Assembly (NCBI GenBank): GCA_033064195.1
Contig: JARBJD010000114.1
Span: forward strand, 144,962-208,961
Reading direction: 5' to 3'
Source of the DNA: Blattamonas nauphoetae
Taxonomy: Eukaryota > Preaxostyla > Oxymonadida
Length of the DNA: 64,000 nt
The position numbers and the translations under genes were made by a program. The notes beneath the pieces are model-generated. The model was not told the origin of the DNA, did no database searches, and saw only the letters and a program-made list of their open reading frames with translations. Of this stretch, positions 1-64,000 are shown piece after piece; the stretch's first letter is position 1, and each line of letters opens with the position of its first letter.

Positions 1-3000
1 TCCTCTTCGTGTTCGTTTTCTGATTGTGGAATGGGTGATTCTGCATCTGGCTTGTCTTTCGTTGTTTCGAGTTTGGGCTGTTCTTCTTTGTTCTTTTCGG
101 CTTTCTTTTCTCTGACTGCATTCTCAGCTTTGGCAAACATTGAATTGATCTCTCTCTTCCATTTCTCCTTTGTGTCATCTTCATCACTCGTCGCCTCAAC
201 GTCGTGGCTCGACTCATTCACAACTGTCGACATTGGTTCATCGATCAAGACATGATGTGGACGTGTTGGCATTTCTGTTTCTTCATGATGACTGTGTGAC
301 GAACTTGCATCCGGTTGAGAATCCGATTCTGAGTCTGTCTGCGATGGACTTTCTTTTGGTGTTGGGTCTTCTTTGTGGAAACTGGTTTTCGTTTCTGTTT
401 CAGGCCACTTCACATCTGTCTCTGTCTCCTTGCCGTCCTCTCGAAAACTTTTTGATCCGAAGTTGTCCGATTGAGAGAGTTGGAAGAGTGAAATGTCGCT
501 GTCTGAGTCTCCACGGCGTCGAGGGGTGATTGGAGGCATGTCTGGAGTGATGATGGCTGATTCAACTCCCACAAGTCCAACAGATCTCAGACGACTGTTT
601 GAATGTTGGACACGGCGCGCCAAACGCGAGGAGTGTTGTGAAAGAGAGGAGGAATCGCGAGATTGATACGAGGCAGGTGATGATGGTGAACTGTTTGATT
701 GTGACTGCCTGCGGTGAAAGTGAGGAGCCTCACGAAACGATGGAGAGGAGGGCGAAGAGCTCTCAGATTCTGTTTGGGAGATCTCTGCAGAGGGTTCCAC
801 TCTGTTCTTCCTTGCAGCTGCGGTGGCCCAGATATCAGAGAGATCCAGCACTTGTTTCTTCTCTACTTTCGGGTGTTCGAATTGTTCTTCATCGCTGACA
901 TCTCCGCCTCGCTGCATTTTTCGGTCCCAATCGCGGAAACTCCCAGCCTCGCTTCTTTCGTCCTCCGCCTCTTCACCTCCTTCAGAGTCTCTTTCCGAGT
1001 CTTCTGAGATATGTTGTGAGATCTCGAGTTTGTCGCTGCGTGGAGTGTCGAAAGAATCGAGAGTGGAATTGAACTCGTTAGACTTTCTGAGAAGCGGGAA
1101 GCCTTCCTGTTTCTGCCGTTCTCTTTCCTGTCTGTAGTGCTCTTTCAGTCGGGCTTGTTCTTGCTTGGCCCATTCGAGATCTTGCTTTTCCTTTTCTTCC
1201 CTTAGGCGTTTGAGTCGAGCAAGTTCGTCCTCTTTTGATTTAATTAGCTTGAGTCTTTCCGATTCTTCAGCTTCTTTCTCTTTCCGACGCCTTTCGTTCT
1301 CTTCCTGTTCGATTCGTCTTCTCTCTTCGATCAGCTGTCGCTCTTCCTCTTTTCGGATTTCTTCCAAACGTTGTTCTTCACGAATTCTCTCATCCTCCTC
1401 TTTCCTTCGTCTTTCCTCTTCCTCCTTCCTTTGCCTTTCCTCCACCTCTTTCCTTCGCCTTTCTTCCTCCTGTTCCTGTCGTTTCAGTTCTTCCTTTCGC
1501 AACCGCTCTTCCTCCTCTTGTTGTCTGAGTTCTTCTTGAAGTCTCTCTCTCTCCTCTTCCTCTTTTCGAAGTCGCTCTTCTTCTTCCTTTCGGAGTCTTT
1601 CTTCCTCCTCTTCCTGTCTTTTTCGTTCCTCCTCCTCTTTCAGGAGTCTCTCTTCTTCTTCTCGTCTTTGTCTTTCTTCTTCTTCTCTCCTCAATTTTTC
1701 TTCTTCCTGTTCTTTCCGCAATCGCTCCTCTTCTGCTTTTCTCTCTTCTTCCTTCCAAAGCTCTTCCAGTCTTCTTTCTTCCTCCTTTCGCTCTTCCTCC
1801 AATCTCCTCTCTTCTTCTTTTCTCTCTTCCTCCATTCTCCTCTCTTCTTCTTTTCTCTCTTCCTCCATTCGTCTCTCTTCTTCAAGACGTCGCTCTTCTT
1901 CTCTCCTTTCTTCTTCCAATCTTTTTTCTTCCATCCACTTCTCCTCTGCCCTTCTCCTTTCATCTTCGCGTATTTTCTCTTCTCGGATGCGTTCTTCTTC
2001 TCTCCGTGCAATCTCTTTTCTTCTCTCCTCTTCCTCACGGATTCGCTCAGCCTCCTTCCGCGCGTTTTCAGCTTGCACCTGCGCTTCCAACTGTTGTCGT
2101 AGTAATTCCACTTGTCGTTCCAATTCGTCTCGTTCAATTTGGAGTTTGACCTCAATTTCTTCTTTGATTAGATTTTCTTTGTATCTCTCCTCCTCTTCCA
2201 TCCCTTTCCTTTCCTTGTCCTCCATTTTCTCTCTTTCTGCAACCTTTCTTTGTCGGATTGCTTCTTCTTTGAGACGTCTCTCCTGCTCCTCCTGTTCCTT
2301 TCTCGCTTGCTCCTTCGCTTGTTTCCGTCTCTCCTTTTCTCTTCTCTCCTCCTCTTTCTTCTTCTCTTCTTCTGCCTCTTTTCGGAGTCGCTCTTCCTCT
2401 TCTCGCAGTTTTTGATCACGCAACCTTTCTGCTTCCTCTCTTTGCTCTTCCTCCTCACGTAATCGATCTTCCAATTCGATTCGTTGGGACTCGAGTGTTT
2501 TGATGGTGTTGTCCATATCTTCGAACTTGCTCTTCCACATCTCTTCCTCCATTCGCAGTCTTTCATCTTCTAATTCTTGTCGGTGCCTCTCTTCTTCTTC
2601 TCTCTTCTTTCGCGCTTCTTCTTCGCGACGTTGTTCAGCTTTCAGTTGACTCTCTTCTTCTCTTTCGATTCGTTCAATTGTCGCCAGCATCCTTGCTCGA
2701 TGATCCTCTTCAGTCATCTTCACAAGCTCGTCCTGACATCTCTTTTCTTCCTCCCTTCTTCGCTCGTCCTCCTTCCTCTTCTCTTCGTATCTGAGGTGGA
2801 TATTGTCAATTTCAATTTGGCGGAGAATTGCGTTCTCCTTGACAGCTGCATCGACCTGTTTTCCAAGATTCTGAAACGAGATCGAGAGAAGTCAGAACGA
2901 GAAAGGGGATACAGCGTTTTCTGCCTCCAGTTCAGCGATTTCATTCGATGCGAATTGGATTCGGTCTCGGAGTTCGTCTTCTTCGTTGTCGACTGTCTCG

Positions 3001-5191
3001 AATTGTTCGGCGTGAGCAACCTCTTCCTCGAGAAAGTCGGTCTCTTCGATCTCTCTCTTCAGGACGCCTAAACAGGAAGCGAATAATGAGAAAGATGATC
3101 AAAAATGGAGAAAGGACTCAGAGCCCATACAGTTCGCGATGGTTCTCTGGAAGTTCTCATCCATGAGCTGATCGAGTGTGTGCTGGAAGTTCTTCAACAC
3201 TGCTTTGCTGTTCGTCCACTGCCTGAGATTGTCAAAGATGGGTTCAACCATCCCGTCGATGTTGAATTGCGACGAGAGAGTCTTCTCCAGATCCGCTCGC
3301 ATCCTTTCGATGTACTTTTCAGTCTTCTGTCTTTCCGACTCTCTTTCTTCTTCTCGTCTTTGCCGTTCGGTGTCGCTTCTGTTGATGTAATCTGCCATCA
3401 TCTGTTTCCGAACGCTGTCTTCTTCGTGAATGAGGAGTTGAGTCAGTTGGTCCTGTCTAAACTGTTCCTCCTGCCTGTCAAGCTCTTCTTCTCTCCGTTG
3501 TTGGTCCTGTTTCTCTTTCTCTTCTGCTTCCTTTCTCTTTTTCTCTTCTAAACGTCTTTGTTGTTCGTCCAACCGCTTTTGTCTTTCGTCCAAGAGCTGC
3601 CGTTGTTGTTCAAGTTCAGCAGCACGTTCCAGTTCTTGCTGAATTCTTTCTTGTTGAAGTTTTTCCTGTTGAATCCTTTCCTGTTCTTCAATTTTCTTTT
3701 TTTCAGCCTCGCGCTTCCGTCTTTCCTCTTCAAGTCGCTCTTCCTGTTTGCGTAGCATTTCTTGTTCTCTGGCTTCTTGTTCCAATCTTTGCTTCTCTTG
3801 AAGGATTTTTTCTTTCTGAATGCGCTCCTGTTCAATTTTCTGTTGTTCTTCTTTGACTCTGTTAGCTTCAGCAAGTTGTTGTTCTTCCAGAATTTTCTTG
3901 GCTGCCTCCTCTTGAATCCGCTTTTCTTCTTCAAGTCGTTTCTTCTCTCGGAGCTGCCAAATTGTTAAACCTGTTGGCGTGGATGGTATAGGATTAATTG
4001 TATCTTCAGGCGCGTATGGATTGAGAGATGAATCATCTTCTGGAAGGATTGTTCCGCTTTTAGACCTTTGCAAGACACGAAGTCTCATCTGCCGCATTTT
4101 ATTATAGAGCATCTTGTAAGCACCTTTGATTTGGCTGAGCTGGAGAAGATCACGAGTTGTTGGTCTGTCGGCCGGTTCATCAGCGAGGAGTTGAAATAAC
4201 AGAAGTTTTACCGGCTGAGTCAGGTTTCTTCGACATGATGATTTCAAACTTTTGAGTGATTTATCTGCAGGAAGCTCCTGTCGAGTTGCAAGACGCCAGA
4301 AAATCAAGCCAAGCGAATATATATCTCCACTCTCAGTTACACTGGATAAGAATGAAGTATAATAAAAAATAGAGGAAAATAATAGTGCTGACAGTTTGTT
4401 TGATGTGACTTCCGGAGCAGCGTAGGGATTTTGACGCGATTTATCATCGTCTAAATATCGAATTATTCCGTAATCAGCTGAACAGAAATTGGAAAAAAGT
4501 TGAGGATGGCAATAAAACATCAGTATACTCAAGGCCAGATGGTTCGGAGTGAGACAGAAAATATTGCACGGTTTTAAATTTCCATGGACGACCCAATTTT
4601 TGTGAAGAGCATGTAAGGCCACAACCATCTGTGTCAAGAGGGTCAGTAGGGTCTAAATATCATAAACAAGTGGAATAATATGTTTTTAGTGATGGATATG
4701 TTGTATAAGGATAAAGTCGTTCAAACGTTCTCATCGACATCATGTCCCCGTTTGACATATGAATCAATTTTTGATTGCATTGATTCATATTTATCGCAAT
4801 GTTCAATGATCAGTTCACAATTCCCGCTGTCTTGAAAGAAATCGATGTATTTTAGAAGAGATGGCGATCGGAGGTGAACCAACGCCTCCATGTCCAGAAC
4901 GAAATTGTCGAGATCTGTAATCCATGACTTTGGAAACGACTTTTTGATTAAAGTCTCCTTCGGTGATGTTCGTGAAAGCTTTTTTGCCTGTGTAAGACTC
5001 CCTCGACTCAGGAGTACCTGAGTATATTTCTGGAGATCCACTTTGGGTCCAGGACGATGATAAAACAGGAAATGAAAGTAAGAAAAAAAGTACAATGATT
5101 CTGACGTTGCATTGGTATCCAGAACTCTCAGATGAATGAGGTCTGCCACTATTTCGATTGCGTGAAGAAGATCCTGCCCAGAAATGAACAC
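1..5191 (-). CDS. NEK-like pseudokinase with long coiled-coil tail (partial, 3' end outside window)
   Basis: Minus-strand gene running off the left edge. The exons I can place are 1-2870, 2913-3067, 3131-4341, 4393-4477, 4529-4652 and 4727 to about 5191, separated by GT-AG introns of 42-74 nt. The N-terminal part is a protein-kinase fold: a beta-3 lysine in LIKKSF, a C-helix glutamate in MEALVHL, a catalytic loop reading HGNLKPCN, a DYG metal-binding motif once the 4478-4528 intron is removed, and an APE motif (NPYAAPEV). The catalytic Asp of HxD is Asn and the glycine loop is eroded (LLSRGSLTQ), so phosphotransfer is doubtful. After the kinase come over 1,100 residues that are almost all E/R/Q/K heptad-like coiled coil, then an acidic, serine-rich disordered segment towards position 1. 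The start is unresolved: there is no ATG in the reading frame near 5191, so another exon may lie upstream. The fold assignment is firm; the role (scaffold or cytoskeletal) is inference. Confidence 0.75.
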
Positions 5192-5252
5192 ATGGACGTC
5201 AAGAAAATAGATTATCGAGAGTTTGATGATTTCTTTCTTATTTTATACTAGA

Positions 5253-5846
5253 ATGCTTCTCGAGTCGGAAGTTTTTATGGAGATTCTCCGAAAACCGTTC
5301 TTTGATGATGTTTGGATTGGTGATTGGGCATCATTTGGCCATTTTTTCTCGGAGGACGAGTGCTCAAGCATTCAAAGTCGATGGGAAACTCCTATTCAGT
5401 GCCTTGTTGAGATTTCAACAAATCCTAATTTGAGTGAACAACTTCTAGGGAAGACCTTTGCCGAATGTATCGGCCTCGATAACGAGTCACTTTCAAATCG
5501 AATTGCAAAGGTTTTAATGCAGTACGCAGGGACAATTCGATGGATTGTGGTTGATGGGGAGGGGTACGTCACAAATCATCTCGTTCTGGGACCAGAATGG
5601 AACGATTGGCAGGATCTCGTCAGTTCACTCACTAACAAAGCCGTACAGGCGCTTAATGATCTCTGGCCCACACCGTACAAGTGTCTTCTAGATTTTGCCA
5701 CATATCCAACACAAAAACTCTCTGATTTCAAGCAGACATTGGAGGAAACTCCAGACATTGGGATGATTGATGCACAGCAAATTTTTCAGATCATCAAAAT
5801 CAAAGTCAAACAGTTGAAGTTTTTACGACCGAGTCAAGATGATTGA
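5253..5846 (+). CDS. hypothetical protein, about 198 aa
   Basis: Open reading frame of 198 codons starting MLLESEVF; an in-frame ATG at 5226 would add nine residues. It lies head-to-head with the pseudokinase gene and converges on pyridoxal kinase, whose stop is at 6021. Composition is ordinary globular (Trp, Leu and Ile rich, no low complexity), with the phrase IRWIVVDGEGYVTNH near residue 100. I recognise no family. The sequence just before ATG 5253 ends in TATACTAG, which could be a splice acceptor, so an upstream exon is possible. Confidence 0.6.
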   Translation: MLLESEVFMEILRKPFFDDVWIGDWASFGHFFSEDECSSIQSRWETPIQCLVEISTNPNLSEQLLGKTFAECIGLDNESLSNRIAKVLMQYAGTIRWIVVDGEGYVTNHLVLGPEWNDWQDLVSSLTNKAVQALNDLWPTPYKCLLDFATYPTQKLSDFKQTLEETPDIGMIDAQQIFQIIKIKVKQLKFLRPSQDD

Positions 5847-6020
5847 ACGTTTTGTTTGTTTTCATTTCACAGAATATCTTTCTTCACCCAAAAACGAATG
5901 AAAAACGACAGTGCTGAAGAAAATGACTCAGGAAATCCGAGTAAAACAATAGCGACGAAAACAAAACGGATATAAAATAGAGAAATGGTCACCGACGAAC
6001 GGATCATCAGGACGTGATTG

Positions 6021-7406
6021 TCATTTCTCATCAATAGCGAAGAATTCCGGGATGGAAGCTGTAACAAGTCGAAATAGAAAGGGTATAAGTGATGGGAGGG
6101 AAATGAGATACATTTTAATTCTTCTTGTGATTCCATGAGCATCAGTTCCTGTTGTTGGAATTTGTCCGTTTTTTGGATGACTAAGTTCAGGGCAGTGATG
6201 GCATTCTCGCATGCCAACTTTAGGATATGGTAATTGAATTTTGCGCGTCCTTCAAGAGGAAACGATGGCATAGTGTGTGTCTGTGAATCGTTCTCGCATC
6301 GTAACTTGATGAGGTTTGATAGAAGAAGGGCTGCAAAGCAATCACCCGTCCCACCGTAATTGTAATGAACATACGGAAAGTTTATCGAAAAAATGGAGTT
6401 GGAGACATCCTGATGAGAGAATGATTGTGTCTGATCGAACGAAGCTGAAGTATTTGGTGATTGAGGTGGGGTTGGGAAGGAATGAATGGAATGCTGTGGG
6501 TCAGTACTTTGTGAAGGAGCATTTACAGGAGATGGAGAACAAAGTGGGCTGGAATGTGGTGTGGCATCCTCATTGTGATTGATTCCGACATCATCTCGCA
6601 TCGAATTAAGAATACTACAATAAAGAGTCATCATCGGAGATGGAGATGATGGCGTTTTTGAGTCAGGGACACCGGAGTAGTCAATCGATGAGAGGTCATC
6701 AATGTCAAAGATTGATTGATCGGTTCTGTTTCCATCCTCATCGAAACGAATGCTTTTCAAAATGATGACTGAGGTTCCATATTTCCCATGGAGACGTTGA
6801 AATCCTTTGAAAACATCGGCCTTATTTCTTATTGGAATTCTGGCTAGTGATCTGAACAGTTGAGTCGAGAATGGAACATACTCAAATTCGAAGAGATTTG
6901 GAAGAAGAATATCAGCCTGACCAATAACATCCTGTTGGTAAATTTCAGTAAGTTCTGAGCTGACGTAGTAATGTCCATTATCTCCCATGACAGGATCACA
7001 AACAAACAACGGTTTTCTTTCATTTGTTCTCAATTTTGCGATACATGAAGCAACTTCTTTGAGGAGAGATGGCTGACCAATATACCCCGTGATAACGTAT
7101 GCATAATTGAGGAGTTTGTTTGTCTGGAGGCCGTCCGCAAGTTCCTTGAACTCCGGACCTTGCATTCGTGTTCCTGGGTGTCCTGGATAATTGGAAGGAG
7201 CACTAACTACAGGAGAGAATTCAGAAAATGATCATGAATGCAGGAGTTTCTGAAAGATGCGTACGTTGGACAGTGTGTAAGAAATCAGCAGGAATTTGGT
7301 TCAGAAAGAAAATTGGCTGAGCACATTTATTACCGACATTGCCAAAGACAACGTGACTTTGAATTGATAAGACAGTACTATCATGAGGCACAGTTCTGAA
7401 GGCCAT
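6021..7406 (-). CDS. pdxK: Pyridoxal kinase (vitamin B6 salvage)
   Basis: ATP-dependent phosphorylation of pyridoxal to pyridoxal 5'-phosphate, a cytosolic ribokinase-like enzyme. Exons are 7265-7406, 6882-7206, 6112-6851 and 6021-6058; the sum is 1,245 nt, giving 414 residues and a TGA stop. Family hallmarks in order: SIQSHVVFGNVGN near the start, SNYPGHPGT restored by the first splice, GYIGQPSLL, CDPVMGDNG around residue 118, PNLFEFES restored by removing a 30-nt intron (6852-6881), and the GGTGD anion-hole and catalytic-Asp motif around 322. The usual enzyme is about 310 residues; the excess is a Ser/Pro-rich insert of about 100 residues just before GGTGD. The C-terminus after the last splice is SSIPEFFAIDEK. 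The start at ATG 7406 fits the family N-terminus. Confidence 0.93.
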
Positions 7407-7556
7407 CGGTTGATCACACCCATGGAACGAAAACGTGAAAAACGTCACCGAAACCAGAAAGGGTGTGAACCAATGGAAAACGAATAATAATAATGGTGAA
7501 GTGTTCTCAAAAATGAAGACTCAGACAGCAATCGAAGCATGCAGAAGGGTGCGATT

Positions 7557-8347
7557 TCAAGACACACCAGTTGTGTTCGTTGCCAATGGAGGGGCCCTCA
7601 GACATTGCTCAGCATAGATAAAAAGATGGCGTTGGACAAGTGGGTGAAGAGAATCAAGGTCAAATTGGACGAGTTTGTTGCCAGAGATCTTGGCTTTTTC
7701 AACAGACGAATTAAGGAGGAGTGTGCAAAGACTGGACAATTGTTCATGAGAGAGTCTTTGAATATTCTCATAAAATAGTTCTGTTTCCTCTATGGTCAAT
7801 GGTTGGGCACCGCCCTCGATTGGGGTCAGTACTGTCTCTGGGTCAACCTGGGAATGGGCTCCCAGAAGAAGGGGTTCAACATTCAAGAGTTCTTCTTCAG
7901 AATACCGCTCATCAGGAGTTTTCCACCATCTGCGAGGCTGGGCTTTTTCGATCAGTTCGATCTGATATGGCCTGATGAGAGAATTGCCTCGAAGTCGCTT
8001 TAACAGTCCTGATTGGATCTTTCGAGCGTCAATAGAGACTGGGTTTTGTGCTGCATTGAAGTGGTAACAATTGTCGAACGTTTGAAATATGTCATGGATT
8101 ACATCATCTACAGAATCATTATATTCTCCATAATCGATCTTTCGGCATATTGTACCAAAATCCATCGGTCGTGTGATAATTTGACGGTATGTTGGGATTT
8201 GGAGGAGCTCGGGATTCACTCGTTCTGCAAAGACGAGTCCTGAAGGTGTTTGGATAATATTTTTCAATGTTTCTTTCAAAAATCTTCAAAAATATGAGAA
8301 AAGAAAAGAAAGAATGACTGTAGGATCTGTTTATTTGGATGTGTCAT
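7557..8347 (-). CDS. Short BET protein: one bromodomain plus NET domain
   Basis: Exons 8319-8347 and 7557-8283, joined across a 35-nt intron, give 251 residues. Residues of about 10-115 form a bromodomain: YRQIITRPMDFGTI is the ZA loop region, and FDNCYHFNAAQNPVS holds the acetyl-lysine-binding Asn. Residues of about 175-240 form the NET (extra-terminal) domain beginning LTIEETELFYENIQRL. This order defines the BET family, which binds acetylated histones and recruits transcription factors in the nucleus. Animal BET proteins usually have two bromodomains; a single one resembles plant GTE and some protist proteins. The ATG at 8347 is chosen because the splice restores a continuous N-terminus (MTHPNKQILQFLKETL). 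It shares a 111-bp divergent spacer with the next gene. Confidence 0.9.
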
Positions 8348-8458
8348 TCTGTGGCGACTTATACTAGAAGTATGGGTCCATTCGAACCTCACTTTGTTTG
8401 TCAGTTTTTATTGACTATTTATCTGATCATTGTCTTCCCATTGCATTACATTAGAACA

Positions 8459-9057
8459 ATGTTTCCTTCAAATACACCTGGTGTGAAGCCTACCTCAGAA
8501 CCAATCCGGCATACAAATCAAGAATCGTCCATGAGTCGTGATGACATTGAACAGGCTAGAATTGAAGCAAAACGTCGAAAATTCCAACAACTTGAACAAG
8601 ATCGAATGAAATTTTACAGTGGCTCTCCACAGGAAATTCAAGAAGTGAAGTATGCCCATGTCATGCGTATTCTCCTGAACATTCAGACAACAACGTTATC
8701 AAGAGCTGAAAGCAGAGAAAGATTTATATGAACATCAACGCAAACAAAGGCCTGTCGATCATAGTGCGCCAGTGTGTTCTTTCACGATCCAATTATTTCC
8801 ACTCATTTTGTAGCTCCCTGGAACTGATGTTTCTACCCAACGGTTAGACGAACAAACACAAATTCAAAATCAACGCAAACAACAAGAAATTTCACTTCGT
8901 GAAGAAAATAAACGCGTTTGTCATCTTTCAACGTTTCAAATCAATCCAGCTTGCCGAAGCAAGAGCTGCAGAACGTCAGAGAGAAAAGCAAAGAGATGCC
9001 CAATATGTCGAGTCCTCTGAACAATTTATGAATACATTTGGAAAGTCCCTCCGGTAG
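8459..9057 (+). CDS. Small coiled-coil protein (161 aa), function unknown
   Basis: Exons 8459-8649, 8687-8771, 8814-8915 and 8950-9057 sum to 486 nt with a TAG stop. The introns are 37, 42 and 34 nt, with donors GTATGC, GTGTGT and GTTTGT. The protein is almost wholly helical and charged, with segments such as QARIEAKRRKFQQLEQDR and AEARAAERQREKQRD, and it ends in QFMNTFGKSLR. Residues of this kind occur in filamentous flagellar-microtubule proteins, but I cannot assign a family. An AATAAA lies at 9274-9279, 217 nt after the stop, and may be its polyadenylation signal. It is transcribed divergently from the BET gene. Confidence 0.7.
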
Positions 9058-10740
9058 ATTAACACAGCACCTCATCCACTTTCTTTTTTGGTATTTTTGT
9101 CTGAACGCCTGATAGCTTTCAATGGTCAACATCACCTCATCAACCACACGACTTGATTGGATTGTTCACATATTAATCGAAGAACAGAACAGGACAGACA
9201 ACGAATGAGAGAAGGGACATATACTGCCCGACATGACGACTTGATTCGGCTGTAAAACGGTTGTATTTTACTGAATAAAGAGACAATGTGTTTCACTTTT
9301 CTATCAAAGATAATTTAGAGAGGTAGAGACCTTGTGACAAAAAATTGGACACCAAAAAATTCTGAATGACGTGAAAACTGTAAAATTAAAAAAATGATGG
9401 ACATGTTCTTCACGACATGACACGTGATTCACTTCATCCTACTTGATCCCTCGAACTTTAAATTTTTTAACTCTACGAGAGTAACACTCGAGGAGGCTGT
9501 CACTGAATGAGAGAACGCTGATTCTAGTACTTTCTTGTGGGATCGAGTTCTCACCTCGCACGATTTTTGGACGAAGGAAGTCTATTGTAACGTAAATCGC
9601 ATAAATGTCAAAAATAATTGAAACGAGCGTTCACGAAATGTGTTTGATGAGGTTAAAGTCGGTACTGATTGTTTGAAAGTCTTTCTGACCGATATTGCCC
9701 TGTTTGATTCTGGGAAGTTTTATGTTTTTCTTGTTTCAACCAACACAATCACTGAGAAGGACCCGAGTGTGGTGGAGAGGGTCCATCTTGGCCTTAGTGA
9801 GAAGTTTGACGAAAGTGTCAGTGAATGTTTTCATTCCATGATATTTTCAGACACTCAAAGTTTGTCAGTTTCAACTCATCCCAGCACATCACCAAATCCC
9901 GAGTTTTCTTTGATGATCACACAACCTTGATTCTCAGCGTGGTGTGTCTTTTCTCTTTGTGACTTCTTCACTTTCTCTCGTCCTCTCTCGCACATTCTTC
10001 ACATCGCCAAACAGACAAAACTCTTAAGAGAAACATTTCGAAAGAGTGACATTTCCGATGGTGCAGCGATTTTGAAAACGATGGGGCTGAAAGAGAGGAA
10101 CTCTGTGACATTTCCTGAAACTGATTCGACTCACTTAGAGGAAGCGTTGGAAAGAACGGTGTGATTTTTGATTTCGAAATCTGTCTTTCGATGAACGGCT
10201 GACCTTTATGACACGTTTTTGAATCTGAAATGAACAGAATTCAATGTCTTGACGGTTGCGAGCTGTGGCTGGTTTTTCTTTCGCAACTCACTGTCCATCA
10301 TCGGTATTCAGCGTATCGGTGTCCTTGGATACTGCATTGACAGAGACATGGAGCGAGCGAGTTGACTTATTTCTTCCTTTTCATTTTCTTCATTCAATCT
10401 GCTTCTATCTATCACTTGACATTCACAATCCTGGATACATTCAAGAGTGATATCGGTTGTGAATCACGTGTCATGTCGTTCGAAGTATGTCCCCCTACAG
10501 TAGCATTTCATGTCATACTCTCTTATTTTTCACTGTTGTTCTTTCAAAAAAATCGCAGAGATGTATAACTCAAGGTAGTTGAAGTGTGTGTAAAATGAAT
10601 TCTCAACTCTCTCTTGTTCTGTCAAAAAACAAAAATTGTAGCTGGATCAAGTCGCCGTGACGGGCAGTATAAAGGAAGAATAAAGATGAAGAAAATGGAG
10701 AAACAGATACATGAAAAAGTGTTATGATATGCGAACTTGA
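9058..10740. other. 1.7-kb interval with coding-like fragments, no intact gene recognised
   Basis: The plus strand carries an open frame at 9640-9930 (96 codons, includes DPSVVERVHLGLSEKF), another at about 10017-10162 ending in a TGA (includes LKTMGLKERNSVTF), and a further stretch near 10250-10345 (SCGWFFFRNSLSIIG). The frames differ and stops separate them, and no splice model that I tried joins them. They may be remnants of one decayed gene or exons of an unrecognised gene. The remainder is AT-rich spacer. Confidence 0.3.
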
Positions 10741-12321
10741 CTACAATGTATTGATGTCGATATCGATTAGATCACTGTCATCGGCAGGCTCGGGTGGAGG
10801 GCGATCGCGAAATGAATGTGAAGACGACGATTTGAGGGATTTCGCCCCAAAATTGGGAATTGGCATTTGCTTCGCCTTTGAGAGACCAAGCTTTGCTTGA
10901 AGTGCCTGAATTCCTGTGAGTGGTGGTTGCTGTGATTCTTTTTCATCGTCGTCTGGGGGTGGTGGTGGAGGATCGTCTGGTTCTTTCTTCTCAGCAAATG
11001 GAGGGAGTTGTGGTTTACGTTTTGGGATTGGTGGAGGTGTTCCCAATAGGTTACTGGATGAAAGTGAGTGGATTGGCGGTTTGCTCTGAGGGGCTGGAGG
11101 TGGCGTTGAATCAAGTTTTGGTGTGCCAAATGGGAGTTTCTTGATTGAGCTTTCACCAACTGGGGGTGGTTTGCGAGATGGAAGTGGTGGGGCGTTGGTT
11201 TGCTGTGAATCAATTGCATCAATAATCTCGAAGTCATCATCATCCATTTCTGGAAGTTTTTCTGTCGATGATATAGTGGTTTGAGATGAATTAAATGATG
11301 GGGGGTGACGCGCAGGGAGTTTCAGTGGTGTAAACTGGTGACTTGGTGTTGAATGAATGTGTTGTGATGGCTTTTGTGTATCAGCCTCAGTTGGAGGAGA
11401 ATCAGTTGGAGGTGGTGGCGGCAAATCGTCAATATCATCACCAGGAGGAGGTGGTGGAAGGTCAGGAGGGGTTGGTTCGCGTGGCGGGAGCGATATAGTG
11501 TTGGCGAGTTTGACTTGTGTTTGTGTTTTTGTCTCCTTTCTGACAACTGGGCGCCGCGTTTTTGAGGGTAATTTCTTCTCCTGCACCGTTTCTGGAACGA
11601 TGACATCGTCAATCGGGAGCTCTGTAGACGGCTCTGACGCCTGCATTTTTGAGAAGTCAAAGGACGATTTTGGGACGACCATAGACATTGGACGGTTTCT
11701 TCCCAGTCCTCCCAAACCTCCCATTGGTTGATTTCCAAAAGAGATATTCAAAGACTTTGCTTTTGCAGAGATCGAGAGGCCACCAAATGCTTTTGGTTCA
11801 GGTTTTGGCTGTGAATCATCTGCATCGTCTGACTTCGTTAATACAGATGAAGATTTGTCTATTGTAGGTTTGGCAGCAGGAACTTTGAGGGTAGGTTTCT
11901 TTGGATTTTGATGGAACGAAATTGCAGATTTGATAATGATCGCAACTTGCAAATATTGCGGTGAAGTGGTGCTATAAGGAAAAAAAGATGAAAAAAGAAA
12001 AATGATACAGTGAAGAATCAATGTCACTGTGACAATTCTCAGTCCAATCGTTGAGAAATTGCTTGTGAGAAAATGATGGTTTTCTTTCAAGTGCCGCTTG
12101 CACAAATGACTGAATTCCAGACTGTTGGCAATCAACCAATTGAGTATCACTCGATGAAAACATTTCAATGAGATAGTCAACCAGTGAAGAAAGATTCTGA
12201 GAGAACAGAATAAGTGTCGAAAAACAATTGAGAATAAGAACGAGTATACGTTGGAGTAGGAACTACCCGCTTGACCAGAGTTTGCGGATTCTGACTTTTG
12301 GCCAAGCTGTCTGGGGAACAT
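10741..12321 (-). CDS. Proline-rich disordered protein (496 aa), possible actin-linked adaptor
   Basis: Exons 12250-12321, 12009-12196 and 10741-11971 total 1,491 nt with a TAG stop; introns are 53 and 37 nt. The first 120 residues look folded and helical (NLSSLVDYLIEMFSSSD and onward). The rest is low complexity with many PPPPP tracts alternating with acidic residues (PPPPPGDD, PPPPPTD, PPPPPPDDD) and a repeated KPP/RKPP theme, ending in DSDLIDIDINTL. Such tracts are typical ligands of profilin, SH3 and WW domains, so an adaptor role in actin assembly is a reasonable guess but only that. No WH2 or VHS domain was seen. Confidence 0.75.
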   Translation of the reverse strand: MFPRQLGQKSESANSGQAGSSYSNVYSFLFSIVFRHLFCSLRIFLHWLTISLKCFHRVILNWLIANSLEFSHLCKRHLKENHHFLTSNFSTIGLRIVTVTLILHCIIFLFSSFFPYSTTSPQYLQVAIIIKSAISFHQNPKKPTLKVPAAKPTIDKSSSVLTKSDDADDSQPKPEPKAFGGLSISAKAKSLNISFGNQPMGGLGGLGRNRPMSMVVPKSSFDFSKMQASEPSTELPIDDVIVPETVQEKKLPSKTRRPVVRKETKTQTQVKLANTISLPPREPTPPDLPPPPPGDDIDDLPPPPPTDSPPTEADTQKPSQHIHSTPSHQFTPLKLPARHPPSFNSSQTTISSTEKLPEMDDDDFEIIDAIDSQQTNAPPLPSRKPPPVGESSIKKLPFGTPKLDSTPPPAPQSKPPIHSLSSSNLLGTPPPIPKRKPQLPPFAEKKEPDDPPPPPPDDDEKESQQPPLTGIQALQAKLGLSKAKQMPIPNFGAKSLKSSSSHSFRDRPPPEPADDSDLIDIDINTL

Positions 12322-12425
12322 TAGTCCAACCTCAAAAAATAAATTACGTGATCACTATGTTTGACAAAATAAGAGATAGTTAGCTCTCAAATGAACATGA
12401 ATGAGTGAAATGATTCAGATATATT

Positions 12426-15400
12426 CTATACACGCTTCATTCTTGCAGTTCTCACATCAATCACCAGCCTGTTCAATGTTGGGTCGAACGTTCCTCCATC
12501 GAGAGAATCTAGCATATAACCAGAACTGCCCCCAACATTCAATCCCTGAGAATACTGATCGAGGAAAGGCCCATCCCCGGTGGCGACTAATACCCATGGA
12601 ATGATCTCCTGCAGCCATAATTGGATCACGTGTTCTTTGGAGATGTCACCTTGTGTTGCATCGACAAAGGAATGAAGTATGTTGCGGATCAAATAGAGCA
12701 CGTCCTTGTGAATCGAGGAATATCCATCAATCAGAAGAAGACTGAGGTAGACAGACAGGGTGTAGCGTGTGAGTTGGTGATTGTTGGCGATTGCGAACGG
12801 GAGGGTAAAGAGACCATGAAGGAATCGACAGTCGAGGAAGAACTGAGTGATTTCGCTTGAGATCGTTTGTGACGGAGGATTGAAAAGAGCTGGGCGGTTC
12901 AATTGATCCTGCGTGAAGAGCTCGTCGGGGTAGGGACGCTGTGCAGAGAGATTGGGTGGAATAGCGTGGATTGAGATCTGAGCAACCGGGTTGAGTATGT
13001 TCAACAGAGTCAGAACAATCGACTCCTGAGCTGATTGGGGGCAGTTGGCAAAATGAGTGATGGAGAGAGCTCGTGTGTTGGTGATGATGTCTTCAATCGT
13101 GGTTGATGACGTGGTGAGCCAGTTGGGAATTTGGATGGACGGATTGAAGAATTGCTCTCGCCTCGCTTGGATGACAGTGTTGAGAACGATGCAGGTGAGT
13201 GAGAGAGCTGACGCGAGGAGTGTAGGAAGGGCTGGATGGAACGATTTGTGCCGGAAAACCGATGACGAGTCGAGAGAGGTGAGGAGAAGAGTTGTGATTG
13301 CGGGGACAGTTCGAGCGTCGGTTTTGAGGGAGTTCTGGATGAGTGCCACAGATGCATCAGACGCGCCGTTTTCGCCGATTCCGATGGAGTTGGTAATGAC
13401 GAGGAGAAACTGGGTGAGACCATCGCCTCCGATCAGTCCTCCAAAAGTGTTGAGTGTGTTTGAAATGGCAGTCGCAAGAGCGATCGGAAGAGCTGGAAGG
13501 GCAGAGAAGAACGCAGGTTGCGCAAAAACAAGAGAAAACAGGGAGCACAACGGGCCAAGTCGAGGAACAATAATCTCTTTGAAAGCGAGAGGCCTTGCAT
13601 CGCTGGACGGGCCAAAGTAAAGCGCGGAGAGGAGAGAAAGAAGGGCGAGGGAGTCGGTTAACGGACTCTCAACGAACTGATCGAGGGGGGGTGCTTGTTG
13701 TGTGAAGTGTTGGGAGAAGTACGACGAGAGGGCGTTGTGTTGAGTGTTTTGTTGTTCGCAGAGTTGGCGGATCTGCGCGAGATGTGGAGCAGATGCCTCG
13801 TCGAGTTGAGGGAGCGAGGAAGAAGGGAGGAAAATGGAAAGCACGTCGAATGAAAGGAATGCGGGAGGGCAGAGGCGACATAGTGATGCAACAGATTGTT
13901 GAGGAGAGAGGGGATTGGGGTTGAAGATGGCATAGCGAGGCGGAATGATGAGCGATGAGATGGAGAGTGCAAAGATGGTGTGGCGATGCGGGAAAAGTGG
14001 ATGGAGTTGTGGGTTGAATGAGGCAGATTGGATGGAAAAGAGGGAGAGAAGGAGAGGCTCCACAAACGACGAGAAAGACGGAAGATTTGTGAGGAATGGA
14101 ACCCGATGGTAGGAGACCAGAACGGAGAGGAGGTTTGTGCTGTGTGTGAAGAGGGGAGAAAACAAGTGGGACGTGAACAGAGCCAGTTCTGCAGTTTCAG
14201 GTTGTGTGCTCTGTGCCTGAGATACGAATGAATGGAGGGAGTTGGATAAAGTCATGAATGACACGCTGAGTTCGATTGCATTCTGAACAGCCTTGGCAAG
14301 GTCCATCGAGTCTCCACCATGTTCGTTCAATCGATGTGCTCGGGTTGTGATCAGAGTCGAGAGAAGAACTGCTTGAGACGATAAGCATTGGCAGGTTGCT
14401 TCAATAAAAGTGGACAGGATCCGAATGGGAGTGAGCGAACTGGAGTTACCGGTGAGAGGGAAAGGCATCGCTCCTTTCATGAGATCACCCAGAAGTGCGC
14501 TCGCGATGGATCCAAAAATCTGAGAAAACATTGCAGTTATTTCGATGAGTTGGGTGTGAAATTCAGTTGCGGCGTGGGCCAGTTCAGCGGGTGATCCGAA
14601 AGGTGACTTGATTTGTGGAGGGAGGTCAGCCACGAAATCCAACTGTGTGACTCCTGCGATGAGCGGAAGAAGGGCGTTTGTGAGCGATTGGACGAGGATG
14701 AACCCGTACGAGGCATCGCAGATTGTTGAGAAGAAGTTGACCATTGGGGTCTTGTCTTCTTGGAGGAGGAGATAGAAAGGGAGTGAGAATGGCGATTGGG
14801 ACTGTTGTGGGAGAGCCTGCAGTTCTGTGAGTTTCTGCCCTGTTGTCCGGAGAAGTTCGAGGATCGAAGAAGAGATCAGCTCAAAAAAAGCATGTGGGGA
14901 GAGTTGGAGGCAAGGATACAAAGATTGGGCCGACTTGTCATAAAACAGAGTCCAGTTTGAATTTGAGGTATCCGTCCCATGGAAGATGGAATCATGGACG
15001 GTGACATTTGCTGCTTTGGGAAGGATGCTCGAAATTTTCGAAGGAAGAGAGGACGATGCAGAGAGACCTGCCGTTGGCGAGAGATAGAGCGGTTGGAGTC
15101 GAAGGAGACTGAGTTCAGTGTCTGTTGGATCGTCGTTAAAATGGTTGTTGATTAGATATGATGTGACGGAGGGATTGGCAAGGAAGGTCGGGGCAGTCAG
15201 AGAATTTTGAGTGAGTGGAACGAGAACTGCAGCGAAGTGGTTCATGATGCCCATGACCGATGTGTGGTTTTTGGACGTAGAAGCAGTCAGGTAAGACTTT
15301 GAATCGGTTAAGTTCACAAGAATTGAGTCGAGGCACTCCATTGTCTTCTCATAGCATGTTGGTGAGAATGTGTTTGCGATTTGAGAATTGGGAAGATAGC

Positions 15401-16904
15401 CCGGGGTTGATGATGTGAGAGGCGTTTCAGGTGATATGAAAATTGACGGTGATAATGGAGTAAGATGACCACAGAACTCTGCTGCGAGAGTGATGAGAGA
15501 TGGAAGGAACTGTGTGATAATACCTGAAGAAAAGGGAGAAATAACTAAGAAGCGTCAGACAATTCACGATGTTTGGATCTTGACCCTCAATCCGGATTTG
15601 GAGATCACAGAATTGGCCAATGGTAAAGAAAAATGGAGAGAAAAATCCGTCACAGAGAATATTTGCGTATTGCTTGGCAAACTCCAAAAGTGGGACTACA
15701 AATGTGGAAAAAAGAGAGTCTGCAGTCGTGTTTCTTGTTAGTTCCGCAACGAGCTCAAGAGTACGTTGAGATATTGCGCATGCACGATCATTTCTTGACC
15801 CGAGCAAAAGATCTTCTATCGTCGTTGGTTGCGGCGAAGAAGAGGGACAATTAGGTAGCGATGGAATATATTTGAGCTCAGACGGATAAATTAGTGTTGC
15901 GAACGGAAGGGCAGCGAAAACAGCGTTTGCGATGGGCAAATTATACTGAATGAGGGGGACAGCCAAACGAAGGGATCCCCGTATAACATCCAGGGCAGAC
16001 AATATGAGGGAAACGTGAGGTGACATCGCGCCTGTTGATGGATCTTCTGGAGATTGGAGATCGAAATAATGTCTGAAAGGAGGGATAAATGGATGTTGAT
16101 AGTTTTCTGATTTACGCTAAAATGAGAGAAACAGTAATTATATCAAATACAAGAATGAAAAGTCGAGACTAGTTCGTTTGAATAACTCGTGAGGAGCTCC
16201 TGAATGAACACAAGTATTTTTGTGAAAAACGGAAGTTGATCGCCTCGTAAAAGTGAATTTTCGAACCATTGACGCTTATCCGAAGAAAGAGAATTGTTCT
16301 TCTTGTTTCCGATTTCGTTTAGGAACGTTGAGAAGATGCTGAAGGCAGTGAAAATTGGTTGTGGATTTAACAAAGCATTTCCGATGTCCTGGAAGGATTC
16401 ATGTTGTTGATTCAGGAATGAAGGACATGTTTTTCCAATCAGAGACGCAATATTAGTGAAAGATGAAGGATCAAGCTCTGGATAATCAATTTTGGTACAA
16501 TCTACATAAATCTATCCAAGTATCAACACAAGAATAACATATCATGATATTCATCGATGAGAAAAGCAAACCTTAACTGCGAGATTGAACAGAGTTGTCG
16601 GAATAGAGATATTCTCTGTGCTGGGTTTGTTGAGAAAATTCCAGAGAAATGAGCGAATTGCTCCTCGATCATCACCACCAAGTGACGTCCAATGTAGTCG
16701 AACACATTCGCCAAGACAGATTGCACAAAATTGTTGGATTCCAAGTGAGCTTGGAGAAAAAGGTTCCGAAAGAATTGTGAGGCAAATTTGCCAATTGTTA
16801 GATGACCTGAAAGTAAGGAGGACGGATTCGAGTTCCTTAATGTCTCCTTCACCCCGAGAGAACCTTGAAAATACGTCTTTTAGATATCTCGATTGTTCAT
16901 CCAT
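12426..16904 (-). CDS. Exportin-like karyopherin (importin-beta superfamily), 1,442 aa
   Basis: Exons 16572-16904, 16170-16511, 15561-16116 and 12426-15523 sum to 4,329 nt with a TAG stop; introns are 60, 53 and 37 nt. The N-terminus reads like the exportin-1-like region of XPO4/XPO7-type receptors: an importin-beta-N-like repeat (ELESVLLTFRSSNNWQICL), then QQFCAICLGECVRLHW and an IRSFLWNFL helix pair. The remainder is helical and Leu/Ser rich throughout, as expected of HEAT-repeat solenoids, without transmembrane segments or low-complexity tails. These receptors carry cargo out of the nucleus with RanGTP. At 1,442 residues it is longer than typical XPO4 or XPO7 (about 1,100). Class assignment within the superfamily is uncertain. 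Start at ATG 16904; a short upstream exon cannot be excluded. Confidence 0.65.
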
Positions 16905-17713
16905 GCTTTCAAGAATTTGGGTTCCTTCTCTCAAAACCAAAACAAAACATTATCTAATAAGATTTATTTGTGAAATGAGTCGATTTGAGATTGAGTGAGT
17001 TCGCAAAACGAGAAGATATGCGGTCTGTGAAAGTGTGATTCGATCGATCCATAGTACTTTTTGATGAAACTGTGCACAACATCAGCCTCAACTTATCTGA
17101 TTTATTTCGCTCATTGACATCCACTTTTGCATTTCATCTCCAAATCGTCTCACTCTACTTCAGTATGCATGATAAACGCCACATTTTTTACCTCTTCTAC
17201 AATTTGTTCATTCGGCTTTTTTTTTCCATTCTTGGGAATTTCTGAAGCTCGGCTTTAAACCCAAAGGAATTGTTTTGTGTCCTTTGGAGTCGGATCCGTG
17301 CGAGAGTCTTCGTATTCTTTGTTTTTGTACGCAATCTCAACTGCTTTTCTTCATCATATTTTTCTCATTTTTCCTCAATTAGGCGACTTTTTCAGTGATT
17401 TGTTGTCCGGGTAGATTTCTATCATCTCTTCGGGTGAATCATTACGACCATTTTTTCTCAAGATTCTTTCCAGAGCCAATAACATGTTCACCTCTCATCG
17501 TCAAATTCTCGACGTTTGTGAAGATTTATTCCGTTCTTTTTGCGAACAATCGGAGAATTATGTGTTTTCAATTCCATTTAGAGAGTTGATTATGATAAAA
17601 AGCAGATCTGAGAGAGAATACGAGACCTTTGTTTGGCATCAACATCCATGATTCGTTGACTGTTTCGGCAAAGAAAGATGAGTGAAATGTATTAATTAAG
17701 ACAAGGAAAATGA
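16905..17713. other. Intergenic spacer, nothing recognised
   Basis: About 0.8 kb between the exportin start and the stop of the adenylate kinase gene. It is T-rich on the plus strand with only short open frames (for example 17395-17589). I see no tRNA, repeat or conserved motif in it. It should contain the exportin promoter and the 3' end of the adenylate kinase mRNA. Confidence 0.4.
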
Positions 17714-19250
17714 TTATTCCCACAATTGCACATCATGCTGAGCTGAATCTTGACTTGGCTGTGAGAGAGCCCGAACGACATTGTCGAAGACTCTTGATGG
17801 ATGACCCATTCCTGAAATGAAAATAATGGGACCTGAACGAATGAAAGAGAGAAACAACACACTACCACCGACTGGATCAAAGATCTCTCGATAGACATGG
17901 ACGAGATCCTCCACAAGAAGGGCATCAGCCTCAACCTGTTTCTTCATTTCTGATGGCTTCGTCCCACCAACTCGCCTTGACTGGCGGATCAAGAGATCTG
18001 ATTGGTCCACTTGCAAGAAGAGGGTGTGAGTAGGACGAGCAGGGAGGCAGTTCTGGAGTCGAGTGATCTGAAACGTGTCGCGAGGGAAGTTGATCAGAGC
18101 ATATCCTCTTGTCTTGCAGTCATCTGCACAAAGTCTCTCGAGGACTCGCGAAATAAAGTCATTATCTTCTGTTTCTTCCTCTTCTTCACCTTCTTCCCTT
18201 TGGTTTTGTGCAAAATCTTCGGCATCGACGAAGACGAGATCAAATTTTTCCTCAAGGAGTTTGGCTTGTGTCCTCGCTCCTGAGTTCGACGGTCCTAAGA
18301 ATGCAACTCGAGCAAATAGTGATGGTGTATCGTCGACTGGACTTAGTTGAGAGAGGATTTCATCAACCTTCTGGAAGACGATTTCTGGAGGAAGAGATCC
18401 ATCTACACTAACCATCAAATCCTATGAAGATGAATAAATGTCAGTGAAATACTTCATAGGCTTCGCATAAAGGCAGGAGGTTGGCGTGATACTGATTTAG
18501 ACGGTTTCGAACTTTCTCTTCCTGATCATCGTCTCGTTGGATGCATCTATCTGCAATAGATGAAGGTGGAGGGTTAGTTTCAATGTGATAAATCTTTCCA
18601 GTTTCCTATAAATAAATATCGATTAAAGTGAGAGAGATTCAGACTGGGTCAAGTCGGCGGCCAAGTGCCCGAGACATGAGGATTTCATCAGCCACATTCA
18701 AAAGAATTACATGAGTGGGATTGATTCCCAACGCTTTCATAGCCATAGCTTGACCTTTAGTGCGTGGAAATCCGTCCAAAAGCCAGCCCTTTTTCTTGAC
18801 TTCATCTGTCTCGAGTTTTTCCTTAACAAGATTAATCACGAGCTGGTCAGGAACTAAGTTGAGATATGAAGGCAAAATGAGAGACCAAGTTGTCCGGTTG
18901 TCATGTATCCATGAGCTTCTTTTCCAAGATCTGTTTCGGCTTTGACGGCAGCACGGAGGAGATCTCCAGTACTAATATGGACAAGACCATAATTCTTGAC
19001 AATACTTTCACATTGAGTGCCTTTTCCAGACGCGGGAGCGCCTGTAATGATCACTTTTCGAGCTGGAAGAGTTGGATTTGTGATAGTGTGACGAATAATG
19101 AAAAGTAAAACTGGTATCGCGCAAATAATCAGACATCCATTGGGCTGGTTCTTCAGGTCTCTGTATTACAAGATTTTCGATGAGAGAAGAGAGAGTTTTG
19201 AGTAAGTTGTGTTTGTGAAGGTATTCCTCCGGGTATGATGACGATTTCAT
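17714..19250 (-). CDS. AK8: AK8-like double-domain adenylate kinase
   Basis: Six exons (19112-19250, 18886-19062, 18645-18853, 18453-18605, 17866-18421, 17714-17811) sum to 1,332 nt, giving 443 residues. Order: a short DPY30/RIIa-like helix pair (residues of about 5-45, with IENLVIQRPEEPAQWM), a first adenylate kinase domain with intact P-loop GAPASGKGTQ (about 52), DGFPRT and the R-R-LD/DDD LID residues, then a second adenylate-kinase-like domain from about 265. In the second domain the P-loop reads GPSNSGARTQ, so the invariant Lys is gone. This architecture matches human AK8, found in flagella and cilia, where it balances AMP, ADP and ATP. Splicing restores LID residues RRLDPETGKIYH. Start at ATG 19250 is supported by the length sum; an upstream exon remains possible. 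Confidence 0.85.
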
Positions 19251-19472
19251 CCCCAGCTTTTGGAAATCCTGAATAAATATGATATCGATTAAAATAATGT
19301 CACAGACACTCTTGTTCAGTGAAAGAAGGGTTAAAACCGCCCGAAATAATTTTTCCCGGAAGACACAATTCAGAGATGATGAGTCCCAATGCAAGCATAT
19401 GAGATTAAATTAACAACAAAAAAATGAATATCTAAATCATAGTCCAAACAGCTTGGGTCAGCCGAACTAACT

Positions 19473-22400
19473 CTATTGTATTCCGAAAGGGTGGTCGGGG
19501 ATGCGACCGCCATACGTAAAACTCTCTTTGATTTGGATATCCGTCTCTCCATGCCGTAGTGATGACGTTATATCGTTGTGATGTGGTGGAAACGGAGAGA
19601 TAGCGAAGTCCGTCCACCTTCTCTCGGTGAGCTGTTCGACGTTGTGTGAGACAGCAACAACTTGAGTGTCAGCATACCCTTCGTCAAGAAAAGAGGACAT
19701 GACCTTGTCCGTGTGCTCATGTTCTTTCTCAGTGAGCTTGGAAGCATTCACTGTCTGTCGCCGCCTTTTCTGCGACTGTGCGTGTTCAGGCGACGTTGGA
19801 GGGTCGATCGGCTGGAAGGGGATATCCGAACTGTCGAGGATGGAAGATAGTTTGAGTTGAAACGAAGACAGATGTGAACCTTGTTTCTGGGAGTTGTTGG
19901 CTTGGGGAGTGAGTTGGGATTCCGGGTTTTGGGCGAGAGGGTCGGTGTCGGAGTGGATCGGGGATGAATGATACATGTTGGGGTCTGTGTGGGCACCATC
20001 GAGCATAATAGGTTGGTGGACATTGATCATCGAGTCTGGTTTCTTCAGCCGTCTTGGCAGAGTGTCGGGCCGACGGGTTGACGAGTCCTGGTGCAGACTG
20101 TGAGGACTGGTGGCTGGTGTGGTGTCGTTGAGAGAGAAGGAGCGAAGTCGGTTTGAGACTTGGTCAAATAAAAATGGGTTGGTTGTTGACGAAAGAGTGG
20201 TCTCGACGAGGATACCGGGTTGGTGGGAGATGGAGGAGGACCGTTGAGAGATGTTGCCGTCTTCGGAAGAATAGAATGTCGGGAGCTTTGTTTCGTTGGA
20301 ATCTGCGAAGAGCTCTCCGTCGTTCTCGCTAAAGGCAGTGAAGTCGCTTCCTTCTTTGACTTCAGGAGCAAGTGACGATGAGATGAAGTCTTTCATGAGT
20401 GGGAGATTCTCGGACGAGAAGTCGTCGTTATCGACGAGTGACGAGCGTGGCCGAGTGCGCGAGAACGACGACTGGGTCTGCATCGACCCGTCGGCGTAGT
20501 TGGTGAAGATGCCGTACTCGTCCGAAGAGTCCTGATTCCCTAATGAGCCAAAGTCAAACATGTCCAACTTGGAGGGTGGATTGAAGGTTGGGTCGTGGCG
20601 GGTGTGGGACTGCACTTTCGACGGTTCAGACGCAGAGATTCCCGAGTTGTTGACGACTCCCATTTCAGACAAGATTTCCAGGCTGACGGACGAACTATCG
20701 CCGCCGCCGAGCATTGATTGGAGTGTCTCGTCGTGGCTGCTGAAGGGTGAGATCGCAGACATGGGAGAATTCCCTGATGCTGCTTTTGTTGATTCCGACG
20801 ACATCTTCTTCGACAGGGTCTTGCCTTCCTGCCTGCGAAGACGGGGGATGGGATCTGTGGTGCGTTCAGCGGGTTGGGAGGAGTGGGCTGGGTTGAGGGG
20901 ATCTCGAGCGGAGGATTGGACGACGAGTTCGGGGAAATCATCTTGGACGGAAGTTGTTATGGTGGATGGGAATACAGAAGAGGATTGGATGGAGAACGAT
21001 TGGCTCGCTGGTGAAGGTAGGGAGAAAACGGAATGGGGTGATTGATACGGAGAAGGCTCAGAGTGAGGGATTGGTGGAGGGATTGTAATGGCTGACATGC
21101 TTTGATATGGTGACGATGAAGTATTGTACGAACCAGAACTATGAGGTCCTGAGTTTGCTGGGCGAGTGTATGATGAGTGAGAGTTGTGTTTGACTAGGTG
21201 AGACGAGTGTGAAAGGAAGGGTGGAGTTAAGGGTGATAAATTAATAGGATCGAAGTGGGCAAAGGTGGACGTATTTGGGGACTGATCAGGAACAGAGGCA
21301 TATAGATCAGGAGAGTGTAAGGGAGATTGTGTGGTTGTTGTGGGCTGATGTTGGACAGTTGTGTACGATCGGCTTGAAGGCGGGCCATCGGCAGAATGAC
21401 TAAGATGTTGGACCGATGGTGATGTATTGGAACCAACAGGTGGATGTGAGATTGGAAGAAACAACGAGGGAGAGAGGGATGTTGGAGGGTGGTGAGATAT
21501 ATTTGGGGATGGATTTACAGAGTGATTGGGGGAAAATAATGAGTGGTACCCAGGTTGAGGTTGTTGAGAATAGCTCTGACGGCCAGGGAATAGAGTGGCA
21601 GGATAACCTGGTGGCACTTGGGGAGGGAATGTGAATGTTGTGGGTTGTGTGAGTTGAACAGAGTATTGTTGATAGGGTGAGGACGTGTATGAAGGAGGAT
21701 TGACTTTCTTTGTGCTTGGAATGAATTCAATGACTTTTGGAACAGTTGTTTCTGTTGGAGTAGCGGAATGTTCGAACAAATGTGTGGGATGTTGGATGTG
21801 GTTTTTAGGGTGGAATGAAGGAATTTGCTCGATGTTTTTGGGATTCATTATATTGGTGAGTGATGGTTGATGTGGTTGTGGAGGCGTGAAACGATTCGAG
21901 TGTTCAGCAGCAGCAGCTTCTTCAGCAGTGTCAAAAAGCGGACGTTTTGCGAATGCAACGCCCAGAGGTGGGCAATCCGGAGTGAGAATTGAACGATCCA
22001 ACCATTCGATAGCCTTTGAGGACTCCTCGGTCGTCGAATATCTGACAAAGAAGTTATGATGACAATTGCATACCGAACATATCCTTTCTGCATGGGTGGG
22101 TAGGCCTGTTTGGATTCTGCCATGAGGCGAATGCATTCAACGGATCCATATGGTTCCAACAATTCACGGAATGCATCTGATAAAGGGTAATTGATTGAGT
22201 ATGAGGATTCATGAGAGAGCAGGCAAATAGAAATAGAGTTAAAAAGAAAATTTTCCTTCAGGGAAAATTCAGGCGCAACAGTGAAAAGAAAATGTTGAGG
22301 AATATCCGAGGTAACAAACCATGAGTGAGGTCCGCTGGTAAATGGCGGATATATAGAGTTTGGCTTGGAGGGAATGTTTCTCGATCTCGAACCGTATTGG

Positions 22401-22778
22401 AATACTTGACCAGGAGTTGTTGACCGCGAAGGATTGTATGATTCATGGCACAGATTGCATCCTTTGCTGTTTCTGGATTTGTGAAGCGAACAAAACTATA
22501 ACAGAAAGGAAATTTCAAAAATCCAGGAGTATACCCATATTTGAAGGAATTCTTCGCATCAGGAAAACCCTATACGTGGAAGATAGTAAGAAAAATGAGT
22601 ACGAAATGATGACAGAGAAAGGTCCTCAAACCATGACCCGATAGCTATCTATATCACCAAATGGCTGGAAAAGTTGGAGTAGATCCGAGTCAGTAAACTC
22701 TGCGGGGAGAAAGTTCACATATATGTTCGTGAGACGCGGCTTTTGACGATGTGAAAAGAGAACGGTTGGATTTGTCAT
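19473..22778 (-). CDS. RNA-binding protein with two RRMs and long disordered tail
   Basis: Exons 22632-22778, 22535-22569, 22320-22495, 22074-22176 and 19473-22041 sum to 3,030 nt (1,009 residues). RRM1 spans about 18-95: RNP2 NIYVNFL, RNP1 KYGFVRF (made by the 22496-22534 splice). RRM2 spans about 110-205: RNP2 TLYIRHL, RNP1 KGYVRYS (made by the 22042-22073 splice). The tandem arrangement resembles ELAV/MEI2-type regulators of mRNA. The remaining 800 residues are Ser/Pro/Gln-rich, with repeated HSS, PPHSP and acidic blocks, and no other domain visible. Likely a cytoplasmic or nuclear mRNA regulator with a phase-separating tail; targets are unknown. Confidence 0.85.
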
Positions 22779-23035
22779 GACCGCAAGGGTAATGATGGGG
22801 AAAATACAAAGGAAGGAAGTGGAAGAAAAGAGGAATCTAAAACAGAATCGATATGCGCCTTATGACGTTGGCAAAGAAATCTGCTGGACCATAATTACAG
22901 TCACGAACGATTGATTTGGGTAATCGGATATTGTGATTGTATGAGAGACATCAATTTCGACAGTTATGTTCCAAAAATCTCGAATACACCCTGATGACAA
23001 TGGTTTGGGAGGGATCTTCGATGATCAACACGAAG
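22779..23035. other. Spacer upstream of the RRM gene
   Basis: Short non-coding stretch between the RRM gene start and the hAT-type element. The last eight bases (23028-23035) are the left copy of the element's target duplication. Confidence 0.4.
23028..23035. repeat. Left target-site duplication of the hAT element
   Basis: ACACGAAG, identical to 24008-24015 on the other side of the element. Confidence 0.85.
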
Positions 23036-24007
23036 CAGGGTTGTCGGAATGACTTAGAAGTAAGTAAAATGACTTACTTTTCACTAATTCTCTCGTGACT
23101 TAAGACTAAGTCATTTTTCTTCAAAAGTAAACCATTTCATACTGTTTCACCTTTTTGTGGTCTTGATCATGAAAACAACATCTACGGTTCTTCGACAGAA
23201 TCTCTAATCATACACAAATGCATTGCGATCTGATCAGAATCCTATATATCATGAGTACACATCTTTCCGGTCCAAGAGAGGCCATCAATGCAATGATGAA
23301 AATGTCTGTGTGGGTCAGATCTTGATGTGAATGATAAGAACCTTTCATTAGAAGTTCTATCACAAAATCCTCAACATTCAGTTTACTGTTTCTGACATAG
23401 TGGGAGGACAGATTTGACAAAAATGCATTCTCTATCCACAAACATGGAACTCTTCCACTCATCCTGCTTTGACTCGAAGACTGCTCCACTGACTTGCTTT
23501 CCAACAGCAGTGAGTTCAGCAACTGTTATTCGAAGATTCAGATCGGTGATCACCTTGTACGAGATCACTTCCAGAATCTGTTCGAGACAGACCAGACCAC
23601 GACTGACAAGTGGTTTTTCTTCGAGTATCGTCATTCTGGTCGGGGGATACGGAGTTCTCATCGACAGACTTTGCACTATTTCGTTTATTCTCGCCCGTTA
23701 TTTCCTATTTTGTGTATGTTTTATGTTCGGATGAGTATTTCTTTCCCTTCTTCCCTTTCTTCAGTTTCGCTTCAACCCTGCTCACTGCTCTGTCTGTTTC
23801 CTCTTCTCCATCGCCCAGAAGCACAATACAACGTCAGAAATGTCATTTTTTGTCACGATCATCTCATTTCATCGAAAATAGCACCATATTTTGCTCAAAA
23901 ATGATCTTACAAATGTAATAACTTAGTAGTAAGTCGTTTCTCCTTACTTCTTACTTCTAAGTCATTTTTCAACGACTTAAGTCACTTCGATGGGCCCGAC
24001 AACCCTG
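23036..24007. mobile_element. hAT-type DNA transposon, non-autonomous, 972 bp
   Basis: The ends are perfect 12-bp inverted repeats: CAGGGTTGTCGG at 23036-23047 and its complement at 23996-24007. Both are followed inward by clusters of ATGACTTAGAAGTAAG-like subterminal repeats. The element is flanked by an identical 8-bp duplication ACACGAAG (23028-23035 and 24008-24015). An 8-bp target duplication and CAGGG termini are diagnostic of the hAT superfamily. The interior holds coding-like minus-strand frames (about 23208-23680, with EQILEVISYKVITDLNLRI) but no recognisable hAT transposase, so it probably depends on a transposase elsewhere. Empty-site reconstruction is simple: deleting the element and one duplication gives an uninterrupted sequence. 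Confidence 0.88.
23208..23676 (-). pseudogene. Coding-like fragment inside the hAT element
   Basis: Two overlapping minus-strand open frames in different phases (23383-23676 and 23208-23522) have ordinary protein composition, for example LRITVAELTAVGKQVSGAVF followed in another frame by LNVEDFVIELLMKGSYH. They may be one frameshifted or spliced protein. I recognise no transposase residues or zinc finger, so it could be a captured host fragment or a degraded transposase segment. Confidence 0.3.
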
Positions 24008-24015
24008 ACACGAAG
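24008..24015. repeat. Right target-site duplication of the hAT element
   Basis: ACACGAAG, identical to 23028-23035. Confidence 0.85.
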
Positions 24016-24189
24016 TCAGGACCTGTACTTCAACCATGGCCCCTTGAAGATCATTGACTACAACGACTCTATTTTGTTTGGAAACATAAGAGAAAATCGC
24101 TGCATTTTTCATCTACAACGTCGAAATGTGATTCTCAAAACGAGGCATGGTTTGATCAATGCTCTCCCAGGAATTCTGCGAGTCCGACA

Positions 24190-27100
24190 ATGACTGAGCC
24201 ATCTGAAGTCCCAGTATGTCTTTTTAGAGGTTTTTCTTTGGTTATATTTTCCGTCATAGGTCACCACAGTCATCTTCCCAACCGATGAACCAGGTGACAA
24301 TCCATTTCTTTTCATCCAGGACAATACTGTCGTCTTGAGTAATTTTCAAGGACATACCGATCAGTTTCAATTTTTTCATGCGAACATCATTTCCTCCTCA
24401 TTTTCCATCCACTTCTCTTTGTTCCAACAGATATCAGTTCAGGTTCGACTTCCTTTCTTTTTTGATAACTCTTTTGTTTTATCTCTCGCTTATATCTCTT
24501 TCTTCTTCAAATAGTGTCGTAACAGAACCAGGAACAACGGAAGCACTGTCGTTCAGACAGGTCCTGCTTCCTGTGACTCAAACAATTTTAGCACACCAGT
24601 CAGTAACCATAATCTGCTCAAATGGGGATGTATCATACAAATGGCTCACAGGGAAAACAATTGAACCCCCAGAACAGTCTGAGATTTAAATCAAGTTCCA
24701 TTTCCATCCATTAGGACTCAGAAAGTGCAATCTCTCATTCAACCTTCAAAAAATCTATCTCTATCAACATCTGGAAAAGCTTCCGATTATTCTTACTCTG
24801 ATCTTTTTTCTCCACGACTCTCATCGCCACGTTCTGTTTCTCCATCTCTCCGTGTGAAAGGACTATCCCAGCCTTCGCCGTCGAAGTCACTATCAACACC
24901 AAAACAACTACCTCGGAGTGTCTCATCACCTCGTACCCCAAAATCAGCATCTCTATCGTTCTTCAGGAAAGAAATGGCCTTTGAGATTGAAAAGCCACGT
25001 ACTATTGCGTCACACTCGGAATCTGCTCTTTCATACACTGTTGAAACGATTCTTTCCTCTGTAGAGAGTTCAATATATCCACAAACACTCACACTTTCTG
25101 CATTTCACCTGTACAACAACAAACTCATTGATCTTGTGACAGAGGTTCAATGCCGGACCCGGAAAAGGTCATCTCAAATTCCCCTTCCGACTTCATCTCA
25201 ATTCACTCCGTCTGAAGTCTTTGGACTTTCCGAACACCAAATCTCGACAGTTGATCAATTTCATGAGCAAATTGACCTGATTCATTCACACCTCCCAAAT
25301 AGATTTGGTTTTCTACCTTCACATGTTGTCATACGCCTCACTCTTACATCTGATCCTCGGATACAAACATCATTCAACGAAACGACAGCCTCATTTCCTC
25401 TACCTGTAAATCCAGCTCTCTTTGAAGCTCAACCAACCAGATATCGCCCAAACCTTCATTCAACACCATCTCCTTCCAAATCTGTGTTTGAGTGCGTCGT
25501 TCTTGCGAGCAAATTGACACCAGATCCAAGAAGCCGTGCCAGCCCTGAAGAAACACGACGGGTTTTCTCATCTCTTTCGAAAACCACCAATCTTCTTCAG
25601 ACTGTCAAAGATCATGTTGATAGGTTAGGGGAAAAGGCCGCTCCAAACTGGAACGGCTCGTTTGTTTCCCAAGTCGTGATGAACGCCCTCTCGAATCGCC
25701 AACACCCGACCATCTTATTTCTCCCTTGTTCGATGAATCGAGAAGCAACAATTGAAGAGGAGCAAAGGATGGAAACTCTCATCAGTAGTGTCGCTGTCTG
25801 GACTGGAAAATCAGAAAATGGGTCTGAAAACGCAGATGTTGAGGTCCCACCAGAGTATTTTGCTCAAAACACAACTCATCCGGAAACTCAGAGATATGAT
25901 GACGCGAATCTCGAAGATTCTTGTGAAGTGAACCAAACCGACCGAACAGAATCACCGCAGCGTCGACAGAATCGACAAAGCACGAAGCGTTGGGTGGAGT
26001 TGATGAAAGAACGAGAAGAGGACGAGAGACAAAGAAAAGAAGAGGAGGACAGACTTATCGAAGAAGAAGAGCGGAGGAGAAAAGAAGAAAAACGGAGAGT
26101 GAATGCGCTGTTTATCGAAAAGATGAACGAACAGCGAAGAAAGAAAGCGGAGTCGGAGAAACCTGTGGAGAAAGATGAACAAAATGAAACATCACATCAT
26201 GATACAGAAATTCAGCCACATCAAGTGAATGAAGATGCATTATTCGACAGTTCAAACATGGAAGAAGAGATCAAGGAAGAGGAGCATATTATTCATACTG
26301 AAAAACAAGTCCAACAGGATGACATTGCGGATATTTCGAAAGATGAGTCCGAACAAGACGTTGATGTGAATGTTCAAAGCGATCAAGAGCAATCACTCGA
26401 TTTCATACCTCTCGAACAATCTCAAACACTTCCCCCGACAGATACGGCTGTTCTTGTCATGGAATCTAACTCTGATGAAGAATCTCAACCTGAGAAAGAG
26501 TCGAAACCAAGAGAAGAATCTCAAACTGAGGAAGAGTCGAAACCAAAAGAAGAATCCAAGCAAGAAGGACACCAACCCGCAGAACAATCAGAATCTGATG
26601 ACACACGACACATCCCACCTGTCACGACACAAGAGCTTCATTCCGAGACAAACCACTACGACAAAGCAAGACTTGAGGAAGAAGAACGAAAGCTGAGGAG
26701 TCGGACAGAGTTTGAGAAGCGATTGTTGATGCTCGGGGAACTGCCGCAATCTGAACAACACGACACTTTTGAGAAATCTATGGCCCAAATGGATTCAAAC
26801 ACAGAGCAACCGAGTTCCCTCTCAAATGATGCGCATACCTCTGAACGATCGCACACACAGGATCCACTTGTTGCTGTCGCACAAGAATGGACAGAAAATC
26901 AGGAGGAGGATGAAATCGAAAGAATCATCGAGAAAAGCCCCATGGCAAACCTGAACATCCATCCCTCGCAATTTCAGAACCGAGTGGTCTTCTTCGCACA
27001 TGACAGTCCGTCTCACCAACAAAATGATCAAATCCCTCCTTCGTCAACAGCTCACATGACCCCAACATCGACAGAGCCTCGCCCGATCGTGTACCCACCA

Positions 27101-28473
27101 CAAAATATGTCGGAAAGACGGAGTGGCGATTCGACATTCACTCCATTCTCTCGTCGGAGTGAGGACTTTAACCATCAGATCGGAATTAACGATGAATATG
27201 ATCATCATTTGGGAACAAATGACATCTCAACTGATTCTGATGAACAGCCGAACTCAACAGAACAACATCCCACAGGCAAAGATCCGAAGACAGTCAAATT
27301 TTCAGAGAACTTGGACGAATCCAGTGACATCGAAGACGTTGGGAGCTGTGAACCGCCAATGAAATCTGTTTGCGAAAATCCGTTGCCATCACTCCCTCCT
27401 CGGCAACCCAAACATTTCAGAGTGAAGGATGAGAAAAAGAAAGAGGAAAAACTCCAAAAAGAGATGGAGGACACTGAGAAGAACATCGAAAGATTGAATG
27501 AAGGAATCAGAAGCCTGAACAACGGAATTTCCTGCGAAAGGAGTGAAATTGAACAGATTCAATTGCTCTTAGCTGCAGAGATCGAAGAAATGAATAAAGA
27601 AGAATCTCTCTTCAATGACTGGTTGAAGTCTGAAGTAGATGAGACAGAACTTGTTGAGAATCAGTTTTCGGAGGCACTTGAAAGGATAGCGATCATGCAA
27701 AAAGAGAAAGATCAAGGAATAAGACAGGCGTGGACAAAAGAGAAAGATCGGAGAGATCGAGAAAGACAAGCGATCGAGACAACGAGAGGACCCGACAAGC
27801 CACATCACAAATCAACACCTCAACCGGTTACGACGTCACAAACTCTCACTCTGAAATTATCCGACGCGAAAACTAGACTCCTTCGAGAACGCAAAAATAT
27901 TCCTTCTCAAGCGACCACATTTGCGAAGTTAAATCAAAAAGAGACCGAAATGGACAAGCGAATCCGAGAAGCTCAGACTCGCACTGATTTCTTGGAATCT
28001 CAACGTAGTCGACAAGAAGGTCGGGCAGATGAATTGGCGCAGCGTCTCGAGAATGGAAAGGTTTTCTTTGTCTCACTGACGCAGCAAGCTGAAGCCAAAC
28101 ATGCGGATGTGGAACATCTTCAAAAAGCATACATCGAACTTGCTCAGCTCTCGACGGATCTCCAGAATACACTTGACGAAGCAGCAGCCACCATGCACGA
28201 AGCAATCTCGGAATTGATCAACACTCATCGTGAATGGAAGCAGGAGCAGAGATCGACTCTATCACTTCCTCCCGAATTGGATGTAACCGTTGGTGAGGAG
28301 AAAACAGAAATGGATCTTCATGTTGAGTTTTTTGAGCAAATCCAATCACAGTCACAGGTATATCATCTCTTCTTTCTCAATCTCTCCAGGCATCTTCCCA
28401 GCGTATGCCGTTCCAGTTGTTTGATTTTCTTTCTCGTCGTCTGACGAATCTTGACAACTTTCATCGTATTTAG
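24190..28473 (+). CDS. Degenerate kinesin-like protein with coiled-coil tail
   Basis: Model: exons 24190-24213, 24260-24420, 24515-24676, 24715-28357 and 28390-28473 (4,074 nt, 1,357 residues). The 24421-24514 intron is the least certain. The N-terminal 400 residues follow a kinesin motor pattern: a Rossmann strand at VTIICSNG where the P-loop should be, LSAFHLYNNKLIDLV matching the EIYNEKIxDLL strand, SHVVIRLTL matching the SSRSH region, and a later segment in the position of the switch II/NxxLxAL region. Nucleotide-binding residues are not conserved (no GxxxxGKT; the region reads CSNGDVSYKWLTGKT). After about residue 400 come E/K-rich low-complexity repeats (EESQPEKESKPREESQ-like) and, near the C-terminus, a long coiled coil. 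Role inferred: a microtubule-associated, probably non-motile kinesin relative. Confidence 0.6.
26470..26575 (+). repeat. Short tandem repeat encoding EESKPKEESQ-like units
   Basis: Within the kinesin-like gene, near-identical 30-nt blocks encode alternating EESQ and ESKP words; a shorter variant continues to about 26575. It explains the low-complexity acidic stretch after the motor-like region. Confidence 0.5.
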
Positions 28474-28580
28474 TGTTCTTCCTTTGACACTTCACGTCTC
28501 ATCTTGTTTTCGAAAATGTTGTTTTGGTTTCGGACAAACAAAATAGAAAGCCGGTCTCACACCATCTCTGTTGTCAGTGT

Positions 28581-31500
28581 TTAAGAATCTTCATCCATGT
28601 CTGGAGGGACATTGGGCAACTTCCACCAATTACTCGTCGTGATATCCGTGAAGAGGATTGGAGGAACATGCATTTTTGGAGGGAATGCGCTTAGTGGGAT
28701 TCTGAGCATCTTCGCAAGAGAGGTATATTGACCAGTAGCCAGGGCATTCTGTTTTTGGACTGGGACGATGGTGAGGTTAGTTGTGGATTGGGTGGACGGG
28801 AGGAAGCGTTCAAGCATGGCAGACATATCCGAAGTCTGTGGGAGCTGAGACGGGTGAGCAAGCGGTGATTGGATGCGCTGGCTGTTACGGCCAGGAGAAG
28901 AAGGCGAGAAAACAGATGAATCAAGAAGAACAGGCGCATTGTTTGATGCGAGAAATGAAAGATATTTTTTGTCATCTCGTGAATAAGGCGACTGGCTTGT
29001 GGAGGGTGATTGGGATTTGGTGACTCGATCTTCGGCCGGCTGTGTTGATGGTTTGAGGGGTGTGGTGTTGAGATCGGTCTCCGTGCTTCCAGTGGAAGCA
29101 TCTGTGAGTTCTTTTCCCATCATTTTACTCACTTCCATCCTGTGAATAGCATTGCCCTTCATCTTTTGGCTAAGTTTCCGAGAAGCTATTACAAAATAGC
29201 GATATCGGAAGCCAGGATCGTTTTCGAAAGTGGAGAACTGAACAAATGAGAGAGACAAGCGAGAAGAGGAGAGTCGGGGGTTGTAGCGAGGAGTTAAATT
29301 AGTCCCAGCAAGATAGGAAGTGGGCATTGAGCGAATTAATTCTGTTGCAGCAGAATATGGAGACGTTTGAAAGAAATGGATGTTATTTTGTGGGAAGTCA
29401 GAAGATTGAGAAGAATGTTGGGTTTGTGAGAAGAATGGAGGTGCTCTGAATCCGAGAAATGAGCTGAAAGGGGTTGAGATGGCTTTGGGGCGCATCGAGA
29501 ATGCTGAAAAGGATGGGAATCCTGGATTAGTGTATTGTCGGGTGGTTGACATTGGTGGCAATGGGAGTGGCTGAATGGTGGGAAATGATTGAGAGAATTG
29601 AGGATTCCGTTGGGAAGTGGGAGTGAACTGCTGTTGGTGTTGTTGTGGTGTGGCAAACTGGGGACTGATGAGGGAGTGTAAGGTAACAGGTTGTGCGGCA
29701 GGTTTTGGAGTTAAGAAATTGGTTCTCTGAAGTTGTGATGGGGTCTGAGCCGAAACTGTGGTTTGCGGTTGAGAAAGGGGAGATGTTGTTGCTTTGGTTG
29801 GAGAGGAAATGATGGGTTGAGAGGAGGGTTGCGGTTGAGTCGAAATTGGCTGATTGTTTTGGAGGGCGGGAATTGGTGGTTCGGGGGCTTCGTTTATCTT
29901 TTCCGCAGGTTCCTTGACGATTGCGTCTGTAGATTCATTAACGATAGCGTCTGGAGATTCCTTGGCAATTGCATCCGCAGGTTCCTTGGCAATTGTATCC
30001 GCAGGTTCCTTGACGATAGCATCCGCAGGTTCTTTGATGATTATGTTCGCAGGATCCTTATTTGTCTCGTCTTTTGTGTTTTGTTGTTGGTTGTTAGTTT
30101 CGAGGGAGGCTGATGGAGGATGTGGGACTGAAAGCAGCCTCAGTTTCTTCACTCTTTTCTCACATTTATGCATTCTTTCCTCCCAATCTCCGTCCTTATC
30201 CTTGACCTTCTTAAGTCCTTCTTTCTCCTTGAATGCCGGCATTTCCATCTGATACAACCTGTATGCCTCGTAGAACAGCATGTTGGTGACGGTGACTCCT
30301 TTTTCTGTGCTTGAGGCGATTGTTCCGATTAGATTCTGGAAGTCTGTTCGATCGAAGAAGAATGAAGATGATGGGAGGGTCGTGAGGTCGTAGTTTGGTG
30401 GGGGGACTTCGGCCGCTTCAAGGGCGTGTGTGGAGAGCCTGTATGCTGCTGGAGACGAGAAGGACGATGAATAGAGAACAGGTTCCTTGATGACTGATTT
30501 CCCAGCCTTCCTTCTCTCTTCTTTCTCGGCTTCAAGTCTTTTCTCGGCTTCTTGGTCAATTGAATCGTACTTTAGAATTGTGTGTTCGATTGCGTGCAAA
30601 AGGCTTGGAGGAGAGGCGCCATGGAGCGGTGGATAATTCCCAGTGAGATCAAACCTGGCTGGATTTCCGTACTTGTTTCGATAATGATATCGAAGTTGAT
30701 TATCAGGAAAAGACAAGATTGCCATTGAGCTTGGAGGTTGGGGAACTCGTGGTTGAGGAGGAGCGATTGGGAGAAAAGAATGCTGAACGACTTGATGTGG
30801 AGAATTGGTTGTCTGCGTCGGATGCATGACGACCTGAGTGGAAGGAAGAGGCAAAAGATTAGGTGGTGGAGAAATGTCAGGAGGGTGTTCGTCTTTTATC
30901 ATTGTTGGAATGCTGTCAGATTGTAAAGTTGACGTTTGGTCAGTTGGCGTGTGGCCAGTTGACGTTTGGTCTGTTGACGTTTGGACAGTTGATGTTTGGT
31001 CTGTTGACGTTTGGACAGTTGACGTTTGTACTGCTGATGGATGTGTAGTTGATGGCTGAGATGGTGTAGGAGTGACGTTGGCGAGAGAACTCCAATTGAT
31101 CATTGAGTTTGAACTCTCGAGAACCGGTGGTGCGGTAAGGGTTTGAGAGAATGTACTGTCCCCTGTTATTTGTTGTTCCGCTGTTCTTGAGTTCAAAGAT
31201 GATCCAACTGGAGTAATTTCAGAGATGCGAGTCTCTTCGGTGTTTTTGGTTGATTGCTGGGGTCCAGAATGATTCGTAGGAGGGTATTGCTGTCCCATCG
31301 CATTGTTTGAAGAGTACTGCTGTCCCATCGCATTGTTTGAAGAGTACTGCTGTCCCATCGCACTGTTTGGAGGGTACTGCTGTCCCATCGCATTGTTTGG
31401 AGGGTACTGCTGTCCGGATGTGTATGTCTGATGGTGTTGAGATCCCATTCCACTCGCAGAGGAGTACTGAGAACTCATCTGACCGGGAATGAAGTACTGT

Positions 31501-34500
31501 TGTCCAACGACGTTTGTTACAGAGTATTGCTGCCTCATCGTGTCTCGACCAGAATACGTAGACACCACGCCGGGAACTGCGGTGTATTGATGTCCCATCG
31601 CACCTATTGGTGGTTGTCGTGATCCCATGTAATGTGGCATTGGAAATTGATATGTCGCTGGATTCGGTGTTGGGTATTGACTTTGGGTTTGTTGAGCTTT
31701 GTGTGCTTCTTTTCTTGTTGTTATCTCTATCCAGATTGCCTCGCATCGGATTCTTTCTGTTTTCCATTGAAGGCGATGCTTGTCTCGATTGACCTCCATG
31801 TGTCGGAGGAGACGGTAATTCCGATTGATCGTTGTTCGCAGATTCGTTTGAAGATAATACACAATAAGATCAAGCTCCGTGAGAACATCGATTGCTGTTT
31901 GATCTCCAAGTTTCTCGCATTCCAGTGGACGAGCCTGCAGAATGAGACTCGTTTTATTTGTTGGATTGAGGAAAGAGTGGAGTGGGGGGATGGGATCTTT
32001 GGGATTGCCCTTGTCTTTGTCTTGGAGGTATTTGGAGAGAGCATTGCTATGTCCAGCTGTGAAAAAGGGGGAGAAGTCTCTTGGTCTTCGACTGTTCATG
32101 GATGCAGCTCGCTCGTCCACAAGTCGAATTGCTTGTTCCATTGACTCGATGGTCTCGAGGAGTTGTTTGGAGTGTGGAACGATATCGTTTTCTCTCATCT
32201 CTCGCTTTAGAAACTTGGACATGGCGAGATGTGCATCTGTGTAGTTGTTTTCGGACATCGGTAGACACCTCTTGAATATGTCAAAAGTCGTGATTTTGGC
32301 ATGCCCTGTGTAAGGATATCCACACGTGCATAGACTGGGATAGTCACGAATGGGAGGGATTTGGGCTGGTTCTGGAGAGATTGAATGTGATGAGAGGTAC
32401 ATCTGTGACATGGATGATGGGAGGGCTCGGGGTTGGTGAAAGGATAACCGGACCTCTTGTGAGATTTGTTGGGCACGATGAGGTGAGATGTGAGGATGGA
32501 AAGAGACGTGATCAACAGACAACGGAAATAATGGCATTGAAGAGAAACTGAATGCATAAGCAAATGGAGAGTGATTCGGCCGGGCTCTTGTCTCAAAGAA
32601 ACGACGAATGGATGTATGCAGCTGACGTGTCTGCATTGAGAGGGGAAGAGGGGGATTTGCGAAGTCGATGATGGGATAGAATTCTTTTGGCTTTTGTTGT
32701 TTGTGCTGTCCAAATCGAAGACTCGATTCAAGAAGTGTGTCCGAGGTGATGGGTTCATCAGAAGGGGCAAGATCGAGTTTATGCAGCCAGCTCACCTGAC
32801 CCTTGTTGATGATTTCCCCTTCCGCTTCATATCCCTTGATGTGGACTCGAATTGGATGAAATGGCATGTCGTCCAACCAACCAATCGAGGCATATCGCTG
32901 GTCGTTTTCCTTTTTGTCTTCGGTCTTCTTGTCCGTTTCTTTTCTTCGCTCTGCCCTTCGCATTCTCCTCTCAATTTCCAGCTCTTCGTCATAACTGTCT
33001 GAGTCTCTCTTTTTGTGATGATCACGAGTCCTCTTGGTTCTGCCGCGATGTGGCGATGATTTCACAGGTGAAATGGAGCGTGGGCGTTGATATATGCGCT
33101 GATCCTGACGTATTGGGACGAGTGGAACAGGTCTGTTCATTGGATTGTAAGTTGAGATGAGTTGTTGGACGGCTGTTTTTGGTGGGTTCTGCTGTTCTGT
33201 GTGGGGTAGTGGAAGTGGAAGCGGCAGCGGTGGTGGTACTGCTGGTTGTGGTGGGTTTGCGTAAGGATTCAGCGGTGAGATGTACGACGGGAGTCCAGGG
33301 AAGGCTTTGACTTGTGTGTAGGGAGTGGTGCGAACTGTGTCGATTGCTCTCAAACGCTTCTGTTCCTTTTTAGCCGCTTTACGAAGCGCTTTGGCAATTT
33401 CCGATTCTTCGGTACGATGTTGGGTGGATCTTTTCTTTCTGAGTTTTGGGAGCTGATCTGTGTCGTTTGAGATCATTGTCTTCTCTGTTTGCTTTGAGTT
33501 AGTAGCATCTGTAGAAAGCAATAATTGAGAATCTGGACCATCCGGTCGAAGTTTTCGAATACTTGTCCGGATATATTCATTCAGATGGAGAGGGCGTGGA
33601 GTTTCTGGCGCTTGCCAATTAAAACACTTGAGTGGGAGAAGAGGTTTAAACAAATATGCTGCATCAGACGAATCAGGGACAAGTGGAGCACGATATTCAA
33701 TCAGGATTGGAGATATGTTCGGATTTTCACCGGATTTTAGTCGAATAAGTGAACTTTTGGGGAACATCGCGAGTCGAGTTTCCTCAAGTTCATTGAGGTG
33801 AAAATAATCGCCAACAAAACGAGGGCGAGATATTGTAATGATATGACAATCAAGAGATTTGATATCAACTCTGCACGGGTGAGAAACTGTTGAACGTTGT
33901 TTTCTGTCCCAGACGAGCTTCACGTCCCGAAGTGGGTACGTTTCATCCAATCGACTAAGTGGGGCTGATTGAAGAGCATACTGTTGGGCAGCTTGAATTG
34001 CAGATGACTGTGTATCTGGACGAGATTGTGGGGAGAAAGTTTGATTTGGTTCTTCCTTCAATTGTGACATAAGATGATTAGTACGAGATGTAGACATCGC
34101 AGAATTTGGTTGTGAAGGATTGCTTTCATCGGACTGTTTGGTTGTTTGTAATTGATTACTCGAACCCAGACCACTCTGGCCAGACTTTGATTGAATGTTC
34201 GTTCTGTTCTTCACAAAACTTGAAGTATATCTTGCAGCAATAGAGGGATAGTCTCGCTCAAAAATTGTATCAAAGAGAGAATCGATGAGGTCTTGACTGG
34301 AGAGGACAGAATCTATTTCCTCCTGTTTTCTCGTGGATTTGATTTGGCTTTTATACTCTGATAAGGCCTTTTGAATGATATCATTTCGAATGGTCTGTTT
34401 AATGAGAGTTTCATTCAGAGGAAAACAGATGGAGAGTCGTGTATCGTAAGAAATGACGAAAAAACTGAAAATTCATGCCTCAGGGAGATGGGGAAAGAGT

Positions 34501-34674
34501 TTCAAGTGTTCGGCGGAAACCGATGCCGAAACTCGCAGTTTGAGCTTGAGGGCCATTAGAAATGACCAGATATATCAGAAAATGATCGATAATCAGTGAG
34601 AATTTTGAACTGAAGATTTGTTGATGGGTTTCCAAGAGGTCAAGCTCTCGAGAAAATTCTTCACAGATTCGCAT
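28581..34674 (-). CDS. Very large disordered protein with internal tandem repeats; family unknown
   Basis: A single minus-strand open frame covers 28581-34214 and continues in frame upstream through residues such as IRNDIIQKALSEYKSQ; the 5' exons up to an ATG at 34674 are not resolved. The stop is TAA. The first 300 residues look folded (YPLRDVKLVWDRKQR, FVGDYFHLNELEETRLAMFP), as does a block containing FHPIRVHIKGYEAEGEIINK. The rest is Gln/Pro/Ser/Thr-rich. Three in-frame repeat tracts are present (listed separately). It has no catalytic motif that I can identify. The composition is like that of eukaryotic transcription or RNA-granule scaffolds, but this is only a resemblance. It converges on the kinesin-like gene with 107 bp between stops. 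Confidence 0.6.
29905..30056 (-). repeat. 24-bp tandem repeat encoding KEPADAIA-like units
   Basis: Six eight-codon units (KEPADAIV, KEPADTIA, KESPDAIV and similar) in the large disordered protein. Substitutions are mostly third-position or conservative, suggesting old, maintained repeats. Confidence 0.8.
30928..31034 (-). repeat. 15-bp tandem repeat encoding QTSTD/QTSTV
   Basis: About seven five-codon units of the type QTSTV and QTSTD in the large disordered protein. Confidence 0.8.
31279..31410 (-). repeat. 30-bp tandem repeat encoding MGQQYSSNNA
   Basis: Four to five head-to-tail copies of a 10-codon unit (MGQQY followed by SSNNA, PPNNA or PPNSA) inside the large disordered protein; degenerate copies (QQYxxxxxMG) extend to about 31600. 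Confidence 0.85.
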
Positions 34675-34756
34675 AAATTAAAGCAATATAGCTAGAAGTG
34701 TTCGACGAAGTGAGTTCTTAGGGACAGTTTGTGTGAATCCCGATTTTTAAACTGAT

Positions 34757-37148
34757 TTACCAGCGGAGTTCTTTTGTCCGAAGCTTAGAAATGGTTGTTG
34801 GTCTTGTAATTCTTTCAAAACCGTTCACACGAAGTGAAGTTCCTTGAACAACGACACTACACTGTTGACAGAAGACATAATAACTGATTTGCGTTGAAAG
34901 AAGACAGACCATCACTTGAATGGGATTTGGGAGACCAGTGACGTAACTATTTCCTGGCCGACCATTCCAAAAGAACTGTGCGCTCGTCGGTTTCGAATCC
35001 ATGTTGATTTCGATTCGGAGTCGGTCTTCTTCTTCGAGCGGATGGATGCAAGGCTCGTTGAACTTGTCGAAAGGGGCGAAGTTGGATTGATGGTAGACTT
35101 TGCCGTCGGCTGCAGAAAGGCCAAGCGATACTGAAGAACACATCAATTTGTGAAACTTGGAGACCTTGTTGGCCAATTCCTGGCAGAATTCCATGCTCCA
35201 GCGAGGCCACTGCATATTCCGAGAGAAGACCAAAAAGGATGTTTCCACGACATGTCGGTTCGATCGGTCCTGGATGGGAGCGAACGAAAATGAAGGAAAA
35301 CGAAGCAGAGCAGACTTGGGCGGGAGGGTCGTCGCAAAATAGTCGCCAGAACACTCACAACGCCATGTGTGATGGGTCCTGAGATGAAAAAGGGGCTCCA
35401 ATCGGCTGTTCCGTCTCTTAGACAGCGCTCGTTCGTTCGAGTGACAATATTTCCTGACTGATGAAACGAGAGACTGTGAGGAAATGTCAGTTTTGGCATT
35501 TTTCCAACAGACCGGTCGATCTGGGAGTGATGCTCTCGGATGACAGGTGGGGACTGAGGGAGCGGTTGAGGAGAACGTTGAAGACGTTTGAGTTGGGGAG
35601 TTTTGGGGTTGACTGCTGGTGAGAGGCGTTCCTTCGGAGGAGAACGGTCTTGTCCCCATTCAAATTGGAGAAGGAATTGTTTGGATCTCTCTTGTTCTCT
35701 TTCGAGCTGTTGGGTGAGTTGTCGGGTCTTCTCTTTTTCTCTCTCTAATTGAAGGATGATTTGGAGGTTCTTCTCTTGTTCTCTCTCCAATCGAGTAGTG
35801 TCGAGGGCATGTTCTTCCTGTTCTCTCAAGAGAAGGAGTTCAAGACGCTCGCTTCTGTCCTGTTCAACACCAAGAAGCACGATGTTTTGTGCGTTTCTCA
35901 CTCGTTCTTCCTCGAGTTCCACTTTCAGCTGATCTCCTCTCCTTTCTTCCTCATCCACTTGTTCTATCAATCTCGTGATCTGTTCCTGATGCATCCTCTC
36001 TTTCGTATCTGCCTCCTTCAGCACTTCATCAGCCTCCTGTTTCAACGCGGTGTCTTTGTCCAGTGTTTCTTGGAGACGATCGATCATCTGAAGTCTGAAG
36101 AGTGATAGAGGTGTTTCTTCGCCGAGGACAGTTTGGAGGCGTTTTGTTCTGATGAGTTCGATCGAGCTGATGCGTTCGTCAGGGTTCTGTTTGAAGAAAG
36201 CGAGAGGGACGATGTGAATGATTGGAAATAACCTCACACTGCACATAACAACATCCCAAACAGCATCTGCTCGCCCACATTCATTTCTGTCACCGCTTGG
36301 ACGAAGTTGAACGATCGAGCTGATTGAGCAATCTCTGCGATATTCTTGCCTGATATCCACTGTTTTCCAGAGATCATTTCCAGAGCAATGCACCCGAATG
36401 CCCACATGTCTGCTGCCATCGATGGTTGTGGTTGTTCAGTTTGAAACATTTCTGGAGCCCAGTATTGGAATGTTCCTGTTTCTGCTGAATGACTTGTTTT
36501 AACTGTGTCCGTTGATGTTACTCCACCAAAATCACCTAAACAGAGGGAGAGAAGAGGAAATGAAGATGAGTGGAGAGGATAGAGAAGGCAGACCGAGTTT
36601 GGCTGTGCCATCAAATGCCAGAAGGATATTATCTGGCTTCATGTCGCCATATGCGAGGTTGTTTTGATGGAGAAATGACAACCCAGCCAATGTATCAGAA
36701 AGAATGTTGAATACATCCTTAAGAATGTTCAGATGATGAGAGAAGCACAGACAATTCGATTCATGTTTGTTCCTTGTAGTTGTGCGTCATGAAGAGCTCC
36801 ACGCAACGATTTCGAACATAGTTCTAGAACAAGATAGTGTGATGAGTCCCCTTCTAAGGTTTCGTGATATTGAACGATGTTTCTATGTTGATTTTTCCTT
36901 AATTTCTCTATTTCATGAAGATTCTTCATAAAATCAGCATCTGATGAAAAGGGCATTGCTTTGAGAGCATAGTGAGTGTGTTCTTCAGTGTGTTCCACCT
37001 CGTAGACCGTACCAAACCGACCTTGTCCAATTTCGCGAATAACATTGTCTATCATCAAAATATATAAAGAACGGAAAAAAAACATACATGGACCTGGTAT
37101 TTTGACTCGAAAAACCGCCCGATGTTTCGGTCTAGGCGAATGGGCCAT
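34757..37148 (-). CDS. Protein kinase with coiled coil and C-terminal SPRY-like domain (720 aa)
   Basis: Exons 37088-37148, 36753-37048, 36594-36717, 36240-36535, 35359-36186 and 34757-35314 sum to 2,163 nt with a TAA stop; introns are 35-58 nt. The kinase occupies about residues 20-300: GQGRFG loop, ALKAM lysine, catalytic loop YGDMKPDN, DFG restored by splicing (AKLGDFGG), WAPE, and DMWAFGCIALEM. The HRD motif reads YGD, so the catalytic Asp is kept while His and Arg are not; activity is likely but regulation may differ. Residues of about 300-480 are an E/R/Q coiled coil. The last 180 residues contain a SPRY/B30.2-like pattern (SLGLSAADGKVYHQSN, RLRIEINMD, FFWNG). The order kinase, coil, SPRY-like suggests a signalling scaffold. 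Confidence 0.8.
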
Positions 37149-37374
37149 GTGAAACAGAATTGTTATTGTTTGATCGGAGTCTTGGATGAAATTGTCTCAC
37201 AACTTGACCAAAGAACCATGAAATGAAGATAAACATAGAACATAAAAATGAATATTGCCCATTTCCAGTTTCAAAACACAACCATTAAGAGGAGATGGAT
37301 GTCTCCACGGATGGCTCGTTCTGAATCCTCCCACAGGACGTAAAAACGAGATATTTGATTTGTATGTTATTCCA

Positions 37375-38282
37375 TCAACCATTAGCAACGATTTCTGTGT
37401 GTGGTAATTCGAAAGAAGAGGTTGACTGGTGATGGCTGGTACTGTCGAGATGATCCAAAACAGAATCTTGGTCTCCGCCAGCCTTGATGAGGGCATCAAC
37501 CAACTGGCGAGTTGAAAAGCGAGAAAAACAAACCCATGTTTCAGGGATGCTCAATTGGCGCAGATTTTGGAAGGATTGAACGCAAATGGCGGCGATTGCT
37601 GATGATGAACATCTCTTCTCAAATGCAGTTCGCACGTGAGGCGGAATTGGAGAATTATCGGCTGATTGGATGAATTCATTTGAATCAGACGATGTTGACT
37701 CTTGTCTTTTCTCCTTTTTGATCGGTGAATCAAGAGATTGGGATTGGACATGATCCTGACTTGGTTGACCGGACAATGCCTGTGTGGTGCGAAATACTTT
37801 GTTTCGTTCGGTAAATCTTTGTTCTAAGACTGGATAGACAGACATTCTTTCTGCCTCAGAGAGAAGAATTTTGAGTTTCAAGAAAGGTTCCGAAAGAGTC
37901 TCGAAAGATGGCGAATGTTTTGTTTGTGTTGTTTGAGGTATCGAGAAAGGCTCAGGTGGAAGTGTGCAGAGAGATACAATATCAAGAGGAGGTGTGAGAG
38001 GTGGTGGAGAAGGAGTTGTGGGAACGCTATCAGCTATTTGTTCTAAATAAGGTGTTTCACACATCGAACCAAACGATTCTCGAAGAAAACTATCCAATTT
38101 TCGATCTAAATGAAATCAAAAAACTGAACGTTCAGACAATCTTCAGGTTGTATGGAGATGAAGTGGATGGTGAATGTGGAGAGTTGATTTCGGAGATAGA
38201 GGGTATTCTGTCGAAAATCGTAGAAGTTAAAGGGAATAGATTTGAGTAAATGTGGTTTTGGTCCCGATTGGAAAACATTCAT
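37375..38282 (-). CDS. Unknown protein, 281 aa
   Basis: Exons 38138-38282, 37534-38105 and 37375-37503 sum to 846 nt. The 37504-37533 intron is only 30 nt and preserves frame if retained. The N-terminus (MNVFQSGPKPHLLKSIPF) and the C-terminus (ETWLVDALIKAGGDQDSVLDHL) look folded; the centre is Ser/Pro-rich. The last helix pair has a UBA-like rhythm (LI.AGGD..SVL.HL), which is suggestive only. No family recognised. Confidence 0.6.
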
Positions 38283-38605
38283 CAGTTTCTCCTGGTTCTT
38301 TGTCGAGATGTTTAGAAAAACATCAGTTTCAGAGATAGAAAAGGGCCCTAGAGAAGAAATTTGACATAAAAGTCATCACACTATAAAATAATTTTGGTTT
38401 AGCGAGGAATTCATCGATGGTTAACTTTGTACAGAATGATATTGAGTGATCATTGATCATGGGCTCTTATGCGCCGTCCGACTAGTAAAACAGAAAACTG
38501 TAAATAGAGTTCCAAAACAGGAACGATTTGTTTATCAAGGGGGAAATTCAGCTCGAATGGGAGGAAAATTACAGATGAAATCTGATCGACCCTCTCGACT
38601 CAATC
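38283..38605. promoter_or_regulatory. Divergent spacer upstream of HAUS6 and the 281-aa gene
   Basis: 323 bp between two divergent start codons, AT-rich, with a TATAAAATAA stretch near 38390. It should hold the promoters of both genes. I see no clear conserved element beyond that TATA-like run. Confidence 0.35.
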
Positions 38606-40260
38606 ATGACTCATGAAATTCTCTGGTTTGATAATTTAGTCCTCCTTGGGTTTGACACACCACGCCAAGAGTCTCTAAATGGTGTTAAGTTCAGTCCAGA
38701 CATGTTTTCGAAGGTAAACATCAAGGGGATGCAAATCGTAGTTCATTTCTTTCTTCAAAAGATATTTGGTGAAGAAGCAATAAAAGAAGTCTGTAAAATG
38801 ATAGTTTTTCCATTTTACTTCAAATTTTTACTGTTTTATCTTTGTTTCATAGAGTTTTAAATTCTGTTGGCCAATTCTTGACGCTACACAAGGAAAAGAC
38901 TTCCAAAAAACTGCTGGAAGTGTTCTTGAGTCTCTTGAATCACAGAGTATGACCCTTTTTGCCCCCATCACATATCTTTCAGAATTCCTTCCTCAAGGAT
39001 CTTTCGTTCGTTCTCACTTTCAAAATTGCTTTGGTGATCGGTTTGTTTTCTTATTCAAATATTTGTTCCAGGTTTATTACTATGCTTTTCTATTTGAGTG
39101 TAATTGCGCTTGAATGTTGTCTGAAGCGAGAGTTTCCTGAACTCACACATTCTATTCCGTTCCTGAAGCTTTATTCTAACTCTGAAACGGCTTTTCCTAC
39201 TATATTGCTTGATAGTGGGCGTTCGAAGCAATACTCCAATCAGAGAACATCTGAGCGTTCACCAATATCGTCCAAAATGTTCGTCTCCAATAATCCACTC
39301 ACTCGTGTGTCTCTGATGCGATACAGTAGTCTAACTGTCCGTAGCTTCTTTGTGAAACTTGAACGTGCCACAAAATTAGAGCAGAAAGCAAAGAAACATG
39401 CAGAAACTCTCACCAATTTCTTTCGTCAGGTCGAAACAGATAAAACACAGCTTGAAAATGATTGGAGATTGCAAGTTCAGAAGTATAGAAGCACATATCT
39501 TCGTGGATACGATGCACGTACCGTTGGATCGTACGCAATCAGGCTCCTTGACGATCAATTGTTTCTGGATTCTCAGCAGATCAACGAATGGCTACGTGCT
39601 CTCGTTATTTCACCCACAGAAAATAAACAATCAGAAACATCAGATTTTCAGAATTCGTTGTCCATATCTCCTCGTAGAACTGACCCACTCCTCTCCGTCA
39701 TCGGTGAATCACACGAGTCACTCTGGACAACAAAAACAGTGGTCGGGTTTGATCAAGCAAAACAGCCACCCAACTTCCATTCGTCGCAGACTAATCTTGT
39801 CCTCGATGCGGAGCTCCTTCGTCTGAACGAGTCGCTGACATTCCTGCTCTGTGAAATCAACGGTGTGGCTGGTGGGCTCCGAGACGGGGTTCCTCTTTCA
39901 AGTTTGAAGAGCTTGGTTATTCTCTGGAAAGAGGCAGAACGAAATGCTGGTGAGCAGTTACAAGGAAGAGATGCGCAGATTGTTAGTGTGGTCTCGAATT
40001 TGTTGAGATGGCATCGGAACGGTGTCCAGACAGGAAACCAAATCAACACTGATCTTCATCATGCTAAACAGCAGCTCACGCGAATGATTGCAGACTTGAA
40101 TCGTTTTGAATTGAATTCGTTTTATGCTGTTCTTGAGCAGGCGGCACAAAACAACTTTCGGAAAGCGAGACACACCCACACGATCATTCCAGCGACTCCA
40201 CTCAGACAGATTGTCTCCCTTGGAACACCACAGATCCAGAATCGACACTATCCTCGATGA
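38606..40260 (+). CDS. HAUS6: HAUS6-like augmin complex subunit
   Basis: Exons 38606-38788, 38853-38946, 38983-39040 and 39072-40260 sum to 1,524 nt (507 residues, TGA). Introns are 64, 36 and 31 nt. The first 130 residues follow the HAUS6 N-terminal domain: WFDNLVLLGF, then MFSKVNIKGMQIVVHFFLQ, the CWP motif (FKFCWPILDATQGKDFQK) created by the first splice, and GDRFITMLFYLSVIALE created by the last splice. The rest is helical with coiled-coil character. Augmin binds existing microtubules and recruits gamma-tubulin to form branches in the spindle. The start ATG at 38606 matches the family's start pattern. Confidence 0.85.
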
Positions 40261-40408
40261 TATAATCTCTCTTGATTCATCTTGATTCTGTGAACACCTC
40301 ACACATTGTCTTTGTTTGAAGATGTGGTACAAAAACAAGATGTGAAGTGAAAAATGAAGAAAAGAATGAAAAAAGATGATAGATTTTCAATAAATTGCAA
40401 TATGGGAG

Positions 40409-41291
40409 TCAGTCAAGCGTAGCCAGTGATGACTGAATCGTCTCAAGTTGGGCAGATTCTCTCATCACTTCCGCTTCTTTCTGCAACTCCGTCAAAACCT
40501 CGAGGCCATAACAATAATACTCAATCTGCAAAGTTGTAACATCCATCAGCATTGTTTTGATGTCATTAAGGCGATCTCGCTCAAAAGAGATGATTCGGTC
40601 ACGAGCGGTCACGTTTGCTTGTTGGAGGCGCTGGGCACTCATTGTTTGGGCATCCTGAGCACTTCGAAATCCATCTCCGCCTGAGTTCTCCAATCGTTTC
40701 TTGTTGAATGTCTCTTCTTTTTTCTGAAACTCACTCAGCGCTTTGTTTCTTTCAGTGAAAGCTTCCTGAGCAAGAATCAAGACACATATGATAAACCTGT
40801 GCATCCTTAACACGCTCGCGATATGTTCCAATTGATCTGGTGCTGTCTTGAATCGACATGATGAGTGAATCTTGAAGTTTTGACAATTCCAACAATTTCG
40901 TGGCTACGCTCTGTACTAATGTTTGCAATGGGCCTGTTTCTGAATGAAAGGAAAAGAAACAGTAATTGTTGGAATATGTTGTAGAGTATCCGGTGGAATT
41001 AGTGTCAGAATGGCAAAGAATTGGAGTTACGTTTCCATACCAACCTGAGCATATTTGTTGAGGGTATCAGCGAGTTGATTTGTTTTCAGAATTTGAGTTT
41101 TGAAAGTGTTTAAAAAGTCATCCATAGGACGCTTTATACTCGACAAATCTCGTGTTATTTTATCACATCGAGCAAGGAGCTAGTTAGAAAAGATACACAA
41201 GACAAATTGAATGTACACGATATAAATGGTTACCTCGGTAATATAGGCATACCTGGCCTCCAGTATCTTGGTTAGGAGGAGGGGTACTCAT
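40409..41291 (-). CDS. BAR-domain protein of the FAM92/CIBAR type (225 aa)
   Basis: Exons 41253-41291, 41041-41179, 40797-40939 and 40409-40765 sum to 678 nt with a TGA stop; introns are 73, 101 and 31 nt. The whole protein after a short Pro-rich N-terminus is one long three-helix BAR-like coiled coil. The third helix reads FERDRLNDIKTMLMDVTTLQIEYYCYGLEVLTEL, similar to the FAM92/CIBAR signature (FE-x-RL-DIK ... ALEV-T). CIBAR proteins bind membranes at the base of cilia. A sorting-nexin-type BAR is the main alternative. It converges on HAUS6. Confidence 0.6.
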
Positions 41292-41470
41292 TTGAATGAT
41301 TTCAATCCTTGATGTAGTCTTTCTGAATTAAAAAGGTAACAAAAACGGTGCCAATAGAGACTTCTATCGACAATAAATACAAATAAATCTCAATTTGTCA
41401 GCGAATGAAGTTTTGAACCCATTGACATCTTCATTGTTCTTCATTTGACAGCTTTGGGAGTTCAATTTGT

Positions 41471-44400
41471 ATGGATGTCTTCCTTAATACCAGCCAAAGT
41501 GTGTCGATGCCAAATCGTTTCCCGATGATGCCCGATTTCCACGATACACAAATCTCAGACTTTACTGGGACGAACTCTCCTCTATTCCTCGTTGATAGAC
41601 TATACAGAGATATGCTCCAGTCTGAATCTGCTGCTTTAGATACTGGTGTGATCTTTATCCCTTGTTATCACTTAAATCTCTTTTTCACAAAACCCTGAAT
41701 TTCATGTGGCTCCTCTTCCTCTCATCTTCAATTTTTCTCTAGGAAATGGATCGTCTCCAGCATCTTTACATGGGGCAACACCAACATTGAAAGCGATTCA
41801 GAGTCCTTTCCTCCAATTTACCACGCCACAGACTCCAACAATTTCTCGAACTTTTAGCGCAACACAAACAGTTCATGGTGATTTCCAAGAGAAAAGACCA
41901 TCTATGAACATTTCTTTGGATTTACCAGCCATTTCTCCGACACCATGCCCGCCAGGGACCATCTCTCTCGATCAATCCTCTGTCCTGAATGTAACAGGAA
42001 ATATTGAACGTGATCGAGAACAAATTAAAGAAGAGAATGTATCAGATGGCATGCTTCGTGATGATTTTCCACCACAACAACAGCGTTCACTGTCACCACT
42101 TCAACCATCACAATCTCTCCCATATCGTCCTTCTCCACGCTATATGAGTGACACTGAACTGGACAATGTCGATCATTCAATTTCTATCAAACAAGACTCT
42201 GGGTTTTCACTCAACGATGATCCAACTCTTCCGACTTCAGTATCTCCCACAACGCAACCACCATTCCAAGTACCGCCAATTGGATATCAGGGAGAACCGA
42301 TCGAGAGTCTCTTTGATCCTCTTTTGAGATTATATTCCCATCCACCACTCCCAGAATCTGTGACTGATCTACCCCTCTCAGATGCTGCCTTCATCTTTCT
42401 TTCCCGTTTCAATCAACTCTCTCCTGAGGAGAAACTATGCGTTTTGAATGAAATTCGAAATGGGCACATGATTCGGAGCGATCTTTCTTTCTTTCTGTCT
42501 TCGTTTATTCTCGCTCCTCCTTCATTTGGCTCTGAGCCCGTTCCATCCCCTTTTGACAATGAAAGTGTTCCAACAGCACAGTTTGGTCTCGATCAGGGAT
42601 CTTTAGACCTCCTTCGAACACGTACTTCAGACGCATTCTCAGATGAAAGTCATGCCTTTGTTCCCATCGCTGCATCTCCCTCCCATGTCCAGTTTGACTC
42701 ACAAACATCAAATACGCAACCAATAAAGATCCGATTTTCTCTTAATTCAGTGAAACACAACCTTCAGTTTGAGAATGAACTCTCTCACAGAAATAAACAC
42801 TGTTCGATGCCAGAAACTAGCTTTCTGGCTTCAAAACGAGCTCGCAGTGTTTCTCCAACACTTCGAACAAACAATCAAGTTCCCCTTTCTATGAGGATCG
42901 ATCAGAGCAAACCCCTCAATCAGCAGTGTTCGCTCAGCCTCACCCTCCCACCGCGAAATACCATCCACACAACACAACCTTTCACCAAACAAAACACGTC
43001 CTCCTTCACAACTGCCAGTCATCCTCCCTCTCTCACTCTCACCCGAGTCCCACTCATCCCAAATGCCCCTCCAAATGTCTCTGCTTATGCTTCTCTGAAA
43101 GTCCAGCCATCATCTCAGCCATACACATCCACCACACCTCACCTCAACACCATCCTCCCACCAGCATTCACACGACACTTCAACCCCACTCTCCTCCGCT
43201 TCACCAGCACACCGGAACAGGTCCATCCGTTTGTCAATCTTCCTTCGATCAAACAGACGGAACATTCGGTTGTGCTGCTCAGAAAAGTGATTGCTGAACT
43301 GGGGAACATGTTCTGCACTGCCATCACCAAAGAGCATCAAGGAAGACAGACACAACTCTGCCTCAATTCCCTCAGCTGCAAGTTCCACAGCAACTATGAC
43401 AGGCACCAATCTCATCGAACGTTGTTTCACTTTCACGACGAGAAATCTCAACATCGATCGGAAGAGGAATTGAAAGCGAAATTCAAGGATGAATCTGAGG
43501 CCATCGCCGAAAATCCTGATTCGTCGTTTCCTCTCCTTGTGACTGTATTGCACAGTGTGAGTGTTCGTCTGTTCTGTCCAGCTCTGTTTGATATGATTGT
43601 GGATGCGTTGATCAACCAATCTCCAGTCGAGACACTCTCCGTCAACTTTACGGAACTTCTCCGAAAGGCCAACCATCGTCGAAGCCTCCTCCACTTCGAG
43701 TACCTGACGCTGCTTTTCACTCTCCACATTCCTTTCACTTGTGAGGATACAATCGCGTCTATCTTCACCAGAATCAAGTACCCGCTCACTGAATCATCGG
43801 TCTCTCAGCATGACTTCGATATCCTCAAGTTGTTCAGTGTGTTTGATGGAGTTCTTGAGAAAGAACGAGAATGGGAGAGTCAGATGAGAGAGCAAGTGAG
43901 AGATGACTTTGTGGATTCGGATGATTTTGAGGACTCCGAAACCGAGGACAGCAACCAAGGCGAGAAAAGAATCCGCCTTGACTCCCATTTCCATCCCACC
44001 CTCAAACAACCATCAAAATCCTCGCGAAGTGGCTCTCTCTCAAGCAAGGCATCGTCAGCACAGACGACACCTGCCAAGCGGAGACGACGACGACACTGTC
44101 TGAGTCATCGGCGAAAGAAGAAGGCGTCAGTTCCTCCTCCGCCTCCGCCCCCGCCTGTCAAGTCGAACAAGAAAGGGATGAAGGGAACGAAGCCGAAACA
44201 GCCATCCTCAAAAGCGAAGAGTCTTGGGATTGTGAAGAAGAGTGTGTTTGTCACGTCGAGTGTGCATCGGCAGATGGCACTCAACGCAGCTGCTGCTCTG
44301 CCAACCCAGATTATTGTTGATGGGAAGCTCCTCACGTACTCCCCGTCTCCTCCGCCGGTCAACCCGCCTTCCGAGTCTCCGTCTCCAGCACCCCAAGCAC

Positions 44401-45239
44401 AACCTGCAGACACTCCTCTTGTCATCAATGTCGAACGGACAGGCTCGGCTTCGAAAGAGGTCCCGCCGTCGGCTGAGTCGCCTTTGAAGTCGATGAGCCC
44501 GCAACCGTTCTTGGCTGGTGTCATTTTGGAAGCACCTGCTCCAAAACAATCGAAAGAGGAAGCCAAAGCAGAGACTGTCGAAGTTTCGAAATCAACCTCC
44601 CCAACAGCGAAAACCTTAACACCTCCTCCTCTCCCAATCCGATCACACGTTCAGACTCGAATCGCGACGTCAGAGACCAACACACAGCCAATCCCAAAAG
44701 AATCTTCATTTCCTGTCGAGAAACCATCGCCCACCACAGTTCATTCCCCCGTCCCCAATCCCATTTCTGCCCCAGCCCCAAAACCAGCCAAAAAAGTCAC
44801 ATTCCGCCCAACCAAAACGTCATCAAAATCAAAATCGTCTCATTCGTCGCGACACTCGCTCGCAGTCAAGAAACCAAAGCCGAAGACGCTCAAACCTCGA
44901 CACGATCCATCGAATTCGGTGTTGGCTCCGTTGTCGACTGTCTACCAAACTCTGTCAACACAGTCGCTCCTCAATGGCCCAAATATCTCTCCTCGGCGAC
45001 TCGCCATGCTCAGTGCGACTAATCGAGGTGTCTATGCCAACCCATCCCCGCAACAGCAAAGACCAGTACAAACTGGAACAATAACTGATAGTCCGGTTGC
45101 GTCAGTGGAAGAAATTGAAACTGATATTTCCTGGTTGGGTGATCTCAATGACGGAGATGGTGTTGATGGTGAAATGTTTTCTCCTGAGGCATCTGACGAT
45201 ATTACTGGACAGGGAGACGATAAAACTGCACCGTTGTAG
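41471..45239 (+). CDS. Large unknown protein, 1,223 aa, mostly disordered
   Basis: Exons 41471-41645 and 41743-45239 (97-nt intron, donor GTGTGA) total 3,672 nt with a TAG stop. Two segments look folded: around 210-260 (LSPEEKLCVLNEIRNGHMIRS) and around 580-720, a helical block (FCPALFDMIVDALINQSPVETL, HFEYLTLLFTLHIPF). The C-terminal 450 residues are Pro/Ser/Lys-rich with eight consecutive prolines, basic patches such as AKRRRRRH and RKKKAS (candidate nuclear localisation signals) and an acidic end. No known domain recognised; nuclear function is only inferred. Confidence 0.7.
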
Positions 45240-45458
45240 AATTTTTAATTTTATCAGTTTGTAGAGGTTCAAAAACATTTCATCTTATGAGAAGAAGAAG
45301 CCCAAACTTTTTTCAAAACTGCCCTCGTTCCTCCCGCAAATCATCACGCACTTTTTAAGGGTGTGAATCCATTTCTGCCCCCGTAGATATATTGTCCATC
45401 TTTTTCTACAACCTCTAGCCCCTCTTCACCGCATCTTCAGTCGGATCATTCGGCAAAC

Positions 45459-46166
45459 ATGATAACCTCAGAACCCAACTTGTCACATGCGGATCACATA
45501 TCTGGCCTTACACGTTCATTGTCGGAAGCTTTTCCGGAAGAAGAATACTGCTCTTATCCAAAAGATCCATGTTTCTCACCGAACCAAACACCACTTTTTA
45601 CTAGTCTCTCTTCATATCCCATCACTCCACCAATTCCACATCACTACCAATCTCAATATGCGCGTCCACCAAATCCTATTCCGAACCGAGAACAACGAAA
45701 ACCACTTCAAGCCAAAGGAGAAAAAATGTGTTCTTCTGAGCGAAATCAGCAGATAGACTATGTCAAGCTCAGGGAAAGCCGCAATACGTCACATAAAAAT
45801 GGCAATACTATCAGTAATGTTCAACCATATAAGCAAACAATGCCACAACAACTCCAATCATCACTTCTCAAATCATTAAACGATTCATCGAAACAATTGG
45901 AGTTCACTGATCCAAAATATATGCGCTCACTCATACAACAGGTCACTCATCAATCTGTCCCGTATTGTGATTCCATGTTGAACCCAACATTCACTCCAAA
46001 TGAACAATCAACAAATTCATGTAGAGCATTAGTTCTCTATCGCGACAAATCATATTATAACATTCCTCCAATAACACCTGATGCAGAGGATGATTCTTAC
46101 TCTGAAGAAATGCTAATTGACTCGCCTCAATCTACATCGGAAGAGAACCCTCATTTATTGTCATAA
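45459..46166 (+). CDS. Hypothetical protein, 235 aa, low complexity
   Basis: Single open frame from ATG 45459 to TAA. The sequence is Ser/Pro/Asn/Gln-rich and appears disordered (for example TRSLSEAFPEEEYCSYPKD), with an acidic C-terminus. It sits 219 bp after the previous gene and 145 bp before ubiquilin, all on the plus strand. Family unknown. Confidence 0.55.
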   Translation: MITSEPNLSHADHISGLTRSLSEAFPEEEYCSYPKDPCFSPNQTPLFTSLSSYPITPPIPHHYQSQYARPPNPIPNREQRKPLQAKGEKMCSSERNQQIDYVKLRESRNTSHKNGNTISNVQPYKQTMPQQLQSSLLKSLNDSSKQLEFTDPKYMRSLIQQVTHQSVPYCDSMLNPTFTPNEQSTNSCRALVLYRDKSYYNIPPITPDAEDDSYSEEMLIDSPQSTSEENPHLLS

Positions 46167-46311
46167 CATCACGTATTTTGTTGTATTGTCCATCTTTCGG
46201 CAGTTAGCCAACATTCATTCATTTTTAATCATTCGACATTTGTTTTACACTTCTATAAGGGACTCTAAAATAGAGATCATCCCCCAAGTTTGTCCGAAGT
46301 CTAAAGTTCAC

Positions 46312-47853
46312 ATGTCCGAAGCGACCATCAAAATCAAATCTGTTCGCGGAGATGGAACAACTGTGACTATCACTGACGGAATGACAATCCTCCAAGTTAA
46401 GGAAAAGATCAGCGAACAACTGTCAATTCCTGTCACAGAACAGAAATTGATCTTTAATGGCAGAATAGCAAAAGATGAACAAACGATGCAAGAACTCTGT
46501 ATGAAACCCATCATTTGGTCGTCATTTCTCTGGTTATTTTTCCGAAAACACTTTCAATCCTCCGTGTTTTTCCTCATCAATCACTAAATCTCCGGTCGGA
46601 CTTTCTGCCGCCATTTTCTCTTTCTTCTGAATGAATTCTTATTCTTCTCCATCGTTTGGTCACCAGCAATTGTTAATAACTGTACTGTTCACCTTGTTCG
46701 GGCAGCTCCGAAACCAGCAACCACAACAACAAGCGCTACACCAACAGACTCCCAAACACAACAAACTTCAACACCTCCGCAGTTTGGAGGACAACAACAA
46801 TCGCCAGGATTCGGACAACAGCCATCACCAGGGTTTGGAGGGGGCATGGGTGGAATGCAAAATCCAATGTTCGGTGGAATGGGCGGAATGCAAAATCCTC
46901 TTCTTTCAGAAATACTTCAAAACCCAATGTTCGCTCAAATTCTCGAATCTCCAATGATGGAACAAATGATGCAATCGATGCTTGGTGATCAATACACACC
47001 TGAAATGATGCAAATGGCGCGGGCCCAAATGAGGATGATGAGCCAGCAAGGACAAGGACAAACACAACAGAACCAAACCCCTCAAGGGTTTCCGAACACT
47101 TCCTCTCAGCAATCAACGCCACCTCCTACTTCGGGAGGTTCGACATGGGGAACTGGAGGTCAGCCAGGATCTCAAGCAACTTCTCCCCAACCTGGTCAAC
47201 AGAACCAAGGAGCCGGAGGTTTTGGAGGGATGGGGATGGGGGGAATGCCAGGGATGGGGATGGGAGGAATGCCAGGGATGGGTATGGGAGGAATGCCAGG
47301 GATGGGGATGGGGGGAATGCCTGACATGCAGACGATGATGCAAATGATGCAGAACCCATTCGTTCAACAGCAACTCCAACAGTTCATGCAGGACCCACAA
47401 GCAATGCAGCAGGTGATGAACAATCCACTATTTCAACAAATGGCACAACAGAATCCAATGCTTCAAGCTGAAATGCAGATGATGCAACAAAACCCACAAT
47501 TGTTTGCCCAAATGTTGCAAGCTCAGACAAACATGATGAGTCAAATGGCTGGAAATCCAGGAGGGACGCCGCCAAATAGCGGAATAAACCAAGGAATGGG
47601 AGGTTTTAATTTTGGAGCTGGAATGGGCGGACAAACATCACCTCAAGCACAACAAACACCACCACAGACACAACAGACACCGCCAACTCAGGTGTCACAA
47701 GCAGAGTTGGAACAGAGGTTTGCAGCGCAGTTGGGACAGCTGCACGAACTGGGGTTCTTCGATGACAAGCTAAACTGTGAGGTTCTTCTTTCAACAAGTG
47801 GGAATGTGCAATATGCGATCGAAAAGATCTTGCAAAAGACAGGAGGATTGTGA
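46312..47853 (+). CDS. UBQLN: Ubiquilin / Dsk2 (UBL-STI1-UBA shuttle)
   Basis: Exons 46312-46498 and 46667-47853 join across a 168-nt intron to 1,374 nt (457 residues, TGA). Residues 1-75 are a ubiquitin-like domain (LIFNGRIAKDEQTMQEL, then VHLVRA restored by the splice). The middle has two Met/Gln/Asn-rich STI1-type blocks (NPMFAQILESPMMEQMM and VMNNPLFQQMAQQNPMLQ). The last 45 residues are a UBA domain (LGQLHELGFFDDKLNCEVLL). The protein carries ubiquitinated or membrane-protein clients to the proteasome. A GMGMGGMP repeat lies between the STI1 blocks. Confidence 0.95.
47219..47320 (+). repeat. 24-bp tandem repeat encoding GMGMGGMP
   Basis: Four near-identical eight-codon units in the linker of ubiquilin. 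Confidence 0.85.
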
Positions 47854-48009
47854 TTTTGTGTTGATTTTTCATTCACTTTCATTATTCATCAAACATGCGC
47901 TCGCGTCTGACAAAAATGGTTGGAAGGTCATTGTTGATGAAAAAGGAAAGAAAGAAAAGGGAAGGGAGAAGGAAGAAAGAAGATTGAAGCAAAAACGAAA
48001 GAAAAGGTT

Positions 48010-48082
48010 AGCCTCGAGGGAGAATCGAACTCCCGACCTCTTGCTTACTAGGCAAGCGCTCTGCCAACTAAGCCACCGAGGC
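48010..48082 (-). tRNA. tRNA-Thr(AGT)
   Basis: A complete cloverleaf on the minus strand. Acceptor GCCTCGG pairs with TCGAGGC (one G-U), anticodon stem CTTGC/GCAAG, loop CTAGTAA with anticodon AGT, T-arm GGGAG-TTCGATT-CTCCC. There is no intron. A TTTT run follows within 10 nt on the transcribed strand and would terminate Pol III. Confidence 0.95.
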
Positions 48083-48915
48083 TTGTTTTATGCCTTCAAC
48101 CCAAGTACTTTTATTTCACCCACGTCATTCTCAGCCCTGCTACTGTTTCTCCACGTTATCTCACTCCACTTTCTTCTCTTTCTCCAAAATAGTCAACACA
48201 TTTTCCAGATCGTTCAACCTCCTTTCGTCCTCTGTTCGTCTCTTCCACTGTAATCTTCTGAGACTACTCTCAAGACACATTCACTCGTCTTCCCTCTGAA
48301 TCTTTCCATAACCGTTTTCAGCTCTGTCCAAGGCCACCAAGACCAACAACACTGAAGAAAACAACAAGATAAGATCCACACGAACGAGATGAAGGGTTGA
48401 AAGAAGCAAAGTCAGGAAAAAGAACATCCATAAAGAGGTCTTCACACGCGCGTTTGGTCGTAAGAATTAATGGTTGAAGAAGGTCAATAATTGGCTAAGT
48501 TACAGAAAATCTGGTGAGAATGTGCGACAATATCGGTGAAAGAGGATAATGTGGAGTCAATGTGATAAGGAGAAACTCCTGATTGAATCTGAATGACATG
48601 GTTCGAAAAAAAACTAATTGAGCTAAAGTCAGAGAATAGTGCGTCAAGGACCCAGTACACTTTCACAAAGGTTGTACTGATGTATTGTTTTAAAGTTTCC
48701 AACACTCTCAATTGGTCAAAAGGCGATCCGCACATAATCAAAAGGAATGTGAGTTGTCGAAGTGGATAGCAAAATCAGGAACGGTGGTGAAGTATTTAAT
48801 TTGGGGTGATTTGATAGCGATGAAGCGAGAACAGAGAAAAAGTGGGCTCTTTCAACTGCTTTTCTATTTCGGTGGCTTTGGCACAAGGGAGGTAATTGGG
48901 AGACGAAAAAACAAG
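48083..48915. other. Spacer between the two tRNA genes
   Basis: About 830 bp, pyrimidine-rich in its first half. The only coding-like feature is a minus-strand frame at 48484-48741. I see no repeat or other RNA gene. Confidence 0.4.
48484..48735 (-). CDS. Possible small gene or last exon (about 83 aa)
   Basis: An open frame from ATG within the TTATGTGCGG sequence to a TGA at 48484. It encodes MCGSPFDQLRVLETLKQYIS and onward, with balanced hydrophobic composition rather than low complexity. It has no recognised family. It may be the 3' exon of a gene interrupted upstream. Low confidence. Confidence 0.25.
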   Translation of the reverse strand: MCGSPFDQLRVLETLKQYISTTFVKVYWVLDALFSDFSSISFFSNHVIQIQSGVSPYHIDSTLSSFTDIVAHSHQIFCNLANY

Positions 48916-48988
48916 CTCGATGTAGTCTAGTCGGCTAGGATAGGGGATTTTCACTCCTCAGACCCGGGTTCGATTCCCGGCATCGAGG
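48916..48988 (+). tRNA. tRNA-Glu(TTC), retrotransposon target
   Basis: 73-nt cloverleaf. Acceptor CTCGATG/CATCGAG pairs perfectly; anticodon stem GGGGA/TCCTC with anticodon TTC at 48950-48952; T-arm CCGGG-TTCGATT-CCCGG; discriminator G at 48988. The retrotransposon array starts at the very next base, so the tRNA gene itself is intact. The element's first bases (TTCGTTTTT) supply a T-run that can act as the Pol III terminator. The last 16 bases (48973-48988) recur after each retrotransposon copy. Confidence 0.95.
48973..48988 (+). repeat. 16-bp target sequence, copy 1 (inside tRNA-Glu)
   Basis: ATTCCCGGCATCGAGG: the 3' strand of the T-arm, the acceptor strand and the discriminator base. Repeated at 56164-56179 and 63345-63360. 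Confidence 0.92.
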
Positions 48989-49066
48989 TTCGTTTTTCGC
49001 GTTTTACACCCTTTTGCACTCTCCGTGCTCTAACTAACGTTTTCCGAGAAAATGGAGTCTCCACAT

Positions 49067-49096
49067 CATGATCCGACCGAAAAAGTGTCGATCATG
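49067..49096 (+). promoter_or_regulatory. Conserved hairpin in the retrotransposon 5' leader
   Basis: CATGAT pairs with ATCATG (6 bp), a bulged C, then CGAC pairs with GTCG (4 bp) around an A-rich loop. The same stems are present in copies 2 and 3; only the A-run in the loop varies. Function unknown: it could be an RNA-binding, translation or processing element. Confidence 0.55.
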
Positions 49097-49720
49097 TTGA
49101 TCGCACCAAAGCCGGTCAATATGGCACTCTCCCTCCTCATGACCACGATCAACCGTGCAAAATGCCTCGCCTGAGAACTGCACCTCTTCTTTTCTCATAC
49201 ACTGCCTTCGACACCCCCAACCAACCCCTCCCAACACGATGCTCCAAACTCCTCACACCACCCACCCCTCACCTCACCCTCCCGCATTTCTTCAGTTATA
49301 TTTTCGCAAGAAGCAGACACCTCCTTCTCTGCACCTATTCCGTCGATACGAACACAGTCCAGACAACTTTCATCTTGTCAATCCAACCATCGTTCATTTA
49401 CCCCCGCATCGGCCAAACAAGCCGTATCACTCGATTCCTATCCATATTCTCCATCCCACCAACAGCGTCACTATCTTCCCAGATCCCCCTATCCTCGAAA
49501 CGTCCATTCGAATCGGATCGTTCTCTCCTCCCCAACCCGCCAACAAAACTCGTCTACCCTCCCCTCTGACGATGCGAAACAAGATCCTTGGTGGGGATCG
49601 GGACTGGCTCCTTCCAGTTTCCACCCATCCACCACCCCTCAACTGCCCTCACCCGACCGTCCCCCACGACCACCTAAATACCCCCAACCGCCCCGACAAC
49701 TCACTCTCCGACGCTCCAGC

Positions 49721-52700
49721 ATGGAGAGAGAGGAGGAGGCCTTCGACGAAAGTCACAACGAACCAACCATCAGCGAAGCAACAAAAGAAAGAAAAACGAA
49801 CAAAAATTCCGAGCGATTCGGACTACAAAAGATGATTGGTTCGATTGGAAACTTCTTCTCGTCCAGAGCAAAGAAAAAAGAAAAATCACAACAGCAACTG
49901 GACAACCCCATCGCTCAGCCCAGAGCCGAAACCTCAAAGAAGGACGAAGAGGCCACTTCAATTCAGGTGGGAAGGGAAGATGATCAGGAGGAAGGAGAAA
50001 CAGTAGAGGAGGAAGGAGAGACAGGAAACTTTCAAAGCAGAACAGAGGAAGAGGAGAACACCAACCAATCTTCTATCCAACCAAACTCTTCAGTCGAATC
50101 CACGCATTCGCCCCCATCCTCCCCAATTCAGCTGAAAAGAACGCTTCGTCAACGGGACCCGGTGACAAAGCAAGCAATCACCGGGAACCGCCTCAAATCG
50201 AACTTTTCACACCCACTCAACTCAACATCCTCCCAAACTCCCAAAGAAAGACAGAAACAATCCCCAAAACTCCCAAACCGTCGCCGTCCCCCAAAACGAG
50301 TCGGAAAATCACCAATTCCGATCCATCAACCTCCTCTCACTCCAATCAGTCCATTACCTCTCGTATACGACTCAGACATCGCAAACCAATTCCAAATGAG
50401 ATTAAAGAGTGAGACAGGGAGGGAGAGACAGAAACAGAAAAGAAAGAAGGGCAGAAAGAAACCTCAACTCGACAGCGAATCAAACGATACCTCCGACTCA
50501 GAAAATCAGTCCCTTGGGTCCATTAGGAGTAGAAAGAGAGATTGTCCCACGCCGGCCTCTTCCTCTTCACAGGAAGAATCCACAACCTCGGCATCCAACC
50601 AAACACTCTCTCAACAGCCAAACAGCACCAATTACCAATCAAATGACAATACATCTGCAAAAACTGGAACAGCAGTCATTTCAACTCAAAAAGTGACCGA
50701 AGGAGGAACGGAAACGGAGGAACAGAAGAAAATCGAGAAGAGACAAAGACAAGTCGAACAACTCAAGAATCATATCCTCAGAAGAGTCAAAGCAACACCA
50801 ATAGCTGAAAGCTCAACGCAAACCGAAGCAACGAACCCACAACAACTCAAAAAGACAGGAAACGTCCAGATGACAATGGACAGCTTCTTTGAGGTCCAAA
50901 AGCGAACAAGCCCTCCTCTAGAGCAAACCGAACCACCCCTTCCACCACACATCGTCAACCAACTCTATCAACCAACGTTCATCACAAACAACATCGACTT
51001 CACCAACTCCTTCAACTCCACCACCAACATATTCACAGTGTCGCAACCGACGATGAACATGTTCTTCGAAACGGAAGAGGAGGGAATGGCGAAAGATGAA
51101 TGGGAAATAGAATGGCTCGGAGGGGACATCGACTCAAACGGAATCCAAGAAGATGAACAAGCCAAACAATACCAATACGAGAACGACTTCATCAGAAAGA
51201 GGGACATCGCACTCAATTGGGAATGGCAACATGGGAATTCGCCTGAGATGGGATTTACAACAGAACACTTTGGGAAAACGGAGAATGAAACTGAAATGAG
51301 CGGGAAAAGGGAATGTGGGACAGATACGATGGTGAAAGTGGAGAGCGGGCTGGATATGATTGGGAAAGTGGAGAGCGAGTCAGTTGCGATTAGGAAAGTA
51401 GAGAGCAGGACAGATTCGATTGGGACAGTGGAGAGCGGGTCAGAAATGATGAAGAAAGTGGAGAGCGAGTCAGATACAACGGGGAAAGTGGAGAGCGGGT
51501 CGGAGACATTGCGGAAAGTGGAGAGCGGGTCAGATACAACGGGGAAAGTGGAGAGCGGGCCAGATACAACGGGGAAAGTGGAGAGCAGGTCAGTGACAAG
51601 GGGGAAAGTAGAAAACGGAACCAGATCGATTGAACGAATGGAAGGTGAACGGGACAAGCTCACGAGTGTGAAGATGAATTTGAACGAACCAATCAAAAGG
51701 AAAGAAAACAGAACTACACCTCTGACATTCCAGGGGCAATCCGAAACAAAGATACAAGCCGACACGGACGACTGGCTTTCAAAACTCGAAAGGGCCGCAG
51801 CGGAGGACACACTCCCCATCACCCAAGCCCGGAAAGACAAACACCCCCAACAAGAAGGAGTTGAAAAGAATCTGGACAGTTCTTTCCAGGAACAGCTGGA
51901 GGAGTTGGTGAACCGAAGGAAGGAGGTGGAGAACATGTGGATGAGTCGGAAACTCAGTGTGAAGCAGGTAGAAGATAGAAAGGGTCTGATGACAGTCAAT
52001 CGAACAGAGATTGCAGGGAATGTGAAGAGCGGTGAGGAAGCGAATCAAAGAGAGGATGAGAAGCTTCTGAGCTGGGTGAAGATGCTCATAGAGACAATGA
52101 AGATCTGGAACAGCATCAACTTCAAGAAGCTGATGGGAAACCTTGAGTTGAAGGAGGGCCAAACTTTTTGGAGGACAAAGAGATGGGGAGAAGACAAAGT
52201 GATGAAAGTTGAATCGCTTGCAACCGCGACGATCCGAAAGCTCCTGCCAATCCTTGGCATCGCTCCAAACACATCCCTCCCTAATTACATCCTCCATCTC
52301 CCATTGAACGAACTCTCTCGCGAACACATTGAACTCATCAACACCCACACAACGACTAGCACAGAATACACATTCGTGATTGCGAAAGCATGGAACCGAA
52401 TCAAAGCGCCAGAAAAGAAGATTGGACAGCCTGTCACGCTGAGAGAGAAAGAGTTCGCTCACTCCAAGGCACTTCAGTCACTCGATCCGTCCGAAGGACA
52501 CAGCCTCCCCAACACAGTCCAAATCCCAATCCCGACATTCAAGCAACCACAAGAAGCCTCACATCTCCGCCCAGCAGACCTCCCACCATTCAACCCAACG
52601 AATGGCTACACAAGTTGGAGTGAAGACCTAACGACACAGCATCTTCACGGAGGTAGGACACTCCTTGCCCACCTCCTCTCCAAAGCAAACGATCGCCTCG

Positions 52701-55700
52701 CAGACACAAACTGGTCGCGAGAGGAGATAGATGAGCTGATGTGGAAGCTGTCGTCGATCCCGTCAGAGCTGAAAGCCAGAACGCACAAACCAAAGAGGAA
52801 GACCGAAGAGAGGACAGTGAGGCTGAGCCAAGAAGAGACATTGAACCGAGCAGTGAAGAAGTGGGAGAACTTGGTGGCAAGAGGGAAGACGAGCTCCATC
52901 ACGAAAGAGATCGAGGACATGAATGCCGGTCGCACACAGTCACTCTCCTTCGACGAAGTGAAGCAAAGAATCACAGCCCTCCACAACGATGAGGACAGGA
53001 AGGCCCTCTATCTCAGTGTCAACAGGAGGACAAGGGAACAAGTGCGCAGTGGAGAGAAACTGGAGATCAGGAACGCGACCAATGGTCTCAACTCGAACTC
53101 CACACCCTCGCTCGACGGCCTCACAGCTGAGTTCGTCAAGAGATGCTGCCGAAACGACAAGATCGTGGAGGACCAATTGGGCAATCTCATCTCTCTCTGC
53201 CTCGAAAGGAACTATCTCCCTCAAGCGTGGTGCGTGTGCAGGATGGTCGGGATCCCGAAAACAGATGGGAAGATCAGACCGATCGCTGTCCAACACACCT
53301 TGCGGAAACTTATGGCTCGCCTACTCCTCGAACGGAACAAGGGTTGGTTGCAGAGGCACACCTCCCCAAGACAAGTCGGGGTGGGTGTGAGGAACGGCAG
53401 GAGCGTGGTTGTTGATGCGGTGGAGCATGCCATCGACGAGGCAATCCAACAGAGAACCACACAGTTCATCGTCATGCTTGACATGTCCAATGCCTTTCAG
53501 AATGTCCGAAGACAACAACTCCTCAACAAGCTGGCAGACATCGAGGACTACGACGCTGAACTCTTGCACTTCATCAGAAATTCCTTCGAGCAAGAGACCC
53601 TCATCCTCAGTCGAGGCGAGGAGACAGCAGCGATCCCAAACAGCCGCGGTGTCCAGCAGGGATGTCCACTATCTCCATCCCTCTTTGCCTTCTACATCAC
53701 TGAACCAATGAGGCAAGCTGAAGCTGGCGGAGCAACGGCATGGGGTTACCTCGACGACCTTGTCCTCATGGCGAACTCGGAAGCCCAACTCAACCGCAGC
53801 CTGACCAAGCTCTCAACATCCCTCACTGCACACGGCCTCACCCTCAATCCAACGAAGACGGTCATCATGTCAGTCGTCGATGGCGTCCCCTCAACCAAAC
53901 CGATCAACGTGCTCGGTCACTCGGTCACTCCTCGAACATCGGCCAAGCTTCTTGGTACGATCGTGACCAACGACCAGCAAACCAGAGACAACTTCTTCAT
54001 GGAGCGAGTGGAGAGAATCAAGTCGACGCTTCCCAAGGTCTCCCTCCTCAGTCACCAAGCACACTTGCATCTCCTCCGTCAATCCATCTCCTCCAAACCC
54101 CTTCACATCCTCGCCACCACCTTCATCTCAGAGGAAGCCCTCATCTCCGCAGACACCACCATCACCTCCCACCTCTCAAATCTCTTCAACATCCCTGATT
54201 CCCAACAGTTCCTCATCCACCTCCCAATCAAAGAAGGAGGACTCGGCATCCCCTCATTCGTTCAGACAGCCCTTCCATCACTCATCTGTTCACACGCATC
54301 GCTCCACCCAGAGATGTGGGAAGCCGATCACATCCAGAGAGCGAAGGTCGACCTCGAGTCAAGGGACACACAGCCATCCTTCTCGACTTCGAAACCAGTA
54401 ATGAGGATGATCACACACTTGACGAAGGAAGAGTACGATGCAGCGAGACAGGGTCAGAAGCAGTTGAGAGAGCTCATGACGAAGGAGGAAACAGCAGCGA
54501 AGCTGTCATTGCTGTCCGTCCACCAACAGAACAAGCACAATGTGATCAAGTCAGCTGAGAATCAGAAGTGGCGGTCCACACTTCCAGCAGACAGGTACCA
54601 CAAGATAAACAACAACGTCTTCAGGTGCGCGCTGGACAATCTCTTTCTGAAACCTCCCCTCTCCTTCTCGGAGGCCACCCGTTTCAACATGGACTCCAAC
54701 CCACACACACACGCACCCACCCAACTCCGTTGTCCTGCATGCCAGTGTGAAATGCTGGAAGACCACGCCGGCTGCTGCAAGCGAACCAGCAGTGAGAGAC
54801 TCGCAAGGCATCACGCCATCAAGTTCCTGCTTGCGCAGACACTCAAGGAGATCCCGTCAATCACTGTGAGAACCGAGACCAAGATGGGAAGAGACGATGA
54901 AGATGCAAATGAAGAAGCAAACACAATAGCCGATCTTCAACTCAGAGTCACCACTGGCTACACCAAACACCGCTTCGTCCGAGACATCCTCGGAATCAAA
55001 GACGATGGCCAAAGGATCCTTGAGTTCGGACTTGATCTCGTGATACCACAAGACTTCACAAGCAGATCACACACGCAGAGAGGGATGATGGACCCGAAAG
55101 GCAGAGTCAAGGAAGCAGAGAGGAAGAAGGAAAGGAAGTACAGCAGAGCGGGCCAAAGCCACACAGTCATCGGCATTGGCTTGAGCGACCACGGCCACTC
55201 AGGCCCCAACGCCTCACTCTTCTTCGACTTCATCAAACAGCTTGCTATCGAAAGGAAGATACCCAACCCACTCCCCATCTTCTTCACCCAAGTATCAGTC
55301 ATCATGGAACTCGTTCGCTCCCACATGGAACAGACATACATCAAGACGCTCAGCCATCTTGCTAGGAGGAAGGAAGAAGAAAGAAAGCGCACTGTTGGGA
55401 TCGAAATGGACATGGAATCATTCAACCTCATCACTTCAGTCACCGGAGACTCACTCCACAACACTTCAATCACACTCATCAACAACACTACACACAACAA
55501 CCCCACACTTCACAAGGCAAACACCACACATCACCTTCAAATCACACCACCTCAACCCATCACCTCACCATCCCCCACTTCACCTCACACACCGGAGCAC
55601 CAAACACCCCACTCTCCCCTCCCCACCACTCCACTCCCCTCACCCATCACAGCAACGCCCAACCCAAGACTAACACAAACCAAACTTCGTCTAGGAAAGG

Positions 55701-55747
55701 GTATGTTGCTGCAGATGGACGGCGGAGATTCGAAACGCAGAATATAG
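49721..55747 (+). CDS. Retrotransposon polyprotein: reverse transcriptase, CCHC, restriction-like endonuclease (2,008 aa)
   Basis: Uninterrupted 2,008-codon frame. Residues 1-900 are charged and disordered, with a 10-residue repeat tract. The reverse transcriptase spans about 1118-1450: PSLDGLTAEF (motif 1), GIPKTDGKIRPIAV, catalytic MLDMSNAF (motif A, about 1251), GCPLSPSLFAF (motif B, about 1312) and YLDD at 1343-1346 (motif C). A zinc knuckle C-x2-C-x7-H-x3-C sits at 1671-1686. A restriction-like endonuclease follows: ADLQ (Asp 1738), FGLDLVI (Asp 1772) and a KERKY lysine near 1805. No AP endonuclease, RNase H or N-terminal zinc finger is seen. In copy 2 the frame begins 186 codons earlier at a MPRLRT start (56356). 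Here the matching ATG is at 49162, but single-base differences in C-runs put it out of frame, so the true protein is probably about 2,190 residues. Confidence 0.9.
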   Translation: MEREEEAFDESHNEPTISEATKERKTNKNSERFGLQKMIGSIGNFFSSRAKKKEKSQQQLDNPIAQPRAETSKKDEEATSIQVGREDDQEEGETVEEEGETGNFQSRTEEEENTNQSSIQPNSSVESTHSPPSSPIQLKRTLRQRDPVTKQAITGNRLKSNFSHPLNSTSSQTPKERQKQSPKLPNRRRPPKRVGKSPIPIHQPPLTPISPLPLVYDSDIANQFQMRLKSETGRERQKQKRKKGRKKPQLDSESNDTSDSENQSLGSIRSRKRDCPTPASSSSQEESTTSASNQTLSQQPNSTNYQSNDNTSAKTGTAVISTQKVTEGGTETEEQKKIEKRQRQVEQLKNHILRRVKATPIAESSTQTEATNPQQLKKTGNVQMTMDSFFEVQKRTSPPLEQTEPPLPPHIVNQLYQPTFITNNIDFTNSFNSTTNIFTVSQPTMNMFFETEEEGMAKDEWEIEWLGGDIDSNGIQEDEQAKQYQYENDFIRKRDIALNWEWQHGNSPEMGFTTEHFGKTENETEMSGKRECGTDTMVKVESGLDMIGKVESESVAIRKVESRTDSIGTVESGSEMMKKVESESDTTGKVESGSETLRKVESGSDTTGKVESGPDTTGKVESRSVTRGKVENGTRSIERMEGERDKLTSVKMNLNEPIKRKENRTTPLTFQGQSETKIQADTDDWLSKLERAAAEDTLPITQARKDKHPQQEGVEKNLDSSFQEQLEELVNRRKEVENMWMSRKLSVKQVEDRKGLMTVNRTEIAGNVKSGEEANQREDEKLLSWVKMLIETMKIWNSINFKKLMGNLELKEGQTFWRTKRWGEDKVMKVESLATATIRKLLPILGIAPNTSLPNYILHLPLNELSREHIELINTHTTTSTEYTFVIAKAWNRIKAPEKKIGQPVTLREKEFAHSKALQSLDPSEGHSLPNTVQIPIPTFKQPQEASHLRPADLPPFNPTNGYTSWSEDLTTQHLHGGRTLLAHLLSKANDRLADTNWSREEIDELMWKLSSIPSELKARTHKPKRKTEERTVRLSQEETLNRAVKKWENLVARGKTSSITKEIEDMNAGRTQSLSFDEVKQRITALHNDEDRKALYLSVNRRTREQVRSGEKLEIRNATNGLNSNSTPSLDGLTAEFVKRCCRNDKIVEDQLGNLISLCLERNYLPQAWCVCRMVGIPKTDGKIRPIAVQHTLRKLMARLLLERNKGWLQRHTSPRQVGVGVRNGRSVVVDAVEHAIDEAIQQRTTQFIVMLDMSNAFQNVRRQQLLNKLADIEDYDAELLHFIRNSFEQETLILSRGEETAAIPNSRGVQQGCPLSPSLFAFYITEPMRQAEAGGATAWGYLDDLVLMANSEAQLNRSLTKLSTSLTAHGLTLNPTKTVIMSVVDGVPSTKPINVLGHSVTPRTSAKLLGTIVTNDQQTRDNFFMERVERIKSTLPKVSLLSHQAHLHLLRQSISSKPLHILATTFISEEALISADTTITSHLSNLFNIPDSQQFLIHLPIKEGGLGIPSFVQTALPSLICSHASLHPEMWEADHIQRAKVDLESRDTQPSFSTSKPVMRMITHLTKEEYDAARQGQKQLRELMTKEETAAKLSLLSVHQQNKHNVIKSAENQKWRSTLPADRYHKINNNVFRCALDNLFLKPPLSFSEATRFNMDSNPHTHAPTQLRCPACQCEMLEDHAGCCKRTSSERLARHHAIKFLLAQTLKEIPSITVRTETKMGRDDEDANEEANTIADLQLRVTTGYTKHRFVRDILGIKDDGQRILEFGLDLVIPQDFTSRSHTQRGMMDPKGRVKEAERKKERKYSRAGQSHTVIGIGLSDHGHSGPNASLFFDFIKQLAIERKIPNPLPIFFTQVSVIMELVRSHMEQTYIKTLSHLARRKEEERKRTVGIEMDMESFNLITSVTGDSLHNTSITLINNTTHNNPTLHKANTTHHLQITPPQPITSPSPTSPHTPEHQTPHSPLPTTPLPSPITATPNPRLTQTKLRLGKGMLLQMDGGDSKRRI
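51333..51632 (+). repeat. 30-bp tandem repeat encoding KVESGSDTTG-like units
   Basis: About ten head-to-tail 10-codon units (KVESGLDMIG, KVESGSETLR, KVESGPDTTG and others) in the N-terminal region of the retrotransposon ORF. In copy 2 (about 58515-58850) the tract differs in unit order and has indels that break the frame. Confidence 0.85.
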
Positions 55748-56163
55748 AAGAAGACGAAGGCAAACAGGACGAAGACGATGCCTATTGCAAGGAAGAGAAG
55801 GGCCAGAAGGAAGGAAAGAAGGAAGGACATGATCAAGAGAAGCCCAAAGAAGGAACAACGGAAGACAGAGACAAGGAGGAAGCAGAAGAAGTGGCACAGC
55901 GCGAGAGAAACAACCGAGTGCTGCCTGGCCTCGGACCGCCAGCAGGAGTCCCTCCTCCCCCAAACTCATTCTTTCCTTCTCCCATCTCCCCCCAGGCTTT
56001 GCGAGCAGAGCGGATCGAGCGAGAAGCACAAAAGCACAATCATCAAGCGCCCACCAGACAATAGAAAGCATAAGTCAGAATAAAACCAATTTCACACTCT
56101 TTATTGTTCATCTTTGTTTCCATTCTCATCTCATTTGATCCAGCCCACTTCGAAATGTACCCC
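55748..56163 (+). other. Retrotransposon 3' region
   Basis: Purine-rich sequence after the stop of copy 1, containing AATAAA at 56079-56084 and the conserved end that abuts the 16-bp target repeat. In copy 2 the homologous stretch is an open, K/E-rich extension of the ORF to a TAG at 63243-63245, so the ancestral coding end is uncertain. Confidence 0.55.
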
Positions 56164-56179
56164 ATTCCCGGCATCGAGG
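56164..56179 (+). repeat. 16-bp target sequence, copy 2 (between elements)
   Basis: Identical to the 3' 16 bases of tRNA-Glu (48973-48988). Preceded by element sequence (TGTACCCC) instead of the rest of the tRNA, so no complete tRNA is present here. Confidence 0.92.
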
Positions 56180-59100
56180 TTCGTTTTTTCGCGTTTTTGC
56201 ACCCCTTTTGCACTCTCCGTGCTCTAACTAACGTTTTCCGAGAAAATGGAGTCTCCACATCATGATCCGACCGAAAAAGTGTCGATCATGTTGATCGCAC
56301 CAAAGCCGGTCAATATGGCACTCTCCCTCCTCATGACCACGATCAACCGCGCAAAATGCCTCGCCTGAGAACTGCACCTCTTCTTTTCTCATACACTGCC
56401 TTCGACACCCCCAACCAACCCCTCCCAACACGATGCTCCAAACTCCACACACCACCCACCCCTCACCTCACCAACCCCGCATTTCTTCAGTTATCTTTTC
56501 GCAGGAAGCAGACACCTCCTTCTCTGCAGCTATTCCGTCGATACGAACACAGTCCAGACAACTTTCATCTTGTCAATCCAACTATCGTTCATTTACCCCG
56601 CATCGGCCAAACAAGCCGTATCACTCGATTCCTATCCATATTCTTCATCCCATCAACAGCGTCACTATCTTCCCAGATCCCCTATCCTCGGAATGTCCAT
56701 TCGAATCGGATCGTTCTCTCTTCCCCAACCCGTCAACAAAACTCGTCTACCCTCCCCTCTGACGATGCGAAACAAGATCCTTGGTGGGGGTCGGGACTGG
56801 CTCCTTCCAGTTTCCACCCATCCACCACCCCTCAACTGCCCTCATCCGACCGCCCCCCACGACCACCTAAATACCCCCAACCGCCCCGACAACTCACTCT
56901 CCGACAATCCAGCATGGAGAGAGAGGAAGAGGCCTTCGACGAAAGTCACAATGAACCAACCATCAGCGAAGCAACAAAAGAAAGAAAAACGAACAAAAAT
57001 TCCGAGCGATTCGGACTACAAAAGATGATCGGTTCGATTGGAAACTTCTTCTCGTCCAGAGCAAAGAAAAAAGAAAAATCACAACAGCAACTGGACAATC
57101 CTATCGCTCAGCCCAGAGCCGAAAGTGGAAAGAAGGACAAAGAGGCCACTTCAATTCAGGTGGGAAAGGAAGACGGTCTGGAGGAAGGAGAAACAGTAGA
57201 GGAGGAAGGAGAGACAGGAAACTTTCAAAATAGAACAGAGGAAGAGGAGAACACCAACCAATCTTCTATCCAACCAAACTCTTCAGTCGAATCCACGCAT
57301 TCGCCCCCATCCTCCCCAATTCAGCTGAAAAGAACGCTTCGTCAACGGGACCCGGTGACAAAGCAAGCAATCACCGGGAACCGCCTCAAATCGAACTTTT
57401 CACACCCACTCAACTCAACATCTTCCCAAACTCCCAAAGAAAGACAGAAACAATCCCCAAAACTCCCAAACCGTCGCCGTCCCCCAAAACGAGTCGGAAA
57501 ATCACCAGTTCCGATCCATCAACCTCCTCTCACTCCAATCAGTCCATTACCTCTCGTATACGACTCAGACATCGCAAACCAATTCCAAATGAGATTAAAG
57601 AGTGAGACAGGGAGGGAGAGACAGAAACAGAAAAGAAGGAAGGGCAGAAAGAAACCTCAACTCGACAGCGAATCAAACGATACCTCCGACTCAGAAAATC
57701 AGTCCCTTGGGTCCATTAGGAGTAGAAAGAGAGATTGTCCCACGCCGGCCTCTTCCTCTTCACAGGAAGAATCCACAACCTCGGCATCCAACCAAACACT
57801 CTCTCAACAGCCAAACAGCACCAATTACCAATCAAATGACAATACATCTGCAAAACTGGAACAGTAGTCATTACAACTCAAAAGTGACCGAAGGAGGAAC
57901 GGAAACGGAGGAACAGAAGAAAATCGAGAAGAGACAAAGACAAGTCGAACAACTCAAGAATCATATCCTCAGAAGAGTCAAAGCAACACCAATAGCTGAA
58001 AGCTCAACGCAAACCGAAGCAACGAACCCACAACAACTCAAAAGACAGGAAACGTCCAGATGACAATGGACAGCTTCTTTGAGGTCCAAAGCGAACAAGC
58101 CCTCCTCTAGAGCAAACCGAACCACCCCTTCCACCACACATCGTCAACCAACTCTATCAACCAACGTTCATCACAAACAACATCGACTTCACCAACTCCT
58201 TCAACTCCACCACCAACATATTCACAGTGTCGCAACCGACGATGAACATGTTCTTCGAAACGGAAGAGGAGGGAATGGCGAAAGATGAATGGGAAATAGA
58301 ATGGCTCGGAGGGGACATCGACTCAAACGGAATCCAAGAAGATGAACAAGCCAAACAATACCAATACGAGAACGACTTCATCAGAAAGAGGGACATCGCA
58401 CTCAATTGGGAATGGCAACATGGGAATTCGCCTGAGATGGGATTTACAACAGAACACTTTGGGAAAACGGAGAATGAAACTGAAATGAGCGGAAAAGGGA
58501 ATGGGACAGATACGATGGTGAAAGTGGAGAGCGGGCTGGATATGATTGGGAAAGTGGAGAGCGAGTCAGTTGCGATTAGGGAGTGAGCAGGACAGATTCG
58601 ATTGGGACAGTGGAGAGCGGGTCAGAAATGATGAAGAAAGTGGAGAGCGGGTCAGATACAACGGGAAAGTGGAGAGCGGGTCAGATACAACGGGAAAGTG
58701 GAGAGCGGATCAGCTGCGATTGGGAAAACTGAGAACGGGTCAGTTGCGATTGGGAAAGTGGAGAGCGGGTCAGAGTATTATTGCGGAAAGTAGAGAGCGG
58801 GTCAGATACAACGGGGAAAGTGGAGAGCAGGTCAGTGACAAGGAAACGGAACCAGATCGATTGAACGAATGGAAGGTGAACGGGACAAGCTCACGAGTGT
58901 GAAGATGAATTTGAACGAACCAAAAGGAAAGAAAACAGAACTACACCTCTGACATTCCAGGGGCAATCCGAAACAAAGATACAAGCCGACACGGATGACT
59001 GGCTTTCAAAACTCGAAAGGGCCGCAGCGGAGGACACACCCCATCACCCAAGCCCGGAAAGACAAACACCCCCAACAAAAAGGGAGTTGAAAGAATCTGG

Positions 59101-62100
59101 ACAGTTCTTTCCAGGAACAGCTGGAGGAGTTGGTGAACCGAAGGAAGGAGGTGGAGAACATGTGGATGAGTCGGAAACTCAGTGTGAAGCAGGTAGAAGA
59201 TAGAAAGGGTCTGATGACAGTCAATCGAACAGAGATTGCAGGGAATGTGAAGAGCGGTGAGGAAGCGAATCAAAGAGAGGATGAGAAGCTTCTAAGCTGG
59301 GTGAAGATGCTCATAGAGACAATGAAGATCTGGAACAGCATCAACTTCAAGAAGCTGATGGGAAACCTTGAGTTGAAGGAGGGCCAAACTTTTGGAGGAC
59401 AAAGAGATGGGGAGAAGACAAAGTGATGAAAGTTGAATCGCTTGCAACCGCGACGATCCGAAAGCTCCTGCCAATCCTTGGCATCGCTCCAAACATCCCT
59501 CCCTAATTACATCCTCCATCTCCCATTGAACGAACTCTCTCGCGAACACATTGAACTCATCAACACCCACACAACGACTAGCACAGAATACACATTCGTG
59601 ATTGCGAAAGCATGGAACCGAATCAAAGCGCCAGAAAGAAGATTGGACAGCCTGTCACGCTGAGAGAGAAAGAGTTCGCTCACTCCAAGGCACTTCAGTC
59701 ACTCGATCCGTCCGAAGGACACAGCCTCCCAACACAGTCCAAATCCCAATCCCGACATTCAAGCAACCACAAGAAGCCTCACATCTCCGCCCAGCAGACC
59801 TCCCACCATTCAACCCAACGAATGGCTACACAAGTTGAGTGAAGACCTAACGACACAGCATCTTCACGGAGGTAGGACACTCTTGCCTACCCTCTCCAAA
59901 GCAACGATCGCCTCGCAGACACAAACTGGTCGCGAGAGGAGATAGATGAGCTGATGTGGAAGCTGTCGTCGATCCCGTCAGAGCTGAAAGCCAGAACGCA
60001 CAAACCAAAGAGGAAGACCGTAGAGGACAGTGAGGCTGAGCCAAGAAGAGACATTGAACCGAGCAGTGAAGAAGTGGGAGAACTTGGTGGCAAGAGGAAG
60101 ACGAGCTCCATCACGAAAGAGATCGAGGACATGAATGCCGGTCGCACACAGTCACTCTCCTTCGACGAAGTGAAGCAAAGAATCACAGCCCTCCACAACG
60201 ATGAGGACAGGAAGGCCCTCTATCTCAGTGTCAACAGGAGGACAAGGGAACAAGTGCGCAGTGGAGAAACTGGAGATCAGGAACGCGACCAATGGTCTCA
60301 ACTCGAACTCCACACCCTCGCTCGACGGCCTCACAGCTGAGTTCGTCAAGAGATGCTGCCGAAACGACAAGATCGTGGAGGACCAATTGGGCAATCTCAT
60401 CTCTCTGCCTCGAAAGGAACTATCTCCCTCAAGCGTGGTGTGATGGTCGGGATCCCGAAAACAGATGGGAAGATCAGACCGATCGCTGTCCAACACACCT
60501 TGCGGAAACTTATGGCTCGCCTACTCCTCGAACGGAACAAGGGTTGGTTGCAGAGGCACACCTCCCCAAGACAAGTCGGGGTGGGTGTGAGGAACGGCAG
60601 GAGCGTGGTTGTTGATGCGGTGGAGCATGCCATCGACGAGGCAATCCAACAGAGAACCACACAGTTCATCGTCATGCTTGACATGTCCAATGCCTTTCAG
60701 AATGTCCGAAGACAACAACTCCTCAACAAGCTGGCAGACATCGAGGACTACGACGCTGAACTCTTGCACTTCATCAGAAATTCCTTCGAGCAAGAGACCC
60801 TCATCCTCAGTCGAGGCGAGGAGACAGCAGCGATCCCAAACAGCCGCGGTGTCCAGCAGGGATGTCCACTATCTCCATCCCTCTTTGCCTTCTACATCAC
60901 TGAACCAATGAGGCAAGCTGAAGCTGGCGGAGCAACGGCATGGGGTTACCTCGACGACCTTGTCCTCATGGCGAACTCGGAAGCCCAACTCAACCGCAGC
61001 CTGACCAAGCTCTCAACATCCCTCACTGCACACGGCCTCACCCTCAATCCAACGAAGACGGTCATCATGTCAGTCGTCGATGGCGTCCCCTCAACCAAAC
61101 CGATCAACGTGCTCGGTCACTGCCTCCTCGAACATCGGCCAAGCTTCTTGGTACGATCGTGACCAACGACCAGCAAACCAGAGACAACTTCTTCATGGAG
61201 CGAGTGGAGAGAATCAAGTCGACGCTTCCCAAGGTCTCCCTCCTCAGTCACCAAGCACACTTGCATCTCCTCCGTCAATCCATCTCCTCCAAACCCCTTC
61301 ACATCCTCGCCACCACCTTCATCTCAGAGGAAGCCCTCATCTCCGCAGACACCACCATCACCTCCCACCTCTCAAATCTCTTCAACATCCCTGATTCCCA
61401 ACAGTTCCTCATCCACCTCCCAATCAAAGAAGGAGGACTCGGCATCCCTCATTCGTTCAGACAGCCCTTCCATCACTCATCTGTTCACACGCATCGCTCC
61501 ACCCAGAGATGTAGGCCGATCACATCCAGAGCGAAGGTCGACCTCGAGTCAAGGGACACACAGCCATCCTTCTCGACTTCGAAACCAGTAATGAGGATGA
61601 TCACACACTTGACGAAGGAAGAGTACGATGCAGCGAGACAGGGTCAGAAGCAGTTGAGAGCTCATGACGAAGGAGGAAACAGCAGCGAAGCTGTCATTGC
61701 TGTCCGTCCACCAACAGAACAAGCACAATGTGATCAAGTCAGCTGAGAATCAGAAGTGGCGGTCCACACTTCCAGTAGACAGGTACCACAAGATAAACAA
61801 CAACGTCTTCAGGTGCGCGCTGGACAATCTCTTTCTGAAACCTCCCTCTCCTTCTCGGAGGCCACCCGTTTCAACATGGACTCCAACCCACACACACACG
61901 CACCCACCCAACCCGTTGTCCTGCATGCCAGTGTGAAATGCTGGAAGACCACGCCGGCTGCAAGCGAACCAGCAGTGAGAGACTCGCAAGGCATCACGCC
62001 ATCAAGTTCCTGCTTGCGCAGACACTCAAGGAGATCCCGTCAATCACTGTGAGAACCGAGACCAAGATGGGAAGAGACGATGAAGATGCAAATGAAGAAG

Positions 62101-63344
62101 CAAACACAATAGCCGATCTTCAACTCAGAGTCACCACTGGCTACACCAAACACCGCTTCGTCCGAGACATCCTCGGAATCAAAGACGATGGCCAAAGGAT
62201 CCTTGAGTTCGGACTTGATCTCGTGATACCACAAGACTTCACAAGCAGATCACACACGCAGAGAGGGATGATGGACCCGAAAGGCAGAGTCAAGGAAGCA
62301 GAGAGGAAGAAGGAAAGGAAGTACAGCAGAGCGGGCCAAAGCCACACAGTCATCGGCATTGGCTTGAGCGACCACGGCCACTCAGGCCCCAACGCCTCAC
62401 TCTTCTTCGACTTCATCAAACAGCTTGCTATCGAAAGGAAGATACCCAACCCACTCCCCATCTTCTTCACCCAAGTATCAGTCATCATGGAACTCGTTCG
62501 CTCCCACATGGAACAGACATACATCAAGACGCTCAGCCATCTTGCTAGGAGGAAGGAAGAAGAAAGAAAGCGCACTGTTGGGATCGAAATGGACATGGAA
62601 TCATTCAACCTCATCACTTCAGTCACCGGAGACTCACTCCACAACACTTCAATCACACTCATCAACAACACTACACACAACAACCCCACACTTCACAAGG
62701 CAAACACCACACATCACCTTCAAATCACACCACCTCAACCCATCACCTCACCATCCCCACTTCACCTCACACACCGGAGCACCAAACACCCCCACCTCCC
62801 TCCGCCGCTCCACTCCCTCACCCATCACAGCAACGCCCAACCCAAGACTAACACAAACCAAACTTCGTCTAGGAAAGGGTATGTTGCTGCAGATGGACGG
62901 CGGAGATTCGAAACGCAGAATATAGAAGAAGACGAAGGCAAACAGGACGAAGACGATGCCTATTGCAAGGAAGAGAAGGGCCAGAAGGAAGGAAAGAAGG
63001 AAGGACATGATCAAGAGAAGCCCAAAGAAGGAACAACGGAAGACAGAGACAAGGAGGAAGCAGAAGAAGTGGCACAGCGAGAGAAACAACCGAGTGCCTG
63101 GCCTCGGCACCGGACCGCCAGCAGGAGTCCCTCTCTACCCCCAAACTCATTCTTTTCCCTTCTCCCATCTCCCCAGGCTTTGCGAGCAGAGCGGATCGAG
63201 CGAGAAGCACAAAAGCACAATCATCAAGCGCCCACCAGACAATAGAAAGCATAAGTCAGAATAAAACCAATTTCACACTCTTTATTGTTCATCTTAGTTT
63301 CCATTCTCATCTCATTTGATCCAGCCCACTTCGAAATGTACCCC
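56180..63344 (+). mobile_element. tRNA-Glu-targeted retrotransposon, copy 2 (full length, frameshifted)
   Basis: Head-to-tail copy with the same 5' and 3' ends as copy 1; the period including the target repeat is 7,181 bp. Nucleotide identity to copy 1 is very high over its length. Many differences are 1-3-nt losses, often in homopolymers or short repeats. AATAAA at 63260-63265. Confidence 0.9.
56356..63245 (+). pseudogene. Frameshifted retrotransposon ORF of copy 2
   Basis: Begins MPRLRTAPLLF at 56356 and stays open for 503 codons to 57867, joining in frame to the region where copy 1's ORF starts. It is then broken repeatedly (near 57855, 58045, 58090, 58580 and onward). The reverse transcriptase core is open at 60353-61162 (motifs A, B and YLDD intact), the thumb region continues in another frame, and the endonuclease segment is open at 61938-63245. 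One Cys of the CCHC knuckle is lost in a 3-nt deletion. As assembled it cannot encode a single protein. Whether the breaks are real or sequencing errors is open. Confidence 0.8.
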
Positions 63345-63360
63345 ATTCCCGGCATCGAGG
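63345..63360 (+). repeat. 16-bp target sequence, copy 3 (between elements)
   Basis: Third identical copy of the tRNA-Glu 3' end, at the junction of copies 2 and 3. Confidence 0.92.
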
Positions 63361-64000
63361 TTCGTTTTTCGCGTTTTTGCACCCCTTTTGCACTCTCGCA
63401 CTCTAACTAACGTTTTCCGAGAAAATGGAGTCTCCACATCATGATCCGACCGAAAAAAAAGTGTCGATCATGTTGATCGCACCAAAGCCGGTCAATATGG
63501 CACTCTCCTCCTCATGACCACGATCAACCGTGCAAAAAATGCCCTCGCCTGAGAACTGCACCTCTTCTTTTCTCATACACTGCCTTCGACACCCCCAACC
63601 AACCCTCCCAACACGATGCTCCAAACTCCTCACACCACCCACCCTCACTACCCTCCCGCATTTCTTCAGTTATATTTTCGCAAGAAGCAGACACCTCCTC
63701 TCTGCACCTATTCCGTCGATACGAACACAGTCCAGACAACTTTCATCTTGTCAATCCAACCATCGTTCATTTACCCCGCATCGGCCAAACAAGCCGTATC
63801 ACTCGATTCCTATCCATATTCTCCATCCCACCAACAGCGTCACTATCTTCCCAGATCCCCTATCCTCGAAACGTCCATTCAGAATCGGATCGTTCTCTCC
63901 TCCCAACCCGTCAACAAAACTCGTCCATCCTCCTCTGACGATGCGAAACAAGATCCTTGGTGGGGGTCGGGACTGGCTCCTTCCAGTTTCCACCCATCCA
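63361..64000 (+). mobile_element. tRNA-Glu-targeted retrotransposon, copy 3 (5' part only, cut by window end)
   Basis: Starts with the same TTCGTTTTT leader and hairpin (A-run in the loop three bases longer). The MPRLRT start (ATG at 63539) is followed by an extra C, so the upstream frame is shifted. Several other 1-2-nt differences from copies 1 and 2 lie in C and A runs. The copy runs beyond the window. Confidence 0.88.
63539..64000 (+). pseudogene. 5' part of the ORF of retrotransposon copy 3
   Basis: Homologous to the N-terminal 150 codons of the copy 2 ORF but with an insertion directly after the start codon and further single-base indels, so no continuous frame is present within the window. 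Confidence 0.55.

Follow-up and report, generated by a model that had tools for sequence, protein, structure and literature searches.

Putative RLE-type retrotransposons at the 3' ends of tRNA-Glu and tRNA-Asp genes of Blattamonas nauphoetae, and their head-to-tail arrays

The array at tRNA-Glu(TTC) and its encoded protein

An intact tRNA-Glu(TTC) gene of Blattamonas nauphoetae runs directly into a long coding repeat that is followed by further copies of itself, which raises the question of what this repeat is, why it lies at this gene and how the copies came to be stacked. The window, that is, the whole stretch of DNA analysed, comprised the terminal 64 kb of contig C18 (208,961 bp), in a genome of 88,311,006 bp and 837 contigs. 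This is not quite the same release as the published assembly (879 contigs, 88,537,989 bp), which was made from Nanopore R9.4 reads of DNA sheared to about 20 kb, with Canu, Nanopolish and Pilon (PMC10703272). The features of the array are as follows.

48916..48988, + strand: tRNA-Glu(TTC), intact, anchor of the array (ARAGORN)
48973..48988, + strand: 16-mer ATTCCCGGCATCGAGG, tRNA 3' end including the discriminator, first target copy (exact match)
48989..56163, + strand: element copy 1, 7175 bp, leader TTCGTTTTTCGCG..., 3' end ...CACTTCGAAATGTACCCC
49721..55747, + strand: open reading frame of copy 1, 2008 aa
51280..51636, + strand: 30-bp tandem repeat inside the ORF (N-terminal half), its length varying between units
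53252..53923, + strand: reverse transcriptase (RT) domain RVT_1 with YLDD (Pfam)
54731..54778, + strand: CCHC knuckle C-X2-C-X7-H-X3-C (alignment)
54806..55141, + strand: putative restriction-like endonuclease core with RH..IK, IAD, FGLDLVIPQD and KX2KY (motifs as in PMC5678591)
56164..56179, + strand: 16-mer ATTCCCGGCATCGAGG, junction of copies 1 and 2 (exact match)
56180..63344, + strand: element copy 2, 7165 bp, interrupted frames, many homopolymer indels (sequence comparison)
63345..63360, + strand: 16-mer ATTCCCGGCATCGAGG, junction of copies 2 and 3 (exact match)
63361..64000, + strand: element copy 3, first 640 bp (contig end)

Three head-to-tail copies had been reported in the preliminary description. 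Two of them were complete; the third breaks off after 640 bp, at the common end of the window and of contig C18. The same 16 bp of the tRNA-Glu 3' end had been claimed for each junction, and ATTCCCGGCATCGAGG was indeed exact at 48973, 56164 and 63345; these three matches, at the tRNA end and the two junctions, were all on the + strand, and no further exact copy was present within the 64-kb window. Copy 1 began, as described, at the base after the discriminator (the tRNA ends at 48988 and the copy starts at 48989), its 5' boundary being accurate to within about 10 nt. About half of the gap events of copy 2 in the unit comparison were homopolymer indels; these, like its broken frames, are what poor polishing towards the contig end would produce. 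Elsewhere in the window, host ORFs matched Phos_pyr_kin and Pkinase at 5867-7165 (-) and 3099-4637 (-), and of 12 host ORFs scanned, 10 had no Pfam match.

The 2008-aa ORF matched RVT_1 with an E value of 2.9e-30, the reverse transcriptase was of the LINE type and the best PDB sequence match of the protein was R2Bm. In another unit (C303_d) an ATG frame of 2327 aa begins at nt 69. The CCHC knuckle upstream of the endonuclease of RLE elements is described as CX2-3CX7-8HX4C (PMC5678591); the Blattamonas knuckle conforms to the RLE type, but has one residue fewer ahead of the final C. Its four residues were invariant in 24 rows of one alignment, and the second C was not listed as invariant in another. 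The D, D and KX2KY residues of the endonuclease were present at the level of motifs (D of IAD, D in FGLDLVIPQD and K of KERKY), with two alignments picking different Ds of FGLDLVIPQD as the endonuclease residue. Pfam gave no APE endonuclease match, RVT_1 being the only match in the 2008-aa ORF and in an 862-aa part. The encoded domains support an assignment of the array elements to the RLE-type non-LTR retrotransposons, in agreement with the preliminary description.

R2 proteins (R2Bm, 8gh6; R2Tg, 9dou) showed the same order and fold of reverse transcriptase, knuckle and C-terminal domain as the Blattamonas protein, at 17-18% identity in the structural alignment; the endonuclease domain alone was judged by motifs. 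R2 likewise occupies an exact site in a multicopy RNA gene and differs in its 28S rDNA target. A quick RT tree with midpoint root was built from 81 of 116 rows (8 Blattamonas, 3 R2 and 70 of 102 other database rows), leaving out Bn_P0012, P0096 and P0105 as too gappy. The 8 Blattamonas rows formed one clade (support 99) and the 3 R2 rows fell within another supported set (97). Of the phylogenetic placement suggested earlier, the part concerning R2, the only named reference group, was obtained: there was no grouping with R2 in this tree, and the targets were tRNA and 5S rRNA genes, not 28S rDNA. Dictyostelium TRE elements carry an APE endonuclease. The Blattamonas elements, with no APE match in Pfam and with insertion directly at the tRNA 3' end, did not conform to that group either. 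Two RT copies, on contigs 25,628 and 618,662 bp long, bear the NCBI name 'putative Tyrosine-protein kinase', an apparent misannotation.

Target genes across the genome

The 14-mer TTCCCGGCATCGAG had 25 exact matches in 88.3 Mb, corresponding to 8 tRNA-Glu genes and 17 internal element junctions; 7 further matches with one mismatch stand outside this classification, and the same pattern read backwards, as a control, gave 4 matches with up to one mismatch. Since all 25 exact matches sit at tRNA-Glu genes or element junctions, chance is excluded. The genes were of the TTC type on C18, C315, C14 and C534 and of the CTC type on C405, C24, C7 and C1, and a 141-bp tRNA-Glu probe retrieved the same 8 and no others. 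The element 5' end followed all 8, so that the list of tRNA-Glu loci with and without insertion, proposed earlier, contains occupied genes only. A 286-bp 3'-end probe (including the 16-mer) retrieved 20 element ends, followed by a tRNA-Glu tail (17), a tRNA-Asp tail (2) or a decayed tail (1). The strict specificity for tRNA 3' ends that had been claimed was upheld, 19 of 20 ends preceding an exact Glu or Asp tail, and copies at many unrelated sites were not found with this probe.

Additionally, GGTTCGATTCCCGGC, common to the tails of tRNA-Glu and tRNA-Asp, had 14 exact genome matches, at the 8 tRNA-Glu genes and 6 tRNA-Asp(GTC) genes (0 for the reversed pattern), and an element 5' end followed 14 of 14, a count that takes in genes with the exact motif and would miss any without it. 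The 14 gene copies are not all independent: the 5' flanks of C18 and C315 were 99.5% identical and those of C405 and C7 99.2%, and the C24 flank had about 540 bp in common with the latter two at 97-98%. At C1, C14, C534, C379, C712 (two) and C22:23441 a diverged or partial element was seen (0.6-1.4 kb examined). Among 20 other tRNA genes (Lys, Cys, Thr, Arg, Met, Ile, Ser), picked as controls from an Rfam list of at least 46 genes (63 of 4071 candidates scored), none showed leader similarity in the approximately 80 nt downstream.

The element family found at tRNA-Glu also uses tRNA-Asp, which extends the original target claim, as Glu-type elements precede Asp tails on C570 and C787, and another lies at a tRNA-Asp gene of C22. 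The last of these (C22:8862, stretch 8201-9800) was a Glu-type element (97%) with an Asp-type first stretch of about 55 nt, a mosaic 5' end that suggests gene conversion or template switching. As a separate observation, the distal copy on C405 contains, about 140 nt in, a 16-nt antisense piece of tRNA-Glu (TCGAACCCGGGTCTGA, 9811-9826 of the stretch examined).

Relatives were found at other Pol III genes. A related leader followed 4 of 4 tRNA-Val(AAC) copies found, and was absent after two tRNA-Val(CAC) genes and one tRNA-Val(TAC) gene. One of 6 matched tRNA-Phe(GAA) copies continued into a relative of the Val-family leader, with no RT seen in the stretch examined. At 5S rRNA genes, at least 7 matches crossed one common junction, located after probe position 68 (C474, C356 three times, C682, C130, C449), from 40 of 158 candidates scored; 142 places in the genome matched a 29-nt 5S stretch with at most one mismatch, and Rfam confirmed a partial 5S gene beside one insertion. 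In two 5S insertions the 3' junction was identical, the element end ...CATTTCAGGTGTATCCCTC being followed by 37 bp of repeated 5S and then by the remaining 5S. The 3' ends of the families were alike (Glu CAGCCCACTTCGAAATGTACCCC, Val CAGACCACTTCAGATGTACCCC, 5S CAGCCCATTTCAGGTGTATCCC). The 5S family (C474, C356) has an approximately 158-bp tandem repeat downstream of the RT.

Other candidates were set aside. The C523/C478/C138 family, with an RT about 40% identical and a repeat-rich upstream region, showed neither tRNA (ARAGORN) nor Rfam match in the stretches examined and was read as dispersed relatives; C138 begins inside the family sequence, next to an unrelated flank. No target was found behind C13, C61, C430 or C627 in the stretches examined. 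A third class of 26 matches combined an Asp tail with a leader 74-80% similar. Eight of them were read (among C707, C2, C36:174184, C171, C801, C204, C512, C786 and C42), with near-identical flanks on both sides and several near contig ends, and no reverse transcriptase ORF was present in 9.2 kb of C707; on the grounds of the shared flanks and of C707, this class was read as a dispersed derivative repeat and was not counted.

All identified targets being Pol III genes, with a duplication that starts in the B box, the elements could be guided by Pol III factors (TFIIIC/TFIIIB), as is Dictyostelium TRE5-A, rather than by direct DNA recognition. Against this stand the single exact position, the occupation of 14 of 14 tRNA genes with the common motif and the absence of the leader at the 20 others; factor-guided TRE5-A, moreover, inserts near its target and not at an exact internal site (PMC3706591). 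Guidance by factors is accordingly considered quite unlikely, and direct recognition of the tRNA tail is preferred.

Target duplication and growth of the arrays

The duplicated stretch starts with ATTCCC in tRNA-Glu and tRNA-Asp and with GATCCC in 5S; the corresponding position of tRNA-Val reads ATCCC, its single tandem junction being decayed. The 16-bp repeat underlying the stagger first proposed was present, and the stagger itself may be longer. In the simplest reading the duplication measures 16 bp; it could reach about 26 bp, because 4 of the 5 other tRNA-Phe matches stay aligned with the occupied copy for 8 to 12 nt beyond the tRNA (match extents) and the arrays hide the downstream end, and at 5S it is 37 bp. 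The 16-mer might instead be encoded by the element, as a tRNA-derived 3' end pairing with the target, and ATTCCCGGC is in fact common to Glu and Asp junctions. After ATTCCCGGC, however, the sequence is ATCGAGG or TTGGACG according to the target, behind the same Glu-type 3' end, and at 5S the repeat consists of 37 bp of 5S, so an element-encoded origin appears very improbable.

By site-specific insertion, the element protein would recognise the tail of tRNA-Glu and tRNA-Asp genes through the common GGTTCGATTCCCGGC and nick the lower strand within the B-box half of the T arm (TTCG|ATTCCC), where reverse transcription would be target-primed, as in R2. The upper strand would then be cut farther downstream, either at the discriminator or a few bases beyond it, which would leave a copy of the tRNA 3' end on each side of the element. 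The tRNA gene itself stays intact, with its T-run terminator at the usual distance, and, as each insertion would recreate the target, further copies could insert, at the tRNA or at inner junctions, and stack head to tail. We regard this reading, RLE retrotransposons inserting from a T-arm nick by target priming and rebuilding the target each time, as highly probable; its observed basis comprises exact junctions, target specificity, an intact tRNA, the protein domains, recent copies, array neighbours that are frequently not closest kin, and a target-derived duplication in the 5S sister family.

All 20 control genes and all 19 occupied tRNA genes read had four or more consecutive T, beginning 1-7 nt past the tRNA. 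It is possible that the element supplies the Pol III terminator. The 5S-family leaders start with T-runs and native 5S is without a T-run at that place, which favours this possibility; on the other hand, tRNA-Val(CAC) genes without element also read ACTTTTT, and the tRNA-Phe matches that extend past the tRNA count against it as well.

Full units differed by 0.16 to 1.7% in substitutions, except for an older unit, C303_e, at about 5%. Some units were very close (C303_f/C621_b 0.16%; neighbours C621_a/C621_b 0.13% over 3.9 kb; neighbours C24_1/C24_2 0.47%), as would be expected if a single founding insertion had been multiplied chiefly by unequal crossing-over or tandem DNA duplication, each unit taking its 16-mer with it; the mosaic 5' end on C22 also points in that direction. 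Other neighbours were farther apart than units on different contigs sometimes are (C18_1/C18_2 1.26%, C315_1/C315_2 0.87%), the C18 copies alternate between subgroups II-I-II over the first 640 bp, and Glu-type elements occur at Asp targets on three contigs, all of which argue against it. In a tree of 13 of the 16 units, with C18_2 trimmed by fixed lengths (marker missing), C18_1 grouped with C315_1 (99) and C18_2 with C303 units (95-100). As neighbours are often not nearest relatives and some are very close, mostly separate insertions are inferred, with some duplication or gene conversion; growth largely by insertion, as first proposed, is in line with these data, and recombination of a single founder as the main source is unlikely. 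The alternatives weighed here are not all exclusive of site-specific insertion.

The broken frames of copy 2 on C18 and C315 might have indicated that distal copies are older. This was rejected: substitutions stayed near 1% as gap events rose to some 50 per unit, of which roughly half were homopolymer events, a pattern that fits poor polishing near contig ends and led to decay being dropped as a clock. Arrays do stop at contig ends, where gap events are frequent, and the tandem junctions could on that account be assembly artefacts. There were, however, 17 internal junctions on 8 contigs, and units of different subgroups were found joined, on which grounds artefact as the sole cause was set aside, and Nanopore DNA sheared to about 20 kb is enough to span a 7.2-kb unit (PMC10703272); such an origin is extremely improbable.

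Known systems and significance

A set of site-specific insertions at tRNA genes invites comparison with described elements. Trichomonas vaginalis is a metamonad, like Blattamonas, and GilM copies of Giardia stand in head-to-tail order. Among the named database matches of the RT there was no Trichomonas, most rows bearing no name.

It had been suggested that an RLE element specific for a tRNA gene 3' end and stacked in tandem may be undescribed. This is not supported, since three tRNA-specific RLE elements were reported in 2015, NeSL-1_TV (tRNA-Pro), LIN15_SM (tRNA-Arg) and LIN25_SM (tRNA-Glu) (PMC4640811 section 10). NeSL-1_TV, compared by description only, is like the Blattamonas elements an RLE non-LTR element specific for a tRNA gene and differs in its tRNA-Pro target (PMC4640811); NeSLTv is listed as T. 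vaginalis (PMC5678591). LIN25_SM and LIN15_SM are tRNA-specific RLE elements of the planarian R5/LIN lineage, the former also at tRNA-Glu, and unlike those of Blattamonas belong to an animal lineage (PMC4640811). Utopia is an RLE element in a small RNA gene, sometimes in tandem (Utopia-1_NVit), and differs in its U2 snRNA target and NeSL clade (PMC4640811). TRE5-A is likewise a non-LTR element beside tRNA genes, but its integration lies upstream, depends on a B box and is directed by Pol III factors; in one example the distance to an A/B-box locus on rDNA is 47 bp (PMC5391098). Mutsu (5S rRNA) and Dewa (tRNA-Leu spacer) are non-LTR elements at similar loci in a different host, zebrafish (PMC3706591), and GilM is a non-LTR element with several copies together, located at a chromosome end and not at tRNA genes (PMC7000408).

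The accessible text of the genome paper (PMC10703272) holds no word starting with 'transpos', and no literature on retrotransposons of B. nauphoetae was found in a search that subscription papers and preprints lay outside. As far as the searches show, the Blattamonas lineage, the five target types in one genome and the occupation of all 14 Glu/Asp motif copies are new within the literature searched.

One RLE lineage may have radiated in one protist genome into specialists of Pol III genes (tRNA-Glu, tRNA-Asp, tRNA-Val(AAC), tRNA-Phe and 5S rRNA), holding the 3' side of every motif-bearing Glu/Asp gene and regenerating tRNA and target at each insertion, an interpretation in which our confidence is middling. 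If it is true, the Glu and Asp tRNAs of the cell come from genes with a retroelement as downstream flank, and target switching would be explained if entry used a B-box-like nick site, AT(T)CCC, common to tRNA and 5S. The elements are also a source of contig breaks and misnamed genes in the B. nauphoetae genome. Their R2-like enzymes are related but have different targets, each closely defined in a tRNA or 5S gene, a natural series that could be used to relate target choice to protein sequence. An essential gene left whole by insertion bears on safe-harbour gene insertion. The R2 target amounts to hundreds of rDNA units; with 8 (Glu) and 6 (Asp) genes, the Blattamonas elements bear on the persistence of selfish DNA at few target copies.
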